Assembly (NCBI GenBank): GCA_903825305.1
Contig: CAIKAC010000023.1
Location: 208,464-272,463, forward strand
Reading direction: 5' to 3'
Origin: an uncultured Actinomycetes bacterium
GTDB lineage: Bacteria; Actinomycetota; Acidimicrobiia; Acidimicrobiales; RAAP-2
Length of the DNA: 64,000 nucleotides
The notes under the pieces are model-generated. The model ran no database searches and had not been told where the DNA came from. It saw only the letters and a list, made by a program, of their open reading frames with translations. Positions 1-64,000 of this stretch are shown here, one piece after another. Each line of letters starts with the position of its first letter. Positions within the stretch are counted from its first letter, which is position 1. The position numbers and the translations under genes were made by a program.

Positions 1-29
1 TGAACGTCCTTGGCTGAAATAGCTGCCAT
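1..29 (-). CDS. tsf: Elongation factor Ts, first codons only (cut by window edge)
   Basis: Nine complete codons and part of a tenth are visible on the minus strand, reading M-A-A-I-S-A-K-D-V, the usual start of EF-Ts, the nucleotide exchange factor for EF-Tu in translation elongation. The ATG is at 29..27, six bases after the rpsB stop. A GGAGG ribosome binding site lies inside the last rpsB codons. The rpsB-tsf order is almost universal, which supports the call although very little of the gene is present; the remainder lies before base 1. Confidence 0.85.
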
Positions 30-35
30 TGCTTC

Positions 36-815
36 TTATGCCTCCGTGGTGGCTGAGCCCGCTACTGCAGGCTCGGGGGTTGCAGGGGTGGTGGGAGCGG
101 GCTCAGCGGCACGCTTGGCTGGGCGGTTCTCGCGGATGAAGCGACCTTCGGTCACCGCATCAGCAATGATGCGACACAGCAAAGCGCCGGAGCGAATTGC
201 GTCGTCGTTGCCCGGAATGACAAAATCAATCAAGTCAGGGTCACAGTTGGTGTCCACGACAGCGACGACCGGCAAGCCAAGCTTGTTGGCCTCGGTAACC
301 GCAATGTGTTCCTTCTTCGTGTCAATAACGAAGATGGCGTCGGGAAGCTTGTCAAGCTTGGCGATACCGCCAAGGTTGCGCTCGAGCTTTTCGAGTTCGC
401 GGGTGTGGCGAAGGGCTTCACGCTTGGGCATGCCATCAAAGTCACCGGCACGCTGCATCTGGCGCAACTCGCCCATGCGCTTCACGCGACCGAGCAAGGT
501 TTGGAAGTTCGTCAACATGCCGCCCAGCCAACGCTGGTTCACATAGGGCATGCCGCACGCATCGGCGAAGTCGGCCACAGGGCCCTGGGCCTGCTTCTTG
601 GTGCCAACGAACAAAATGGTTCCGCCGCCTGCAACCAAGTCACGGACATACGTGTAACTGCTTTCGACGCCTTTGAGGGTCTTGTGCAGGTCGATCAGGT
701 AAATCCCATTGCGCTCACCGTAAATAAAACGGCGCATCTTTGGGTTCCAACGACGGGTCTGGTGACCCAAGTGGACGCCAGAGTCAAGCAACTGGCGCAT
801 CGTGACCACAGCCAT
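36..815 (-). CDS. rpsB: 30S ribosomal protein S2
   Basis: Ribosomal protein S2, a late-assembling protein of the small subunit that helps hold S1 or mRNA on the platform. The 259-residue protein begins [18 protein letters not shown] and carries the S2 signatures [18 protein letters not shown] and [10 protein letters not shown]. The reading frame is open for 40 more codons upstream, but ATG at 815 has an AGAAGGAG ribosome binding site eight bases before it and matches the family start. The last 30 residues are an Ala/Pro/Thr-rich tail of the kind common in actinobacterial S2. It is followed closely by tsf, and together they form the usual translation operon. Confidence 0.97.
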
Positions 816-920
816 GGTCGATTCTCCTTCTGTGTCTTGTGGTTGATCAACCCCACGGCAACAGCACCCACACGGGGCGACCGCAAGAAACGTGCCGGGG
901 ACTTCTCTCATGCCCTTCCT

Positions 921-965
921 TTGAAGAGCCTTCACAGGCTAGTCGCTACCGGGCTGGCTCTTCAA
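921..965 (-). other. Hairpin between xerC and rpsB (leader structure or weak terminator)
   Basis: TTGAAGAGCC at 921-930 pairs perfectly with GGCTCTTCAA at 956-965, and a smaller AGCC/GGCT pairing is nested inside. Read on the minus strand it begins eight bases after the xerC stop codon and lies about 100 bases before rpsB. There is no U-tract, so an intrinsic terminator is unlikely. A 5' leader structure, perhaps for S2 autoregulation, is an inference only. Confidence 0.4.
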
Positions 966-972
966 CCCGGGC

Positions 973-1914
973 CTAGGCCCTTGGGTGTGTGCGGTCATAA
1001 ACCTGTTGGAGCCGTTCTTTAGAAACATGGGTGTAGATCTGCGTGGTGCCCAAACTGGCGTGCCCCAAGAGTTCCTGGACTACCCGCAGATCGGCCCCCC
1101 CATCAAGCAGATGAGTGGCGTACGTGTGACGCAACGCATGGGGATGCGTGGGCCGCTCACTGCCTTGGTTCAAGATTCGGGCCACGTCTCGGGGGCCAAG
1201 CCGGATTCCCCGTCGGTTAACAAAGAGCGCTGGGGTCGGACTGTCTTGGTTCAGCAGTAGCGATCGCACCCTCAGGTAGCGCTCGACCGCTAAGCACGCC
1301 GCTTCATGGATCGGCACCATGCGCTCCTTCGATCCCTTGCCCACGACGCGAAGAAGGCCGGTTTCAAGGTCTAGTGAACCACTATCGAGGTTGCAGACTT
1401 CTGAGACACGAAGTCCTCCCCCATAGAGCACCTCGACCACGGCAACATCACGGAGATCCCAAGCACTTGGGTCTTCAGGTGTCGTCAGAAGTGCCTCGAG
1501 ATCTTCGGCATGAACGAGGTCGGGCAGCCGTGATCCGGCCTTCGGTGCACTCAGTCGCAGCGATGGATCGATACTTAACACCTGATTTCGAGCTAACCAG
1601 CTGAAATATCTGCGAACGGCGGCCACTTTTCGAGCCAAGGTGGACTTTGCCAGGCCTTGCTGGGTCAGATTCCCAAGCCACGCTCGAAGATGAGTTCTGG
1701 TCACCTGATTCGGATCGTCAAGGTTGTTTGCGACCAAGTATGAAATTAATTGAGCAATGTCGCCGCGATATGCCCGCTTCGTGGGGGCGGCCAAGCCATC
1801 AAGATTCAGGGCATAGTCCTCCAGAGCAAAGGCCTGGTATTCGTGTGCCAGCGCTTCGTATTCCACCGCCCCAACGCTAGGGCCACCGAGCGCCTTTGGC
1901 GTGCCACCATTCAC
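973..1914 (-). CDS. xerC: Tyrosine recombinase XerC
   Basis: Site-specific recombinase of the XerC/D family that resolves chromosome dimers at dif. The 313-residue protein has an N-terminal SAM-like core-binding domain (about 25-110) and a C-terminal catalytic domain (about 130-310). All six catalytic positions are visible: Arg169 (in GGGLRVSEV), Lys193 (in GKGSK), His259 and Arg262 (in HALRHTYATH), His285 (in LLGHASLGTT) and the nucleophile Tyr294. The frame opens with GTG at 1914, only 18 bases from the divergent response regulator gene. A second GTG at 1866 would give a 297-residue protein closer to usual XerC length and leave more room for promoters, so the start is uncertain. It lies directly upstream of rpsB. 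Confidence 0.9.
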   Translation of the reverse strand: MNGGTPKALGGPSVGAVEYEALAHEYQAFALEDYALNLDGLAAPTKRAYRGDIAQLISYLVANNLDDPNQVTRTHLRAWLGNLTQQGLAKSTLARKVAAVRRYFSWLARNQVLSIDPSLRLSAPKAGSRLPDLVHAEDLEALLTTPEDPSAWDLRDVAVVEVLYGGGLRVSEVCNLDSGSLDLETGLLRVVGKGSKERMVPIHEAACLAVERYLRVRSLLLNQDSPTPALFVNRRGIRLGPRDVARILNQGSERPTHPHALRHTYATHLLDGGADLRVVQELLGHASLGTTQIYTHVSKERLQQVYDRTHPRA

Positions 1915-1932
1915 GCATTAGCGTCTCAGTCG

Positions 1933-2637
1933 ATGAGCGAAGCCAGCAATGCCCACCAGCCCAGCATTCTGGTCGTCGAGGACGACGACCGTATTCGCAC
2001 ATCACTCGGCATGCTTCTTGAATCAGAAGGATTTCGAGTTCGGGCCTTTCCTAGTGCTGAAGAAGCAATGGATGCCTTTGATGTCCATGGCGACGATCTC
2101 GCTCTGATTGACGTCATGCTGCCTGGGATGAATGGTTTTGAATGCTGCACCGCATTGCGATCGCGCTCCGATGTACCGGTCATCATGGTGACCGCACGCG
2201 ATGATGCGGATGACATCGTGGCGGGTCTCGAAGCTGGTGCTGATGATTACGTGACCAAGCCGTACGTCCCCTCGGTGCTCGTGGCTCGCATTCGCGCCTT
2301 GTTACGCAGAACCCGACCTGAGTCTGAATCGTCTTCACTAGTTCGCTTCGGAACCTTTGAGTTTCATCCCATCAATGGGACAGTGACTCGACCCGATGGC
2401 ACGGTGTTGCGTTGCACTCGAACCGAATTCAAGCTGCTCCTTGAACTTGCCGAACATGCAGGTGAGGTCATCACGAGGGAAGACCTTTTGGAACGAGTAT
2501 GGGGTTATGACTACTTCGGAGATTCGCGACTCGTCGACGTCCACATTCGTCGGCTCCGCACCAAGGTTGAGGTGGACCCTTCCAACCCTCGGTATCTCCT
2601 GACCATCCGTGGTCGTGGCTACCAATTTGCAATGTAG
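1933..2637 (+). CDS. OmpR/PhoB-family response regulator, MtrA-like
   Basis: DNA-binding response regulator of 234 residues: a receiver domain (about 10-125) with acidic pocket E-D-D, phosphoacceptor Asp60 (ALIDVMLPGMNG) and Lys109, then a winged-helix DNA-binding domain (about 138-232) with the usual R-L-V-D-V-H-I-R-R-L-R recognition region. ATG at 1933 is chosen because residues upstream in the open frame are antisense to xerC and resemble nothing. The motif after the conserved Lys is K-P-Y-V-P-S-V rather than the usual K-P-F. Five bases separate it from the sensor kinase gene, so they form one operon. The kinase-lipoprotein context points to the MtrA branch, which controls cell wall and division genes in actinobacteria; that assignment is inference. 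Confidence 0.85.
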   Translation: MSEASNAHQPSILVVEDDDRIRTSLGMLLESEGFRVRAFPSAEEAMDAFDVHGDDLALIDVMLPGMNGFECCTALRSRSDVPVIMVTARDDADDIVAGLEAGADDYVTKPYVPSVLVARIRALLRRTRPESESSSLVRFGTFEFHPINGTVTRPDGTVLRCTRTEFKLLLELAEHAGEVITREDLLERVWGYDYFGDSRLVDVHIRRLRTKVEVDPSNPRYLLTIRGRGYQFAM

Positions 2638-2642
2638 GTTTC

Positions 2643-4052
2643 GTGGCCCGCCGCCCTCGCACCCTTAGAACGCAACTGGCCATAACGATTACCGCGATTG
2701 TCGCCCTCCTCACCATCTCTATGAGTGTGTTGAGTTACTTCACCACTCGTCACTTTTTGGTCGTCGACGAACAGCACTCGCTAGAGCGCCAAGCCTTTCA
2801 ACAAGCGGCGCTCATTCAGCGCGAACTCGCTGCTCGCACTAATCCTTCGACGGCAATTTCACACGTAGACCTCGAATCAAACCAAACCGCAGGACTGTTC
2901 TTCCGCGGCAGGTGGTTTCTCTCTGGTTCCTTGAGCGCTTCCGAATTAGCTTCACCCGCCATGCGCACCACGATTGCCAAAGGGTTCAACGCGGTACAAA
3001 CCACGCAAATCCAGGGCACGCCACACTTCGTCGTTGGTATTCCGCTTCGTTTTACAAAGAGCGGCTATGTGCTCACCAGTAGTTTGGCGAATCTGCAACA
3101 TACCCTGGACGTACTCTTTGGCGCTCTCTTGAGTGCATCCCTCGTCATCATTGCCATAGGGGCAGGAGCTGGTGCCTTTGCGGCACGCCGGTCGATGATG
3201 CCACTCAAAGAAGTTTCAGATACTGCCAAGTCCATCGCCGACGGTGACTTGAGGGCGCGGCTCCCCGAGCGACCGCACGATGCTGATCTTGGAGGGCTGA
3301 GTAGCTCATTTAATGACATGGCAGACCGGCTCGCAGACCGGATTGAGCGCGACTCTCGTTTCGCTTCCGACGTCAGTCATGAGATGCGCTCACCCCTGAC
3401 TTCCATGATTGGGGCCTTAGAACTCGTACAGCGTTCCAGCGCTCAAGCCGATGCCACCACTCAAGAAGCCGTGGCACTCCTCAGCGCAGAGGTTCATCGT
3501 TTTGAGCGACTCTTGCAAGACCTCATCGAGCTGGCCCGACTCGACAGTCATCGCGTAACCATGTTGGTCGACGAAGTTGCAGTTGGCGACCTCATTGAAC
3601 AGTGCCTGCTCTCCTTCCTCCATCACCACCCCGGCGAAGGTGCGCCACGCATCATGATGAGTGAGGCTGCATCGAACGCCGTGATCGCCGTGGACAAACG
3701 GCGATTTGAACGCGTCATCAACAACCTGCTGGAAAACGCTTCCCAATACGCTGGTGGTGCCACGCAGATTGTCGTCTCGCAACACTCTGACCCCGAGACC
3801 ATCACCGTGGCCATCATCGATCGAGGTCCAGGAATCGCAGCCGACGATCTCCCTCACATTTTCGATCGTTTTTATCGCGGTGCTACGTCAGGGAGCCGGC
3901 GTTCTGGCGAAGGGTCAGGGTTGGGTCTTGCCATTGTGGCAACGCAAGTCACTCAACTCAACGGGACCATCGAACTCTCCAATAACGACCCCGAGCCAGG
4001 GGTCACGGCTCTTCTGTGCTTACCACTGCTTAGGGAGCCAGATCGTGGCTAG
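2643..4052 (+). CDS. Sensor histidine kinase, MtrB-like
   Basis: Membrane sensor kinase of 469 residues, GTG start. Order: cytoplasmic Arg-rich N-terminus, TM1 (about 12-34), extracytoplasmic sensor region (about 35-155), TM2 (about 158-181), HAMP (about 182-235), dimerisation/phosphoacceptor domain with His246 (SDVSHEMRSPLTSM), and an HATPase domain with N box (INNLLENASQYA), G1 box (DRGPGIAADDLPHIFDRFYRG) and G2 box (GSGLGLAIV). It is the partner of the preceding response regulator. Its stop overlaps the start of the lipoprotein stub by eight bases, suggesting translational coupling, the same order as mtrA-mtrB-lpqB in mycobacteria. Confidence 0.87.
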   Translation: MARRPRTLRTQLAITITAIVALLTISMSVLSYFTTRHFLVVDEQHSLERQAFQQAALIQRELAARTNPSTAISHVDLESNQTAGLFFRGRWFLSGSLSASELASPAMRTTIAKGFNAVQTTQIQGTPHFVVGIPLRFTKSGYVLTSSLANLQHTLDVLFGALLSASLVIIAIGAGAGAFAARRSMMPLKEVSDTAKSIADGDLRARLPERPHDADLGGLSSSFNDMADRLADRIERDSRFASDVSHEMRSPLTSMIGALELVQRSSAQADATTQEAVALLSAEVHRFERLLQDLIELARLDSHRVTMLVDEVAVGDLIEQCLLSFLHHHPGEGAPRIMMSEAASNAVIAVDKRRFERVINNLLENASQYAGGATQIVVSQHSDPETITVAIIDRGPGIAADDLPHIFDRFYRGATSGSRRSGEGSGLGLAIVATQVTQLNGTIELSNNDPEPGVTALLCLPLLREPDRG

Positions 4053-4221
4053 GCGACTCGTGATTGCAATGGTGGTCGTTGGCCTTGGCGTTGGAGTCAG
4101 CGCCTGTGGTATTCCCACCAACAAAACGCCGCAGATCATTCCTTCACCGCCTACCCACCAAACACACCAGTCGGGTTCGGCATTGTCAGTCTTGCGAATG
4201 GACCGCCGAAGCCTCAGGTAG
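4045..4221 (+). CDS. Short lipoprotein, probable truncated LpqB/GerMN-type remnant
   Basis: A 58-residue reading frame starting GTG at 4045, overlapping the kinase stop by eight bases. It encodes a signal peptide (basic M-A-R-R, hydrophobic stretch, lipobox V-S-A-C), then C-G-I-P-T-N-K-T-P-Q-I-I-P. This closely resembles the mature start of LpqB/GerMN-domain lipoproteins, which follow MtrAB in actinobacteria. The usual protein is several hundred residues; here it ends after a short Pro/Thr stretch, and its last 12 codons run antisense into rsfS. I infer a gene cut down by deletion, but a small lipoprotein with its own role cannot be excluded. Confidence 0.55.
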   Translation: MARRLVIAMVVVGLGVGVSACGIPTNKTPQIIPSPPTHQTHQSGSALSVLRMDRRSLR

Positions 4222-4587
4222 TGCCAACCGTGGTGCTGCATTCCACAGGTGTTCCAAGTCGTAGTAGCGACGCGCCTCTTCTTCGAACACGTGAATGACG
4301 ACATCGCCGTAATCCATCAAGATCCACGTGCCCTCACGAAGGCCTTCAATGCGAATCGGACTGCGACCACACTCCACTTTGATTCGTTCTTCGATTGCGT
4401 CACAAATGGCATGAGCTTGTCGGTCATTTCGACCTGACACGACAAAGAAATATTCAACGACGCTTAGGAGTTCAGCAACATCAAGTGCAACCGGATCGTT
4501 ACCCAACTTGTCATCAGCTGCTCGAGCAGCAGCCATGACTAAGTGCCGTGATTCTTCTTGCGCCTGTGCGGCAGCCGAGGAGGTCAC
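4186..4587 (-). CDS. rsfS: Ribosomal silencing factor RsfS
   Basis: RsfS binds L14 on the 50S subunit and blocks subunit joining when nutrients are short. The family core is visible as A-A-D-D-K-L-G-N-D-P-V-A-L-D-V, then Y-F-F-V-V-S-G-R-N-D-R-Q, G-L-R-E-G-T-W-I-L-M-D-Y-G-D-V-V-I-H-V-F and Y-Y-D-L-E-H-L-W. I chose GTG at 4587, giving 133 residues, because it sits five bases after the stop of the preceding small gene and keeps the complete first helix; ATG at 4536 would cut into that helix. It is the last gene of a nadD-small membrane protein-rsfS operon. Its 3' end overlaps the lipoprotein stub on the other strand. Confidence 0.92.
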   Translation of the reverse strand: MTSSAAAQAQEESRHLVMAAARAADDKLGNDPVALDVAELLSVVEYFFVVSGRNDRQAHAICDAIEERIKVECGRSPIRIEGLREGTWILMDYGDVVIHVFEEEARRYYDLEHLWNAAPRLALPEASAVHSQD

Positions 4588-4592
4588 GTCAC

Positions 4593-4817
4593 TCAGTGGA
4601 GTGTCTCCATAGCCACCATGGCAAGCGCAAAGGGAAGGCAGATCGTTACCGCTCCGATGGCAAGCCACTGACGTCGTTCTTTAGCCTGGAGACGAAGTGC
4701 CGCCCGACGGGCCCGACGAGATGGCATCGCATGGCGATGCGAGAACCCTGGACCATGAAGCGCATTGCTTCGAGCGTGTCGGTTTGTGGCCCGACGGCGT
4801 CTAATGCGAGTACTCAT
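4593..4817 (-). CDS. Small basic single-pass membrane protein, unknown function
   Basis: A 74-residue protein with a strongly basic, His/Arg-rich N-terminal half (about 1-48) and one predicted membrane segment near the C-terminus (W-L-A-I-G-A-V-T-I-C-L-P-F-A-L-A-M-V-A). The ATG overlaps the nadD stop as ATGA, and the stop is five bases before the rsfS start, so it is almost certainly translated as part of that operon. I do not recognise a family. The arrangement suggests a small inner-membrane protein with a cytoplasmic basic tail; the function is not inferable. Confidence 0.6.
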   Translation of the reverse strand: MSTRIRRRRATNRHARSNALHGPGFSHRHAMPSRRARRAALRLQAKERRQWLAIGAVTICLPFALAMVAMETLH

Positions 4818-5401
4818 TGGTGCCCACTGTACAGATCATGCTCAACAAGATGTCGGATGACCCCAGGTGGCAAAAATTGGTGCACATCAGCCCCCTGTTG
4901 GCATCGTGCGCGAATCATGGAACTTGAAATATCCAACTCATCAGATTCAAGCGCTACCGCCCGCCACTGCTCCGGCAACTCCAAGGGGCTACCTGGCCGC
5001 GACAGAACCGCCAACCGGGCACGAAGTCGAAGTTCGCTTGAGCGCTCCCAAGAATCCATCGTCATAGAGAGATCAGAGCCCACGATGATCCAAGGATCGC
5101 GATAACCCTCAGCTACGAGCTGTTCCACGGTATCGATGGTGTAACTCTCTCCCCCACGAGCAATTTCATAGTCGCAAACCTCGAGACCACGCTCCCCCTC
5201 AATTGCTAACGCGACCATGGCCAGGCGGTCCTTCGCCGGAGAAATGGTCCTCGTCGGGGATTTTTGCCATGGGTCATTTGCCACCACGAGCAATACCCGC
5301 TCGAGTCCGAGCGCGTCACGGCAGCGCTTTGCAGCGGCGACGTGACCAAGGTGGGGAGGATCAAAGGTCCCCCCAAACAGGCCAATGGGCGAAGCACTCA
5401 C
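4814..5401 (-). CDS. nadD: Nicotinate-nucleotide adenylyltransferase
   Basis: NadD joins ATP and nicotinate mononucleotide to form deamido-NAD in NAD synthesis. The 195-residue protein has the nucleotidyltransferase motif G-G-T-F-D-P-P-H-L-G-H near residues 10-20, and I-S-S-S-M-I-R near 165, matching the (H/T)xGH and SSTxIR signatures. The start is GTG at 5401. It heads a three-gene operon with the small membrane protein and rsfS. It is divergent from aroG, with 67 bases between them holding both promoters. Confidence 0.93.
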   Translation of the reverse strand: MSASPIGLFGGTFDPPHLGHVAAAKRCRDALGLERVLLVVANDPWQKSPTRTISPAKDRLAMVALAIEGERGLEVCDYEIARGGESYTIDTVEQLVAEGYRDPWIIVGSDLSMTMDSWERSSELRLRARLAVLSRPGSPLELPEQWRAVALESDELDISSSMIRARCQQGADVHQFLPPGVIRHLVEHDLYSGHQ

Positions 5402-5468
5402 ATGCTGAAGCCTAGGGCGCAGGGGTCACCGGTGAAATTCAGGGCCATCAAGCCCCTAGCATGGTGCC

Positions 5469-6827
5469 ATGAGTACATCGTCTGGCACATGGCACCCAGC
5501 ATCATGGCGCGACCGTGTCGCGGCACAACAACCTTCCTGGCCTGACGAGCTCGCCTTAAAGTATGTCGAACAGCGGCTCTCGCAGTTGCCTCCACTGGTC
5601 TTTGCTGGCGAAGCGCGTTCGCTGACCCAATCACTGGGCAAAGTAGCCGCGGGCAAGGCATTTTTACTCCAAGCCGGTGACTGTGCCGAATCATTTGCAG
5701 AATCAGACGCAGACCACCTCCGCGACAAGCTCAAGGTCATTTTGCAGATGGCGGTCGCGCTGACCTATGCCTCGGGCGTACCCGTGATCAAACTCGGTCG
5801 CATCGCTGGACAATTTGCCAAGCCGCGTTCGAGCGACACAGAAACCATTGATGGCGTGAGTCTGCCGAGTTTCCGTGGCCACATGGTCAATGATGAAACC
5901 TTCAATGCCGAGGCCCGAACTCCCGATCCTGAGCGTTTGGTCCAGAGTTACCACCATGCTGCCTCCACGCTCAATCTCTTGCGGGCGTTCACGATGGGCG
6001 GATTCGCCGACTTACGTCAGGTCCACGCTTGGAATCTTGAGTTCGTTGCCAGTTCAAGTGCTGGCCAACGCTACGAACAAGTAGCGGCAGAAATTGACCG
6101 AGCCTTGTCGTTCATGGCGGCATGTGGCATTGACCTCGATGCTGAACCGAGTTTTCATCAGGTCAACTTCTACACCAGTCACGAAGCGCTCATCCTCCCC
6201 TACGAAGAAGCGCTCACCCGCCAAGATTCACTCACCGGTGATTTCTACGACTGTTCGGCTCATCAGCTCTGGATAGGCGATCGCACTCGACAAGTTGATG
6301 GCGCGCACGTCGAATTCTTGTCTGGGGTCAAAAACCCGTTGGGCATCAAGGTCGGACCATCGGCCGACATTGACGAGGTGCTCACCATTCTTGGAAAACT
6401 GGATCCGAGCTTGACCCCTGGGCGAATCAGCATCATCACGAGGTACGGCGCCGAGAAAATTCGCGCCATGCTTCCCGATCTCATCGATGCCATCGATGCC
6501 TCTGGCCACCCCGTGGTGTGGGTTTGTGACCCCTGTCACGGCAACACCATCACCTCGTCGAGCGGCCACAAGACACGACGCTTTAGTGACGTGATGGCAG
6601 AAATTGCTGGCTTCTTTGAGGTGCATCGCGCCAAGGGCACCTGGCCAGGCGGCGTGCACATTGAGCTCACGGGTGATGATGTCACTGAATGCTTAGGTGG
6701 CGTGGAAGAGATCCTTGAGTCTGATCTCCACCAGCGTTACACGACCACCTGCGATCCTCGTCTCAATGCCCGGCAATCGCTGGACTTAGCTTTTGAGATT
6801 TCTCAATTGCTTCGCGCCAACGCTTAG
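5469..6827 (+). CDS. aroG: Class II 3-deoxy-7-phosphoheptulonate synthase
   Basis: The first enzyme of the shikimate pathway, condensing phosphoenolpyruvate and erythrose 4-phosphate to DAHP. The 452-residue length and motifs are those of the plant/actinobacterial class II enzyme: L-L-Q-A-G-D-C-A-E-S-F-A with the metal-binding Cys, K-L-G-R-I-A-G-Q-F-A-K-P-R-S, H-V-E-F-L-S-G-V-K-N-P-L-G-I-K-V-G-P, the metal-binding His in V-W-V-C-D-P-C-H-G-N-T, and an R-L-N-A-R-Q-S-L-D-L-A end. ATG at 5469 has no obvious Shine-Dalgarno sequence. It is a single plus-strand gene among minus-strand genes; its stop is one base from the convergent phosphatase stop. Confidence 0.95.
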   Translation: MSTSSGTWHPASWRDRVAAQQPSWPDELALKYVEQRLSQLPPLVFAGEARSLTQSLGKVAAGKAFLLQAGDCAESFAESDADHLRDKLKVILQMAVALTYASGVPVIKLGRIAGQFAKPRSSDTETIDGVSLPSFRGHMVNDETFNAEARTPDPERLVQSYHHAASTLNLLRAFTMGGFADLRQVHAWNLEFVASSSAGQRYEQVAAEIDRALSFMAACGIDLDAEPSFHQVNFYTSHEALILPYEEALTRQDSLTGDFYDCSAHQLWIGDRTRQVDGAHVEFLSGVKNPLGIKVGPSADIDEVLTILGKLDPSLTPGRISIITRYGAEKIRAMLPDLIDAIDASGHPVVWVCDPCHGNTITSSSGHKTRRFSDVMAEIAGFFEVHRAKGTWPGGVHIELTGDDVTECLGGVEEILESDLHQRYTTTCDPRLNARQSLDLAFEISQLLRANA

Positions 6828-6828
6828 A

Positions 6829-7503
6829 TCAACCGACGTAAGCGTCGTTGTAACGCAATAGGCGCCAGCCCTGATCACTGTGCTCCCACTCAGTCATGGA
6901 CGCATGCTTCGTCGCTAAACCCATTCGGCGCTCAGGTTGACCAAGCATGAGGCCCAGAACCGATGCCTCGATGACCCCGGCATGAGTGGCGACCACGACC
7001 TTCGAGCCGCGATGACGAATCATTACGGCTTCAAGGCCTGCCGTGACCCGTTCCACAAAGCCCAGCCAACTTTCGCCTTCAGGGGCAAAAGGCACACGGG
7101 GGTCACCACGCCAATCCGCTGCACCATAGGTATCAACCAATTCATCCCACGTGAGCCCGTCAGCCACGCCGGGATGCAGCTCACACATCTCACAATCGAT
7201 CTCGATCTCTTGGACGCGAGGAAGTGCTGATTGCAAGATGGCCGCTGTCTCTTTGGCTCGCTCGAGTTCGGAGGCAATCAACACCGTCGTAGCTTCGAGT
7301 TCGTGGCTGGTGGAAAGCCGTGTCGCGAGCGCTCCTACTTGTTCGCGACCCACGTTCGTCAAACCGGTGCAGCCTTGGTGGCCACCAATGACTCCCGAAA
7401 CATTGACATTGGCTTCGCCGTGGCGAACCAACACCAGTCTCGTAGCGCTGGGATCTTCTTCAAAGGTGGTCCGAAGGCCAGGTGGCGGGGCGACGCGACT
7501 CAC
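6829..7503 (-). CDS. Histidine phosphatase family protein
   Basis: A 224-residue phosphoglycerate-mutase-like phosphatase. It has the catalytic L-V-R-H-G-E-A motif near residue 27, G-L-T-N-V-G-R-E-Q, S-E-L-E-R-A-K-E-T-A, the acid/base region M-C-E-L-H-P-G, and the second His in V-V-A-T-H-A-G-V-I-E. Such enzymes act on small phosphate esters; the substrate cannot be told from sequence. The GTG start overlaps the stop of the CoxE-like gene by four bases (GTGA), so it is the third gene of a MoxR-CoxE-phosphatase operon. Confidence 0.85.
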   Translation of the reverse strand: MSRVAPPPGLRTTFEEDPSATRLVLVRHGEANVNVSGVIGGHQGCTGLTNVGREQVGALATRLSTSHELEATTVLIASELERAKETAAILQSALPRVQEIEIDCEMCELHPGVADGLTWDELVDTYGAADWRGDPRVPFAPEGESWLGFVERVTAGLEAVMIRHRGSKVVVATHAGVIEASVLGLMLGQPERRMGLATKHASMTEWEHSDQGWRLLRYNDAYVG

Positions 7504-8936
7504 ACCAACTCCGCAATAAACGCTTCGAGTTGACGCAGCGTTCGCACCTCGGTGATCGAATCACAATGTGCCCCGTACTCGGCGATGATCGAGTCTCCGG
7601 AATTCCAATAGGTCTGAGGTTCGGGGTTGAGCCACAGCACGTGCCGCGCACGTTTTTGCAAATCTGCCACTACCCACGCGGACGACTGGTGATAGTTATT
7701 TCGAGCATCACCCAAAATCATCACCGTGGTTCTTGAGTTCACATCTTCGGCATAACGAGCATGAAAATCACTCAAGGCATGGCCGTAGTCACTGTGCCCA
7801 TCAACCCAGACCACTTTTGCCTCCGTGTTGACTCGATTGGCCGCTTCGGCTGGATCGTTGGCTTCATCAAAGTGATGCGTCACTTCATCAATGCCATCGA
7901 CAAAGACAAAACTGCGCACTTTAGAAAATGATGACGCCAAGGCGTACACCAAGTGAAGGGTGAAGCGTGCAAAGCTCGCCACCGATCCAGACACGTCAGC
8001 AATGATAAAAATCTCGGGCTTGGACGGACGCGGATTCTTGTATTTGGGATCGATAGGAACGCCTCCCGTCGAGAGGCTGTGGCGCATCGTCGCTCGAAAG
8101 TCCAAGGGGCCCCGTCGACCGTGACGACGCTTTCGCATCAAGCGGACCGCGAGTTTGCGGCTCAGGGGAACAAGACTCCGCTCAAGGGTGTGAATTTCTT
8201 CACGAGTGGCGTGCATGACATCGATGTCTTCGGGCAATGGCTTCCGCACGGACCGCGCTAGCGCCTCAGCTCCCCGATCTTCAACGAGTCGCCGTCGAAT
8301 CTCGGCCTCGATGGCTAGACGAAGACCTCGAATCCTCCGGGCTACGTCATCGGCCAAGAGTCGTTGCTCAATCGCCCCCAGCTGAACCCCGGGCCTCGAT
8401 GTCGATGCTTCGTCGACGAGACGTTGCTGAAGTCCTTCTAAGTCCAAATTCCTCAGCACCCGATAGAGGTAGTACGTGCCGCCTACGGGTCGTCCCGGTG
8501 TCATTCCGGCAAAGCGAGTGACGGCTTCGTTGACCACTCGAGTTCGAAGCGTGGTGTCATTTCGACGCACCGCATCTTCCATGAGCTGCATGAGTTCTTC
8601 CGCGCTCATTTCGCGGCGCTGACCAAAGCCCCCTTCGGGGCCAAGCAATTGGTCCTCGATGCTGTCACCATCGCCCCCCTGCTCTTCAGGTGAGTGCTCT
8701 TGGTCACCATTCGTCTTGCCACGCCGGGGGGCGAAGTAAATATCGAAGGCAAGGTCAAATGCCGGCCGATGCTCTTGCGATTTAATCAAGGTGGCGGCAA
8801 GCGTTTCGCGCAAGGTTTCTCGTTCTTCGAGAGCAATGACCCCTACTGCTTTAGCTGCATCCACATGCTCGGTCATCGAAATCGGAATGCCTGCTTTGCG
8901 CAGTTCAGCAATGAAGGCAGCGATGACGTCGAGCAT
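7500..8936 (-). CDS. VWA (CoxE-like) domain protein, partner of MoxR ATPase
   Basis: A 478-residue protein with a charged N-terminal two-thirds and a C-terminal von Willebrand A domain. The MIDAS motif D-V-S-G-S is at about 314-318. A Gly/Glu/Asp-rich linker lies near residues 75-110. The arrangement of a VWA protein directly after a MoxR AAA+ ATPase (six bases apart) is the known MoxR-CoxE pair, thought to act as a metal-dependent chaperone that activates or loads cofactors into enzymes. No obvious client such as CO dehydrogenase is in this window, so the target is unknown. Confidence 0.85.
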   Translation of the reverse strand: MLDVIAAFIAELRKAGIPISMTEHVDAAKAVGVIALEERETLRETLAATLIKSQEHRPAFDLAFDIYFAPRRGKTNGDQEHSPEEQGGDGDSIEDQLLGPEGGFGQRREMSAEELMQLMEDAVRRNDTTLRTRVVNEAVTRFAGMTPGRPVGGTYYLYRVLRNLDLEGLQQRLVDEASTSRPGVQLGAIEQRLLADDVARRIRGLRLAIEAEIRRRLVEDRGAEALARSVRKPLPEDIDVMHATREEIHTLERSLVPLSRKLAVRLMRKRRHGRRGPLDFRATMRHSLSTGGVPIDPKYKNPRPSKPEIFIIADVSGSVASFARFTLHLVYALASSFSKVRSFVFVDGIDEVTHHFDEANDPAEAANRVNTEAKVVWVDGHSDYGHALSDFHARYAEDVNSRTTVMILGDARNNYHQSSAWVVADLQKRARHVLWLNPEPQTYWNSGDSIIAEYGAHCDSITEVRTLRQLEAFIAELV

Positions 8937-8942
8937 GGGCCG

Positions 8943-9821
8943 TTAACTCTTGGCGACGAGAAACTCGTGGCGCGCCTTATCGATATCGCTTTGGTACTTC
9001 AACAAGACGTGCAAGGTTTCTGAAGCCTGTTGCTCGGTGACACTCTCTTGGCCGAGCACTACCAAGGTGCGAGCCCAGTCCAAGGTCTCAGATACCGATG
9101 GAGCCTTGCGAAGGTCCAGTTCGCGCAAGGATCCAACAATCCGTGCCACCTGATCGGCCAGTTCGGTGGTGATGCCAGGCACTCGAGTTTCCACGATTTC
9201 GCGTTCACGCTCGATAGTCGGGTACCCGACGTGCAGGAACAGGCAGCGACGCTTGAGTGCTTCGGAGAGTTCGCGCGTATTGTTCGAGGTCAGAAACACC
9301 ATGGGTGTTTGCTTCGCGGTCACCGTGCCCAGTTCGGGAATCGACACCTGGTACTCACTGAGCACCTCGAGCATGAGCGCTTCGGTCTCTAACTCCACAC
9401 GATCAATCTCGTCAATCAGCAACACCACGGGGTCTTCAGCTCTGATCGCTTCGAGCAAAGGTCTTGTGAGCAAGAAGTCTTCGGCAAAAATGTCGCCTTC
9501 GAGTTCCGACCACTTTTGCCCATCGCCAGAAACCTGACTCGCTTGAATGCGCAGCAACTGCTTGCGATAGTTCCATTCATAGAGCGCCTTGGACTCATCG
9601 AGGCCTTCGTAGCACTGCAGGCGAATCAAGCGAGCGCCCGTGATTTCAGCGACTGACTTCGCCAACTGCGTCTTACCCGTACCGGCGGGTCCTTCGACCA
9701 GGACTGGTTTTGCCAACTGGTCGGCCAAGAACACAGTTGAGGCGATGGAGCTGTCGGGAAGATACTCAGCCGCCCGAAGACGCTCCGCTACCGAAGCTGG
9801 GCTCTCAAACCTTGCACTCAT
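8943..9821 (-). CDS. MoxR-family AAA+ ATPase
   Basis: A 292-residue AAA+ ATPase of the MoxR type with Walker A G-P-A-G-T-G-K-T at 44-51, Walker B V-V-L-L-I-D-E-I-D-R near 130, sensor 1 region V-F-L-T-S-N-N-T-R-E-L, and the small lid domain after about 200. These ATPases remodel or metallate partner enzymes together with VWA proteins. Its start overlaps the proA stop by four bases (9818-9821), so the obgE-proB-proA transcript may run into this pair. The combination with the following VWA gene is common in actinobacteria. Confidence 0.88.
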   Translation of the reverse strand: MSARFESPASVAERLRAAEYLPDSSIASTVFLADQLAKPVLVEGPAGTGKTQLAKSVAEITGARLIRLQCYEGLDESKALYEWNYRKQLLRIQASQVSGDGQKWSELEGDIFAEDFLLTRPLLEAIRAEDPVVLLIDEIDRVELETEALMLEVLSEYQVSIPELGTVTAKQTPMVFLTSNNTRELSEALKRRCLFLHVGYPTIEREREIVETRVPGITTELADQVARIVGSLRELDLRKAPSVSETLDWARTLVVLGQESVTEQQASETLHVLLKYQSDIDKARHEFLVAKS

Positions 9822-11065
9822 AACCTAACCTGCCCTTCACCTCGAATTACCCAGCGCACACTGGTCAGGGCCTCGAGGCCCATGGGTCCGCGTGCGTGGA
9901 GCTTTTGCGTTGAAATACCGACTTCGGCGCCTAGGCCGAGTTCGCCTCCGTCCACGAAACGCGTGGAAGCGTTATGAAGCACGGCTGCTGCATCAATGCG
10001 AGTCAAAAACTGTTCGGCAGCATCTTGATCTGCAGTAACAATGGCTTCGGAGTGGCCAGAATTGTGGTCGTTGATGAAGGTGATTGCCTCATCAAGGCTG
10101 TTGACGATCTTGACACTGGCGATGAGGTCAAGGAACTCACGATCAAAATCAGCATCACTCGCAGGGGAAACTGCAGACGAAAGAGCAACGGCACGCTCGT
10201 CGCCGAGCAACGACACCTGACTCATGGACTTGGCCAGCCGCTCAAGCATGGAAGACGCCACTGCTTCATGGAGCACCAGCGACTCCATGGCATTGCAAAC
10301 GCCGGGTCGCTGAACCTTGGCGTTAATGACGATCTTTTCTGCCATATCGAGATCGGCGCCAGCATCGACGTACACGTGGCAGATGCCATCTCCATCGAGC
10401 ACGTAGGGCACTGTTGCGTTGGCGCGCATGGAGGCGATGAGTGATGGGCCTCCACGAGGAATCAGGCAGTCGATCACCTGATTGAGTTGCATAAATCGAA
10501 CGGCGGTCTCATGACTGGTGTCCTCCACGAGGGCGATGGCATCTTGTGGCAATCCTGCCGCTGCCAATCCTGCTCGTAACGCAGTCACGATGGCTTTATT
10601 AGAAGCCAAGGCTCCTGAAGAACCTCGCAAGAACGCAGCATTGCCAGCGCGAAGGCACAGCGCCGCCGCATCTGAGGTCACGTTGGGTCGGTTCTCATAA
10701 ATGATGCCAACGACACCGAGAGGAACACGCACTCGTTGAACCGAAAGCCCGTTGGCTAATGTGCGTGCCTCGACGATGGAACCAAGCGGGTTGTGGAGGG
10801 TGGCGACAGTTTCCAAACCTTCAGCCATCGCCGCAAGACGCGAACTGGTCAAGGTCAATCGGTCAAGAACGGTGGCACTTGCACCATCGCGGCCGGCTCG
10901 ATCAAGATCATCTTGGTTTGCTGCGAGAATCGCCACTTCTGCATCTCGCAGTGCCGAGGCTGCACCTCGAAGTGCCTCGCAGCGAGTCTCGTCACGCGAT
11001 GCCGCAATGACCCGTGAGGCAGCCTTGACTCGATCTCCGAGTTCCGCAATGTCGGGGGTGCTCAC
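9818..11065 (-). CDS. proA: Glutamate-5-semialdehyde dehydrogenase (gamma-glutamyl phosphate reductase)
   Basis: The second enzyme of proline synthesis, reducing gamma-glutamyl phosphate with NADPH. The 415-residue aldehyde-dehydrogenase-fold protein shows V-P-L-G-V-V-G-I-I-Y-E-N-R-P-N-V-T near 110-125, L-R-G-S-S, the catalytic Cys in Q-R-P-G-V-C-N-A-M-E-S-L, and H-N-A-S-T-R-F-x-D-G near the end. GTG start at 11065. It follows proB by 35 bases in the obgE-proB-proA operon typical of actinobacteria. Confidence 0.95.
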   Translation of the reverse strand: MSTPDIAELGDRVKAASRVIAASRDETRCEALRGAASALRDAEVAILAANQDDLDRAGRDGASATVLDRLTLTSSRLAAMAEGLETVATLHNPLGSIVEARTLANGLSVQRVRVPLGVVGIIYENRPNVTSDAAALCLRAGNAAFLRGSSGALASNKAIVTALRAGLAAAGLPQDAIALVEDTSHETAVRFMQLNQVIDCLIPRGGPSLIASMRANATVPYVLDGDGICHVYVDAGADLDMAEKIVINAKVQRPGVCNAMESLVLHEAVASSMLERLAKSMSQVSLLGDERAVALSSAVSPASDADFDREFLDLIASVKIVNSLDEAITFINDHNSGHSEAIVTADQDAAEQFLTRIDAAAVLHNASTRFVDGGELGLGAEVGISTQKLHARGPMGLEALTSVRWVIRGEGQVRL

Positions 11066-11100
11066 GTCTTAACCCTACCAAGTGCCAATTAGGGCTCTAC

Positions 11101-13507
<2,407 letters not shown>

Positions 13508-13544
13508 CTACGGCCACGCCCTCAGATCCCCCCGATGGCGGGCT

Positions 13545-14198
13545 CTATCGAACGAGTACTCCACGAGCACAGCGTTCAGGAAGCATCACTTCCCCCTTGG
13601 GGCCCACCACATCCATGCCGTCGGTGCCACGGCTTCCACATGCAACCGATGCCCCAGGTGTGATGCCCCACTGCCCAAGCAAGGTGAGCATGGCATCGTC
13701 ATGCTCGATGCTCTCAGCAATTCTGACGATTTCCACGGTCGATCCCGGCATGGAATCCATCAAGGTAGCCGTGGGTTCGATGACAGCCGCCTGCGAGCCA
13801 GGAATGGGATTGCCGTGAGGGCAGGTGGCGGGGTCACCAAGGAGTTCGACCAATTTGTCTTCCACATCGTCAGAGATGACGTGTTCCCATCGCCCCGCCT
13901 CGGCATGCACTTTGTGCCACTCGAGACCGATCACGTCGTGCAAGAGGCGCTCAGCGAGCCGGTGTCGTCTCACGACCTGCTCAGCAATAGTGGCACCCGA
14001 AGGCGTCAACTCTAAGACTCGTCCATTTCTCCTCACGTAGCCGTCATCGACGAGACGGTCGATCATCTCTTTGACCGTGGGCGCCGAGCGGCTCAGGTGT
14101 TCACAGAGCCGAGCGGAGATGACCGCCGTGCCGTCAGCACCTAACTCGAGAATCGCCGAGAGGTACTCCTCGACGGGTGGATGGTACCCAGTTGCCAC
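13545..14198 (-). CDS. DtxR/MntR-family metal-dependent transcriptional regulator with altered metal site
   Basis: A 217-residue repressor: winged helix (about 8-70), dimerisation domain with R-R-H-R-L-A-E-R-L-L and H-A-E-A-G-R-W-E-H (about 75-130), and an SH3-like/FeoA-like C-terminal domain (about 145-217). Several DtxR ligands are kept at matching numbers (His79, Glu83, His98, Glu105, His106). The ligand that is Cys102 in DtxR, or Glu99 in MntR, is Gly102, and the DtxR Met10 position is Glu11. So the primary metal site is changed and the metal cannot be called. GTG start, three bases after the aminotransferase stop. It could be the repressor acting at the iron box found before the FTR1 gene. 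Confidence 0.85.
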   Translation of the reverse strand: MATGYHPPVEEYLSAILELGADGTAVISARLCEHLSRSAPTVKEMIDRLVDDGYVRRNGRVLELTPSGATIAEQVVRRHRLAERLLHDVIGLEWHKVHAEAGRWEHVISDDVEDKLVELLGDPATCPHGNPIPGSQAAVIEPTATLMDSMPGSTVEIVRIAESIEHDDAMLTLLGQWGITPGASVACGSRGTDGMDVVGPKGEVMLPERCARGVLVR

Positions 14199-14201
14199 GA
14201 T

Positions 14202-15566
14202 TTAACCTGCAATCTCCATACACATGGCAGCGAACAGTTCGCTGTGGCGATCGACGTCTTCTTGGCTGGTGTCAGGGCACATCAGGGCCATGTTATGAAA
14301 TGGCGTAATTAGGACGCCCCGATTGGCCATGTAGAGATGGACGAGTTCGTCGAGTTCATCGTCCGCCGCTTTTGCCGAGGCGCCTCCATTGAGCGGCGCC
14401 GGTGAAACAAAGCGGTATTCAGCTCGAGCCCCCAATTGGCTGACACTCCACGGCAGTCGCGATGCCTCCAAGGCTGTGGTGATGCCCTCGGTGAAAGATC
14501 CAGCCAAGGTAATCATGTGCTCAAAGGCTTCTTTGGTGAGGACTGATTCCAAGGTCGCTCGCATGGCTGAGGTCGACAGGGCGTTGCCGGCCAAGGTGCC
14601 ACCGACTCCCCCAACGTCGATGATGTCGGCGCCAGTTCGCAGCGCGACGGTGAGTCGCTTGAGGACGTCATCGGAGAGGCCGTAGGCCCCACAGGGAACG
14701 CCGCCACCGAGTGACTTTCCAATGGTGAAGATGTCAGGCTCAAGACCCCAGGCAGAGGTCGCGCCACCCCAACCAGCAGAAAAGGTGTGGGTCTCGTCAA
14801 TCATCAGCAAAGTGCCGTGGCGACGAGTTGCTTCTCGAAGGGCTTCGTGGAACCCGGGTTCAGGCAGCACAATACCGATATTGGTCAGTGCGGGTTCAGC
14901 GAGTACTGCCGCCACATCGCCATGAGCGAGTTCTCGCTCAAGGGCGTCGAGATCATTGAACTCTACGACCCGAGTCGTTTGGGTGGGATCGACAGCCGGC
15001 GCCACGTTGCCTGGACGGCTCGCTGGGTTCCCCTGATCATCGAGAACAACAAAGGTCTCATCCACGCTGCCGTGGTAGCAATATGAAAACACCAAGATCT
15101 TCGGCCGGCCGGTGATCAGACGTGCCAAACGCAGCGCCCAACGGTTCGCATCCGTCGCCGAGAGCGCGAAGCTCCAGTGGCCAAGGCCAAAGCGTTGCGT
15201 GAGCTCATTGGCTACCCACTCAGCATCTTGTGTCGGCAGCATGGTGGTGATGCCACCGAGTTCGCCCACACGACGTGTCACAGCCTCAGCTGTGGCCTTG
15301 GGCGAGTGCCCTGCCATCGCACCCGTGTCGCCAAGGGCAAAGTCAATACGCGTCTGTCCATCGAGATCAGTAATTCGATTGCCGTGCGCCTCAGCGAATG
15401 CCAAGGGGAATCCCCCAGCCCACTTATTCATCCACGTCATCGGGACGCCACCAACAAGGTGGTGAGCCGCCTCATGCATGGCCCGTGATTTCGGGTTTTG
15501 GGCTTCAAATTCGGCGCGTTCGCGCTCAAGCAGTGATTGAACTCGGCTTCGGTCGACGGTGACCAT
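14202..15566 (-). CDS. Class III (PLP) aminotransferase, glutamate-1-semialdehyde-aminomutase-like
   Basis: A 454-residue fold-type I PLP enzyme with P-M-T-W-M-N-K-W near 42-49, the cofactor Asp257 in L-M-I-D-E-T-H-T and the Schiff-base Lys284 in T-I-G-K-S-L-G-G-G-V-P-C-G. It resembles the HemL branch but is longer at the N-terminus, so it is more likely a transaminase on an unknown substrate than HemL itself. The open frame extends about 100 codons upstream, but ATG at 15566 gives the natural start. It lies three bases before the DtxR-like gene, so the two are probably co-transcribed. Confidence 0.83.
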   Translation of the reverse strand: MVTVDRSRVQSLLERERAEFEAQNPKSRAMHEAAHHLVGGVPMTWMNKWAGGFPLAFAEAHGNRITDLDGQTRIDFALGDTGAMAGHSPKATAEAVTRRVGELGGITTMLPTQDAEWVANELTQRFGLGHWSFALSATDANRWALRLARLITGRPKILVFSYCYHGSVDETFVVLDDQGNPASRPGNVAPAVDPTQTTRVVEFNDLDALERELAHGDVAAVLAEPALTNIGIVLPEPGFHEALREATRRHGTLLMIDETHTFSAGWGGATSAWGLEPDIFTIGKSLGGGVPCGAYGLSDDVLKRLTVALRTGADIIDVGGVGGTLAGNALSTSAMRATLESVLTKEAFEHMITLAGSFTEGITTALEASRLPWSVSQLGARAEYRFVSPAPLNGGASAKAADDELDELVHLYMANRGVLITPFHNMALMCPDTSQEDVDRHSELFAAMCMEIAG

Positions 15567-15668
15567 GGGTTGGATTACCACCTTGATTTGGAGGGAATGG
15601 ATGTGTCTTCGCAGGTTAGCGAGATTGCTCGGTGCCTCGTCGCCACCCTGGAGTGGGAAACTAAGACG

Positions 15669-15839
15669 ATGAACCGAACATGGCGATCTCTCTTGGCGGT
15701 CTTCGCCCTCGTGACGCTGGCAGCCCACGTATTTGCGGCACTCAGGGCTGCGGTCTCTGCCCGCCGAAATGACCAGCCTTGGGTGCTTTCCAGCCTCAAA
15801 TCCCTCGTATTTGGCCCCTTTTCGAAGAAATTTCGATAA
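15669..15839 (+). CDS. Possible small membrane or secreted peptide, weak
   Basis: The 384-base gap 15567-15950 holds an ATG-started frame of 56 codons. It encodes a basic start (M-N-R-T-W-R), a hydrophobic segment of about 18 residues (L-L-A-V-F-A-L-V-T-L-A-A-H-V-F-A-A-L), then a basic tail ending F-S-K-K-F-R. The pattern is that of a small single-pass membrane protein. The ribosome binding site is poor and I know no homologue, so it may be chance. The rest of the gap carries the repeat noted below and the HU promoter. Confidence 0.25.
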   Translation: MNRTWRSLLAVFALVTLAAHVFAALRAAVSARRNDQPWVLSSLKSLVFGPFSKKFR

Positions 15840-15870
15840 AAAAGGCCAAAAATCGGTAAAAAAGGCCAAA
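15811..15870. repeat. AAAAAGGCCAAA tandem pair with an inverted half copy, upstream of HU
   Basis: AAAAAGGCCAAA occurs at 15839-15850 and 15859-15870, exactly 20 bases apart (two helix turns). TTTGGCCCCTTTT at 15811-15823 is a near inverted copy. The block is A/T-rich compared with its surroundings and lies 80-140 bases before the HU gene, between divergent genes. This looks like a regulator or curved-DNA site for the HU or aminotransferase promoter, but function is inferred from position only. Confidence 0.4.
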
Positions 15871-15950
15871 GTATCCGCCCATCAGGGCTCGCGAGCGCTA
15901 ACAATGGGCACGCTAAGCCCGAGAGGGCATATCTACCAAGGAGAAATTCT

Positions 15951-16226
15951 GTGAACAAGACTGAACTCATCGAAGCGATCGCAGGCAAGGTTGACGCCCC
16001 TAAGACGCAGGTCGCCGAAATCATCGCCGCCCTCGAGGACATTGTCGTTAGCAGCGTGAAGAAGGGCGAGAAGGTTGCCATCACTGGTTTCGTCTCGTTC
16101 GAGCGCGTTGACCGCAAGGCTCGCCTTGCCCGCAACCCCCAGACTGGCGAAGAGATCAAGGTTCCTGCTTCAAAGGCTCCTAAGGTTTCAGCTGGCGCAA
16201 GCTTCAAGAAGGCCATCAAGGGTTAA
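15951..16226 (+). CDS. hupB: HU-family DNA-binding protein
   Basis: A 91-residue histone-like protein that bends and compacts DNA. It starts GTG with an AAGGAG ribosome binding site eight bases before it and reads MNKTELIEAIAGKVDAP, followed by the HU arm region G-F-V-S-F-E-R-V-D-R-K-A-R-L-A-R-N-P-Q-T-G and the end A-G-x-x-F-K-K-A-I-K-G. It lacks the long Lys/Ala C-terminal tail of mycobacterial HupB. A strong terminator follows, so it is monocistronic. It sits in the block that separates rpmA from obgE. Confidence 0.95.
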   Translation: MNKTELIEAIAGKVDAPKTQVAEIIAALEDIVVSSVKKGEKVAITGFVSFERVDRKARLARNPQTGEEIKVPASKAPKVSAGASFKKAIKG

Positions 16227-16261
16227 CAACCCTTTCTCGGGCGATGCCCGTGACGACCTTC

Positions 16262-16303
16262 AAAAAGAACCCCAGTCCTTTTCCGAGGACTGGGGTTCTT
16301 TTT
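16262..16303. terminator. Bidirectional intrinsic terminator between HU and the MFS gene
   Basis: The left arm at 16262-16278 (AAAAAGAACCCCAGTCC) pairs perfectly with 16287-16303, giving a 17-bp stem and an 8-base loop. A T-run follows on the plus strand and, by symmetry, on the minus strand. It serves the HU gene and probably the convergent MFS gene. Confidence 0.93.
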
Positions 16304-16366
16304 TGCTTTGGAACTCGTTCAGAGTGTCATTCGATGCTTTCCTGCCGATACCTCCTGCATCGGCGT

Positions 16367-17875
16367 TCACCCATGCATTGAGGAGGTAGCCACTTGCTTC
16401 CCTCGAGGAAGGCCGAGAATTGCTAGCGCAAATGCGCACAGCATGACTGCTCCCATAATCACCAAAATTCGCGAGAACGACTGTGCGAAGTTGACCGCGA
16501 CGAAATGGGGAATCGACCCGTGGGCCCCCGCACTTGACTGCGACGAGGCTTTGGCAATCTCAGCGGCCTTCTTTGCCGGCACCCCCTTGTCGATCAAAGA
16601 AGCCGTCGTACGAGCCCGCAGGTCGTTGATCAGGATGGTTCCGAGAACCGCCATACCGATGGCTGCAGCGTAATTTCTGACCGTTTGGGTGATTCCGGTT
16701 GCTTCGCCATAAGAAAATTGACCAGCACGATTTACCGCATCGGTGTTCGCAGCAGTAATAACCGCTCCCATCCCGAATCCCGTCAAGATAATTGCCCATG
16801 TCTGGGTGCCCATGTGCAGACTCGACGTCAACGTCGACCACCAGAAGAAGCCGCCAGAAGCAATGGCGGCTCCAAATATCACTGGCCGACGCACGCCCAC
16901 TCGATCAAGGAGTCGTCCCCCCACTTGCGACCCGGGGGCAAACCCGAGGAAAAACCACAGAATGACGAACCCAGCGTTCGATGCAGTTCGACCCAGGGAA
17001 ATTTGTGCGTATTCAGCGGCGAACAAGAACAGAGGAATGAACGCAACCATGGCAAACGCCAATATGGCGTTATCGGTGCGAAATGCTCGAAGTAGAAAGA
17101 TTTTGAGATCCATAAGGGGATGCTCTTGATGCAACTCAGTTCGCATGAAGACCGCCAAGAAGATGAGTCCTCCGGCGATGCAGATCCAGGTCGCCGGGTT
17201 ACTCCAACCCCACTGCGCCGATTGCTGGATACCAAGGACACTCGCGCCAACCCCAATGGCCACCAAGCCGAGTCCACGAACATCTAGCGGTGCCTTGCGA
17301 TGAGCACTTTGTGGTTTGGCCAGGGCAATGAGCACAAGGGCTATTGCGGCAACGGGGAGGTTGATCCAGAAAATTGACCTCCAGGTCCACGAGGTCAAAT
17401 ACCCACCCAAAATGGGCCCGACGGCGGTAAGGCCCCCGGCAATACCAAAGAAAATGGCCAAAGCTTTGCCGCGCTCGGAGAGTTCAAAGTTCTGAATGAC
17501 AATGGCGAGTGCAGCGGGGAAAAGCAATGCTCCGCCAGCACCTTGAACACCACGGAAGAAGATAAGCCAGGGTTCAGCGATTGATGTGGCTGGGGTCAGG
17601 CCACACATGGCTGAAGAAATTGCAAAGACAACCACCCCGATCACGCAAATTTTCGTGTGCCCATAGATATCGGCCAACCGACCGCCAAAGGCGAAGAACA
17701 CGGCCAGGCCGAGCAGATATGCGTTGATAGTCCACTGGATCCCCGTGGAGGTGAGGTGAAGATGGTTTTGGATATCGTTCGCCGCTATCGAAACAATCGT
17801 TTGATCGATAAAGCTCATAGCTACGGCAAAGATCATGGCGGCTAACACCACATTGCGACTTCCGGATCGAATCAT
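16367..17875 (-). CDS. MFS transporter, DHA2 (14-TMS) drug exporter family
   Basis: A 502-residue polytopic membrane protein with a run of hydrophobic helices. Family motifs: motif D1-like M-S-F-I-D-Q-T-I-V-S-I-A near residue 20, motif A G-R-L-A-D-I-Y-G near 66-73, motif B region F-R-G-V-Q-G-A-G-G-A-L-L-F-P near 108-121, motif C G-P-I-L-G-G near 153. These fit the drug:H+ antiporter-2 group, which exports antibiotics or other amphiphiles by proton exchange. The substrate cannot be inferred. Single gene, minus strand, with its own start ATG at 17875; about 230 bases of non-coding DNA separate it from rpmA. Confidence 0.87.
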   Translation of the reverse strand: MIRSGSRNVVLAAMIFAVAMSFIDQTIVSIAANDIQNHLHLTSTGIQWTINAYLLGLAVFFAFGGRLADIYGHTKICVIGVVVFAISSAMCGLTPATSIAEPWLIFFRGVQGAGGALLFPAALAIVIQNFELSERGKALAIFFGIAGGLTAVGPILGGYLTSWTWRSIFWINLPVAAIALVLIALAKPQSAHRKAPLDVRGLGLVAIGVGASVLGIQQSAQWGWSNPATWICIAGGLIFLAVFMRTELHQEHPLMDLKIFLLRAFRTDNAILAFAMVAFIPLFLFAAEYAQISLGRTASNAGFVILWFFLGFAPGSQVGGRLLDRVGVRRPVIFGAAIASGGFFWWSTLTSSLHMGTQTWAIILTGFGMGAVITAANTDAVNRAGQFSYGEATGITQTVRNYAAAIGMAVLGTILINDLRARTTASLIDKGVPAKKAAEIAKASSQSSAGAHGSIPHFVAVNFAQSFSRILVIMGAVMLCAFALAILGLPRGKQVATSSMHG

Positions 17876-18038
17876 TAAACGGCTCCTTCGAACGTGCTGT
17901 TTTCTAACCTACGGCAATTCACCACTTCTTCCCGTGTTGTTTGTTGATATGGAGAGGCTTCCTCCTAAGACACCCTTGAAGATAAAGGGCATCGGCTCAC
18001 GCTGATTCTTGATTTCCGCCGTACGCCAAGAATGCAAA

Positions 18039-18069
18039 CAGCCTCGGTCTCTGAGGAGAACCGAGGCTG
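18039..18069 (-). terminator. Terminator after rplU-rpmA
   Basis: CAGCCTCGGT (18039-18048) pairs with ACCGAGGCTG (18060-18069) in a 10-bp GC-rich stem. On the minus strand it is followed by TTTGCATTC. It lies 37 bases after the rpmA stop and ends the long mre-rng-rplU-rpmA transcript. Confidence 0.75.
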
Positions 18070-18105
18070 GAGTGCTGCGTATCCCTCCAAGGGAATGCGT
18101 TAGAA

Positions 18106-18360
18106 CTAGTTAGCGCTAATAACGTCCACGAGCTTGCGGCCCTTGCGGGAACCGAACTTGATCGTGCCGTCAGCAAGTGCGAACAGGGTGTCGTCCTTGC
18201 CGATGCCGACGTTGATGCCAGGGTGGAAGCGAGTTCCACGCTGACGGACAATGATCGAACCCGTAGTGACCACCGTGCCGTCGAAAACCTTCACGCCGAG
18301 GCGCTGGGCATTTGAATCGCGACCGTTCCTAGTTGAACCGCCACCTTTGGTCTTTGACAT
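18106..18360 (-). CDS. rpmA: 50S ribosomal protein L27
   Basis: An 84-residue L27, the protein whose N-terminus reaches the peptidyl-transferase centre. It reads [20 protein letters not shown], followed by L-G-V-K-x-F-x-G and [15 protein letters not shown]. It follows rplU by 11 bases. In most genomes obgE follows immediately; here a terminator and unrelated genes follow. Confidence 0.97.
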
Positions 18361-18371
18361 AGTTTGGCTCC

Positions 18372-18683
18372 TTACTTAGCCGAGATCTTGGTGATCTCGA
18401 CAGCGGTGTACTTCTGGCGGTGGCCCCAGCGCTTGCGAACGTTGGCCTTAGCCTTGTAGGTCATGGCCCGGATCTTGGGGCCCTTCTCTTCACCCATCAC
18501 CTGAGCGGTCACCGTGGCAGCCGCCAAGTCGCTCGGGGTTGACAAGACGGTGTCACCGTCAACAATCATGACGGGAGTAAGTGAAATAGTCGAACCTTCA
18601 GCTTCGCTGCGGCGGTCGATACGAACAACCTGCCCCTGCTCCACGCGGGTTTGAGACGATCCTGTGCGAATTACGGCGTACAT
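18372..18683 (-). CDS. rplU: 50S ribosomal protein L21
   Basis: A 103-residue L21 starting [18 protein letters not shown], with the typical central V-x-x-D-x-V-L and C-terminal K[21 protein letters not shown] segments. L21 binds 23S rRNA domain V together with L20. It lies 20 bases after rng and 11 bases before rpmA in the same transcript. Confidence 0.97.
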
Positions 18684-18703
18684 AAGGGCTACATCCTACC
18701 CGA

Positions 18704-20332
18704 TCAAACGACCTGGGGGTCAAGCACGATGCCTCGACCCTCACAAACCGCACAATTAACGGAAACTGACTCGATCAAACCCTCTGAAATTCGCTTTCTG
18801 GTCATCTCGACGAGCCCCAATTCAGAGATATCAAAGACCTGAGTTCGAGTTTTGTCACGGCTTAGAGCTGCTCTCAATTGATTGGCCACAGCGCTGCGGT
18901 GTTCCTTGGACTCCATATCGATGAAGTCAATGACGATGATGCCACCGATGTCTCGCAGGCGAAGCTGGCGGGCCACCTCATCGGCGGCTTCCAAGTTGTT
19001 CTTGAATACCGTTTCCTCCAAGTTGGTGGTTCCGACGTTTTTGCCCGTGTTGACGTCAATCACCGTCAGAGCTTCGGTGCGCTCAATAATGAGTGAACCA
19101 CCAGAGGGCAGCCATACCTTGGTGTCTAGGGCCTTGTGGAGCTGTTCGTGGACGAAATGGCGCTCGAACACGGGCAGTGTTTCTGCCTTGGGGTCGTAGT
19201 ACTCCACGCGTTCAGTCAGCTCGGGGCTCACCTGCGAAACATAAGCCTTCACTTGCTCATAGAGCGCACGGTCATCGATGATGACTCCCCGATAGTCAGC
19301 GGTGAGTTCTTCTCGAAGCATCCTGACGGCCAGTTCAAGCTCTCGATAGAGCAGTCCGGGCTTCGATGACTTCTTTGCTTCCGACTCGATCTTTGCCCAG
19401 CGCTCGGACAGTTCTGCGGTGTCAGCGGCGAGTTCTTCGGCGCTCGCGCCTTCAGCAGCCGTTCGCACGATGAGTCCATGGCCGGCCGGGCGAACTTCAT
19501 CCAAAATCTTGCGCAGACGGCGCCGTTCGCCATCTCCGAGGCGCTTGGAGATGCCAATCGTTGAGGAATTGGGCACCAGCACTACAAAGCGACCAGGAAG
19601 CGAGACTTCTTGGGTCAATCGAGCGCCTTTGGCACCAATGGGGTTCTTGGTGACCTGGCACACCACGAGCTGTCCTGGCTTGATGACGTCTTCGATGCGT
19701 GCAGAAGCCTCCGGGATGTGATCGGAATCTTCAGATTCATAGCGGACGTCGCCACGGTACAACACGGCGTTTTTGGGGATACCAATGTCTACGAAGGCCG
19801 CTTCCATGCCCGGAAGGACATTTTGAACGCGTCCGAGGTACAAGTTGCCATCAATTTGCGTCGTCTCATCTGACTCTTTGACGACGTAGTACTCAACCAG
19901 ACTCCGACCCTCGAGCATGGCGATATGAGTGGTGGGCCCATCAACGTGGACACACATCAGGTAGCGACCAGTGGATTTGTTCTTTCGGTCTCCACCGCGT
20001 CCGCCCCGGCGTCGGCGACGCTTGGACGATGACCCCTCGGCCGCGCTCACGGCTGCCGATCCAGCCGGAACGGGGGTAGGTGCGCGACCAGGCACTCGCT
20101 GAGGCTCTGGGCTCACGACGTCATCTCCCACCTTGGTGTCACCAACCTTGGGGGCTGGCGAATCGCTTGGTGCAGCCACGTCCGCGGCCGAGGAAGTCTC
20201 GGTCGTGGTTTCTTGAACAACAGGCACTGCCGGTGCTGGGCGAGTATCGCCAATACGGGGCGACGCTGCAGGAGACGCTACCTCGCTAGTTTCTGGCGCT
20301 CCATTGATTGCTGTGTTGTCTTGCTCCTCCAT
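18704..20332 (-). CDS. rng: Ribonuclease E/G
   Basis: A 542-residue endoribonuclease for rRNA/mRNA processing. A Pro/Ala/Thr-rich acidic N-terminal extension (about 1-105) ends in a basic K-R-R-R-R-R-G-G-R-G-G patch; then comes the S1-like domain (about 150-225), the 5' sensor/RNase H part, and the DNase I-like part with catalytic acids in V-I-D-V-N-T-G-K and I-I-V-I-D-F-I-D-M. The zinc-link Cys pair is C-A-V-C-E-G-R-G near the C-terminus. The actinobacterial enzyme often carries disordered tails at both ends; here only the N-terminal one is present. It precedes rplU by 20 bases. Confidence 0.93.
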   Translation of the reverse strand: MEEQDNTAINGAPETSEVASPAASPRIGDTRPAPAVPVVQETTTETSSAADVAAPSDSPAPKVGDTKVGDDVVSPEPQRVPGRAPTPVPAGSAAVSAAEGSSSKRRRRRGGRGGDRKNKSTGRYLMCVHVDGPTTHIAMLEGRSLVEYYVVKESDETTQIDGNLYLGRVQNVLPGMEAAFVDIGIPKNAVLYRGDVRYESEDSDHIPEASARIEDVIKPGQLVVCQVTKNPIGAKGARLTQEVSLPGRFVVLVPNSSTIGISKRLGDGERRRLRKILDEVRPAGHGLIVRTAAEGASAEELAADTAELSERWAKIESEAKKSSKPGLLYRELELAVRMLREELTADYRGVIIDDRALYEQVKAYVSQVSPELTERVEYYDPKAETLPVFERHFVHEQLHKALDTKVWLPSGGSLIIERTEALTVIDVNTGKNVGTTNLEETVFKNNLEAADEVARQLRLRDIGGIIVIDFIDMESKEHRSAVANQLRAALSRDKTRTQVFDISELGLVEMTRKRISEGLIESVSVNCAVCEGRGIVLDPQVV

Positions 20333-20353
20333 GGAAGCAGACCCTCCTCGTTC

Positions 20354-21130
20354 TCATCGGCCCTGGACCCCCACATTCACGGGTGCCCGAACTAGGCCTT
20401 GTAGGGAGAGCGGTTCAAAACGCTCCCCATCGACTGTTTCGTACTGACCGGTTCGAGTGGCTCGAACCAATCGCAAAGTGGGATCAATTCCTTCCAGCAG
20501 TTCGACCGGGCGAACCCCGCGGGGTTTGGTCGAAAGCGATGCTTCGATGCGTTGTGTCCCTGGGGTCGATCCCGAACCCCGGTGGAACAGCGTGACAATG
20601 CTGGGACGTAGGTTGTCCGCCGTCTTTCGACCTTTGCGAACCCGCTCGACGAGAACCTGATCAGCCACAAGCAGGGATTCAATCCGCTCGCTTAGCTGTT
20701 CAGCGCCCATGCCGGCGACCTCCAATATCCAGTCACATGATGTTACTTGCTCTTGCAAAGACCCTTCGGCACCGGTCAAAACCCCAGCGCTGGCCACCTC
20801 AATGCCCTCAGGCATGGTGTCTTGGAGCACGCCCGCCACCCACTGTGCAGCCTCTATGCCGGCTTCAGGGTCGGCTGTGGCATCAAATCCGGCCCCTCCC
20901 CCGTCAGCAAAGCGCAGATCGATGTACTCAGCCAGCGATTCACAACCCGTTGGTAGCGCCAATGAGAACGCAAGCAGCGGTCGAGGCGAAAAACCTTGAG
21001 AATGAGCGATGGGAAGGCGCGAACGTCGTAGCCCTCGCTCGATCACTCGCGCCATATCTCGTTGCGAGGTATAGCGAATCCGCCCGTGCTTGGCATAGCG
21101 GATTCGGACTCTCTCTGGAACGCGGTTCAC
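20354..21130 (-). CDS. DUF2344 (TIGR03936 family) protein, radical SAM partner
   Basis: A 258-residue protein beginning VNRVPERVRIRYAKHGRIRY, with T-S-Q-R-D-M-A-R-V-I-E-R and S-Q-G-F-S-P-R-P as family signatures. It is found next to, or fused with, the TIGR03960 radical SAM protein in many bacteria, and upstream of rng-rplU-rpmA. A role in RNA or protein modification with its partner is supposed but not established. GTG start overlapping the radical SAM stop by four bases (GTGA), so the two are tightly coupled. Confidence 0.87.
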   Translation of the reverse strand: MNRVPERVRIRYAKHGRIRYTSQRDMARVIERGLRRSRLPIAHSQGFSPRPLLAFSLALPTGCESLAEYIDLRFADGGGAGFDATADPEAGIEAAQWVAGVLQDTMPEGIEVASAGVLTGAEGSLQEQVTSCDWILEVAGMGAEQLSERIESLLVADQVLVERVRKGRKTADNLRPSIVTLFHRGSGSTPGTQRIEASLSTKPRGVRPVELLEGIDPTLRLVRATRTGQYETVDGERFEPLSLQGLVRAPVNVGVQGR

Positions 21131-23067
21131 GAAGTGGGCCTCAGTCCAACGCTCACCGGCACGCTCAGGTCAATGCCTTGTCCGGTGCCTTGTGAACCCC
21201 CAGCTGGCGCAATAGCGGAGGCAACATGGTGTTCGAGTCCCAAGGTGGTACAAGCTCCACAGTCGTAACAGGGAGTCCACCGACAATCTTCGACGCCGAG
21301 CTCGCCAAGGGCGTCTTGGTACTCACCGACGAGAAAATCTTTGTGAAGGCCAGCGGACAAGTGGTCCCAAGGAAGCATTTCATCGACGCTTCGCTGACGC
21401 GTCGTGACGTCTTCGATCAAGAGACCCGCTCGCTCCATGGCAGTTTCAAACCTCGAGAGATCGAAGAATTCGCCCCACTCTTGGAAAATGCCGCCTTGGC
21501 GCCACACATCTTCAACCACAGCGCCCATGCGACGGTCGCCTCTACTCATCAGTGCCTCAGCGACTGATGCCTTGGGCTCATGCCACCTGATCGTCAAACC
21601 CTTGGTTTCATGGGCCTTGGAACGGAGCATGGAGATTTTTCGTTGCAGCTCTTCTCCACTGTCCTGGGCGTGCCACTGGAAGGGGGTTTGCGGTTTGGGC
21701 ACAAAGCCACCAACCGAAGCCGTCACGGTTACGTTCGAGTGGTAGCGACGACCAATTTCAACGCAGCGCCTCCCCAACTCGGCAATACCTAACACGTCTT
21801 CGTCTCGCTCCGAGGGCAAGCCAATGAGGAAGTACAACTTGACGCGGCGCCACCCTTGAGAGAAGGCGGCATCAACGGCGGCATAGAGATCGTCGTCAGT
21901 AATGAGTTTGTTAATGACCCGCCTCATCCGCCAGGTGCCGCCCTCAGGAGCAAAGGTCAGACCCGTTCGCTTGACCTGTTGAATCTTGGCCGCAGTTCCG
22001 ACGGTAAAGGCATCGACACGCAGCGACGGCAGCGATACTGAGACGCGTCCAGCGTTTCGCTCGTTATCGACGACGGCGGCCACCAGGGGTTCAATGCCCG
22101 AGAAATCAGCAGTGGATAGCGAGGTGAGCGCCACCTCGTCGTATCCGGTGCGCTCAATGCCTCGCTGCACCATGTCGATGACTTGCTCGGTTGGACGTTC
22201 TCGCACCGGCCGCGTAATCATTCCGGCTTGGCAAAAGCGGCACCCTCGGGTGCAACCACGAAACACTTCGACGTTGAGTCGGTCATGGACTACTTCCATG
22301 AGTGGCACAAGCTGTTGCTTGGGATAGGGCCACTCACCAAGATCCTGCACGCTTCGCTTTTCAACGATTTCTGGCACCCAGTCGGCGATGCGCTCCAATC
22401 CCACCTGTACTGCCCCATCGAATACTGGTCGGTACAGGCTCGGGACGTACACGCCTTCAATGGCACTCAAGAGGCGATGGAGCTCGGCTCTGGTGCGCTC
22501 AGGCTCATCGATTGCGAGCCAACGCGCTACCGCCTCAGTAATGTCGGCGACCACTTCTTCGCCATCTCCGAGCACGGCTGCGTCGAGATAATCCGCGAGG
22601 GGTTCAGGGTTATACGTGCAGTGCCCTCCGGCAATGATGACCGGATCATTCGCGCCACGCTCTTGCGTGCGCACGGGAATCCCCCCGAGATCCACCATGT
22701 TCAACACGTTGGTATAGGTCAGTTCTGCCGACAAGTTGAAGGCAATGATGTGAAATTCATGAGCTGGCTTGTGGCTCTCCACGCTGAACAGCGGGATGCC
22801 GTGTTCGCGCATCAGGGTCTCGAGGTCATGCCAGGGCGCATAGGTGCGCTCAGCAGCACCATCACTGCGCTCATTGATGATTTCGTAGAGGATCTGAAGG
22901 CCTTGATTGGGCAGGCCGATTTCGTAGGTATCGGGATAGGCGAGCAACCACGACACAATCCCTTCACCATGGGTCGGCATTTGACAGCCCAATTCTCCGC
23001 CTACGTAGCGAGCAGGCTTTTCTACGGAGAACAGCAGCGGTTCAAGTTGCTCAAAGACAGAGGTCAT
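21127..23067 (-). CDS. TIGR03960-family radical SAM protein
   Basis: A 646-residue protein with an N-terminal B12-binding-like Rossmann region (about 30-200) and a radical SAM core. The [4Fe-4S] motif is C272-x3-C276-x2-C279 in G-C-T-R-G-C-R-F-C-Q-A-G. A second Cys-rich segment, D-C-R-W-T-P-C-Y-D-C-G-A-C, lies near the C-terminus and could hold another cluster or a metal. The reaction is unknown. Family members pair with DUF2344, as here with a four-base overlap, and sit near rng and L21/L27, which suggests an RNA or ribosome-linked modification. Confidence 0.88.
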   Translation of the reverse strand: MTSVFEQLEPLLFSVEKPARYVGGELGCQMPTHGEGIVSWLLAYPDTYEIGLPNQGLQILYEIINERSDGAAERTYAPWHDLETLMREHGIPLFSVESHKPAHEFHIIAFNLSAELTYTNVLNMVDLGGIPVRTQERGANDPVIIAGGHCTYNPEPLADYLDAAVLGDGEEVVADITEAVARWLAIDEPERTRAELHRLLSAIEGVYVPSLYRPVFDGAVQVGLERIADWVPEIVEKRSVQDLGEWPYPKQQLVPLMEVVHDRLNVEVFRGCTRGCRFCQAGMITRPVRERPTEQVIDMVQRGIERTGYDEVALTSLSTADFSGIEPLVAAVVDNERNAGRVSVSLPSLRVDAFTVGTAAKIQQVKRTGLTFAPEGGTWRMRRVINKLITDDDLYAAVDAAFSQGWRRVKLYFLIGLPSERDEDVLGIAELGRRCVEIGRRYHSNVTVTASVGGFVPKPQTPFQWHAQDSGEELQRKISMLRSKAHETKGLTIRWHEPKASVAEALMSRGDRRMGAVVEDVWRQGGIFQEWGEFFDLSRFETAMERAGLLIEDVTTRQRSVDEMLPWDHLSAGLHKDFLVGEYQDALGELGVEDCRWTPCYDCGACTTLGLEHHVASAIAPAGGSQGTGQGIDLSVPVSVGLRPTS

Positions 23068-23106
23068 GGGCTAATTCTAGGTTGCCCAAAGTAGCCAGAG
23101 GCTTGA

Positions 23107-25209
23107 TCAGCCTTGGGGGGATGTCGTCGAGGTTGACGACGAGGTCGTGGTGGCGGGCCTCATCGTGGTGGTCGTCACCTGGGGAGGATTCACAACCGAG
23201 GGATACACCACTGGCTTCACAGGGTGAGCCGTTAGGTAATTAAAAATTTGAGCCACCACGGGAGCCGCGGCTGAAGCACCATATCCACCTTGAGCGATCA
23301 CGCACACCACGACATATTTCGGATGTGGCCATGGTCCGAATCCAACGAACCATGAGTTGGGCTCTTCGCCGGCAACGTTCGTGGCAGTACCCGTCTTGCC
23401 GCCCACGACGAACGAAGCCTGGTTGTACTTGGCATATTGCTGGAAACTCGGATACGCCGTGCCTTTGGGGTTATTCACGACGCCAAGCAAGCCTTGAATG
23501 ATGGGCGCTTGCATTTGTGGAGTAAGGGCAACATGTCCGGTGACTCTCGATCCGTAGCGCATGATGAGCTTGCCGCCCGGTGTGGCGAGTCCCGCCGCAA
23601 CTTCAGGAGCGTAGCGAGTGCCTCCGTTGACCAAGGTGGCATAGGCATCGGCCATGGCAATGGGCGTGACAGCAGTCGCTCCCTGTCCGAAGGCCATTTC
23701 AATGTTGTCACCGATATACCACGTGGTGTTCGGGAACGCTTTGGGCGCTTGGCGGTGCAGCACTAATCGGACGGCAGGTGCGTCCACACGCCCGGCCACC
23801 TCGCCGGGAAGGTCAATGCCGGTGAGGGCATCAAGGCCGTAGCTTGCAGCCGTGTCTTGGATAGGAGTCGAACCATAGGTCGAGGGCGAGATGCCGAAGA
23901 GATAACCGAGATTGTAAAAGTAGTAGTCCGAACTCTCTGTGAGCGCTGTGGGCATGTCAACGTAGCCGAGCGCCAAGTTGTCATCGTCGTGAAAGGTACA
24001 ACCGGCTCCACCCTTTTGACAGATCGGCACCGTGAATGCACCCGTGTCATTAATGGCTTGGTAGGGATTGATGATGTGGTGCTGCAAGGCGGCAGTCGAC
24101 GTGATCATCTTGAAGGTTGAACCTGGCGTGTAGAGACCGCCAATGGCGTAATTGTTTAAGGCTCCGGCTTGCAAAATGGTGTTGAGTTGAGCCTGCGTCA
24201 AACCGTTGACGAAGCCGTTGAGATCAAAGGTGGGAAAACTCACCATCCCAAGCACCGCGCCGTTGCTGGGGTCAAGTACGACTGCAGAACCATCGACGGC
24301 TTTTGGATAAATGCCTGATCGCGAGTCTTTCGTCTGACGGTCAACCATGATTTGGTGCGCCAAGACGGTAGTCATGTCAGCCTGCAGTCCCGCATCGACG
24401 TTGAGCACCACCGTGTCGCCAGTGCGAGGGGCAACATATTTGACAACGCCGAGGTCTTGGCCGTGCGAGTTCACGGCCACTTCCTCAAGACCAGCCACGC
24501 CTCGAAGTTGCTGCTGATAAAAGTTCTCAATACCAGCTTGGCCATACTTCGACGCTGCGGTGTAGCCATCGTTGGCATGGGCGGCGAGTTCTGATGCCGA
24601 GATTGATCCCACGTAGCCAAGCAGTTGCGCGGCTGAGGTGCCCCCAAGGGGATAGACGCGTTGCGTCGTTGTTTCCACACTGACACCCGCAAAGTCACCA
24701 GCATGTTCCTCTAAGTATTGAATGAGCGAAAGATTTGCGCCCTTGACCACAGGAACTGGCTGATATGGCAAGTACTGATTCGAATAGAGCTGAGTCCAAA
24801 TTTGCTTTGGCGACTCATTGATCAGCGCGGCTAATTTGCCCACCACCGTGGGGTTTTGAATAGCAAACTCACGCGACAGCACCACATTTTGAGTGACGGC
24901 ATTACCTACCATCACATGGTTCTCCCTGTCAGTAATCAATCCACGAGGAGCTGGCAAGGTCACGACCCGAAGCGCGTTGCCATTGGCATTGGCCTTGGCG
25001 GTTGCAGCATGAACCACCTGGAGTGAAAACAATCGCAGGATCATGACGGCGAACAGCACCGCAACAATGGCTCCGATGATCACGATGCGAAGTTCAGGTC
25101 GCGATGCCACCTCGTCAGGCGACGGCACAACGTCGGCCATGCTGAGCGAGCGCTTCACCCGAAGGCGCAGCCGTGACTCACGGTTTCGGATTCGACTAAC
25201 GATGCCCAC
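23107..25209 (-). CDS. mrdA: Penicillin-binding protein 2 (class B PBP, transpeptidase of elongation)
   Basis: A 700-residue cell-elongation transpeptidase. A short basic cytoplasmic tail is followed by one membrane anchor (about 41-63), then the PBP dimerisation domain (about 85-260) and the transpeptidase domain (about 300-660). Catalytic motifs: S364-T-F-K, S426-S-D (the SxN motif with Asp in place of Asn, as in other PBP2s) and K605-T-G. The C-terminal 35 residues are a Thr/Ser/Pro-rich tail. GTG start overlapping the mreD stop by one base. It ends the mreBCD-mrdA operon; the RodA glycosyltransferase gene expected next is absent, and the radical SAM gene follows. Confidence 0.93.
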   Translation of the reverse strand: MGIVSRIRNRESRLRLRVKRSLSMADVVPSPDEVASRPELRIVIIGAIVAVLFAVMILRLFSLQVVHAATAKANANGNALRVVTLPAPRGLITDRENHVMVGNAVTQNVVLSREFAIQNPTVVGKLAALINESPKQIWTQLYSNQYLPYQPVPVVKGANLSLIQYLEEHAGDFAGVSVETTTQRVYPLGGTSAAQLLGYVGSISASELAAHANDGYTAASKYGQAGIENFYQQQLRGVAGLEEVAVNSHGQDLGVVKYVAPRTGDTVVLNVDAGLQADMTTVLAHQIMVDRQTKDSRSGIYPKAVDGSAVVLDPSNGAVLGMVSFPTFDLNGFVNGLTQAQLNTILQAGALNNYAIGGLYTPGSTFKMITSTAALQHHIINPYQAINDTGAFTVPICQKGGAGCTFHDDDNLALGYVDMPTALTESSDYYFYNLGYLFGISPSTYGSTPIQDTAASYGLDALTGIDLPGEVAGRVDAPAVRLVLHRQAPKAFPNTTWYIGDNIEMAFGQGATAVTPIAMADAYATLVNGGTRYAPEVAAGLATPGGKLIMRYGSRVTGHVALTPQMQAPIIQGLLGVVNNPKGTAYPSFQQYAKYNQASFVVGGKTGTATNVAGEEPNSWFVGFGPWPHPKYVVVCVIAQGGYGASAAAPVVAQIFNYLTAHPVKPVVYPSVVNPPQVTTTTMRPATTTSSSTSTTSPQG

Positions 25210-25742
25210 TAGCCCATCCTGCGCAGACGGTGTCGTCGACGTGGTTGGTCAGAACCCCATGCCCACGCCACCATGACGGCAACGGGTACGCCTAGCAATG
25301 CACAGGTGGCAGTCGTGACCACTTCTATATTGAGCATCGGCAAGGTTTGGAAACTCGTTTGACCAAAGAGCACGCCCAAGACGAAGTAGAGCCCCACGCC
25401 CACAAGGCCAGATGCTGCACCGATGCCAACGGGCAGCCACCAGACTTCACGAATACTGGCTAACGCGCCCCGCTCGGCCGCGAGCCCCACGCAGAAGCCA
25501 ATGATCGCCATGGTCATCGCCGAGAGTCCAAAAGGGGTGGGCACCAGACAGTCCACGCACAACCCGACCCCGAAGCCACCGAGTGCCCCCGCTTCAGAGC
25601 CTCCAACCAAACCAATGGACGGGGCTAGAAGCCACGCAAACTCAGGGTGTACTCCCCAAATTAAGGCATGCACTGCCACGGTCTCTTGGACGAGCACCAC
25701 GAAGAGGCAGACCACGACAAGTCGGATCCAGGAGCGAGGCAT
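25209..25742 (-). CDS. mreD: Rod shape-determining protein MreD
   Basis: A 177-residue membrane protein of about five hydrophobic helices, beginning MPRSWIRLVVVCLFVVLVQE. MreD proteins are poorly conserved; the call rests on size, hydrophobicity, P-T-P-F-G-L-S-A near the middle, and on position between mreC and mrdA. It helps link cytoplasmic MreB filaments to periplasmic wall synthesis. It starts within the mreC stop (TAATG) and ends within the mrdA start, so translation is coupled through the operon. Confidence 0.87.
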   Translation of the reverse strand: MPRSWIRLVVVCLFVVLVQETVAVHALIWGVHPEFAWLLAPSIGLVGGSEAGALGGFGVGLCVDCLVPTPFGLSAMTMAIIGFCVGLAAERGALASIREVWWLPVGIGAASGLVGVGLYFVLGVLFGQTSFQTLPMLNIEVVTTATCALLGVPVAVMVAWAWGSDQPRRRHRLRRMG

Positions 25743-26560
25743 TACTTAAGCGGCTCCCACAGGACCACATTGACGTACGAGAGATTCCCGAGGTTTGCGT
25801 CGGGGGCCACCACGATTTGCATCTGCGTGGCCGTTGCCACTGATTTAGCTGAAATGACGTGCCCAACGGGAATTCCCGCTGGGAATTCCGATCCACTTAA
25901 ACCGTTGGTGTACACCGACTCACCAGCATGAACCAAGGAATCGATGGGAACATAGGCAACCGCCAAGGGATCGCCTTGCCCATTGCCTTGCAAAATCCCC
26001 ATCACGGACGTGGTGCCAAAGGACACACCGATTCTGGTTTGCCCATCGGTCACCAAGCGAACCGTTGCGCTCCCAGCGGTGGTCGAAATCACCTGGCCGA
26101 CATAGCCACCCGAGCCCACGACGGCCATCCCTGGTGCAATACCGGAACTCGCGCCTTTGGAGATGGTGATCGTCGATGAGAAGTTCGACTGCGCAATACC
26201 CGTGGTCTGCGCAGTTTCAGTCGGCAGCTGATTCAAAAACGGAAGGTTCTGCAAGCCGAGCACGTTGGCCACTTGTCGCCGTTCGTAGGCGATCTCTGCT
26301 TGGCCCATTCTCATTTGGGCAATTTGTGCACGCAGCTTCGCGTTTTCGTTCGTCACTGATGAATAGTTCAGCGCACCCGAGAAGAAATTACCGATCGGCC
26401 TCGTAACCGTATTGATAACGGAGGTAAAGGGGCTCAAGAGTGTGGAACCCACAGACTTAGCAGCACCGCCGATACTCGATTGCGTGGCAATCAACAGCAC
26501 GGAAATGACGATCACCACGCCGAGAACAGTGAAGCGTCGGCGAGCCTGACGAGAAGCCAC
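25742..26560 (-). CDS. mreC: Rod shape-determining protein MreC
   Basis: A 272-residue protein with an N-terminal membrane anchor (about 10-32), a coiled coil (about 65-95, N-E-N-A-K-L-R-A-Q-I), and two beta-barrel domains with the family pattern S-S-T-I-T-I-S-K-G-A-S-S-G-I-A-P-G-M-A-V-V near 128-148. MreC is the periplasmic partner that activates PBP2. GTG start at 26560, 15 bases after mreB. Confidence 0.92.
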   Translation of the reverse strand: MASRQARRRFTVLGVVIVISVLLIATQSSIGGAAKSVGSTLLSPFTSVINTVTRPIGNFFSGALNYSSVTNENAKLRAQIAQMRMGQAEIAYERRQVANVLGLQNLPFLNQLPTETAQTTGIAQSNFSSTITISKGASSGIAPGMAVVGSGGYVGQVISTTAGSATVRLVTDGQTRIGVSFGTTSVMGILQGNGQGDPLAVAYVPIDSLVHAGESVYTNGLSGSEFPAGIPVGHVISAKSVATATQMQIVVAPDANLGNLSYVNVVLWEPLK

Positions 26561-26575
26561 GAGAGTGCCGCTCGG

Positions 26576-27607
26576 CTATCGAGACTTCGAGGTGATCAAG
26601 ACTCGCTTGAGCGCCTCGAACTCCTCCAAGCATTGGCCTGAGCCGATTGCTACGCAGTTCAGAGGGTCGCGGGCAACCACAATGGGCATGCCAGTCTCTT
26701 CTTGGAGCCGGGCGTCGAGGCCATGGAGCAACGCTCCGCCGCCAGTCAAGACAATGCCTTGCTCCATGATGTCGCCGGAGAGTTCCGGTGGCGTGCGGTC
26801 CAGCGTCGACTTCACCGCATCAACGATTGCGGTCACGGGCTCTTCAATGGCTTCGCGAATTTGTTCCGTCGAAATTACGACGGTCTTGGGAAGGCCTGTC
26901 ACCAAGTCACGACCACGAATTTCGGCGCGAAGTTCTTCCTCGAGCGGGTGAGCTGAGCCAAGCGCAATTTTGATTTCTTCAGCCGTACGCTCGCCCAACG
27001 CCAAACTGAATTCCTTCTTGACGTAGGCGACGATGGATTCATCGAGCTCGTCACCGCCAATGCGGATCGATTGGGCAGTCACGATACCGCCGAGTGAAAT
27101 AACGGCAACTTCGGTCGTTCCACCACCAATGTCGACCACCATGTTTCCGGTTGGCTCATGCACGGGCAAACCTGCTCCGATAGCTGCAGCCATGGGCTCT
27201 TCGATGATGTAGGCGCGACGAGCTCCCGCATATTCTGCGGCCTCCATGACGGCCCGTTGCTCAACGCCCGTGATGCCCGATGGCACGCAGATAACCATGC
27301 GAGGCTTGGCGAAGCGACGCTGGTGGACGCGGTGGATGAAGTAACGAAGCATCTTTTCGCAAATTTCGAAGTCGGCAATCACGCCGTCTTTCAAGGGACG
27401 AACCGCTTGAATGTTGCTCGGCGTACGGCCGATCATGCGCTTTGCTTCTGCGCCAACGGCCAAGGGACGGCCGTCTTTGACATCGATTGCCACTACCGAG
27501 GGCTCGTTGAGAATGATGCCGCGGCCGCGCACGTATACCAAGGTGTTGGCGGTACCAAGGTCTACGGCCATGTCGCGACCAAGGAGAGAGAGGCTTCTAT
27601 CGGCCAT
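26576..27607 (-). CDS. mreB: Rod shape-determining protein MreB
   Basis: A 343-residue actin-like protein that directs lateral cell-wall synthesis. Motifs: phosphate 1 [10 protein letters not shown], phosphate 2 [10 protein letters not shown], adenosine G-G-G-A-L-L-H-G-L, and connect 1 E-P-M-A-A-A-I-G. It is the first gene of the mreBCD-mrdA operon; 132 bases upstream separate it from ndk. Its presence predicts a rod-shaped or elongating cell, although some coccoid actinobacteria keep mreB. Confidence 0.96.
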
Positions 27608-27739
27608 CAGCGGTCCTGCTCATTGAAAAATAGGGAGCCTTCGAAATGATTCGAGGCATGGGGAAACAAATACACGCCTCCAAGGCTACAGCCCCACGGC
27701 AACGGTAGAACGGCACCATTGCCCCTGATGGGGCGGAAA

Positions 27740-28150
27740 TTAGGCCAATCCGGGGAAGAACAGGGCAATTTCACGCGCTGCTGACTCATTGGAGTCAGAA
27801 CCGTGAATCAAGTTCTCGCCCATTTCGGTAGCCCAGTCACCGCGGATGGTTCCAGGTGCTGCATCAACAGGATTCGTAGCCCCCATCAGGGTGCGCACGA
27901 TTTTGTAGGTGTCCTCAGGGCCCTCAACCACAAAGGGGAAGGCTGGTGAGCGGGTGATGAAGTCAACTAGCTCGCCAAAGAATGGCTTGGAGGCGTGCTC
28001 GGCGTAGTGCTGCTCGGCAGTGTCGCGCGAGATGGTGCGCAGTTCGCCAGCTACCAGCGTCAAGCCTTTAGCTTCCAAGCGGGCAATGATTTGGCCGGTG
28101 AGCTTGCGCTCAACGCCGTCGGGCTTCACGATGACAAGGGTGCGGTTCAC
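27740..28150 (-). CDS. ndk: Nucleoside diphosphate kinase
   Basis: A 136-residue kinase that balances NTP pools by phosphate transfer through a His. The start [13 protein letters not shown] and the active-site segment N-L-I-H-G-S-D-S are as in the family. A TTG three codons earlier (28159) also opens the frame, but GTG at 28150 matches usual Ndk starts. It lies between folC and mreB in a minus-strand run. GCCCC-TGAT-GGGGC at 27721-27734, just after the stop, could be a weak terminator. Confidence 0.95.
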
Positions 28151-28195
28151 GGCCGACAACCTAGCAAACCTCGGCCGAGGTTGAAAATCACCGAC

Positions 28196-29524
28196 TCAGC
28201 GGTCGGCCAACAATTCTCTCAGCGCCAAGCGCGCTGGGGCGACTACATAGAGCGATCCCGTGGCTAACACCAGTCCATCGGCCCCTGCCCGATCCAGGGC
28301 TTCGCGGCTCGCCGAAGGCGCATCGAGTCCAACAAGCGATTCCATACCAAGCGCCGTCACGGCGGCGGCGATCTCTTCTGCCGGCATTGCTCGCGGGGAG
28401 TTTGGCTCAACGATAATGGCGAGGCTGAAACCAATGGCAGCGAGTGGTTCGAGAATCGCACGCGGATCACGTCCCGAGAGCATGCCCACCACCAAGATTT
28501 TTGACCCCTCGACGCTAAAGCCCTCATCGAGCGCTTCAGCCACAACCTTGGCTCCAGCCGGATTGTGCGCCCCATCGACGATGACGAGTGGTGCTCGGCC
28601 GAGGACTTCCAATCGGCCAGGAACGCGCACTTCTGCGAGCCCCGCATCCACAACCTCTTCGCCCAAATTGAAGCCCAAGAATGCATTGGTGGCCGCAATG
28701 GCAATAGCGGCATTTCTCCCCTGATGGGGACCATGAAGAGGCACCATGACATCTGAATAGTGCGCTTCAGAGTCAAAGACATCGACGAGTCGGCCACCGA
28801 TGGCCACCACATTGCGGGTGACGCCATAATCGCGTCCAAATACTTCGACTCGATCCGCGGCTACCCCTCGCGCGATGTCATCGACGATCGCTACGAGCTC
28901 TTCGGTCAGATCCCCCACAATCACCACGGCACCAGGACTAATAATGCCTGCTTTATCACGGGCAATTTCTTCAGTCGTATCGCCGAGTACTTGCATATGA
29001 TCGAGACTCACGGTTGTAATCACCGCGACATCAGCACCAATCACATTGGTTGAATCCCACGTGCCGCCGATACCGACTTCGACTACAGCAACATCAACCG
29101 CCTCGTCAGCAAAGTGAAGCAGTGCCGCCACTGTTAAGAGTTCAAACCTTGTGAGCGGCGTAGGAAACAAGGTTGATGCATCTCGAAGCCTCCCTAATAA
29201 GTCTTGGAGAGTTCGATCGCTGATGAGCTGGCCATTGATTGCGATGCGCTCATTGACGAGGTGGAGATTCGGACTCGTATAGGTGCCGACCCGCAGTCCT
29301 GCTTCGATCAACAAACTCGTGATCATCGCGGTCGTCGAACCCTTACCGTTCGTGCCCGTGATGTGGATGCTGCGAATATCGCGCTGTGGATCACCAAGAA
29401 CGCTCAGCGCCCCGTGCATACCCTCAAGACTGGGCAAGGCGCGTCGCGTCGGCGTCACCCGCTCGTAATCGACATGGCTATCGAGCCACGCCAAAGCATC
29501 GGTCAGGGAAGAAAACTGATTCAA
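28196..29524 (-). CDS. folC: Folylpolyglutamate synthase / dihydrofolate synthase
   Basis: A Mur-ligase-like enzyme that adds glutamate to folates. P-loop I-T-G-T-N-G-K-G-S-T near residue 60, then T-S-P-N-L-H-L-V-N-E-R-I, V-E-V-G-I-G-G-T-W-D-S-T-N, and D-G-A-H-N-P-A-G. No ATG or GTG lies near the expected start: the frame is open back into clpX. TTG at 29524, fourteen bases after the clpX stop, gives 442 residues, the usual FolC length, and is my best start, but no ribosome binding site is seen there. Confidence 0.9.
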   Translation of the reverse strand: MNQFSSLTDALAWLDSHVDYERVTPTRRALPSLEGMHGALSVLGDPQRDIRSIHITGTNGKGSTTAMITSLLIEAGLRVGTYTSPNLHLVNERIAINGQLISDRTLQDLLGRLRDASTLFPTPLTRFELLTVAALLHFADEAVDVAVVEVGIGGTWDSTNVIGADVAVITTVSLDHMQVLGDTTEEIARDKAGIISPGAVVIVGDLTEELVAIVDDIARGVAADRVEVFGRDYGVTRNVVAIGGRLVDVFDSEAHYSDVMVPLHGPHQGRNAAIAIAATNAFLGFNLGEEVVDAGLAEVRVPGRLEVLGRAPLVIVDGAHNPAGAKVVAEALDEGFSVEGSKILVVGMLSGRDPRAILEPLAAIGFSLAIIVEPNSPRAMPAEEIAAAVTALGMESLVGLDAPSASREALDRAGADGLVLATGSLYVVAPARLALRELLADR

Positions 29525-29537
29525 GGTGTTGACAGGG

Positions 29538-30806
29538 TTACGAAGCTTGGCGGCGTGCCCGAGGCGACTTCTTCTTCTCGTGAGGCACGAGCGTCGGGGC
29601 GACGCGGTCACGCACGACTGCTGCATCGATGACCACTTTGGAAATATCATCGCGGCTTGGCAGGTCGTACATCAAATCAAGCAACACTTCTTCAAGGATG
29701 GCTCGCAGGCCTCGAGCACCCGTGCCGCGAAGCAAGGCTTGATCAGCCACGGCCTCAAGAGCGTCAGCCGAGAACTCAAGTTCAACGCCATCGAGCAAAA
29801 AGACGCGCTGGTATTGCTTGATGAGCGCGTTCTTGGGTTCGGTGAGGATTTCAACCAACATCTCTTGATTGAGTGGCGAGACGGCCGATACCACCGGGAG
29901 TCGTCCAATGAATTCTGGGATAAGTCCGAACTTGATGAGGTCTTCGGGCAATACGTTGCGCAGCACGTCTGGATCGTCAGCATCAATGCGGCCAACCTCG
30001 GCACGGAATCCAATCGACTTGCGACCAACGCGCTGCGAGATGACCGAATCAAGACCAGCAAAGGCTCCACCGCAAATGAACAAAATATTGGTGGTATCAA
30101 TCGTCAAGAATTCCTGGTGCGGATGCTTTCTTCCGCCCTGGGGTGGTACTGACGCCGTGGTTCCTTCGAGGATCTTGAGAAGCGCTTGCTGAACGCCTTC
30201 ACCCGAAACATCACGCGTGATGGAGGGGTTTTCAGATTTGCGTGCCACCTTGTCGATTTCGTCGATGTAGATGATGCCCTTTTCAGCGCGAGCAATGTCG
30301 AAATCAGCAGCTTGAATCAGTTTCAGCAAAATATTTTCGACGTCTTCACCCACATAGCCTGCCTCGGTCAACGCGGTCGCATCGGCAATGGCAAATGGCA
30401 CATTCAACATTCGAGCCAAGGTCTGGGCCAACAGAGTTTTGCCACAGCCTGTAGGGCCAAGCAACAAAATGTTTGACTTCGCCAATTCGATACCGTCATC
30501 ACCCTTAGGCGACGCCTCTACGCGCTTGTAGTGGTTGTAAACGGCAACCGAAAGCACTTTCTTTGCGCTCTCTTGACCCACGATGTAGTCGTTGAGGAAA
30601 TCGAAAATTTCTCGAGGCTTGGGAAGATCTTCGAGCGAGAGTTCCGGCGTCTCGGACAACTCCTCAGCGATGATGTCATTGCACAGGTCGATGCATTCAT
30701 CGCAGATGTACACCGAAGGGCCCGCAATTAGCTTCTTCACTTGTTTCTGGGTCTTGTTGCAAAAACTGCACTTCACCAGCTCAACGGACTCGCCGAACTT
30801 TGCCAT
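29538..30806 (-). CDS. clpX: ATP-dependent Clp protease ATP-binding subunit ClpX
   Basis: An AAA+ unfoldase that feeds substrates to ClpP. The 422-residue protein has the zinc-binding domain (Cys13, Cys16, Cys35, Cys38), Walker A G-P-T-G-C-G-K-T at 117-124, Walker [11 protein letters not shown], pore loop G-Y-V-G-E-D-V, and R-G-T-G-A-R-G-L-R near 370. A strong GGGAGGGGGG ribosome binding site precedes ATG 30806. It follows clpP by 64 bases in the tig-clpP-clpX order. Confidence 0.97.
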
Positions 30807-30870
30807 TACGCCCCCCTCCCGTCTCTCAGGTTGGATCTCTCGTGGGTCAAGCCTAGGCCGACCCGACGCT

Positions 30871-31491
30871 CTAGGCGGACATATCCCGGGCGGTGATTAC
30901 TTCATCAACCACGCCATATTCAACAGCCTCCGCGGCGGTCAAAATAAAGTCTCGGTCGGTGTCAGCGGCCACTTTCTCGGCTGTGGTTCCCGTGTCTTGC
31001 GCCAACATTTCGTTGAGCAGATCACGCATCCGGAGAATTTCTTTGGCCTGAATCTCAACGTCTGAGGCCTGACCACCGGCTCCACCCCATGGTTGGTGCA
31101 GCAAAATTCGAGCGTGGGGCAACGCGAAGCGCTTGCCCTTGGTGCCTGCAGCCAACAACACCGCGGCCGCTGATGCAGCCTGGCCAAAGCAGAACGTGGA
31201 TACATCGGGACGGATGAACTTCATGGTGTCGTAAATCGCCATGAGTCCGGTGATGTCTCCACCAGGAGAATTGATGTAGAGGTGAATGTCCTTATCGGGA
31301 TCTTCCGATTCCAAAAACAGCAGCTGGGCGCAAATCAGGTTCGCCACGGTGTCATCCACCGGAGTTCCCAGAAAGACAATCCGCTCCTTGAGGAGTCGCG
31401 AGTACAAGTCGTAGGACCGCTCTCCACGGCTCGAAGACTCAACAACGGTAGGAACGAGATAGTTCTTGGGGCTCAGGTTTTCGTTGATCAT
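30871..31491 (-). CDS. clpP: ATP-dependent Clp protease proteolytic subunit ClpP
   Basis: A 206-residue serine peptidase that forms the proteolytic chamber. The catalytic triad is Ser107 ([12 protein letters not shown]), His132 (R-I-L-L-H-Q-P) and Asp181. The Q-A-A-S-A-A-A form is that of actinobacterial ClpP2. Actinobacteria usually have tandem clpP1-clpP2 here; only one copy is present, so a second, if any, is elsewhere. ATG overlaps the tig stop by four bases (31488-31491). Confidence 0.96.
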
Positions 31492-32819
31492 GATTCCTCC
31501 TCGTCGCCCGCATTGCGCTTGAGCAACTCTCGATCAATGCTCTTGCCCTCTTCGTCTACCACCTCAACGTGCTCGAGCAACCACGCACTCGCCTTGTTCT
31601 TGGCGATTTCAGCTCGAACCGCCACCGTGCGGCCATTCTCGTCAAGTTGTTCACGAAGGCGCTGCGGCGTGGTGGAGAACTGTTCGGCCAACTTCGCAAT
31701 CTCTTCGTCGAGCTCGTCGCTGCTCACCGAGAGGTTCTCTGCGGCAGCCAATGCACGAAGCGCGAGATCAATCTTGACGGCTTGCGCTGACTCTCCCCTG
31801 AGCGATGCCACGAGATCCTCACCGGTTTGGTTGGTGGCCGTCAAGAACTGCTCGATGGTCAACTTCTGGTTTTCCAAGCGGTGGCCGAGATCATGAAGCC
31901 GTTCATTGACTTCGGCATCGACCAAAACATCGGGAACGTCTTCGTCATCCACAAGACCTGCCAAGGCTCCCAAGGCTGATTCTCGCAAGGTGAATTGAGC
32001 TTGCATGATCTTCACGCGACCGAGACGATCCGCAATGTCGTTTCGCAGTGCCTCAACTGTGGTGAACTCAGAGGCTTCAGCGGCCCATTCATCGGTGAGA
32101 TCGGGCAGTACTTTTTCTTGAACCGTCGAAATCTTCACCTCAAAGGTGACCTCAGTGTCGTCTGGCATCTTCGAGGTGACCGATACGTTTTCGCCCGATT
32201 TAAGGCCACGAAGTGCTTCATCGAGTTCTTCAACGATGGTGCCCGAACCCACCTCGTAGAGGTAGTCCGACACATCAGCGACGACGTTACCTTCTGCATC
32301 TTTTCCGACAAGGTCAATCGTCACGACGTCCTTGGCCGCAATGGGGCGAGCAACTTCCGTCAACTCGCCATCATTTTCTCGCAAACGATCGACCTGCGCA
32401 TCGATGTCCGACTCAGCGACCTCGATGGCGGGCACGGTGGCCACGAGGCCTGCGTAGCCAGGAATCGAAACGGTCGGCCGGACCTCCACGATTGCTTCAA
32501 AAGAAACGGGGCCGCTCTCTTCGCCTGCCGTGATGTCAATCTCCGGAGACGCGATTGGGTCGATGTCGGCATCGACAATGGCGCGCGCGTAGAAGGTCGG
32601 TAGCGATTCGCGCAACGCTTCAGAACGAAGGGCACCAGCACCACCCATGCGTGCTTCAAGCACGCGACGTGGTGCTTTCCCGGGTCGGAACCCAGGGATG
32701 CGAGCCGAACGGCTGATCTCCTTTACGACCTCATCGAGGGCCTTGTCGAGTTCGGTCTCATCGACCTCTACCGTCAACTTGACCTTGTTGTCTTCCATGG
32801 ATTCAGCAGTAGCGCGCAT
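31488..32819 (-). CDS. tig: Trigger factor
   Basis: A ribosome-bound chaperone and prolyl isomerase, 443 residues. The N-terminal ribosome-binding signature G-F-R-P-G-K-A-P is near 43-50; an FKBP-type PPIase region follows (about 155-240, [12 protein letters not shown]), and then an acidic, helical C-terminal chaperone domain. The start at 32819 ([15 protein letters not shown]) fits the family better than the internal Met8. It heads the tig-clpP-clpX chain with clpP overlapping its stop. Confidence 0.95.
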
Positions 32820-32873
32820 AAGAAGGTCAAGTCTACCGGTGTCGCCTCCACCCGGAGTACGGCACCCAAGGCC

Positions 32874-33686
32874 TCATGGGACCACATTGATGGCGTCAAA
32901 AAAGTCCCGCATCACCGCAGCGTCGCCTGAGATCTCCACCCCAGGGCTCCCGAGCGCCACCTCAGTCGAGATGCGGCCACAAAACCTCAAGAGCAAGACC
33001 TGAGCTGGCAGTGAAATGCGCGAGCGGACCGTTCCCTCAGCACCGACGACCCGCCCATCTTGGTTCGCCCACGAGTGTTCTGGCTGCGGCCGGTCGACAA
33101 GGTCAACGATCAGCGATTCACCCGTTTTCAACAGGTTGCTGCGGCCGAGGGCTCCGGGGATGGCCAAGAGTGCTCGCTCAATAGAGACCTGTTCACCAAG
33201 AGCGTCGGGTTCAGGCTCCATCCCGAGCGCGCGCCGAATATCAAGTTCGTGCATGAACGAATCAAAGAGTCGGATCTTCAACATCTCCGCCATAGGCCTC
33301 TCGCCCACAGGCGTCCACGTCAACGACGCGAAGTCTTCTGCTGTCGCAGCATTGAGGCTTCGCAAGCGGCGTTGCGTCACTTCAATGAATTCATCGCGAG
33401 CCTTATCGCCACCTGCTGGGCGACGGCTCAGAATCCACTGCTCATTCCACTCGCCAATGGGATTTTTGACATGAGCCAATGCGCCGACATCGCCCGAGGG
33501 GGGAGTTTCTCCCTCGATTTGTCGCTCGATACCGATGATGTGTACGAGTTGGTCAGCCACATCCCAGCCAGGGCACTCAGTTGGTGTAGCCCATTGCTCC
33601 TTGGAAAGGCCGTGGGTGATGTCAGCCATTGATTTCCATACGCGACCCAGAGCAGCGATCGTCTCGAGAGTAGAGGGCGTTTCCAT
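32874..33686 (-). CDS. Maleylpyruvate isomerase-like / DinB-type protein (TIGR03083 family)
   Basis: About 270 residues. The N-terminal half matches the mycothiol-dependent maleylpyruvate isomerase fold, with the metal-site pattern W-A-T-P-T-E-C-P-G-W-D-V-A-D-Q-L-V-H-I-I-G and F-D-S-F-M-H-E-L-D-I-R-R. The C-terminal part resembles an SCP2-like or MDMPI-C domain. Members use mycothiol or related thiols, but the substrates are mostly unknown. The frame opens at 33704; I prefer ATG at 33686 (METPSTLET). Single gene upstream of tig, not overlapping. Confidence 0.78.
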   Translation of the reverse strand: METPSTLETIAALGRVWKSMADITHGLSKEQWATPTECPGWDVADQLVHIIGIERQIEGETPPSGDVGALAHVKNPIGEWNEQWILSRRPAGGDKARDEFIEVTQRRLRSLNAATAEDFASLTWTPVGERPMAEMLKIRLFDSFMHELDIRRALGMEPEPDALGEQVSIERALLAIPGALGRSNLLKTGESLIVDLVDRPQPEHSWANQDGRVVGAEGTVRSRISLPAQVLLLRFCGRISTEVALGSPGVEISGDAAVMRDFFDAINVVP

Positions 33687-33803
33687 GTATTGGACCCTAC
33701 TCATCCGATGTCTGGACTGTCGAGAGTTCGAGCGGTATCGTCAGACCAATCCCGGACGTCACCGGAGAACCCGGAGTCCGAAGGGATTGCCTAGGGGGGA
33801 ACC

Positions 33804-33956
33804 ATGGCAACGTACAACGGCTACTGCGTTAAGTGTCGCGACAAGCGAGACTTCGACGGCCAAGAGGTGGAGCTGGCCAACGGCCGCCGAGCAGCCCAAG
33901 GGTCGTGTCCGACCTGCGGAACCAAGATGAATCGCATCTTGGGAAAGAAGACCTGA
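33804..33956 (+). CDS. DUF5679-type small zinc-ribbon protein
   Basis: A 50-residue protein starting MATYNGYCVKCRDKRDF. It has two Cys pairs, C-V-K-C and C-P-T-C-G, and N-G-R-R-A-A-Q-G before the second pair, the pattern of the DUF5679 family of actinobacterial zinc ribbons. The family function is not known to me. A strong GGGGGG ribosome binding site lies just before ATG 33804. It sits alone on the plus strand upstream of tRNA-Pro. Confidence 0.85.
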   Translation: MATYNGYCVKCRDKRDFDGQEVELANGRRAAQGSCPTCGTKMNRILGKKT

Positions 33957-34027
33957 GTCAGGCAAATTCTCTTGGTGCGTTCGGGCGGCTAGCCTCTGTT
34001 GGCTGATGTCCAGCAATGGGCAAGCTA

Positions 34028-34104
34028 CGGGGAGTGGCGCAGCTTGGTAGCGCGCCTGCTTTGGGAGCAGGAGGTCGAGGGTTCGAGTCCCTTCTCCCCG
34101 ACCA
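34028..34104 (+). tRNA. tRNA-Pro(TGG)
   Basis: A complete cloverleaf: acceptor CGGGGAG/CTCCCCG, anticodon stem CCTGC/GCAGG with loop TTTGGGA (anticodon TGG at 34062-34064), and T arm with GGTTCGAGTCC. The 3' CCA is encoded (34102-34104). The end lies two bases from the convergent FTR1 stop codon. Confidence 0.96.
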
Positions 34105-34106
34105 GT

Positions 34107-34970
34107 TCAGACTGACGACGGCTGAGGCTTTTTCGCGGCCGGGCGAGCACTCGGTGTGCGAGCAAACAGCGTCAAGGTGACGGCCAAGAATCCCACCCAC
34201 ACGATGGCTTGAAGGACGGTGGGGCTCTGGGCATAGCCAAAGAGCACGTGGAGAATATCGCCAAGCGAGCTGTTTTCGCTGATGATCGAGCCGCTGCGCC
34301 ACAGCGGTTGCATGCCAACGGAGATCCACCCCAGTTGCTGCATGTTTTCAATCGCATCGACAAGCAGACCGGCGGCAAAAATCAAGAGCACGATGCCGAG
34401 CACCAAAAAGAAGCGGCGCAAATTGATTTTTGCACCCAGTTTGAACACCGCATAGGCCAGCACCATGGACACACCAAGACCTGCCACGGCCCCGAGAATC
34501 ATCCAGGGTGAATGTCCTGACACCGGAGACTGTGACGTCGATGCAAACACAATGGCCAACATGAAGATCATGGTTTCAAGACCCTCTCGGCCAACACTCA
34601 AGAATGCGAGCAACGCCATGGCAAAGCGTGATCCGCTCGTTAAGGCCTCCGAACCCTTTTCTTCGAGATCGAGTGAAATGCGTCTGCCATGCGAGCGCAT
34701 CCAAAAGGTCATGTAGGTCAGCGACACGGTGGCCATGAGAAAGGTCACCGTCTCAAAAATCGTTTGGCCCGTGGAGCCGACAAAGCCAGAAACCGTGAGG
34801 TAGATCACGATGCCCACGGCCGTGATCACCGCAATGGCACTGCCCACGCCCACGAAGACGTCTTTGAAGTATTTGCGCTGACCACTTCGATCAAGGAAGC
34901 TCAGGAGTACCGAGACGATCAGTGCTGCTTCGAAGCCTTCACGTAAGAAGATGACGAAGCTCGCGATCAC
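34107..34970 (-). CDS. FTR1-family iron permease (EfeU-like)
   Basis: A membrane permease of about 287 residues and seven hydrophobic helices. It has the two iron-binding REGxE motifs of the family: R-E-G-F-E-A-A-L-I-V in the first helix and G-R-E-G-L-E-T-M-I-F in the fourth. FTR1/EfeU proteins take up ferric/ferrous iron, often with EfeO and EfeB, which are not in this window. The frame is open upstream through the tRNA-Arg region, but GTG at 34970 with AAAGGA before it gives the proper N-terminus. An iron box lies in its promoter, 47-65 bases before the start. Confidence 0.9.
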   Translation of the reverse strand: MIASFVIFLREGFEAALIVSVLLSFLDRSGQRKYFKDVFVGVGSAIAVITAVGIVIYLTVSGFVGSTGQTIFETVTFLMATVSLTYMTFWMRSHGRRISLDLEEKGSEALTSGSRFAMALLAFLSVGREGLETMIFMLAIVFASTSQSPVSGHSPWMILGAVAGLGVSMVLAYAVFKLGAKINLRRFFLVLGIVLLIFAAGLLVDAIENMQQLGWISVGMQPLWRSGSIISENSSLGDILHVLFGYAQSPTVLQAIVWVGFLAVTLTLFARTPSARPAAKKPQPSSV

Positions 34971-35013
34971 CGGCGAATCCTTTCGTGCGCACCAGCATTT
35001 CTGGCACCCAATA

Positions 35014-35043
35014 ATTTTAGGTGACCCTAACTTAATGGTGCAA
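35014..35043 (-). promoter_or_regulatory. FTR1 promoter with a DtxR/IdeR-type iron box
   Basis: On the minus strand TTGCAC (35043-35038), 18 bases, then TAAAAT (35019-35014) form a sigma-70-like promoter. Between and over these elements lies TTAGGTGACCCTAACTTAA (35017-35035, plus-strand reading). It matches 15 of 19 positions of the IdeR consensus TTAGGTTAGGCTAACCTAA. Binding of an iron-loaded repressor here would block the promoter, so iron limitation should induce the permease. Confidence 0.8.
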
Positions 35044-35063
35044 GCGCGTACACCGCGACATCG

Positions 35064-35140
35064 TGGTGCCCCCGGCAGGAGTCGAACCCGCAACCTGGTG
35101 GGTAGAAGCCACCCGCTCTATCCAGTTGAGCTACAGGGGC
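35064..35140 (-). tRNA. tRNA-Arg(TCT)
   Basis: A minus-strand cloverleaf: acceptor GCCCCTG with CGGGGGC (one T-G pair), D arm GCTC/GAGC, anticodon stem GGTGG/CCACC with loop CTTCTAC (anticodon TCT), and T arm GCGGG/CCTGC. The 3' CCA is encoded at 35066-35064. It lies just upstream of the FTR1 promoter. Confidence 0.95.
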
Positions 35141-35220
35141 GCAGCCAACAAGCACCCACGATAGGCCACGAAATCGCGATCACAGCAGTGGTGGTGTCCT
35201 GTGGCAAACTAAAAGGCCTT

Positions 35221-35298
35221 GGTGGGCGTAGCTCAGGTGGTTAGAGCGCCAGGTTGTGGCCCTGGAGGCCGGGGGTTCAAGTCCCCTCGTTCACCCCA
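35221..35298 (+). tRNA. tRNA-His(GTG)
   Basis: A cloverleaf with the extra G at position -1 (35221) facing C73, the identity mark of tRNA-His. Acceptor GTGGGCG/CGTTCAC, anticodon stem CCAGG/CCTGG with loop TTGTGGC (anticodon GTG), and encoded CCA at 35296-35298. Confidence 0.95.
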
Positions 35299-35301
35299 CG
35301 C

Positions 35302-35340
35302 CACCGTGGCCCTCATGGATATTCCATGGGGGCCACGGTG
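35302..35340 (+). terminator. Long hairpin after tRNA-His
   Basis: Bases 35302-35319 pair with 35323-35340 over 18 positions (one G-T pair) around a 3-base TAT loop. It lies three bases after the tRNA CCA and about 30 bases before the aldehyde dehydrogenase start. There is no clear U-run (ACCATTCGTC follows), so it may be a processing or pause structure rather than a full terminator. Confidence 0.6.
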
Positions 35341-35371
35341 ACCATTCGTCTCTAGTTCAGGGGGTGCCGAC

Positions 35372-36787
35372 ATGGAGACTTCGAAGCTCTACATCAACGG
35401 CTCATTTGTTCCTTCCACCGGCACCGATCGCATCGACGTGATTGATTCAGCCACCGAGGAAGTCATGGGATGGATTCCGGCTGGAACCGTGGCCGATGTT
35501 GATCTGGCCGTGAAATCTGCCGCTGATGCGCAACCCGAGTGGGCGGCACTCCCCCAGCACGAGCGTTCTCGCCACCTGATGGCGCTCCATGATGAACTCA
35601 GTAACCAAGCCGAGTTCTTCACCACGCTCATTGCTCGCGAAGTCGGTACGCCCATCAAGTTGGGACAGTTCGTTCAAGTGGGGGTCGCCATCGCGGCCAT
35701 CAAAGATGCGGTTGATGAGTTGGAAGCATTTGCCTGGGAAACCCCCTTGGCGAATTCCACCATTGTCCGCGAGCCCATCGGTGTTGTTGGCGCAATCACG
35801 CCGTGGAATTACCCCCTCTATCAAATCCTTCTCAAGATTGCCCCTGCCATGGCTGTTGGTTGCAGCGTGGTCTTAAAGTCCTCAGAAGTGGCTCCGCTCA
35901 ATGCATTCGTCATCGCAGAAGCGATTGACCGAGTTGGTTTTCCTCCTGGCGTATTCAATCTTGTTACCGGCTTTGGCCCTGTCGTCGGCGAAGCACTCGC
36001 GAGTCATCCCCTCGTTGATGCCATCTCGTTCACCGGCTCTACGCGAGCCGGCAAACGGGTGATGCAACTTGGCGCAGAGACGATCAAGCGGGTCAATCTG
36101 GAACTCGGTGGCAAGTCAGCGTGCGTGATTCTCGATGACGCCACCATGACCAAAGCCGTCAGCAGTGGCGTCAACAATGTGTTGTTGAATTCGGGACAAA
36201 CCTGTGCTGCGTGGACACGGATGATCGTGCCTCGAAGCCGGCTCGCAGAGATTGAGGGCATGGCCGTTGAGGCCATGGCCAAATTTGCTCCGGGCAGTCC
36301 CTTTGCTGATGGCAAAGTCATTGGTCCGCTGGTGTCGGCCGCGCAACGCGACCGCGTTCGCGAATACATCAAGGGCGCTCAGGACGAAGGGGCTCGCCTC
36401 TTGCTTGGGGGTAGCGAACAACCACAAGACCTCGAGTCTGGATATTTTGTTCTGCCCACCATCTTCACCGATGTGACCCCAGACATGACAATTGCGCGCG
36501 AAGAAGTTTTCGGACCGGTCCTTTCCATCATGGCCGTCGACGACGACGACGAGGCAATCGCATTGGCCAATGCAACGCCCTATGGTCTCCATGGCGGCGT
36601 CTGGTCTGAAGATCTTGAGCGCGCCGAGCGCGTTGCTCGAGCCATGAAGACGGGTCAAGTAGACATCAATGGGGGCCGCTTTAATCCCCTCGCCCCCTTT
36701 GGCGGTTACCGCCAAAGCGGCAATGGCCGAGAGCGCGGCCACTACGGCTTAGAAGAATTCTTGGAGATCAAGGCGATACAGCACTAA
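35372..36787 (+). CDS. NAD(P)-dependent aldehyde dehydrogenase
   Basis: A 471-residue ALDH-superfamily enzyme that oxidises aldehydes to acids. Motifs: T-P-W-N-Y-P-L-Y-Q near 145-153, cofactor glycine motif F-T-G-S-T-R-A-G-K, general base Glu in L-E-L-G-G-K-S, nucleophile Cys in N-S-G-Q-T-C-A-A-W, and E-E-V-F-G-P-V-L-S. The substrate is not evident. It stands alone between tRNA-His and tRNA-Lys, with no ribosome binding site better than a weak GGGGG. It could serve the catabolic genes further right, but that is a guess. Confidence 0.9.
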   Translation: METSKLYINGSFVPSTGTDRIDVIDSATEEVMGWIPAGTVADVDLAVKSAADAQPEWAALPQHERSRHLMALHDELSNQAEFFTTLIAREVGTPIKLGQFVQVGVAIAAIKDAVDELEAFAWETPLANSTIVREPIGVVGAITPWNYPLYQILLKIAPAMAVGCSVVLKSSEVAPLNAFVIAEAIDRVGFPPGVFNLVTGFGPVVGEALASHPLVDAISFTGSTRAGKRVMQLGAETIKRVNLELGGKSACVILDDATMTKAVSSGVNNVLLNSGQTCAAWTRMIVPRSRLAEIEGMAVEAMAKFAPGSPFADGKVIGPLVSAAQRDRVREYIKGAQDEGARLLLGGSEQPQDLESGYFVLPTIFTDVTPDMTIAREEVFGPVLSIMAVDDDDEAIALANATPYGLHGGVWSEDLERAERVARAMKTGQVDINGGRFNPLAPFGGYRQSGNGRERGHYGLEEFLEIKAIQH

Positions 36788-36808
36788 AGCCTGCGCTAAA
36801 GTTGCTCC

Positions 36809-36883
36809 GCGCCTCTAGCTCAACGGCAGAGCAACGGACTCTTAATCCGCAGGTTTCGGGTTCGAATCCCGAGGGGCGCACCA
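36809..36883 (+). tRNA. tRNA-Lys(CTT)
   Basis: A cloverleaf: acceptor GCGCCTC/GGGGCGC, D arm GCTC/GAGC, anticodon loop CTCTTAA (anticodon CTT at 36841-36843) on a stem with one end mismatch, and T arm CGGGTTCGAATCCCG. CCA is encoded (36881-36883). Confidence 0.95.
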
Positions 36884-36895
36884 CTGAACCGTGGT

Positions 36896-36933
36896 GCCGA
36901 GGGATTGGGGCACACGTCGCCCCAGTCCTCGGC
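36896..36933 (+). terminator. Hairpin after tRNA-Lys
   Basis: GCCGAGGGATTGGGGC (36896-36911) pairs with GCCCCAGTCCTCGGC (36919-36933) with one bulge and a 7-base loop. It lies 13 bases after the tRNA and about 40 before surE. No U-tract follows, so termination is only probable. Confidence 0.55.
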
Positions 36934-36974
36934 CTCCGGTCAAGACACTCAGTGGCCTGGCTTACATTGGTCAC

Positions 36975-37832
36975 GTGAGGATTCTTGTAACCAATGACGA
37001 CGGGATTCAAGCCCGAGGTATTCACCACCTCGTTCGAGCCCTCGATGCATGGTGTGCTCGAGATACTGAGCAGCACTCCATCATCGTGGTGGCACCCCAA
37101 AGTAATTGCACCGGTGCTGGTGCCTCAGTTGGCGAGGTCTATCACCGCGATACCGTGAGCTACCAGCGCTACGAAATCCCAGGCGCTGAGCACATTGAAG
37201 CCTTCGGTGCAGATGCAACGCCTGCGCTGTGCACCTTCCTAGGAGTTCTCGGAGGCTTTGGAGAACGCCCCGATCTGGTGCTGTCGGGCATCAACATTGG
37301 CGTCAATGTCGGAAGGTCACTCCTGCACTCTGGAACCGTGGGGGCAGCACTGACGGCGTCCCAACTCGGCCTTTCCGCCATGGCCGTTTCCATTCAAGCT
37401 GTCAAGCGTGCGCCCTATGACACGGCGGCCGCGGTGGCTATCGCGCTCTTGGACGATCTGATTCAGGCGCCGCTGCGCAGCGTCTTCAACGTCAATGTTC
37501 CCGCCCTTGCGATCGAGGACCTCAAAGGCATTCGACAAGGGCGCATCTCTAATGCCGGGATTATCAAGTCAGCCGATGAACCGACCAACGCCCACCAGCG
37601 CCTCGGTATGGGTGAAACCGGTGAAGTACGGCTACACCTGGGTACCTCTATTCCCGAACTCGGCGATGTCAGCGACGAGCGTCCTGACGACGATGGGGCA
37701 CTGATCGCCGCTGGTTATGCCTCAGTATCTGCGGTTCGAACGATTTCGGAATCGACGGAGCAAGGAGTGGACGAGCTTTTGGGCGATGGAATCAAGCGTG
37801 CCGCCGCCAAACTGAATCTGCCCGCCACGTAG
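36975..37832 (+). CDS. surE: 5'/3'-nucleotidase SurE
   Basis: A 285-residue metal-dependent phosphatase of nucleoside monophosphates, linked to stress survival. It begins VRILVTNDDGIQARGI with the metal-binding Asp-Asp pair, then A-P-Q-S-N-C-T-G-A-G, S-G-I-N-I-G-V-N-V-G and H-S-G-T-V-G-A-A. The frame is open 28 codons upstream, but GTG at 36975 is the family start. The Ser usually found at the A-P-x-x-x-x-S-G position is replaced by a Cys-Thr-Gly version. It is the first of a plus-strand run with an aldo/keto reductase and mmsA. Confidence 0.92.
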   Translation: MRILVTNDDGIQARGIHHLVRALDAWCARDTEQHSIIVVAPQSNCTGAGASVGEVYHRDTVSYQRYEIPGAEHIEAFGADATPALCTFLGVLGGFGERPDLVLSGINIGVNVGRSLLHSGTVGAALTASQLGLSAMAVSIQAVKRAPYDTAAAVAIALLDDLIQAPLRSVFNVNVPALAIEDLKGIRQGRISNAGIIKSADEPTNAHQRLGMGETGEVRLHLGTSIPELGDVSDERPDDDGALIAAGYASVSAVRTISESTEQGVDELLGDGIKRAAAKLNLPAT

Positions 37833-37859
37833 TCCGCGGTTTCGATTAAGTTTCCCGCC

Positions 37860-38855
37860 ATGGAACATCGTCACCTTGGCCGCACTGGCATGCTCGTCTC
37901 TTCCCTGTCTTATGGCAACTGGCTAACTCATGGAAGCCAAATCGAACAAGACCAAGCCACAGCATGTGTCAAAGCAGCCTTGGATGCTGGCATCACTACC
38001 TTTGACACCGCCGACGTGTACGCCATTGGCAAGGCCGAGGAAGTCCTTGGCTCAGCGTTAAAGGGTGTGCGTCGAGACTCGATCGAAATTTTTACCAAGG
38101 TGTATTGGCCGACCGGGCCCAATCCCAACAACCGTGGCCTATCGCGTAAGCACATCATGGAATCGCTTGATGCATCTCTCAAGCGCTTAGGAACCGATCA
38201 TGTTGATCTCCTCCAAGCGCACCGTTACGACTACGCCACTCCCCTTGACGAGACTCTTCGTGCCTTTGATGACCTCGTTCGCATGGGCAAGGTTCACTAC
38301 ATCGGCGTCTCAGAATGGAAAGCCTCTGAAATCGAGCAAGCGCTGGTCATTGCTAAAGACATGGGTCTCGATCGAATCGTGTCATCGCAACCTCAGTACT
38401 CGCTTTTGTGGCGCGTCATTGAAGAAGAAGTCGTTCCCACCTGTGAGGCCAATGGCATCTCACAAATCGTGTGGTCCCCCTTGGCTCAAGGCGTCTTGTC
38501 CGGTAAGTACTTGCCGGGCGGCGTCATTCCGGAAGGTTCGCGTGGGGCATCGAAAGACGCCAACATGGTCAGCCGCTTTTTGAATGATGAGACGCTTACC
38601 GCCGTCGCAGCTTATGTGGCACTGTGCAAGGAAGCGGGGCTCAAGCCAGCGCAAGTGGCTTTGGCCTGGGTGCTGAGAAACAAAAACGTGGCCTCGGCCA
38701 TTGTTGGTGCTTCTCGGCCTGAGCAAATTGCTGAAAACGTTGGTGCCCTTGACATCACCCTTGAGGACGACTTCGTCGCTGCCATCGAGGCCGTGTTGGC
38801 CCCCGTGGCGAAATTCGACCCCGCGCTCACCATCAGCCCCGCTGAACGGGTGTAG
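37860..38855 (+). CDS. Aldo/keto reductase (potassium-channel beta-subunit-like group)
   Basis: A 331-residue NADPH-dependent oxidoreductase with a TIM-barrel fold. The catalytic tetrad is visible: Asp in F-D-T-A-D-V-Y, Tyr in the same motif, Lys in I-F-T-K-V-Y-W and His in L-L-Q-A-H-R-Y-D. The cofactor part reads V-W-S-P-L-A-Q-G-V-L-S-G-K-Y and V-G-A-S-R-P-E-Q-I. The substrate is unknown. It lies 27 bases after surE and 90 bases before mmsA. Confidence 0.9.
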   Translation: MEHRHLGRTGMLVSSLSYGNWLTHGSQIEQDQATACVKAALDAGITTFDTADVYAIGKAEEVLGSALKGVRRDSIEIFTKVYWPTGPNPNNRGLSRKHIMESLDASLKRLGTDHVDLLQAHRYDYATPLDETLRAFDDLVRMGKVHYIGVSEWKASEIEQALVIAKDMGLDRIVSSQPQYSLLWRVIEEEVVPTCEANGISQIVWSPLAQGVLSGKYLPGGVIPEGSRGASKDANMVSRFLNDETLTAVAAYVALCKEAGLKPAQVALAWVLRNKNVASAIVGASRPEQIAENVGALDITLEDDFVAAIEAVLAPVAKFDPALTISPAERV

Positions 38856-38945
38856 TCCCGAAGGTTCACCCTCGATACTCAAATATGTCCACAAACAGGC
38901 TTGTAGGCTTGCCTGCGAACCCATGTCTCAACCGGAGTGATAGCC

Positions 38946-40442
38946 ATGAAACGACTTACCCACTGGATCAACGGAGCCCACTACGAATCCGTGTCAACCA
39001 ACACGGCGCCGGTCTACAACCCGGCAACTGGTGACGTTGCAGCAGAGGTTCCCTTTGCAACCGCCGAAGAATACGCAACCGCCGTCGCTTCGGCCCGCAC
39101 CGCTGCAGCGATGTGGGGCCAGTCTTCGATGTCTCGTCGCACCGAAGTGCTGTTCACCTTCCGCCATTTGCTTAACGCACGCCGGGACGAGTTGGCCAGC
39201 ATCATCACCGCTGAGCATGGCAAAGTTCACGCTGATGCCTTAGGAGAGATCAGCCGTGGCCTCGAAAACGTTGAATATGCCTGTGGTCTCGGGACCCATT
39301 TGCAAGGCGCGTTCTCTTCTCAAGTATCCACCGGCGTCGACGTTCACTCCCTCCGTCAACCCGTCGGTGTGGTAGCAGGTATCACGCCGTTCAACTTTCC
39401 GGTCATGGTGCCCCTGTGGATGACCGCTAATGCCATCGCCTGTGGCAACGCATTCATTTTGAAGCCTTCGGAAAAAGACCCATCGGCTGCCTTGTTCCTT
39501 GCCGAGTTGCTCGCTGAAGCAGGACTTCCCGCCGGCGTCTTCACGGTCCTTCAAGGCGATGCCGCGACTGTTGGTGCCATCTTGGAAGACCCCGCTATTG
39601 ATGCAGTGAGCTTTGTTGGCTCAACCCCGATTGCCAAGTCAATTTATGAGCGAGGCACCAAAGCGGGTAAGCGAGTTCAGGCCCTTGGCGGCGCGAAGAA
39701 CCACATGCTCGTGCTTCCCGATGCTGACCTCGGTGTCGCCGCCGACTCCGCTGTATCGGCGGCCTATGGATCAGCTGGCGAGCGCTGCATGGCGGTATCG
39801 GTCGTCGTGGCCGTCGGTGATGTTGCTGACCGCCTCATCCCTGAGATCGCCCAGCGTATGCAAACACTCGCGATTGGGCCAGGCACTGATCCCGCCAACG
39901 AGATGGGTCCGCTCATCACTCGCGAGCACCGTGATCGCGTTGCCTCATACGTCGCATCGGCAACCGAGCAAGGTGCCACGGTGGTCGTTGATGGTCGCGA
40001 GCACAGCTTTGAAGGCAGCGCGGCCAATGGTTTCTTCATTGGCGTTTCCTTGATCGATAACGTCAAGCCAGGCATGAGCTGCTACGAAGACGAGATTTTC
40101 GGACCCGTACTCGGTGTGATCCGAGTCGACACGTACGATGAAGCCGTTGCGCTCATCAACGCCAACACCTTTGGAAACGGCGTGGCTATTTTCACCCGAG
40201 ATGGCGGTGCGGCACGACGATTCACGAATGAAGTGACCTGCGGCATGGTTGGCGTCAACGTGCCCATTCCCGTCCCCGTTGCATCGTTCAGTTTCGGTGG
40301 CTGGAAGGACTCCCTGTTTGGCGATGCCCACATGTACGGGCCCGAAGGAGTCAACTTCTACACCCGAGGCAAGGTCGTGACAACCCGCTGGCCAGACCCG
40401 GCAACCTCGGAAGTCGACTTGGGTTTCCCAAAAACCAGGTAA
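38946..40442 (+). CDS. mmsA: Methylmalonate-semialdehyde dehydrogenase (CoA-acylating)
   Basis: A 498-residue CoA-dependent aldehyde dehydrogenase that turns methylmalonate semialdehyde into propionyl-CoA in valine and thymine breakdown. Signatures: I-T-P-F-N-F-P-V-M-V-P-L-W-M, F-V-G-S-T-P-I-A-K, G-G-A-K-N-H, catalytic Cys in G-E-R-C-M-A, and E-I-F-G-P-V-L. A GTG at 38937 also opens the frame, but ATG 38946 has GGAG upstream. It may provide propionyl-CoA flow together with the catabolic genes to the right; other valine pathway genes are not seen. Confidence 0.92.
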   Translation: MKRLTHWINGAHYESVSTNTAPVYNPATGDVAAEVPFATAEEYATAVASARTAAAMWGQSSMSRRTEVLFTFRHLLNARRDELASIITAEHGKVHADALGEISRGLENVEYACGLGTHLQGAFSSQVSTGVDVHSLRQPVGVVAGITPFNFPVMVPLWMTANAIACGNAFILKPSEKDPSAALFLAELLAEAGLPAGVFTVLQGDAATVGAILEDPAIDAVSFVGSTPIAKSIYERGTKAGKRVQALGGAKNHMLVLPDADLGVAADSAVSAAYGSAGERCMAVSVVVAVGDVADRLIPEIAQRMQTLAIGPGTDPANEMGPLITREHRDRVASYVASATEQGATVVVDGREHSFEGSAANGFFIGVSLIDNVKPGMSCYEDEIFGPVLGVIRVDTYDEAVALINANTFGNGVAIFTRDGGAARRFTNEVTCGMVGVNVPIPVPVASFSFGGWKDSLFGDAHMYGPEGVNFYTRGKVVTTRWPDPATSEVDLGFPKTR

Positions 40443-40451
40443 TCCCTCGTC

Positions 40452-40727
40452 GTGCGATTCTCGGTAATCGTCTATCCGGGATCTAAACGAGAAGCCATTG
40501 GCGGAGACTATGCAGGGTCGCTTATGGTTCGCGTGCAGGCACCAGCCGTAGACGCCAAGGCAAATCTCGCTGCAATTGCGTTGATCGCCAAGACCTTCGA
40601 GGTACCAAAGGCTTCCGTGCAACTCCTTGTCGGCCAAACCAGCCGACGAAAAGTATTGGAAATTCGAGGATCCACGCCAGCCCACGAGGCAAAACTGGCC
40701 TTACTCTTGGCTACTCCTGCTCGCTAG
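40452..40727 (+). CDS. DUF167 (YggU-like) protein
   Basis: A 91-residue protein with the DUF167 pattern: Y-P-G-S-K-R-E-A-I-G, L-x-V-R-V-Q-A-P-A-V-D-A-K-A-N, and V-Q-L-L-V-G-Q-T-S-R-R-K-V-L-E-I. The function is unknown; family members are widely conserved and often next to cell division or membrane genes. GTG start at 40452, ten bases after mmsA. Its last 17 bases overlap the convergent sensor kinase gene. Confidence 0.87.
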   Translation: MRFSVIVYPGSKREAIGGDYAGSLMVRVQAPAVDAKANLAAIALIAKTFEVPKASVQLLVGQTSRRKVLEIRGSTPAHEAKLALLLATPAR

Positions 40728-42069
40728 GCAGTAGCGGCACGGCGATCTCCAATTTCAGGCCACCGAGTTCGCTCGGCATCACCGATAGCAACCCGCCCAT
40801 AGACGTCGCAATATCTTGCATGATCGACAGACCAAGGCCCGATCCTCCAGTCTCTCGAGAACGTGCATCATCGAAACGCCGGAATCGTTGAGGGCCATCG
40901 TCGTAGCTTGGGAAACCTGGTCCAGCGTCTTCAATGCTCAGGATCGCTTGATTGCCTCGGCGTGCCAGGGTCACGGTGACTGCATCGCGCTCGTCGGTAT
41001 GGCGAGCAATATTTGAAAAGGCATTGTCGAGGAGGCGACTGACAAACTTGGCGTGACCCAGAACTTCGACGTTGGCCTCGACATTTATCGAGACGCGCCG
41101 CTTCACGTGATCGAGGGCAAAGGTCTCTGCCGTCGACACGACGAGATTCGACAGCGCAACTCGATCCATTCGTTTCTGGCCGGGTTCACCAAGTTCAGCC
41201 ATCAGGAGTAAGTCTTCTACCAGAGCTGTCATTCGCCGTGATTCTTGAGCAATCCGATCAACAGCTCGACGCCGCGTTTCATCATCAACTGGGGATTCAA
41301 GCAATTCTGCATAGCCTCGAATCGTCGTTAATGGCGTTCGCAATTCATGGGAGGCATCTCCCACAAAGCGCTGCATACGTTGATTGGTTTGTTCGACAGC
41401 AGCAAGGCGATCCCCAAGTACGTGGACCACTCGCTCGAGCGACACTTTCAAAGCAGCCACATCTGAACTCTGTGGTTCCATACCCCCCATCGTGACGGGC
41501 TTTCCATCGGCAACATCGCCGGTGAAGGCGATCAACTCCTCGACGGTCTTTAAGTCGCGTTTGGTAAGCAACTGTATGGCTAGTGCGCCGAGCGACGCTG
41601 CCAGCAGGGCAAAGAGCCCCACCTCCCACGCGAGGCGTATGGCGTGAGCTCTTACCGATGCGGTGGGGATCACAAGCACCAAAAGCGACGAGCCACCGAC
41701 ATTCAGCGATCGCATGGCAAAGCCGCCTTCGTTGGGTACAGTTTTGATTTGATTCCGCGCTGCCAAGGCGGACCCATACGACGGGGCGTCCTTGGGCTCT
41801 GGATTTGACCGATGGAGCGTGACCGTCGGCGTATTGGGCGCAAGCACGAAGGCTGCAACATTCACGTCGCCACGCTCAAGCGTCAGCAAGACATTGGCCA
41901 ACGCACGATTTGGTACGGCACCCGCCGAGGCGGCGACGTCATTGAGATTTTGGTTCAACTCGGCCCGACTGTGTCGGCCAGAGGTCATAACAGCGAATAC
42001 GCCAATCATGAGTGAGACCAACAGAATTACGATCACGAACAGTGCCGTCAGTCGATACCGAAGGGTCAT
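40711..42069 (-). CDS. Sensor histidine kinase (OmpR-type partner)
   Basis: A 452-residue membrane kinase: TM1 (about 8-29), extracytoplasmic region (about 30-147), TM2 (about 148-168), linker/HAMP region, phosphoacceptor His241 (D-A-S-H-E-L-R-T-P-L), N box D-N-A-F-S-N-I-A-R-H, and G boxes E-D-A-G-P-G-F and G-G-S-G-L-G-L-S-I. Its ATG overlaps the response regulator stop (ATGA). The signal is unknown. Neighbouring secreted and cell-wall proteins suggest envelope sensing. Confidence 0.88.
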   Translation of the reverse strand: MTLRYRLTALFVIVILLVSLMIGVFAVMTSGRHSRAELNQNLNDVAASAGAVPNRALANVLLTLERGDVNVAAFVLAPNTPTVTLHRSNPEPKDAPSYGSALAARNQIKTVPNEGGFAMRSLNVGGSSLLVLVIPTASVRAHAIRLAWEVGLFALLAASLGALAIQLLTKRDLKTVEELIAFTGDVADGKPVTMGGMEPQSSDVAALKVSLERVVHVLGDRLAAVEQTNQRMQRFVGDASHELRTPLTTIRGYAELLESPVDDETRRRAVDRIAQESRRMTALVEDLLLMAELGEPGQKRMDRVALSNLVVSTAETFALDHVKRRVSINVEANVEVLGHAKFVSRLLDNAFSNIARHTDERDAVTVTLARRGNQAILSIEDAGPGFPSYDDGPQRFRRFDDARSRETGGSGLGLSIMQDIATSMGGLLSVMPSELGGLKLEIAVPLLPSEQE

Positions 42070-42749
42070 GCAGGCGGAACCATCTTGAACCCAACGCCGC
42101 GTACGGTTTTGATCGGTTCGAATCCATCGCGATGCACTTTGCGTCGAACGTAGGAAATGTAGGTATCGAGAACCGATGTCTGGGACTCAAAATCTATCCC
42201 CCACACCTCTTGGAGCAAGAATTCGCGCGTGCACACTCGCTCTTGTTTGCTCATGAGGTGATCGAGCAGGCGAAATTCTGTAGCCGACATTTCCACCTCG
42301 ATGCCATCCAAAGTCACGATGTGGCGCTCTCGGTCGAGCGCGAGTGGCCCGCAGTGGAGGGTTTCGCCTGATCCGCCAGGAAGTGGCTCGGAACGACGCA
42401 AGATTGCCGCGACCCTCAAGAGAAGTTCACCGAGTCCGAAGGGCTTGCGAACGTAGTCATCTGCTCCGAGGCGCAATCCACGCTCAACGTCAGCTTCGGC
42501 ATCTCTCGCGCTCAACATGAGAACAGGCGTCTTGTGCTGCTGACCTCGGATGTTTTCCAGGAGTTCAAATCCATCCATGCCAGGCATGTTGATATCCACA
42601 ATGCAAAGGTCAGGCTGCAGCGTCCGGAGCAACTCCAAGGCGTCTCCACCCGAACTCACAGCAAAGGCTGTATGCCCATCAGAACTCAGGGCATCTTTTA
42701 AGAGGTCTCGCACCCCGGCTTCATCATCGACTACCACGATTGTGCTCAT
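42066..42749 (-). CDS. OmpR/PhoB-family response regulator
   Basis: A 227-residue regulator: receiver domain (1-120) with phosphoacceptor Asp52 (C-I-V-D-I-N-M-P-G-M-D-G) and Lys102 in R-K-P-F, then a winged helix (about 135-225) ending G-V-G-F-K-M-V-P. The frame opens seven codons earlier, but ATG 42749 (MSTIVVVDDE) is the natural start. It is similar to the TrcR/PrrA type of actinobacteria. It forms an operon with the following kinase and is divergent from a secreted protein gene; a direct repeat lies in the shared promoter region. Confidence 0.88.
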   Translation of the reverse strand: MSTIVVVDDEAGVRDLLKDALSSDGHTAFAVSSGGDALELLRTLQPDLCIVDINMPGMDGFELLENIRGQQHKTPVLMLSARDAEADVERGLRLGADDYVRKPFGLGELLLRVAAILRRSEPLPGGSGETLHCGPLALDRERHIVTLDGIEVEMSATEFRLLDHLMSKQERVCTREFLLQEVWGIDFESQTSVLDTYISYVRRKVHRDGFEPIKTVRGVGFKMVPPA

Positions 42750-42771
42750 ACCTGCGATGGTAGTAAGCAAC

Positions 42772-42815
42772 GGTGACGATATTGATTCAGCAAGGTCATT
42801 TTGGTGACGGTATTG
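42772..42815. repeat. Direct repeat in the promoter region of the two-component operon
   Basis: GGTGACGATATTG (42772-42784) and GGTGACGGTATTG (42803-42815) differ at one base and are 31 bases (about three turns) apart. They lie in the 127-base gap between the response regulator and the divergent secreted protein gene. OmpR-family regulators bind direct repeats, so this may be an autoregulatory site; inference. Confidence 0.4.
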
Positions 42816-42876
42816 CTCAGTCTCCGAGAACCTTTTGATAATTCACAGGCTTTTCCCAGAAATTACAACCTAGGCT

Positions 42877-43263
42877 GTGTTCGTGAGTCGAATCCGCTCC
42901 CGCTCCTTCCCGAGAACGACAATGGTTCACGCGATTGCTGCTAGTTCCATCGTGATGAGTGTTTTCGCTATGGCAACAGCAGCCGAAGCAGCGACGGTGA
43001 CCGGATCGTCGGCAGCACTCGCATCGCAAAGTGTGCAAAAGCCACTGACCCTTGCTCAATGGCAAGCAAAGTGTGACCAGATCAACCAGGTCTACGCAGA
43101 ATCAGTCGTAGAGGCGCAAGCTGCATACAAACAAGCCACCAAGGGAAAGGTAAGCGCCTCGGTGGTAAGTGCGGCAAATGCGACGCTCAATAACGCGGTA
43201 TCGGCGGCTACCAAAATCCGGGACACCGCCTTGCAGTCCCTCGGGCCGCGACCAGCTCACTAG
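42877..43263 (+). CDS. Small secreted Ala-rich protein, unknown function
   Basis: A 128-residue protein (GTG start; another GTG two codons later is also possible). It has a long signal peptide with basic R-I-R-S-R-S-F-P-R, a hydrophobic core and a likely cut at A-E-A-A-T. The mature part is about 85 residues, mostly helical (K-P-L-T-L-A-Q-W-Q-A-K-C-D-Q-I-N-Q-V-Y-A), with one Cys. I do not recognise a family. It is divergent from the response regulator and could be its target. Confidence 0.6.
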   Translation: MFVSRIRSRSFPRTTMVHAIAASSIVMSVFAMATAAEAATVTGSSAALASQSVQKPLTLAQWQAKCDQINQVYAESVVEAQAAYKQATKGKVSASVVSAANATLNNAVSAATKIRDTALQSLGPRPAH

Positions 43264-43293
43264 TCCGGACGCTGCGCTGCGCTCTCGGGCGTC

Positions 43294-44457
43294 TTAATAG
43301 GGCTGAACCGTAACCAGGGTTCCAATTGGGGTGTGCGGCCAAACAACACCTGCGTTAGCAAAGGGCATTTCTACGCACCCGAGTGATTGCGGCCATCCAT
43401 AGCTCGAGCGAAGGAAGCCGTGCAACGCGTCACCACCGCTGAAGTACGAGACCCACGGAATGCCCGTGTCGTTGTAGTGAGATCCATCGGGGTTCGTACC
43501 TGACATCGTGGTTGTGGTGAACCTGAGGTAGACGGGAAACGTACCAATATCGGTGGGCGAAGCTGCAATGCCTGTATTGACGAGGGTGCTGTAGACCACT
43601 TTGCCATTCACGTAGAGGTGCAACTGTTGAGGCGCAGCCTGGCGAACGAGCACATAATTCCATGGACTTTTGTCAAGAGAGTTGCTTTGCAGACTTGCGG
43701 TGACGATATGCCAGACCGTCGAACCAGCCACTCCATCCGTCGTGAGTGAATTTACGTTTTCAAGGGTCATAACTGCGCCCTTGGTAATCACCGTGTAGGC
43801 CGATGGATTCCATTGCGAGGTGAGCTGCTTGGGTAATTTAAAGCGCCATGACCACGTACCTTTGGGGGCACCGCCGAGGCCACCAACTTGCAAGGAACTT
43901 GGCGACGGACTGAAGCTAAGTGGCTCATAGCGAAGTTGTGACAAGTCACGATTGAGTGCAGCGGTCGATCCGACCCCAACTTTAAACCGCAGGGTCTGCG
44001 CCGTGGCCAGGCCGACACCGGTAGTTGAACGAGGCCCATTCGCACCCGCCGGAATGGTGACCGTGTACGTGTCTCCAGAGACAAAACCAAAAGAACTCTC
44101 GAAGGTCAGGACTCGCGCAGAAGTCTGCACCCATGTTCCGCCCTTCACGGACGGCTTGAGTGTTGGATTACCCGAGACATAACTAAGCAGCGTTGACGAG
44201 GTGCTCGACGTGCTACTGGTCGTAGGAGACGCCACATTGCTTGCGAGTGGTTGGTTGAAGGTGACGGCAAGTTTGACGTTCGGACTTACTGTTGCTCCGG
44301 CCTTGACCGAGAAACCCGTGACCGCGAGAGGAGCAGGTGCCGCCGCTGAGGGCAAGGATGAAGTTGCACCCACCGTGAGAAACGCGGCCAGCCCTGTCAA
44401 GAGTGCAGCACCGCCGACCCCAGCGCGCTTCAAGGTTGAAAATCTCGGTGACTCCAC
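43294..44457 (-). CDS. L,D-transpeptidase with N-terminal Ig-like domain
   Basis: A secreted or membrane-anchored YkuD-fold transpeptidase of about 387 residues making 3-3 peptidoglycan cross-links. Signal sequence (L-K-R-A-G-V-G-G-A-A-L-L-T-G-L-A-A-F-L), a bacterial Ig-like/SbsA-like domain (about 45-165) with a Thr/Ser run, and a C-terminal catalytic domain. The active-site pattern is H-G-F-L-R-S-S-Y-G-W-P-Q-S-L-G-C-V-E-M-P, with His and Cys of the H-x(n)-S-x-G-C motif; W-V-S-Y-F-S-G-G-D-A lies just before it. ATG at 44499 opens the frame too, but GTG at 44457 places the signal peptide correctly. Confidence 0.87.
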   Translation of the reverse strand: MESPRFSTLKRAGVGGAALLTGLAAFLTVGATSSLPSAAAPAPLAVTGFSVKAGATVSPNVKLAVTFNQPLASNVASPTTSSTSSTSSTLLSYVSGNPTLKPSVKGGTWVQTSARVLTFESSFGFVSGDTYTVTIPAGANGPRSTTGVGLATAQTLRFKVGVGSTAALNRDLSQLRYEPLSFSPSPSSLQVGGLGGAPKGTWSWRFKLPKQLTSQWNPSAYTVITKGAVMTLENVNSLTTDGVAGSTVWHIVTASLQSNSLDKSPWNYVLVRQAAPQQLHLYVNGKVVYSTLVNTGIAASPTDIGTFPVYLRFTTTTMSGTNPDGSHYNDTGIPWVSYFSGGDALHGFLRSSYGWPQSLGCVEMPFANAGVVWPHTPIGTLVTVQPY

Positions 44458-44548
44458 GGTGTGGCCTTTCTGGGCTTTCTCTCTAAATCCTAAACGCATT
44501 GCACATTGCGGCCAACCATTGCTGAGGTATTCCTGAATAGTTCAAGCC

Positions 44549-45019
44549 CTAGGGGCAAAGCAACGAGCTTGGCTTGGCGGGCCACGTACAAACCTTTACG
44601 GTTGGGAGCGAGGATTGTGAAATAGTCACGAGTGCCCAAGCACTCCCCTGGCTCGCCTGGATGACCCCTCCCTGGCCTGACAATTGAGACGTTTTCGTAT
44701 CAACAGTCCACGACTGCGCAGTGAGGTTCTTTGAGCAGGCAGCGAAAATTTGGCTTGGCGTCGCATTGACTCCGTAATAAATCTCCGTGCCGCCATCCGC
44801 AATCTGTTGAAACCCATCAGCGGTTACTTCATACTGAGGACACCACTGCGTGCTCACATAGCCCCCAATGGACGTTACGGTTGTCGTCGTCACAGGGATT
44901 GTCGTTGTTGGGGCAGTTGAGGTCGTGGGAATTGATGATTTTCCGCTAGTGCACCCACTCGCCACGAGCGAGAGTGCAAGCGTAACGATGCTCAGGGTTA
45001 CTAGTTTGAATGTTGGCAT
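44549..45019 (-). CDS. Lipoprotein of unknown function
   Basis: A 156-residue protein with a signal peptide and lipobox L-V-A-S-G-C. A Thr/Ser/Pro spacer of about 30 residues is followed by a small domain with Y-V-S-T-Q-W-C-P-Q-Y-E-V-T-A-D, I-F-A-A-C-S-K-N-L and three further Cys near its end. I do not recognise the family. An AAAAGGTGA ribosome binding site precedes ATG 45019. It lies upstream of the L,D-transpeptidase on the same strand with a gap of about 90 bases. Confidence 0.65.
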   Translation of the reverse strand: MPTFKLVTLSIVTLALSLVASGCTSGKSSIPTTSTAPTTTIPVTTTTVTSIGGYVSTQWCPQYEVTADGFQQIADGGTEIYYGVNATPSQIFAACSKNLTAQSWTVDTKTSQLSGQGGVIQASQGSAWALVTISQSSLPTVKVCTWPAKPSSLLCP

Positions 45020-45127
45020 GATGTCACCTTTTCCCCTGAAAGCATCAGAAACACGTGCGTCAAGATTCTGCCACCTACAACTTGGCAACAAGCGGCACTA
45101 GGGTACGGTCAGTCAAAAGGAGTTGAT

Positions 45128-45586
45128 GTGGCCGAAACAAGTTCAGCAAAGCGTCACGTAGTTACGATTTCGTTGGTTGTGGTTCCACTCCTCGTTATTG
45201 GGACCATTGTCTCTATCGCCGTTGGTTACTCATCCCATCACCATGGGACCACATTGACCACCTTGCCCAGTAGCGCACCGACCAATGGCCACGACCCTCA
45301 CTGCATCACGTTGGAGGCAGACGCCGAATCGGTTACCACCGCCGTACTTTCCTATGCCAACACCACCGGCAGCACTTCCGACGCTTTGAATTCGCTGTCA
45401 CGGATCAACGCAGATCTCCACGCAGCGACCTCGACGGCTACGGGTACCTCACTCGCCTTCCTCCACAAAATGGAGTACCTGGTCGCTTCAGTCGAATCCG
45501 CCATCAGCGCAGACGATGTGACTGGATTTCAAACGCAGTGGTCACAATTGACGAGCCTCATGCACAACATCAAAACCACGTGCTGA
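45128..45586 (+). CDS. Single-pass membrane protein, unknown function
   Basis: A 152-residue protein: short cytoplasmic N-terminus, one membrane segment (about 12-33), a His-rich H-H-H-G stretch, a Thr/Ser/Pro linker, and an extracytoplasmic helical domain with two Cys (H-C-I-T-L-E and the terminal Cys). Start GTG 45128 with AAAGGAG eight bases before. I know no family. Its stop overlaps the next gene by seven bases, so the two are co-translated. Confidence 0.65.
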   Translation: MAETSSAKRHVVTISLVVVPLLVIGTIVSIAVGYSSHHHGTTLTTLPSSAPTNGHDPHCITLEADAESVTTAVLSYANTTGSTSDALNSLSRINADLHAATSTATGTSLAFLHKMEYLVASVESAISADDVTGFQTQWSQLTSLMHNIKTTC

Positions 45587-46272
45587 CCCAGAATCCAAGG
45601 GTTGTTTCACTCGTACCCTCAGTGACCGAAACCCTGCTTTCATGGGGTATCACGCCGATCGCATGTACTCGATTCTGTGAACAACCGCAGCTGACTTCTG
45701 TTGGTGGCACCAAGGACCCCAATCTCCAAGCCATTTACGATCTTGCTCCAGACCTCGTCATCATGGAGCGTGAGGAGAATTTACGCGAGCACTATGAAGC
45801 TTTGGTGGCACATGGTGTCACGGTGCACGCTATGCACGTCACCAGCTTGGACAGTCTCGGGCTCGAACTCAATCGGCTCGCAACAGCGCTCTCACTAAGC
45901 ACACCAGAATTGGCACTTCCGAATCGGATTGACCAGCGACTGCGTGCCTTTGTTCCCATTTGGAGAAAGCCGTGGATGGCGCTGGGCCAGCCAAGTTACG
46001 GGGCATCGCTGCTTGCCCACCTTGGCGTTGTCGTGATCCCTCAGGACCAGGGGCCTTACCCTGAAATCGAATTCCAGGATGCGGTATCCCTCAACGTCGA
46101 CATTGTCTTAGCTCCCTCTGAGCCCTATCCCTTTACGGCTCGGCAGCTACCAGAACTTGAGATGATTGCCCCGGTGGTCTTTATTGATGGACAGGACTTG
46201 TTTTGGTGGGGCGTACGAACAGAGCTCGCGCTTCAGCGAATCTCAGTACTCATTGATTCAGTCATTGCATAG
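45580..46272 (+). CDS. Helical-backbone metal/cobalamin-binding-like protein without signal peptide
   Basis: A 230-residue protein of the periplasmic-binding-protein class III (BtuF/TroA-like) fold: R-V-V-S-L-V-P-S-V-T-E-T-L-L-S-W-G at the start, V-G-G-T-K-D-P-N-L, and L-A-P-D-L-V-I-M-E-R-E-E-N. Such proteins usually bind cobalamin, haem or siderophores and are exported. This one has no signal sequence or lipobox, and no ABC permease or ATPase gene is nearby. GTG 45580 overlaps the previous stop by seven bases. Cytosolic members exist, of unknown role. Confidence 0.75.
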   Translation: MLTQNPRVVSLVPSVTETLLSWGITPIACTRFCEQPQLTSVGGTKDPNLQAIYDLAPDLVIMEREENLREHYEALVAHGVTVHAMHVTSLDSLGLELNRLATALSLSTPELALPNRIDQRLRAFVPIWRKPWMALGQPSYGASLLAHLGVVVIPQDQGPYPEIEFQDAVSLNVDIVLAPSEPYPFTARQLPELEMIAPVVFIDGQDLFWWGVRTELALQRISVLIDSVIA

Positions 46273-46305
46273 CCACGAGGCCCCACCAACGGTGGGGCCT
46301 CGTGG
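46273..46305. terminator. Bidirectional terminator
   Basis: CCACGAGGCCCCACC (46273-46287), loop AAC, GGTGGGGCCTCGTGG (46291-46305): a perfect 15-bp GC-rich stem between convergent genes. It has no U-tract on either side, but its place and strength fit a terminator. Confidence 0.8.
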
Positions 46306-46329
46306 ACATTCAGAAATGTACTGACGTCG

Positions 46330-47166
46330 CTATTTCTGAGACATACCTGCATCGACAGGAATCTTCGCTGCGGTAATAAAGCGAGCTTCATCGGAACCCA
46401 AGAACAGCACCGCGTGACTGATCTCTATTGAGTCAATCCACGGGACCGGAATCAAGTTCATGGCCGTGGCCGATTCCACCATGTCTTCTTTGGTCACTTC
46501 GCGGTCCAAGTCAGGCCGGAATGCTTGGCGGGTCGACTGGTTGTTAATCATGTCCGTATCGATGTTCGTTGGGTGAATGGTATTGACGCGGATCATGTGA
46601 GGTGCAACCTCAATGGCACAGGTTCGCGCCAAACCGACGAGACCGTGTTTCGCAGACACGTAGTGCGGAATAGCAGCCAGTCCCTTAAGGCCACCCGTAG
46701 AGCTGATGAACATAATGGAGCCACCATTTCCAGCCGCAATCATGTGATTAACCGTTGCCTTATAGGTGTGCCATACGCCAGTCAGGTTGATATCAATCAC
46801 GTCTTGCCACATGGACTCTTCCATCTGGTCGGTCATGGCAAACGATGCGATGCCAGCATTGGCCACCACGATGTCAAGCCGGCCGAACTCGGCAAATCCG
46901 GCATCTGCGGCAGCCTTGAGTGCATCAAAGTCGCGAACGTCTGCTTTGAATATCAGCATTTTGCGACCCAGCGCCTCTACTTGACGCTTGGTTTCCTCAA
47001 GGTCAGCCATCGTCCCCATTGGATACTGAATGGAATCGACGTCTTCGCAGATGTCGATACCGATGATGTCAGCCCCCTCACCGGCCAAGCGAACCGCGTG
47101 ACTGCGTCCTTGGCCTCGGGCTGCACCCGTAATAAACGCAACTTTTCCTTCAACTCTTCCAGCCAT
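46330..47166 (-). CDS. Mycofactocin-coupled SDR family oxidoreductase
   Basis: A 278-residue short-chain dehydrogenase. The N-terminus M-A-G-R-V-E-G-K-V-A-F-I-T-G-A-A-R-G-Q-G with R-S-H-A-V-R-L-A and G-I-D-I-C is the TIGR03971 type, in which NAD stays bound and mycofactocin takes the electrons. Catalytic residues: Asn-Ala-Gly, Ser in F-I-S-S-T-G-G and Y-V-S-A-K. These enzymes oxidise alcohols. The mycofactocin genes (mftA-F) are not in the window. It follows the P450 by 52 bases with a GGAGGGG ribosome binding site. Confidence 0.88.
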   Translation of the reverse strand: MAGRVEGKVAFITGAARGQGRSHAVRLAGEGADIIGIDICEDVDSIQYPMGTMADLEETKRQVEALGRKMLIFKADVRDFDALKAAADAGFAEFGRLDIVVANAGIASFAMTDQMEESMWQDVIDINLTGVWHTYKATVNHMIAAGNGGSIMFISSTGGLKGLAAIPHYVSAKHGLVGLARTCAIEVAPHMIRVNTIHPTNIDTDMINNQSTRQAFRPDLDREVTKEDMVESATAMNLIPVPWIDSIEISHAVLFLGSDEARFITAAKIPVDAGMSQK

Positions 47167-47218
47167 TACCCCTCCAAGTTTTTTGCTGATGTGTTGTTGA
47201 CCCTAGATCAAAACAAAA

Positions 47219-48418
47219 TCACGTGCTCCACTTCAACGGAAGCCCACGAAGTGACAACTGCCCGCCTCGTTCGCGAATTTCACTTAACGGCACAGCCAAC
47301 TCATAGTTGGGAATCACCTTGTGCCATTCTTCGAGTGCTACGCGCATCTCCATGCGCGTTAAGTGACTGCCCATGCAACGGTGTGGGCCAGCCCCAAAGG
47401 CCAAGTGGTTGTTCTTGGCTCGGTCAATGATCACCTCGTCGGCGTTCTCGAAAGCGTCCTCATCATGGGTTGCGGAAACCAGTACGAGTTGGACCATTTG
47501 TCCGGCCTTCATCTCCACGCCATGGAAATTGATGTCTTCTCGAACCTTGCGGCCATCCATCACGAGCGGATACGCCCGAAGAAACTCTTCATTCGCAGAC
47601 GGGATGAGCTCGGGATTGTCAATAATGCGCTGACGATCTTCGGGGTGGGTTGCCAGATGCAAGAACGCGTAACCCAGTTGCGACTTCACGGTGTCAAGAC
47701 CGGCAAGCACCAGCTGGTTGAACATGTTGAGGACGTCGTCGTCGGAAATAGGTTCGCCTTGGATGGTCGAATTCATCACGAACTGCAGGAAGTCTTTATC
47801 AGGGTCCCGAGGATTCGCATGACGCGCTGCCAACTCTGGCTCAAAGAAATCGCGAATCTCTTTCATGGCTGCCAAGGTGTCATCCATCGTGCAGCCATCA
47901 AGACCAAAGATGCCATTGAAGATCGTGTCGGAAATCCGAGCGAACTTAGGCTGCAACTCCCATGGGTAGTTGATCATTTCAAGGAAAATGCGCACCGGGA
48001 ATACACCGGCAAATGCCTCGTTGAACTCGCATCCGCCCTGATCCTTCAGCGACTCAGCAATGGATCGCGCGTATTCACGTGCCATCGGCTCAAATTTCTC
48101 AACGGCTTTGGGACCGAACGCTTTGTTGAGGATTTGACGGTACTCAACGTGCTTAGGTGCCTCGGTATTGCCAGGAATCCATTTGAATTCTGGATTCGGC
48201 TCATTGGGGGTAATCGATTCTGAAGAGAACACCGCTCCGTTTTGGAAAATCTCGCGCACATAATCTGCTTTGAGAACAATCCAGTACCCAGGATCCTCAT
48301 TCCAAAAGATTGGAGACTCTGCCCGCATCCCCTTGAATTCTTTAATCAAGGTGCCGGTGGGCTGCTCCAAATTGATATTGCCGTGGAAAACCGGGCAACC
48401 AGAAACTGATTCCGCCAT
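47219..48418 (-). CDS. Cytochrome P450 (first of three)
   Basis: A 399-residue soluble bacterial P450 that hydroxylates a hydrophobic substrate. I helix L-A-G-L-D-T-V-K-S-Q, ExxR in E-E-F-L-R, and haem motif F-G-A-G-P-H-R-C-M-G with the thiolate Cys. Start ATG 48418 has GGGGGAG seven bases upstream; the open frame begins five codons earlier. It is more distant from the two P450s at 60-63 kb than they are from each other. The mycofactocin-type SDR follows, so a hydroxylation then alcohol oxidation sequence is likely. Confidence 0.93.
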   Translation of the reverse strand: MAESVSGCPVFHGNINLEQPTGTLIKEFKGMRAESPIFWNEDPGYWIVLKADYVREIFQNGAVFSSESITPNEPNPEFKWIPGNTEAPKHVEYRQILNKAFGPKAVEKFEPMAREYARSIAESLKDQGGCEFNEAFAGVFPVRIFLEMINYPWELQPKFARISDTIFNGIFGLDGCTMDDTLAAMKEIRDFFEPELAARHANPRDPDKDFLQFVMNSTIQGEPISDDDVLNMFNQLVLAGLDTVKSQLGYAFLHLATHPEDRQRIIDNPELIPSANEEFLRAYPLVMDGRKVREDINFHGVEMKAGQMVQLVLVSATHDEDAFENADEVIIDRAKNNHLAFGAGPHRCMGSHLTRMEMRVALEEWHKVIPNYELAVPLSEIRERGGQLSLRGLPLKWST

Positions 48419-48486
48419 TGTGAACTCCCCCATGTTCTACGACTCACGCACAGCGCTGTCTGAATGGCACCATGTGCCTATTCATG

Positions 48487-48515
48487 AGCATAATCAGCAT
48501 GAATTGGCTGGTCAA
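48487..48515 (-). promoter_or_regulatory. Promoter of the P450-SDR operon
   Basis: Minus strand TTGACC (48515-48510), 17 bases, TATGCT (48492-48487). A good sigma-70-like promoter about 70 bases before the P450 start, located just after the amidohydrolase stop. Confidence 0.6.
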
Positions 48516-48520
48516 ACTCC

Positions 48521-49888
48521 CTAAGAAATCTCCACGGGCGCTTCGCGACCGGCCATCAAAGTCCATGCCACTCGCTCGGGAACGGCTCTGTCTCCAAGTT
48601 CCAACAAACACCAATCTGCATCGGTCCTCGCCTCGCCGGAGAGTGCGTCTGCGCTAAGGAGTCGCGCCGCCACCCAAGGAGCTATGCATTCTTGGTCTCC
48701 AAGCACAATCCCAGACCTCGTCCTTCTCGTACTTGCTGCCCTCATGATGTCAACTGGGTCACGTGAGCTGTAGGGCGCATCTGAGCTCAGCGCTACGGAG
48801 ATACCGGCGGATAGCAGCGACCCAAGTGGCCACCATCTTGAAGCTTCATCGAATCCTGCTTCCTCGATGTAGCGGTCCCCTCGCTCGGCTATGAAACCCG
48901 GCTGAGTAACTACCTGAAGGCCGAGCCTCGAAATCCAAGCCACGAGATCGGCGTCTAACACTGCCCCATGTTCCACTCGGTCCCCGACTACAACCCCAGC
49001 GAGTTCGAAGGCGCTGAGTGCCACCACGGCCTGCACTTGGGTTACGCAGTGCACCGCGATATTTCTCTCTTTTCGATGAGCTTGGATGATGACATCTGCC
49101 AGACTTCCGATGTCCGGCAACGAGACATCGTCAAGCACTACTTTCATGGGGCCCAAAAAGAAATTGACTGGCTGATAGTCCGTATCGGCATCGGCCATAC
49201 ACACGATGCGCTGCGACAGGCCCGACTCCCCTACCCATGTATCGAAGTCAGCGAGTTCGCGATCCCCCAAACCTGGCGTCGTCTCAGTCACACCGGCGAC
49301 ACCTTGTTCAAGCCATTGCTGGCCAAGGTGGTGCGCTGACATCGACTGACGCGGGAGGCGCGCCATCCAAGAGTCGGCGCGAAATAATTGGCCATTGGGT
49401 TCGCCATCAGCATCGAACTCCATAAATGAGTTGGACATTCCAAGCATCGTTAACTCTTCAAGGCCAACGGAATTCACCACCCACATCGCCCCACTGGCGT
49501 GTTCAACTCGTATCGAATGGTTCATACTGAGTGCGTCAAGCCTTGCCTTGTCAAGGTAGCCACAATGAGATTCGTGATATCCCGATATTCGAATCCACTC
49601 GTTGTGTGGCGTCTCGGAAATTCGTTGCCTCACTGCAGCAGTAAAAAGATCGGGACTGGTCACGACGTCCGGCCCAACGTCAAGAGAAAAGGCTCTCGCT
49701 ACGGTTGCCCTCACATGGCAATGGTGGTCATGGAAGGCCCGGCTGAGTACTAAACCCTGGGCATTGAGCGACAAATCGTATTCCGAGCTTGCCGGAAGTA
49801 ATTTCCCATGCTCAATGATCACGTCTTCTACGCGAGATTGACCGTCATGCATCCACCCCACGTCAATATTGCTTAGAAGTACCCGCAC
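48521..49888 (-). CDS. Amidohydrolase family 3 (YtcJ-like) protein
   Basis: A 455-residue metal-dependent hydrolase. Metal-site pattern D-H-H-C-H-V near residue 54-59, Lys in G-P-M-K-V-V-L-D-D, H-C-V-T-Q, R-V-E-H-G-A, and Asp in L-S-S-D-A-P-Y-S-S-R-D-P. Family members hydrolyse C-N bonds in formamides or cyclic amides; the substrate is unknown. ATG at 49888. It lies between the SDR/desulforedoxin operon and the P450 operon, 33 bases after the former, so read-through is possible. Confidence 0.83.
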   Translation of the reverse strand: MRVLLSNIDVGWMHDGQSRVEDVIIEHGKLLPASSEYDLSLNAQGLVLSRAFHDHHCHVRATVARAFSLDVGPDVVTSPDLFTAAVRQRISETPHNEWIRISGYHESHCGYLDKARLDALSMNHSIRVEHASGAMWVVNSVGLEELTMLGMSNSFMEFDADGEPNGQLFRADSWMARLPRQSMSAHHLGQQWLEQGVAGVTETTPGLGDRELADFDTWVGESGLSQRIVCMADADTDYQPVNFFLGPMKVVLDDVSLPDIGSLADVIIQAHRKERNIAVHCVTQVQAVVALSAFELAGVVVGDRVEHGAVLDADLVAWISRLGLQVVTQPGFIAERGDRYIEEAGFDEASRWWPLGSLLSAGISVALSSDAPYSSRDPVDIMRAASTRRTRSGIVLGDQECIAPWVAARLLSADALSGEARTDADWCLLELGDRAVPERVAWTLMAGREAPVEIS

Positions 49889-49921
49889 ACAAACCTCACT
49901 GATCTCGCCCTTGGCGAGAAT

Positions 49922-50071
49922 CTAGTCAGAGGATGGGAGAGGCTTGGCGGACTGCAATTCCATGTCAACGCCGTGGCAACGGAATCGCCCATCGCCCTTT
50001 TTTACGCACATGACAACGGTGTTGCACGTGCCGCAGGTGTAGCGCTTACCAACTTGATTGCTCTCACTCAT
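49922..50071 (-). CDS. Desulforedoxin-like small protein, variant with Cys-His
   Basis: A 49-residue protein (MSESNQVGKRYTCGTCNTVV start). Cys13-x2-Cys16-x15-Cys32-His33 follows exactly the spacing of desulforedoxin (C-x2-C-x15-C-C), but the last Cys is replaced by His33. The following G-V-D-M is also like desulforedoxin. A rubredoxin-like iron or zinc site with three Cys and perhaps one His is likely. ATG 50071 has GAGAGG upstream, three bases after the SDR stop, so it is the last gene of the operon. Confidence 0.75.
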   Translation of the reverse strand: MSESNQVGKRYTCGTCNTVVMCVKKGDGRFRCHGVDMELQSAKPLPSSD

Positions 50072-50074
50072 GAT

Positions 50075-50926
50075 CTACCTCTCGCCGTGGGCGCTTCGAC
50101 GCCCACCTTCCAACATGCCAATGGGTTCTGAATAATCGCCAGTCGCAAAGGGAGAGTCCCCTGGGGCGCTACACATTCCGGCGTCGACTTCCAAAGAAAT
50201 TCCCGTAACCAACGACGCATCGTCACTACACAGATAAAGCGCTCCAGCGGCAATATCTTCAGGCATACCGACTCGACCCATGAGGGAAAAATCGGCCAGC
50301 GCGTCTTTGGCGCCTTCTAAGTCATGAGGGTCACCCTTGACGATGTCGGCCGTCATGGCCGACAAAATAGCTCCCGGGATAATGGCATTGACCCTGATTC
50401 CTTTTGGTCGCAACTCTGCAGCCACGGAGCGTGTCAGCCCCAACACAGCGGCCTTGGCAGCTGAATAGGCATGGGCTCCGACGCCACCTACGAGTCCAGC
50501 GGGTGACGAGGTGGTCAAGATAGCTCCCGTGCGACGAGGTTCCATGACCCGTGCTGCGTGCTTCATGCCATGGAAGGCGCCTCGCAAGATCACCGCAAAG
50601 GTCATGTCTACGTCGGACATTACCGACTTCGAGATTGGACCCAATGCCCCCATGATGCCAGCGTTGTTAAACATGATGTCAAGCTGACCAAATTCAGCCA
50701 CCGCGGTGTCAACGGCATTGGCCATGTCGGCCTCTACGGTCACATCAGTTCGAACAAACCGAGTGCCAGCCCCAAGGCGTTCGCAAAGTGCGCGACCTTG
50801 TTCCTCTTGCACATCGGCAATCACCACACGCGCACCTTCGGCCACAAATCGTTCGACACTGGCTGCACCAATACCCGAGCCACCACCTGTAATCACAGCG
50901 ACGCGGCCCTCGAGCCGTCGAGTCAT
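50075..50926 (-). CDS. Short-chain dehydrogenase/reductase
   Basis: A classical SDR of 283 residues: cofactor motif T-G-G-G-S-G-I-G, N-N-A-G, active-site Ser in T-S-S-P-A and Y-S-A-A-K, and the usual I-P-G-A end region. A C-terminal extension of about 30 residues is Gly/Ser/Arg-rich. The frame opens at 50947, but ATG 50926 overlaps the NTF2-like stop in ATGA, which fixes the start. It is flanked by the NTF2-like gene and the desulforedoxin-like gene. A steroid or terpene alcohol substrate is possible by context. Confidence 0.9.
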   Translation of the reverse strand: MTRRLEGRVAVITGGGSGIGAASVERFVAEGARVVIADVQEEQGRALCERLGAGTRFVRTDVTVEADMANAVDTAVAEFGQLDIMFNNAGIMGALGPISKSVMSDVDMTFAVILRGAFHGMKHAARVMEPRRTGAILTTSSPAGLVGGVGAHAYSAAKAAVLGLTRSVAAELRPKGIRVNAIIPGAILSAMTADIVKGDPHDLEGAKDALADFSLMGRVGMPEDIAAGALYLCSDDASLVTGISLEVDAGMCSAPGDSPFATGDYSEPIGMLEGGRRSAHGER

Positions 50927-51387
50927 GGTGTCACCTCGGCTGGCCAACCTTCACGAGAATCAACGACTCGAGTAATGCCAATACGCTTGAAGCAGTACCT
51001 CGCGACACCATCTTCTATACGGAATTCGTCGTCGTAACTTCCCCAGCCAATGATTGACGTGTCGACACCTGAAGCGAAATACAACAGATATGAACGAATG
51101 TCGACCCTGCCGCCTCCGTGAGCTGTGATCGCCAAGTTGGTGTGGAAATGGACTTTCACCGTTGGATCATCGGCGAATGCCTGAGTATAGAAACCAAGAA
51201 TCGCATCCACGCCTTCGAAGCGCGCCCCTGGCACTTCCAGGACGGCATCGCTGGTAAAGAGTTCAGGGATTTTGGAAAGATCTTGAGCGTCCATGGAATC
51301 TACATAGCCGCGCAATGTTGCCTGGGCAGCTTGGGCGTCTTCAAGGCGCTGAATGCGCTCCCCAAGGTCGAGGTCGTTAGTTGCCAC
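50923..51387 (-). CDS. NTF2-like (SnoaL_4) family protein
   Basis: A 154-residue protein of the NTF2-like fold with an N-terminal L-E-D-A-Q-A-A-Q-A-T-L-R-G-Y helix, L-F-T-S-D-A-V-L-E-V-P-G, and H-F-H-T-N-L near the middle. Members include hydratases, isomerases and binding proteins; the catalytic residues cannot be fixed here. GTG start at 51387 overlaps the upstream small gene by 11 bases, and its stop overlaps the SDR start. Confidence 0.78.
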   Translation of the reverse strand: MATNDLDLGERIQRLEDAQAAQATLRGYVDSMDAQDLSKIPELFTSDAVLEVPGARFEGVDAILGFYTQAFADDPTVKVHFHTNLAITAHGGGRVDIRSYLLYFASGVDTSIIGWGSYDDEFRIEDGVARYCFKRIGITRVVDSREGWPAEVTP

Positions 51388-51520
51388 CTTGGCCTCCCGG
51401 CGCGAAGGTCACCACCGGCTCCTGGCTACAACACTCAAGACTGGCATCACCTGAGTTGACCACGATGGCTTCGGAGCCACAGGATTCGCATCGGATTCGA
51501 GTTCCGGATTCATACTGCAT
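51377..51520 (-). CDS. Desulforedoxin-like small protein
   Basis: A 47-residue protein beginning MQYESGTRIRCESCGSEAIV. Cys11-x2-Cys14-x15-Cys30-Cys31 is exactly the desulforedoxin pattern for one iron (or zinc) bound by four Cys. ATG 51520 has GGGGG eight bases upstream; an ATG at 51535 is also possible. First gene of the four-gene operon, overlapping the NTF2-like gene by 11 bases. It is divergent from the acyl-CoA ligase. Desulforedoxin domains are best known from anaerobes, so its role here is open. Confidence 0.75.
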   Translation of the reverse strand: MQYESGTRIRCESCGSEAIVVNSGDASLECCSQEPVVTFAPGGQGGN

Positions 51521-51559
51521 CGATTGCGCCCCCATTCTCAGCCGCCCACGCAGCTGTGA

Positions 51560-51588
51560 TTGCAATTGAACCATATCATTCGTATAGT
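51560..51588 (+). promoter_or_regulatory. Promoter of the acyl-CoA ligase operon
   Basis: TTGCAA (51560-51565), exactly 17 bases, TATAGT (51583-51588). The spacer contains ATCATTCGT, which also occurs next to the thiolase promoter at 59.9 kb. Confidence 0.7.
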
Positions 51589-51640
51589 TTCGAGGTCAGG
51601 CCATTTGGGGGGCTGCCAACAAGCGCTAGGAGGGGTAGGG

Positions 51641-53245
51641 ATGGCTACATCCACGGGGCAACCAAGAACCCTCCCTTCGACGGCGCTCGAATTCTTTGAT
51701 GAGTCTGTTCGTCGAAATGCCTCTGCGATCTTCACCAAGTATTTCGAAACCGAGATGACCTATGGAGAGATGGACGTGCGCAGCACAGCGCTCGCAGCTC
51801 GTCTTCGCAGCCGAGGAGTTGCGGCCGGAGATCGTGTAGGCATCTACTTGCAGAACACCCCTGCTTGGTGTGCCATCGCCCTCGCAGTGTGGAAGCTTGG
51901 CGCCATTGTGGTTCCTGTAAACCCCATGTACAAAGTCCCAGAAGTCATGAAAATTGTCGATGATGCTGGCTTGGTCGCCCTCTTTGGCCATCCGGAACTT
52001 CTTGACGATGAGATGGCGACGGCGCTTCAGGACCACGGTGTTTCCTCTCTCGTATCTTGCGACCCTTGGGCCCCAGGAGCTGAAGTCCTTGGCCTTGGAT
52101 TCGAACCTTTTCACCCGCAGGTCGCTGATATCGAAAATCTTGCTGACCTTTGGGCGCCAGGCGACGAGGAATTTGAGCGTTCCCCCATCGACGGCGAGTC
52201 AATTGCGGCTTTGATTTACACCTCGGGAACGACCGGTCCCCCTAAAGGTTCGATGTCGAGCCACGGCGCACTCAGCTTTAACACTGCTACGTATCGTGAT
52301 TGGATGAACTTGGATGGCGACGATGTCGTACTGTGCGTTGCGCCCTTGTTTCACATCACCGGGCTGGTCGGCGGCTTCTTGATCGCCGCGCTCCTTGGAT
52401 CGCCGTTGGTGTTGACCTATCGATTTGACCCCGAGATGATTCTTGACGTCATTGAGAGTACTCAGGCAAGTTTCACAATCGCATCAATTACGGCTTTCAC
52501 TGCCCTCATGCACAGCCCTGGTGCGGCACAATCAGATTTGAGCAGCTTGCGCACTATTTACTCAGGTGGGGCTCCGATCATGCCCTCAACTCTTGAAGGG
52601 TTTCACAGTACGTTTGGCCACTACATCCATAACATCTACGGCCTCACTGAAACGAATTCGCCGACCCATGCCGTTCCCTTGGGAGCGGCTGCACCGGTTG
52701 ACCCCGACACCGGGGCGATCTCGGTTGGACAATGCATATTCGAAACTTCGATGCGTGTCATCGATGACACAGGCCAAGAGCTTCCAATCGGTGCAGTTGG
52801 AGAAATCAGCGTTCGCGGACCACAGTTGTTCTCCGGATATTGGAACAAACCACAAGAGACCGCTGGGGTCATGATTGATGGATGGTTTTCAACTGGTGAC
52901 ATCGGCTACGTCGATGAGGCTGGTTGGTGCTACGTCATTGATCGCAAAAAGGATCAGATCAATGTCTCGGGATACAAAGTGTGGCCCCGTGAAGTCGAAG
53001 ACGTGCTCACCAGCCACCCAGCAGTGTTGGAAGCAGCTGTTGTTGGCGTACCGGACGAGTACCGAGGAGAATCGGTAAAGGCATTTGTCAGCCTTCGTTC
53101 CGGTCAGGTGATCGACGAAGCTTCCCTCATCGAATTTTGCAAGGCCTCCATGGCTGCATACAAGTACCCGCGCTCCATCGAGATCGTGAGTGAAATACCA
53201 AAAACTGCAACGGGGAAAATTCTTCGCCGAGCACTGCGTTCTTGA
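51641..53245 (+). CDS. Fatty-acyl-CoA ligase / AMP-dependent synthetase (ANL family)
   Basis: A 534-residue adenylating enzyme that activates a carboxylic acid as CoA thioester. P-loop-like motif L-I-Y-T-S-G-T-T-G-P-P-K-G, A5 region Y-G-L-T-E-T-N, W-F-S-T-G-D-I-G-Y, hinge D-R-K-K-D-Q-I-N-V-S-G-Y-K-V, W-P-R-E-V-E-D-V-L and the C-terminal catalytic Lys in P-K-T-A-T-G-K-I-L-R-R. ATG 51641 has AGGAGGGG nearby. It heads a plus-strand operon with two SDRs. The substrate could be a side-chain acid made by the P450s, but this is inference. Confidence 0.92.
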   Translation: MATSTGQPRTLPSTALEFFDESVRRNASAIFTKYFETEMTYGEMDVRSTALAARLRSRGVAAGDRVGIYLQNTPAWCAIALAVWKLGAIVVPVNPMYKVPEVMKIVDDAGLVALFGHPELLDDEMATALQDHGVSSLVSCDPWAPGAEVLGLGFEPFHPQVADIENLADLWAPGDEEFERSPIDGESIAALIYTSGTTGPPKGSMSSHGALSFNTATYRDWMNLDGDDVVLCVAPLFHITGLVGGFLIAALLGSPLVLTYRFDPEMILDVIESTQASFTIASITAFTALMHSPGAAQSDLSSLRTIYSGGAPIMPSTLEGFHSTFGHYIHNIYGLTETNSPTHAVPLGAAAPVDPDTGAISVGQCIFETSMRVIDDTGQELPIGAVGEISVRGPQLFSGYWNKPQETAGVMIDGWFSTGDIGYVDEAGWCYVIDRKKDQINVSGYKVWPREVEDVLTSHPAVLEAAVVGVPDEYRGESVKAFVSLRSGQVIDEASLIEFCKASMAAYKYPRSIEIVSEIPKTATGKILRRALRS

Positions 53246-53280
53246 ACTAAACAAACAGATAGACAATCCAAGGGGGAATC

Positions 53281-54084
53281 ATGAAATTGGAAAACAAAGT
53301 TGCCGTTGTCACCGGTGGAACTCGCGGTATCGGTCGAGCGATCACCGAAGCATTTCTCTTGGAGGGCGCTTCAGTTGTGGTCTCGGGTCGTGACGCGACC
53401 AAAGGCGCAGTTGCCATTGGCGAACTCACGCAGCTGCTTGCGAGCAACAACCTTCCCGTGGATCGAGTTCACTTTGTTCCTGGTGACGCCCGACTTCAAG
53501 CTGACACGGAGGCACTGATCGATGAGTCCACGGCCAAGTTCGGTCAGGTCGACATCTTGGTTAATAATGCAGGAGGCTCAAGCGGCTTCGCGCTCATTGG
53601 GGATCTCAGTGATGATGCTTGGAATGAGGCAAACAACTGGGTACTGAACTCGACCTTCTGGGCGAGTCGTCGCGTGTTGAACGGCATGAAGGACCGTGGA
53701 TTTGGCCGCATCATCAACATTTCCTCTCTTGAGTCCAAGACCGTTCAAACCCCAATGGCCGGTCACTACAGCGTCTTTAAGGCTGCCGTCAATGCTCTTG
53801 GTCGAGCCATCACCGCCGAATATGGGCCCTATGGCATCACGGCCAACTCCATCTGCCCCGGGGCAGTCGAAACCGACTTGATGAAAACCACGGGTCGCGA
53901 CTCCGCAGCGGCGATGGGTATCTCCTACGAAGAGTTCCTTGACTCATACGCGCAGCAAACGTTGACCAAGAAGATCAACACCGTCGAAGAGTGCGCTGCA
54001 GTCGCCGTATTGCTTGCTTCCAACGCAGGCGCGGGTATTGCTGGAACGACCATCAACGTTGATGGTGGAACGTCGCCGTTCTAG
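53281..54084 (+). CDS. Short-chain dehydrogenase/reductase (FabG-like)
   Basis: A 267-residue SDR: T-G-G-T-R-G-I-G cofactor motif, N-N-A-G-G, Ser in I-S-S-L-E and Y-S-V-F-K, P-G-A-V-E-T and D-G-G-T-S-P-F end. It most likely oxidises or reduces a beta-hydroxyacyl-CoA or alcohol. It follows the ligase by 35 bases and precedes the next SDR by 20. Confidence 0.9.
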   Translation: MKLENKVAVVTGGTRGIGRAITEAFLLEGASVVVSGRDATKGAVAIGELTQLLASNNLPVDRVHFVPGDARLQADTEALIDESTAKFGQVDILVNNAGGSSGFALIGDLSDDAWNEANNWVLNSTFWASRRVLNGMKDRGFGRIINISSLESKTVQTPMAGHYSVFKAAVNALGRAITAEYGPYGITANSICPGAVETDLMKTTGRDSAAAMGISYEEFLDSYAQQTLTKKINTVEECAAVAVLLASNAGAGIAGTTINVDGGTSPF

Positions 54085-54104
54085 ATACGGCCTACTCTGA
54101 ACTC

Positions 54105-54866
54105 ATGAGCACTCCATTTTTTTCACTCGAAGGCAAAGTCTGCGTTATCACCGGAGCTTCATCAGGTTTCGGCGTAGCCTTCGCTGATCGTCTGGCTCGG
54201 GCGGGCGCTGACATTGCCTTGGGGGCACGACGAGTAGAGCGCCTCGAAGAGACGAAGAAGCTCGTTGAGTCTTACGGCCGTCGGGCCCTGGCGATGTATT
54301 TGGACGTAACTGATCCTGAAAGTTGTGAGGCGTTTGCTCAAGCCACGTTCGAAGAGTTCGGCCACCTCGACGTGCTGGTGAATAACGCAGGGGTCGGAAC
54401 ATCAGTTCCAGCAATCCGCGAAACCCCTGAGCAGTTTTCTTCAGTCGTCGAGACCAATCTTCACGGTAGTTACTGGATGAGCCAATCCTGTGGCCGACTC
54501 ATGCAGCCCGGAAGTTCCATTATCAACATCGGCTCAGTACTTGGCGTGACCACCGCTGGCCTGCCGCAAGCGGCTTACGCCGCGTCAAAGGCCGGCATAA
54601 TCGGCTTGACTCGAGACTTAGCCCAACAATGGGCCACGCGTCGAGGTATTCGCGTCAATGCCATCGCGCCGGGCTACTTCCCTACCGAGATGACGTCTGA
54701 GTACTCCCCGGAATACCTCGAGAAAATTCGATCCACGCGAGTCCCTATGGATCGAATGGGGCAACTCGAAGAGTGTGCAGCCGGCGTTCACTTCCTCGCG
54801 AGCGATGACGCCAGTTTCATCACGGGAATTTTGCTTCCCATCGATGGTGGCCTCTTAACGACCTAA
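54105..54866 (+). CDS. Short-chain dehydrogenase/reductase
   Basis: A 253-residue SDR: T-G-A-S-S-G-F-G with Phe in place of the usual Ile, N-N-A-G-V-G, Ser in I-G-S-V and Y-A-A-S-K, P-G-Y-F-P-T-E, and I-D-G-G-L-L-T-T. It completes the ligase-SDR-SDR operon. Its stop is four bases from the stop of the convergent APH-like gene. Confidence 0.9.
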   Translation: MSTPFFSLEGKVCVITGASSGFGVAFADRLARAGADIALGARRVERLEETKKLVESYGRRALAMYLDVTDPESCEAFAQATFEEFGHLDVLVNNAGVGTSVPAIRETPEQFSSVVETNLHGSYWMSQSCGRLMQPGSSIINIGSVLGVTTAGLPQAAYAASKAGIIGLTRDLAQQWATRRGIRVNAIAPGYFPTEMTSEYSPEYLEKIRSTRVPMDRMGQLEECAAGVHFLASDDASFITGILLPIDGGLLTT

Positions 54867-54870
54867 GAGC

Positions 54871-55899
54871 TCACCAGTCCCAGTGGCGGAGCCCTTGATC
54901 AAAGAGCGCGTGAGCCTTGGCCCGAAACTCCATGCCAACATCTTGCTCAACGAGGCCAGCCTTGGCTCTTGCATGGGTCCCCTCAAGCAAAACTCCTAAG
55001 CGCAGACACGCGAGGGCGTAGTACCAGTCCAGGTCTTCAATGCTTCTCGCCGATACCTGCTCGTAATGGGCCACAAGTTCTTGGGCAGTTGCCAGTCCTG
55101 GCGCAGCAAACACCACCGTCGGCGAATTCCTGCCAGATTTACGAGGCCAGGTGGCCAATAATTCGGCTAGATCGAGAAGTGGATCGCCAAAAGTTGCGAG
55201 TTCCCAATCAATGATGGCCGCCACCTGGGGGTGAGTCCGAGAGACCAGGGTGTTGGCGACGTGGTAATCCCCATGAATCATGCCTGGCTGGAACGAAACG
55301 TGCTCCCGACTTCTGAGCAGGGCAACGAGGTCGTCAAGCGAAGCCGACTCAGCCCCCTGCCACCCTTCGAAGCGCTCGTATCGCTCAAGTTGTCCCAACC
55401 AGCGATCAACTTGGCGCTGAGGCCAACCCGCAACTCGGTCCTGACTGCCAAGTCCGACTGCAATTCCGTCGACCTGGGCCAATGGTGCAATGGCGTCAAC
55501 AAAACTCAATGAGAGGGCTCGCAAGGCCTCAGGGTCGTCCACCCAAGGGGGCGGTTCTGTCGTGATGCCTACCCCCTCGATAGTGATCATCAAGAAAAAT
55601 GCCGATCCAATCACGGATTCATCGGCACACACATGAAGTAATCGTGGATGCGGCACGTCGCTCTGGCTCAAGATTTCAAGAATGCCAGCTTCTCGCAAAA
55701 TAGATGCTTGGTGTTCTGGGGTGGCGTGGAGGGGAGGTCGTCGAAGTACCGCATCAAAGCCTTCGCGCATCACTCGCACCACGATGTTTTGCGTACCTCC
55801 CGCTAACGGGATGAGCGTTACGTCACCTTGGCCACAACCCATCCCGTCAAGCCACGATGTCAACGCCACAGCGTCTACGCCAGGCACTGATGTGGTCAT
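54871..55899 (-). CDS. APH-like phosphotransferase (ACAD10/11-type kinase domain)
   Basis: A 342-residue kinase-fold protein: catalytic loop M-I-H-G-D-Y-H-V-A-N and metal motif I-I-D-W-E-L-A-T-F-G-D-P-L-L-D-L. Proteins of this group are found with acyl-CoA dehydrogenases and, in ACAD10/11, phosphorylate 4-hydroxyacyl-CoAs. An acyl-CoA substrate is likely, not an antibiotic. The ATG overlaps the CoA-transferase stop by four bases. Confidence 0.83.
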   Translation of the reverse strand: MTTSVPGVDAVALTSWLDGMGCGQGDVTLIPLAGGTQNIVVRVMREGFDAVLRRPPLHATPEHQASILREAGILEILSQSDVPHPRLLHVCADESVIGSAFFLMITIEGVGITTEPPPWVDDPEALRALSLSFVDAIAPLAQVDGIAVGLGSQDRVAGWPQRQVDRWLGQLERYERFEGWQGAESASLDDLVALLRSREHVSFQPGMIHGDYHVANTLVSRTHPQVAAIIDWELATFGDPLLDLAELLATWPRKSGRNSPTVVFAAPGLATAQELVAHYEQVSARSIEDLDWYYALACLRLGVLLEGTHARAKAGLVEQDVGMEFRAKAHALFDQGLRHWDW

Positions 55900-58244
55900 G
55901 ATGCGCTTGGGGCCTTGATCACTTTCGCTTCGATTAAGGCTGCTACTGCCGCGTCGTCATATCCGAGTTCCGCCAGAATCTCAGCACTGTGGTGACCAAG
56001 AGGTGCCGATGGATCTTGGCGCTTACCTGGGGTGGCGCTGAGCCGACACAACTGACCAACTGTTCGAATCCATCCGTGTTCGAGGTGGTAGCCCTCATAA
56101 ATACGCTCAGTTTCATGACCCCACTCGTCCCAAAGGAATTCACTCATGAGGGGGTAATCAAGTACGACTTCAACCGGGACCCCTGCGCCATCAAGCGCTT
56201 CGAAAGCTTGTTGGGCGCTCATTGCTGCGAAACCACCTGCGAGGTAGGACGTGAGACCCTCGGGATCGCCGTCGCGCCCACGTTGATCTGAGAATCGTGC
56301 ATCAGGCTCTAGATGCAGGGCCGTTATCAGGGATGCGAATTTTTCATCTCCAAAGACTGCAATGGAAACCCACCCGTCGCTGCACTGGTAGTTGCGATAG
56401 GTCGGCGAGTAACCCGTTTGATCGTGATTGAGCATCAGGGCATTTGCGGGATTGCCATCTAGGTCAGTCGCGAGTTCTGTTCGCACCAAAAGACTCGAGT
56501 TCAAGTGGGGAGCTTCGAGGTACTGGCCCTCTCCTGTCTTTTCCCGGTGATAGAGACCAAGGAGCGCTGCGATAGCCCCGGAGAAACCGTTGTAGAGGTC
56601 TTCGTTGCCGATGACTCGACGAACTGGCGGATTGTTTTCTCCAGCCCCAGAATAGAGGTGCCCCGTGAAGCCAGATACCAAAGGCGCAAAACTCTTCAGG
56701 TTCATCATGGGGCCGCTGGAGCCAAAACCCGGCAAGTAGCAGTACACGATATTGGGATTAATGGCCTTGACCTGCTCGTAACCAAATCCAGCCTTCTCGG
56801 CCTTTCCGGGACGCTGATTGTGCATCAAGACATCAGCTGTCTTGATGAGTTCCAGCAACACCTTCATGCCATCTTCGCTTTTCGTGTTCAGCGCCAAGTT
56901 CCGCTTCCCGCGGTTTCCGCCCTCATAGAGATCCTTCAAGGGTCGCATCTGGTCACCGAAGACCGGCTCAACTTTGATGACGTCAGCACCAAGGTCGGCT
57001 AACAACTTCGCGCCAAACGCGGTAGCAAAGAAGCCCGAGAGATCCAACACCCGTACTCCCTCAAGGGGGTGTGTTGGGGTTGACGCCGACGCCGTGGGGG
57101 CGAGCTCAAGGCGACCCTCGAGCAAATGTGTCAGCTCAGCGTTGTTGGCCCCGACTGAGGGTGCCCCCTTGGGATCAGGTGCAGGTGTCTTGTCGAAGAG
57201 CAAGGTGGGGCCAATTTGGCGAAGGGTGCTGCCGTCATCAGCCACGACGTCTTTAATCAGCTTGGAGTGCACCAACTGAGGTTCCTCGAAGATTTCGTGA
57301 GGGCGGAGCACTGGCAAGGCAGCAAGGTCAGCTTCATGAAGCAACGCAATCCATTCAGCTCGCGACTTCGTTTTGAATGCTTCTGGCACCAATTCTCGGG
57401 CCGCGTGGTATTCCTCATCGTTGAGTGGCACCGCCATTTCCAGACCATCAATCGTCTGAACGTGCTCTCCTAGTCCCAAAATATCCATGGTGCGTTTAAA
57501 CCCGCCATCACCACCGGTGTGATTCATCAAGTATTCGCCGTCACCGCAGACAAAGAGATCGGTGATGAGCCGATTACGACCAAAGCCAGTTTCTTCTCCT
57601 TCGCGAGCGAGATAACTAAAGCCTTGCTCGTGCCACCACCAGTTCATGAGATTGGCAGCAAGTGCTCCATCAAGCAACGTCGCATCAATGTATTGGCCCT
57701 TGCCATCAAGGAAGCGAGTTCGAAGTGCCGCCAAAATCGAAATAACACCAAGAAAAGATGAGCAATATTCGACAACAGGGTGTCCAAGAAAGTGCGGGGC
57801 GTCACTGAATCCCTCTTGTTCGCTCATCATCCCAAATCGAGCTTCGATCAAGTTGGCAAAACCGGGCCGATCTTTGAGCGGGCCATCGTGGCCATAGCCC
57901 GTTACCGATGCATAGACCAAGCTGGGATTCACTCCGTGGAGCTGTGCAAAGTCAAGTTCACGTTCTGCAGCACGACCCGGACCCATGGCCTCGATGACGA
58001 CGTCAGCATGCTGCAACAGCAACTGCATGGTTGATGAACCCGCCTCCATTTCGAGGTCAAGTTCAATGGACCACTTGCCACGATCCCAAGTTGATCTCGT
58101 GGGGTCGGAGCGATGTGCTCCCTCACCTGGCCGCTCTATTTTGATGACTTGCGCCCCATAGTCAGAGAGCAACATACCCATGATGGACGCAGGAGCCCCC
58201 CATCCGATTTCATAGACACGCAGACCATTCAACGGACCAGCCAT
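55896..58244 (-). CDS. Fused double CaiB/BaiF-family CoA-transferase
   Basis: A 782-residue protein with two class III CoA-transferase units in tandem (about 1-378 and 393-782), joined by an Ala/Pro/Thr linker. Each starts with P-L-x-G-x-R-V, and has the L-L-x-D-Y/L-G-A-x-V-I-K-x-E motif. The second half keeps the catalytic Asp (Asp549 in N-E-D-L-Y-N-G). In the first half the same place is Glu159 (P-V-V-E-Y-C-S-S). So one active site per chain is likely, or the first half has a structural role. A typical enzyme is a dimer of single units of about 400 residues. Followed by the APH-like gene with overlap. Confidence 0.9.
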   Translation of the reverse strand: MAGPLNGLRVYEIGWGAPASIMGMLLSDYGAQVIKIERPGEGAHRSDPTRSTWDRGKWSIELDLEMEAGSSTMQLLLQHADVVIEAMGPGRAAERELDFAQLHGVNPSLVYASVTGYGHDGPLKDRPGFANLIEARFGMMSEQEGFSDAPHFLGHPVVEYCSSFLGVISILAALRTRFLDGKGQYIDATLLDGALAANLMNWWWHEQGFSYLAREGEETGFGRNRLITDLFVCGDGEYLMNHTGGDGGFKRTMDILGLGEHVQTIDGLEMAVPLNDEEYHAARELVPEAFKTKSRAEWIALLHEADLAALPVLRPHEIFEEPQLVHSKLIKDVVADDGSTLRQIGPTLLFDKTPAPDPKGAPSVGANNAELTHLLEGRLELAPTASASTPTHPLEGVRVLDLSGFFATAFGAKLLADLGADVIKVEPVFGDQMRPLKDLYEGGNRGKRNLALNTKSEDGMKVLLELIKTADVLMHNQRPGKAEKAGFGYEQVKAINPNIVYCYLPGFGSSGPMMNLKSFAPLVSGFTGHLYSGAGENNPPVRRVIGNEDLYNGFSGAIAALLGLYHREKTGEGQYLEAPHLNSSLLVRTELATDLDGNPANALMLNHDQTGYSPTYRNYQCSDGWVSIAVFGDEKFASLITALHLEPDARFSDQRGRDGDPEGLTSYLAGGFAAMSAQQAFEALDGAGVPVEVVLDYPLMSEFLWDEWGHETERIYEGYHLEHGWIRTVGQLCRLSATPGKRQDPSAPLGHHSAEILAELGYDDAAVAALIEAKVIKAPSAS

Positions 58245-58280
58245 GAGTCACATTTCCTTTTCTAGATCAGTAGGAGTTCG

Positions 58281-58691
58281 CTACGCGCTTAAACGAAACG
58301 TTGGGAGCGTGTGGGTTTCAAAGACGGTTGGCGACAACTCCACTCGGCTGCCTATTGCCACTGAGTCTTGATCATCACCAACGAGAACGGTCACGAGACG
58401 AGCATTGTCGACGTCATCAAGCGCGACCAGTATCAGGGTGTACGGCGGCTCGGAGCCAAAGGGCAGGAACGCGCGTTCCACCTTCGAAAAGGTAAATACC
58501 GTGCCCGTGTGAGCCACCTCTCGCCAATGCCGAGTTGCCTCGGGGTGGCAAGCAAATCCGGGAACCGGATACCACTGAAACGCACCACACACCGAACAGG
58601 CCGGCAGTCGCAATTCTCCTTGGTCAGTCGCCTCCCAGAAAGGATTAGTGAGGTCTATGTCGCGAGGTGGCGGAAAGTTGGGAACGCTCAT
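58281..58691 (-). CDS. DUF35 OB-fold/zinc-ribbon protein, thiolase partner
   Basis: A 136-residue protein with an N-terminal helix, a rubredoxin-like ribbon (Cys32, Cys35, Cys48) and a C-terminal OB fold (about 55-136). The usual fourth Cys is absent; His49 follows Cys48. These proteins bind thiolase-like enzymes and acyl-CoA, for example with Ltp2. The ATG overlaps the thiolase stop by four bases (58688-58691), as expected for a complex. Confidence 0.88.
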   Translation of the reverse strand: MSVPNFPPPRDIDLTNPFWEATDQGELRLPACSVCGAFQWYPVPGFACHPEATRHWREVAHTGTVFTFSKVERAFLPFGSEPPYTLILVALDDVDNARLVTVLVGDDQDSVAIGSRVELSPTVFETHTLPTFRLSA

Positions 58692-59827
58692 CGATCCTCC
58701 GTTAGTACCAAAGTTGCGTGATCATTGCCACCAAGACCCCCAATTGCACACACGCTCTTGCGCGACACTTGGGCGTCACCGCGTTCGCCTCGTACTTGGC
58801 GAACTGCTTCCACTACGTGGTTCATGCCTGGCAAGTAGGAGTAACAGAGGTGACCACCGTTGGTGTTGATCGGGAACGAACCACCAGGGCCAATCCGGTC
58901 CAGCGAACAAAATGCTGCACCCGCACCACGCTCAGCAAATCCCATTTCCTCTAGTTGGAGCACCATGGAGATGCTGAAGCAGTCATATATTTGAGCGAAA
59001 TCGACGTCCTTGGCACTGATGCCCGCCTTTGCATAAGCCATGGCTGACGACTCAAGTGCACCGAAGCGAAGTGGGTCGGGTCGATTTTGACTAAAGATCG
59101 AGCCCATCGTCATCTCGGTAGATCCCACCCCGACGCCGCCGACTAGTACCGGTGCCTTTGCTAAGTCTCGAGCTTGTTCAACCGAGCTGATGACATAGGC
59201 AGCCCCCCCATCTGAAATCAGACAGCAGTCCAAGGTTCGCATAGGAGTCGCCACCATGGGGGCTTCGAAATAGCCATCACGCGTTAATGGCTTGGCTTTT
59301 TGTGCACCGGGCGTCAGTTGAGCCCATGCCCTCGCCGATAAAGCAATGTCAGCGAAGGTGGCCGGATCTACGTTGTAATCGTGACAGTAACGTTGCGCCC
59401 ACATAGCGAAGTACACCGGCTGGCCATACCAGCCAAAGGGCATCTCAAAGGCCGCCTTGACCGGATCTTCAGCGTGATACGAGTAAGGGCCACCGGGTTT
59501 CGACCCCTTGTACCCGAAGTACACCAAGACATTCTTGGCGAGCCCCTTCTCAATCATCATTTCCGCCAACAGCGCGGCGCCAACTGTTCCTGCTCCCGCT
59601 TCAAGTCCAGGCTTGACGGTGAAAGATCGTTTTGCGCCAAGTGATGCGGCGAGTTCGTCTGCAGCGGGATGAGGCGTACAGGGCACAAACCCATCAATGT
59701 CATGTCCTTGAAGGCCGGCGTCCGCGATAGCGAGCCGACAGGCGTCCAAGATGAGCTCATCAAGTGGCCGATCGACACTTCGACCCCACTCGGACTCGCC
59801 AACCCCCACAATTGCCACCGATGCCAT
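58688..59827 (-). CDS. Thiolase-like lipid-transfer protein, probable Ltp2-type retro-aldolase
   Basis: A 379-residue thiolase-fold protein lacking the nucleophilic Cys (the usual place reads L-E-A-G-A-G-T-V-G-A-A). Where thiolases have G-H-P-x-G, this has C-Y-S-Y-L-P-G (Tyr329, Tyr331); Y-D-C-F is at 281-284. Tyr in place of His and no Cys are hallmarks of the Ltp2 group, which with DUF35 cleaves a C-C bond in steroid side-chain degradation. The partner DUF35 gene follows with overlap. ATG 59827 has a GGGGGGAG ribosome binding site; the open frame begins 12 codons earlier. Confidence 0.88.
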   Translation of the reverse strand: MASVAIVGVGESEWGRSVDRPLDELILDACRLAIADAGLQGHDIDGFVPCTPHPAADELAASLGAKRSFTVKPGLEAGAGTVGAALLAEMMIEKGLAKNVLVYFGYKGSKPGGPYSYHAEDPVKAAFEMPFGWYGQPVYFAMWAQRYCHDYNVDPATFADIALSARAWAQLTPGAQKAKPLTRDGYFEAPMVATPMRTLDCCLISDGGAAYVISSVEQARDLAKAPVLVGGVGVGSTEMTMGSIFSQNRPDPLRFGALESSAMAYAKAGISAKDVDFAQIYDCFSISMVLQLEEMGFAERGAGAAFCSLDRIGPGGSFPINTNGGHLCYSYLPGMNHVVEAVRQVRGERGDAQVSRKSVCAIGGLGGNDHATLVLTEDR

Positions 59828-59876
59828 CGGCTTCTCCCCCCGGTGCGGGTCTACATAGACCACGCGTTACTAAGCG

Positions 59877-59905
59877 AACCTATATTCATGCTGATCATTC
59901 GTCAA
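59877..59905 (-). promoter_or_regulatory. Promoter of the thiolase-DUF35-CoA-transferase-kinase operon
   Basis: Minus strand TTGACG (59905-59900), 17 bases, TAGGTT (59882-59877), with an overlapping TATAGG alternative. About 50 bases before the thiolase start. Confidence 0.65.
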
Positions 59906-59940
59906 GTTTCCGTGACAAGGAATTGCGCCGGGAAAAGAAG

Positions 59941-59968
59941 AAATCCCCGGCCAATCGGCCGGGGATTT
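59941..59968 (-). terminator. Terminator after the ferredoxin gene
   Basis: AAATCCCCGGCC (59941-59952), loop AATC, GGCCGGGGATTT (59957-59968): a perfect 12-bp stem. Minus-strand reading continues with CTTCTTTTCCC. It separates the P450-ferredoxin operon from the thiolase operon. Confidence 0.85.
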
Positions 59969-59989
59969 CGTTCTAGATCACGCTCGGTA

Positions 59990-60187
59990 CTAGCCGACGA
60001 TAGAGATGCACCCTTCTGGGCATGCCTCTAGGCCAATGCGAGCCTTCTCTTCGAGTTCTGCAGGAACGTCGAATTCCGTACCGCGCTGAACGACGAAACC
60101 TTCGTCATCAGCGGTGTACACCTCGGGGGCCAGCACGTAGCAGCGGCCGTGTCCGGAGCAGAGGGCCTCATTGATCGCAATGCGCAT
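59990..60187 (-). CDS. [3Fe-4S] ferredoxin, P450 electron donor
   Basis: A 65-residue ferredoxin starting MRIAINEALCSGHGRC. It carries Cys10-x2-His-x2-Cys16, then Cys56-P-E-G-Cys60, the actinobacterial P450-type pattern for a [3Fe-4S] cluster where the second Cys is replaced by His. It lies 53 bases after the second P450 with its own AAAGGTG ribosome binding site, so it probably feeds electrons to the P450s here. No ferredoxin reductase is present in the window. Confidence 0.93.
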   Translation of the reverse strand: MRIAINEALCSGHGRCYVLAPEVYTADDEGFVVQRGTEFDVPAELEEKARIGLEACPEGCISIVG

Positions 60188-60240
60188 GGAACTACACCTT
60201 TCGTTGGTTGAAATGAATCAGATTGGAGACAGTGAAATGC

Positions 60241-61452
60241 TTAGATGTCCCAGCGTACCGGGATGGAGTTCACGCCACGTTGACCACCGTGTTCGGTAAG
60301 GGGCTCAGTGTTCGTCAATTCGTAGTTTGGAATGGCCTTGTGCCACTCTTCGATCGCGATGACCAACTCCTGGCGGGCAAGGTGAGAGCCCATGCAGCGG
60401 TGTGCGCCCGGCCCAAAGGCCAAGTGCTTGTTATTTTGGCGATCAATGATGAACTTGTCCGCCTCAGGGAAGGCCTCGGGGTCGCGGCATGACTGAGCCA
60501 AGTCCAGCAACACCATTTCACCCTTCTTCATGGGGCATCCTGCAAACTCCACGTCCTTGCCGAGCTTTCTAGCCGGCTGAACGATGGTGTAGTAGCGAAG
60601 CGACTCTTCTACAAAGCTTGGGATGAGACTGGGGTCATCCAAGATCCGCTGACGATCTTCTGGGAAGGTTGCCAAGTGGTAGAAGCTGTAACCCAATTGG
60701 CACTTCATCGTGTCAAGGCCGGCCAAGATGATCACACCCAAGATGTTGAGCAAGGTCTCCTGCGTCAAGGGTTCTCCGTTGAAGGTGCATGTCAGCAGGT
60801 GCGAAGTCAGGTCAGTGCTTGTGTCGCGCGGATTAGCACGGCGATCATCAAGCAGCTTCGCGAAGTATTCACTGATTTCCCCGGCGGCAGCCGCCTGAGC
60901 ACTGTGATCGTCAGGGTTTGACATCTGATCGAAAATGGTTGTGACCAACTCCACCATGCGGGGTGCGTCTTTTTGGTCGAAGCCGGCGAGCGCAAAGAAG
61001 GCCCGAGTGGGGAACTCGCCACAGAACTCGTGAGCCAAGTCGCAACTCCCCTTGGCCTTGAGCTCTTCAATGATCTTTCGGGCGATCTCACGGTTCTGCT
61101 CTTCGCGCTTAGCAACATTGGCCGGCGAGAAATAACCATTCAAAAGACGTCGGTACTGGGTGTGGTCTGGACCATCGACCAAGGTTGGGATCCACATGTA
61201 CTGCGGGTTTGGGTCAACCGCGATGATGGATTCCGACGTGAAGGTTTCGTAGTCTTGATAAGCAGCGCGCTGATCATCAAAACGAGTAACCACCCAGAAA
61301 CCTTGCCCGAAGGTGTTCCAAACCGCCGGGGCCAATTCCCTCATCTCGTCAAGTTCTTGAAAGTATCCACCAACAGGTTGGTTGCGACTGTTGTCGAAGT
61401 GCACGACGGGGCACGTATCGGGAACGTGGGTGGGAACTTCTGACATGGTCAT
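60241..61452 (-). CDS. Cytochrome P450 (second of three)
   Basis: A 403-residue P450: I helix L-A-G-L-D-T-M-K-C-Q, ExxR in E-E-S-L-R, haem motif F-G-P-G-A-H-R-C-M-G. It is very similar over its whole length to the next P450 (61637-62848), including W-I-P-T-L-V-D-G-P and G-G-Q-R-G-V-N-S-I-P-V-R-W, pointing to tandem duplication. ATG 61452 with AGGAG before. It forms an operon with the ferredoxin, driven by the palindrome-containing promoter. Confidence 0.94.
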   Translation of the reverse strand: MTMSEVPTHVPDTCPVVHFDNSRNQPVGGYFQELDEMRELAPAVWNTFGQGFWVVTRFDDQRAAYQDYETFTSESIIAVDPNPQYMWIPTLVDGPDHTQYRRLLNGYFSPANVAKREEQNREIARKIIEELKAKGSCDLAHEFCGEFPTRAFFALAGFDQKDAPRMVELVTTIFDQMSNPDDHSAQAAAAGEISEYFAKLLDDRRANPRDTSTDLTSHLLTCTFNGEPLTQETLLNILGVIILAGLDTMKCQLGYSFYHLATFPEDRQRILDDPSLIPSFVEESLRYYTIVQPARKLGKDVEFAGCPMKKGEMVLLDLAQSCRDPEAFPEADKFIIDRQNNKHLAFGPGAHRCMGSHLARQELVIAIEEWHKAIPNYELTNTEPLTEHGGQRGVNSIPVRWDI

Positions 61453-61585
61453 GGTTCATACTCCTTGCATCTTCGGGAGCCCCACCTTGACGCCCCCACT
61501 AACCCTCAGGTCACCCTGACATCTCCAGCGATGGACGGGCGCTCTCGACTGCTGCCTTGAGCCCCCCTCAACGCCTCACGAATTC

Positions 61586-61614
61586 ATTATTAGCGATTAT
61601 TGACCGCCGGTCAA
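61586..61614 (-). promoter_or_regulatory. Promoter with overlapping palindromic operator upstream of the second P450
   Basis: TTGACCGCCGGTCAA at 61600-61614 is a perfect 15-base palindrome. Its minus-strand TTGACC (61614-61609) is also a -35 box, followed after 16-18 bases by TAATAAT (61592-61586). This looks like a repressor site of TetR or GntR type in the promoter of P450-ferredoxin, about 135 bases before the start. No regulator gene is seen nearby. Confidence 0.65.
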
Positions 61615-61636
61615 GAACACCGAAACTTAGGGAAAC

Positions 61637-62848
61637 CTAATTCAAGGTCCAGCGAACAGGAATGCTGTCGACACCACGTTGCCCGCCGTGTTCAGTCAGC
61701 GGTTCGACGTTTGCAAGCTCATAGTGAGGAATCGCTTTGTGCCATTCCTCAATGGCCAATGTGAGCTCTTGACGTGCGAGATGACTGCCTAGACAACGGT
61801 GTGGTCCTGGAGCGAAGGCTACGTGTCGATTATTCGGCCGGTCGATCACAAATTTGTCAGCGTCGGGGAACACGCGAGGATCCCGACAAGCCGAACCCAG
61901 ATCAAGCAGCACCATGTCCCCTTCGCGCATGGGGCAACCAGCGAACTCGACATCCCGGCCCAATTTCCTACCCGGCTCAACAATTGTGTAATAACGAAGT
62001 GACTCTTCCACGAAACTTGCTACGAGTGACGGGTCATCAAGGAGTCGCTGTCGATCCTGTTCGTATTGAGCCAAGTGATAGAAGCTGTAACCAAGTTGTG
62101 ACTTTGTGGTGTCGAGACCAGCCATGATGATAACGCCCAGAATGTTGAGCATCGTTTCTTCGTCGAGCGGTTCACCATCGAGGCGTGCTGCAAGCAAATT
62201 TGAGGTCAAATCGCTCGCGGGGTCTCGAGGAGCCAGTCGACGATCCGCAATGACTCCCTTGAAGTAATTGCGAATGTTGTCCATCGCGTCGGCCTGTTCA
62301 CGGCGACCATCGGGGTTATGCATATTGCGAAAAACGGTGACCACCCACTCAGACAAAGTAGGGGCATCGCTTTGGTCAAAACCCGCCAACGTAAAGAACG
62401 CTCTCGTTGGATATTCCGCGCAGAAATCAATCGCCAGATCGCACGAACCTCGGGGAACGATTTCCTTCACGAGCTCAGCAGCAATGCGTCGATTCTGTTC
62501 TTCAAGTTTCCCCACGGCTATAGGTGAGAAGTAGGCATTGAGGAGTTGTCGATACTTGGTGTGGATTGGACCGTCGACCATGGTGGGCACCCACATGTAC
62601 GCAGGATCAGGGTCTGTGACAATGATGGACTTAGACGTGAACGTTTCCGAGTCCTGATACGCAGCCCGGATGTCGTCAAATCGCGTCAGCATCCAAAAGC
62701 CCTGCTGATGCGTACTCCAATAGCGGGGTGAGGCTTCACGCAACTCATCAAGCAGCGCAAAGTAACCCTCAACGGGTCGGCGCATGTTGTTGTCATAGTC
62801 CGTGACTGGACAACCCTCTGGCAAATTAACCGGAATATTGGTAGTCAT
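61637..62848 (-). CDS. Cytochrome P450 (third of three)
   Basis: A 403-residue P450: I helix M-A-G-L-D-T-T-K-S-Q, ExxR in E-E-S-L-R, haem motif F-A-P-G-P-H-R-C-L-G, in which Ala replaces the usual Gly after the conserved Phe. It is a close paralogue of the second P450. ATG 62848 has a GGGGGGGG ribosome binding site; the open frame starts four codons earlier. It follows the acyl-CoA dehydrogenase by 43 bases and is probably co-transcribed. Confidence 0.94.
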   Translation of the reverse strand: MTTNIPVNLPEGCPVTDYDNNMRRPVEGYFALLDELREASPRYWSTHQQGFWMLTRFDDIRAAYQDSETFTSKSIIVTDPDPAYMWVPTMVDGPIHTKYRQLLNAYFSPIAVGKLEEQNRRIAAELVKEIVPRGSCDLAIDFCAEYPTRAFFTLAGFDQSDAPTLSEWVVTVFRNMHNPDGRREQADAMDNIRNYFKGVIADRRLAPRDPASDLTSNLLAARLDGEPLDEETMLNILGVIIMAGLDTTKSQLGYSFYHLAQYEQDRQRLLDDPSLVASFVEESLRYYTIVEPGRKLGRDVEFAGCPMREGDMVLLDLGSACRDPRVFPDADKFVIDRPNNRHVAFAPGPHRCLGSHLARQELTLAIEEWHKAIPHYELANVEPLTEHGGQRGVDSIPVRWTLN

Positions 62849-62891
62849 CGCCCCCCCCAATCTCTTTGGCGCTACCTCGTAATGAAATTAC

Positions 62892-64000
62892 CTAGCGTGG
62901 CAAGTCCCTCCACGGGCCTCGGTCAGCGCGAGGCTCCATGGGAAGACCCAGTGCGCGCTCTCCCATGATGTTGCGCTGGATCTCATCTGATCCGCCAGCA
63001 ATGTGATATCCCGGTGCACCGAGGATGTGCTGCGTCCATGCCCAGGTTCCCCAATCGCCAGTATCAGCAGTGACGCGCGGACCAAGTATGGCCTCGGCGG
63101 TACGAGCGACCCGATCGAGTTGTTGGACCCACGCCAATTTCGCAATGGAGCCTTCGGGGCCTGGAGCAGCACCTGCCTTGCGAGACGCTTGCGTACGAAG
63201 CCCCGACATCTCCCCTACGCGCTCGCCGATGTAGACATCGACCATCTTCTGGCGAATCAAGGGGTCATCGGCGCCAAAGTGTTCGCCAAGGGCGCGGATT
63301 TCGCGCCACCCACCACCGATACGGTGCATGCGCGTTGAGTTACCCCGTTCAAAGCCCAGAGTGGTCAGCGTTACCTTCCACCCCTCTCCCACTTCGCCAA
63401 TGCGCATGGAGTCAGGAATTCGGACGTTGTTAAAGAAAACCTCGCAGAAGGACGATCCACCCGACATTTGGCGAATGGGTCGAATTTCTACCCCCGGTGT
63501 GTCCATCTTCAACATAAAGACGGTCATGCCAGCGTGCTTGACCACGTCAGGGTCGGTGCGGGTGATCAGCTCACCCCATTCGGCGAAGTGAGCGCCCGAA
63601 CTCCACACCTTCTGACCATTGATTACCCATTCATCGCCGTCGCGCTCAGCGCGCGTGGAGAGCGACGCCAAGTCAGAACCTGATCCAGGTTCAGAGAACA
63701 ACTGGCAGCAGAGTTCTTCGGTGCGCAAAAAACGCCGCATGAACAATTCACGCTGTTCGTCCGTTCCCATCAAGTTAATGGTCGGCGCAATCAGATTTTG
63801 GGTAATGGAAAATGTTTCGTGGTTGTCGGGCGTCACGTATTCCATTTCCAAGTCTTCAAAGGCATCTTTGTGGGCTTGGGTGAGACCTGCGCCACCCCAC
63901 GCTTGTGGCCACGTGATGGCACCAAAGCCAGCATCAGATTTTTTCTGCTGCCATGCCTTGGCTCTATCGAGCAGAGCTTTTTCGTCCTCGTAGGCAAGGT
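62892..64000 (-). CDS. Acyl-CoA dehydrogenase, N-terminus beyond the window
   Basis: About 369 residues are visible, open at base 64000. Flavin- and substrate-binding patterns: I-T-W-P-Q-A-W-G-G-A-G-L near the left edge, L-F-S-E-P-G-S-G-S-D-L-A-S-L, V-I-N-G-Q-K-V-W-S-S-G-A, E-V-F-F-N-N-V-R-I-P, and the C-terminal G-G-S-D-E-I-Q-R-N-I-M-G-E-R-A-L-G-L-P. It introduces a double bond in acyl-CoAs. Members of this type in actinobacteria can be heteromeric alpha-beta pairs for steroid acyl-CoAs; whether a partner lies beyond is not visible. A TTG internal start at 63851 is not the real start. Confidence 0.92.
   Translation of the reverse strand, partial: LAYEDEKALLDRAKAWQQKKSDAGFGAITWPQAWGGAGLTQAHKDAFEDLEMEYVTPDNHETFSITQNLIAPTINLMGTDEQRELFMRRFLRTEELCCQLFSEPGSGSDLASLSTRAERDGDEWVINGQKVWSSGAHFAEWGELITRTDPDVVKHAGMTVFMLKMDTPGVEIRPIRQMSGGSSFCEVFFNNVRIPDSMRIGEVGEGWKVTLTTLGFERGNSTRMHRIGGGWREIRALGEHFGADDPLIRQKMVDVYIGERVGEMSGLRTQASRKAGAAPGPEGSIAKLAWVQQLDRVARTAEAILGPRVTADTGDWGTWAWTQHILGAPGYHIAGGSDEIQRNIMGERALGLPMEPRADRGPWRDLPR

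Follow-up and report, generated by a model that had tools for sequence, protein, structure and literature searches.

The desulforedoxin domain itself is already known, and in Desulfovibrio gigas it occurs as a homodimer of 36-residue chains (PDB 1dxg) with a C-x2-C-x15-CC ligand spacing. A Dx domain also forms the N terminus of desulfoferrodoxin (Dx-SOR) and of class III superoxide reductase (SORGOdb, PMC3116461). Two other kinds of small protein bear comparison with the genes described here, namely the LysW/ArgW amino-carrier proteins, Cys4 polypeptides of ~50 residues with a conserved C-terminal tail, and the MbtH-like proteins, which are encoded beside adenylate-forming enzymes. In LysW and ArgW, the C-terminal Glu is the attachment point for amino acids. 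To our knowledge, acyl-CoA ligases and CoA-transferases are generally taken to work alone.

The window (the whole 64,000-nucleotide stretch of DNA that was analyzed) encodes two small proteins of the desulforedoxin type, termed Drx1 and Drx2, within the minus-strand gene order Drx1, SnoaL/NTF2-like protein, SDR, and Drx2 (Table 1). The initial annotation had described these four genes as a tightly coupled operon, and an ORF check reproduced its layout to the base, with an 11 bp overlap of Drx1 and SnoaL, a 4 bp overlap of SnoaL and SDR, and a 3 bp gap between SDR and Drx2; the ligand spacings (C-ES-C-x15-CC in Drx1 and C-GT-C-x15-CH in Drx2) were likewise correct. The strand, left out of the initial annotation, is minus for all four genes. 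Window positions 46300–64000 form a long catabolic island with three P450-like genes (47219, 60241, and 61637), several SDRs, an SCP-x/lipid-transfer-like thiolase (58688–59863), a phosphotransferase, a class III CoA-transferase, and an acyl-CoA dehydrogenase, a gene content that suggests degradation of side chains or alicyclic acids. Neither the one same-genus genome nor any of the same-family genomes searched has Drx genes, and the island was therefore probably acquired horizontally.

Table 1. Features of the Drx locus and the surrounding catabolic genes (positions in the window)
Feature	Position	Strand	Basis
Drx1, 47 aa, desulforedoxin-type	51377..51520	-	PF06397, 26.8 bits vs cut-off 23
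Drx1 ligand span, C-x2-C-x15-C-C	51428-51490	-	
Drx1 alternative in-frame ATG	51574	-	
SnoaL_4/NTF2-like, 154 aa, GTG start	50923..51387	-	PF13577, E 6e-14
SDR oxidoreductase, 283 aa	50075..50926	-	PF13561, E 5e-58; NF005559 above cut-off
Drx2, 49 aa, desulforedoxin-type	49922..50071	-	Identity to Rhodococcus/Nocardia Drx2, profile, Foldseek
Drx2 ligand span, C-x2-C-x15-C-H	49973-50035	-	
Drx2 tail codons KPLPSSD, stop codon immediately after	49925..49945	-	
Amidohydro_3 family protein, first gene beyond Drx2	48521..49888	-	PF07969, E 4e-21
Class III CoA-transferase, double-domain, 782 aa	55896..58244	-	PF02515 in two stretches
Acyl-CoA synthetase, divergent from Drx1	51641..53245	+	PF00501
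Cytochrome P450, same catabolic island	47219..48418	-	PF00067
Second SDR, end of minus-strand gene block	46330..47166	-	PF00106

Both small proteins are desulforedoxin homologues, as the initial annotation had proposed. Drx1 has the four Cys residues of PF06397 (Desulfoferrod_N), exceeds the Pfam cut-off for this family, and is its sole gathering-level match in the host genome (1.94 Mb). Drx2 has a Cys3His site and falls under the same cut-off (15.7 bits versus 23). The fused relatives, described below, likewise lack the four-Cys pattern of this family. The profile of the Drx2 family matches desulfoferrodoxin (PDB 1vzg and 2ji1; E 4e-4) and desulforedoxin (E 1e-3), and an AF2 model of Drx2 (mean pLDDT 75, ~55 in the tail) retrieved 1dxg as its best PDB match (Foldseek probability 1.0; TM 0.60/0.79, with 0.79 by target; E only 0.036), consistent with a desulforedoxin fold. 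A DNA pattern for both motifs matched the genome 38 times, as compared to 23 times for a reversed-pattern control. In Rhodococcus and Nocardia relatives, dN/dS was 0.168 for Drx1 and 0.138 for Drx2, indicating that both small frames are selected as proteins. The occurrence of the two motifs is thus more than chance, on the basis of the motif control, the unique PF06397 match, and the orthologues under purifying selection.

To define the conserved unit, Drx loci were collected from other genomes. A PF06397 search of 61 genomes identified a second genome (G060) in which Drx1 and Drx2 are overlapping neighbors and Drx2 ends in the same unusual tail, KPLPSSD. When 296 genomes of the class were searched with a profile, 59 had Drx at E 0.01 (55 of them at E 2e-6 or below), and a scan of genome contigs yielded 80 Drx loci, which fall into three types. 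Split Cys-type pairs of the window subtype, with Drx2 70–77% identical, are present in Rhodococcus, Nocardia, Gordonia, Amycolatopsis, and one Acidimicrobiaceae bin, with a more distant form (65%) in Desertimonas; the Drx1 orthologues are those of loci L066–L084. Other Acidimicrobiia have split Cys-type pairs that are mostly 49–58% identical. The larger set of relatives, distributed over Actinomycetota, Pseudomonadota, and Binatota, comprises fused proteins of ~100 residues that correspond to Drx1 and Drx2 in that order (hhalign E 1e-11 for the N-terminal half and 1e-24 for the C-terminal half). The model of a fused protein is confident (pLDDT 93.7, pTM 0.82); Foldseek returned no meaningful match for it in the PDB, and the profile comparison was used for its identity instead.

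The Drx1/Drx2 pair is kept in 35 of 40 Cys-type loci; of the five without it, four have a Frankia-type fusion whose first domain lacks Cys. Co-location of the two genes is retained, and their order and spacing vary: they are adjacent in Nocardiaceae, flank a CoA-transferase in L077 (Drx1-CoA-transferase-Drx2), are inverted in L084 (Drx2-Drx1), and are separated by SnoaL and SDR in the window. The conserved unit is accordingly the Drx1/Drx2 pair and not the four-gene operon. Several loci depart from the single-pair arrangement. The host genome itself encodes a second Drx, fused and Cys-poor, directly behind an acyl-CoA ligase (L050 8854–9186; G000:C11:153883–154185). Rhodococcus globerulus NBRC 14531 has three Drx loci, one a split Cys-type pair and two fused (L067, L105, and L124), which makes it a convenient strain for laboratory work, and in Rhodococcus phenolicus the Drx1-Drx2 pair is tandem-duplicated (L071 9842–10719). 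A Chloroflexi bin has tandem Drx genes with CC in both and no recognized CoA genes nearby (L099 1997–2255), possibly near the ancestral state. The contig CAMDCC010000097.1 (L104), labeled Bifidobacterium breve, matches an acidimicrobiial contig of genome G208 at the Drx region, both being 9411 bp, and its label looks wrong.

Neighbors of the window-type loci were next compared. A double-domain class III CoA-transferase of ~780 residues, 45–53% identical to that of the window, is present at 18 of 19 such loci. In most Nocardiaceae loci its gene immediately follows Drx2, and in the window it lies 4.4 kb from the Drx pair; among the 296 genomes of the class only the host genome has it (E 1e-150). 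In contrast, a search of 112 related loci detected no SnoaL homologue, and the SDR encoded ahead of Drx1 in Nocardia is a different paralogue, ~40–44% identical to the window SDR (44% for the nearest). The four-gene order Drx-SnoaL-SDR-Drx was thus not found in other genomes, since SnoaL is absent from the related loci and their SDR is not orthologous. Distant Amidohydro_3 homologues (33–41% identity) occur in many related Drx loci. The SnoaL protein, SDR, amidohydrolase, and P450 of the window may be ordinary pathway enzymes inserted around the Drx pair. The initial annotation had made its proposal depend on a conserved neighborhood in related genomes. Judged in this way, the pair stands, being conserved in aerobic-looking catabolic clusters, while the linkage to SDR and SnoaL fails; the suggestion that Drx acts with one of these two enzymes, neither of which is a conserved neighbor (SnoaL at 0 of 112 loci, SDR at no more than 44% identity), is not supported.

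Among Cys-less loci, the constant neighbor is an acyl-CoA ligase. By tblastn, 34 of the 40 Cys-less loci have a ligase gene immediately next to Drx and in the same orientation (23 downstream, 11 upstream), and this adjacency was seen in Actinomycetota, Pseudomonadota, and Binatota. On Rhodococcus and Sphingobium plasmids, the fused gene is labeled “hypothetical protein” with an AMP-binding enzyme alongside. In a FastTree phylogeny of 105 AMP-binding proteins from Drx loci, almost all of the Drx-adjacent ligases fall into a single group of 64 proteins (support 86), the exceptions being three from Pseudonocardia and one other. Ligases of both the fused and the split types belong to this group, as does that of the Rhodococcus/Nocardia split-Drx clusters. 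Because the loci in the tree had been picked for having Drx, a reverse control was run on the 296 class genomes with the ligase as query and a threshold of >300 bits for a clade-level ligase. Drx was present in 52 of the 53 genomes with such a ligase and in three of the 243 without (Fisher p 4e-53, without phylogenetic correction); this genome-level association is partly phylogenetic. At the level of loci, a fused Drx lies within 1.5 kb of the ligase in 22 of the 30 best ligase loci; the other eight have no Drx within this distance, and seven of those eight genomes have Drx elsewhere. No Drx-ligase fusion protein was seen among the ligase ORFs read. The window has no member of the ligase clade nearby, and the member in the host genome adjoins the fused Drx on another contig (L050/L189). 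The acyl-CoA synthetase divergent from Drx1 was considered as the ligase partner in the window, but the tree does not support this, placing it on a long branch outside the Drx ligase group. In many Acidimicrobiia loci (e.g., L059 11102–12154; c8 members), the Drx and ligase genes are followed by a crotonase-family protein with an N-terminal extension of ~170 residues.

The metal ligands and the C-terminal tail of Drx have had different fates. Split Drx1 proteins have kept CC, and 39 of 42 Cys-type Drx2 matches have CH, in line with the altered ligand set that the initial annotation had noted in one of the two proteins; the CC cases of Drx2 come from two Chloroflexi loci. In Frankia-type fusions the Drx2 site survives and the Drx1 site does not; in most of the remaining fusions the Drx2 site is gone and only two or so Drx1 Cys residues are left. 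The C-terminal sequence KPLP[S/A]SD, with small variants in its first residues, was present in 81 of 81 Drx2 sequences, all ending in [SA]SD, a count biased toward the tail because the scan used the tail itself as pattern. In the independent set derived from the ligase search, 22 of 22 end in LP[SA]SD. The tail is predicted to be flexible, as it is the least confident segment of both the Drx2 and fused models, the N terminus of Drx2 aside. Most relatives have therefore dispensed with the Cys ligands and not with the tail. This makes electron transfer a less likely common function and points to a putative role of the tail in binding or conjugation.

With CoA-ester-forming enzymes as the constant partners, and with the tail kept while ligands were lost, the most likely reading, to which we assign close to an even chance, is that Drx1 and Drx2 form a desulforedoxin-derived heterodimer that acts as an accessory subunit of the CoA-ester-forming step in carboxylic acid catabolism. 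The step served would be that of an acyl-CoA ligase or a class III CoA-transferase. Drx1 and Drx2 would be the two halves of the heterodimer and the fused form a pseudo-dimer, in which the metal (probably Zn, possibly Fe) might merely hold the small fold together. The flexible, conserved tail could dock in or near the CoA-forming enzyme and activate it or set its specificity, in the way that MbtH-like proteins assist adenylation domains. Ligase and CoA-transferase have unrelated folds, so a single docking mode for both is not obvious. In evolutionary terms, we tentatively propose, at somewhat less than an even chance, that duplication of a desulforedoxin founded a family, at first heterodimeric and later fused and metal-free, whose invariant tail serves one acyl-CoA ligase clade (and a class III CoA-transferase) in actinobacterial catabolism as a dedicated activator or covalent carrier.

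Alternative readings give the tail or the metal site a different weight. If Drx were a carrier protein, the carboxylate of its C-terminal Asp would be activated by the adenylate-forming ligase and would hold a substrate or intermediate as in LysW/ArgW, with amidohydrolases as possible release enzymes. Such a role would suit small zinc-ribbon-like proteins with an invariant exact C terminus and an adenylate-forming enzyme as constant neighbor, as well as the frequent amidohydrolases in Drx clusters and the weak LysW-type matches. It is nevertheless unlikely, given that no ATP-grasp ligase was recognized in the neighborhoods read, that profiles class the linked enzyme as an ordinary acyl-CoA ligase, that the LysW similarity is at noise level with Drx2 clearly closer to desulforedoxin, and that the Drx tail ends in Asp rather than Glu or Gly-Gly. 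Somewhat less likely still is a redox role along the lines suggested in the initial annotation, in which a one-iron Drx and its variant pass electrons to a neighbor such as a P450 or SDR. The split forms do have the exact desulforedoxin ligand spacing, and a P450 lies within the window island; however, most fused relatives lack the Cys ligands and yet have the tail, no redox enzyme is a constant neighbor, the fourth ligand of Drx2 is His, and SDRs use NAD(P)H directly. A redox partnership with the SDR or SnoaL protein was discarded as the main reading, since neither protein is conserved next to Drx and relatives have lost the Cys residues.

Catabolic genes can be inherited together without any contact between their products, and the microproteins might be passengers of catabolic islands with no direct tie to the CoA step. 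We consider this improbable: the distribution of Drx is indeed patchy, as its absence from the closest genomes searched illustrates, but dN/dS values of 0.14–0.17, an adjacency that survives order reversal and spans phyla, and the better conservation of Drx2 (70–77% with Rhodococcus/Nocardia) than of the linked CoA-transferase (45–53%) speak against it. A regulatory or stress-sensing pair, with a metal or thiol sensor controlling the cluster enzymes and Cys loss in the fusions representing later reuse, is more improbable again. While no ligand is missing from the split forms and the CC/CH asymmetry holds throughout Actinomycetota, neither protein has a DNA-binding segment, and the metal-free majority has the same genomic partner.

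In Pfam and NCBIfam we did not find the paired and fused family as such, nor its tail or its link with acyl-CoA ligases, and the open literature searched held nothing relevant on desulforedoxin with Rhodococcus, Nocardia, or acyl-CoA ligase, in agreement with the view of the initial annotation that no system of this kind had been described. Drx occurs in cultured Rhodococcus, Gordonia, Williamsia, and Sphingobium, where it is annotated only as “hypothetical protein” in the cases checked. Were the accessory-subunit reading true, a common catabolic activation step would have been studied without one of its parts, and Drx would be an accessory factor of a new type in CoA activation. The family also traces a metalloprotein giving up its metal and keeping its job, from split four-ligand pair through half-degenerate fusions to metal-free fusion, which makes the purpose of the metal in the desulforedoxin fold directly testable.

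Among known systems, desulforedoxin is shared by Drx1 in ligand spacing and by Drx2 in the superposition of its model. Drx differs from it in having two unequal partners rather than a homodimer, in the Cys3His site and additional invariant C-terminal tail of ~10 residues in Drx2, and in its location in actinobacterial catabolic clusters, with fused metal-free descendants. The N-terminal Dx domain of Dx-SOR is homologous to Drx, and class III superoxide reductases likewise keep this domain without its metal ligands. Drx, however, has two Dx domains in tandem, no fused or adjacent superoxide reductase domain, and an acyl-CoA ligase or CoA-transferase as partner; the proteins end at 47–49 residues (~100 when fused), lack the Fe(His)4Cys site of the SOR domain, and match only the N-terminal part of TIGR00320. 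LysW/ArgW proteins resemble Drx in size, Cys content, and conserved tail. They differ in that the sequence match is at noise level (E 0.61), the Drx tail is KPLPSSD with a terminal Asp rather than an EDWGE-type tail with Glu, the metal is dispensable in fused Drx, and no LysX-type ATP-grasp enzyme was recognized in the neighborhoods read. Pfam scans of Drx1, Drx2, and A3 or A5 members gave no MbtH match, and the MbtH-like proteins are unrelated to Drx in fold and sequence. The likeness to MbtH-like proteins is one of analogy only: in both, a small protein, with a putative helper function in the case of Drx, is encoded beside an adenylate-forming enzyme.
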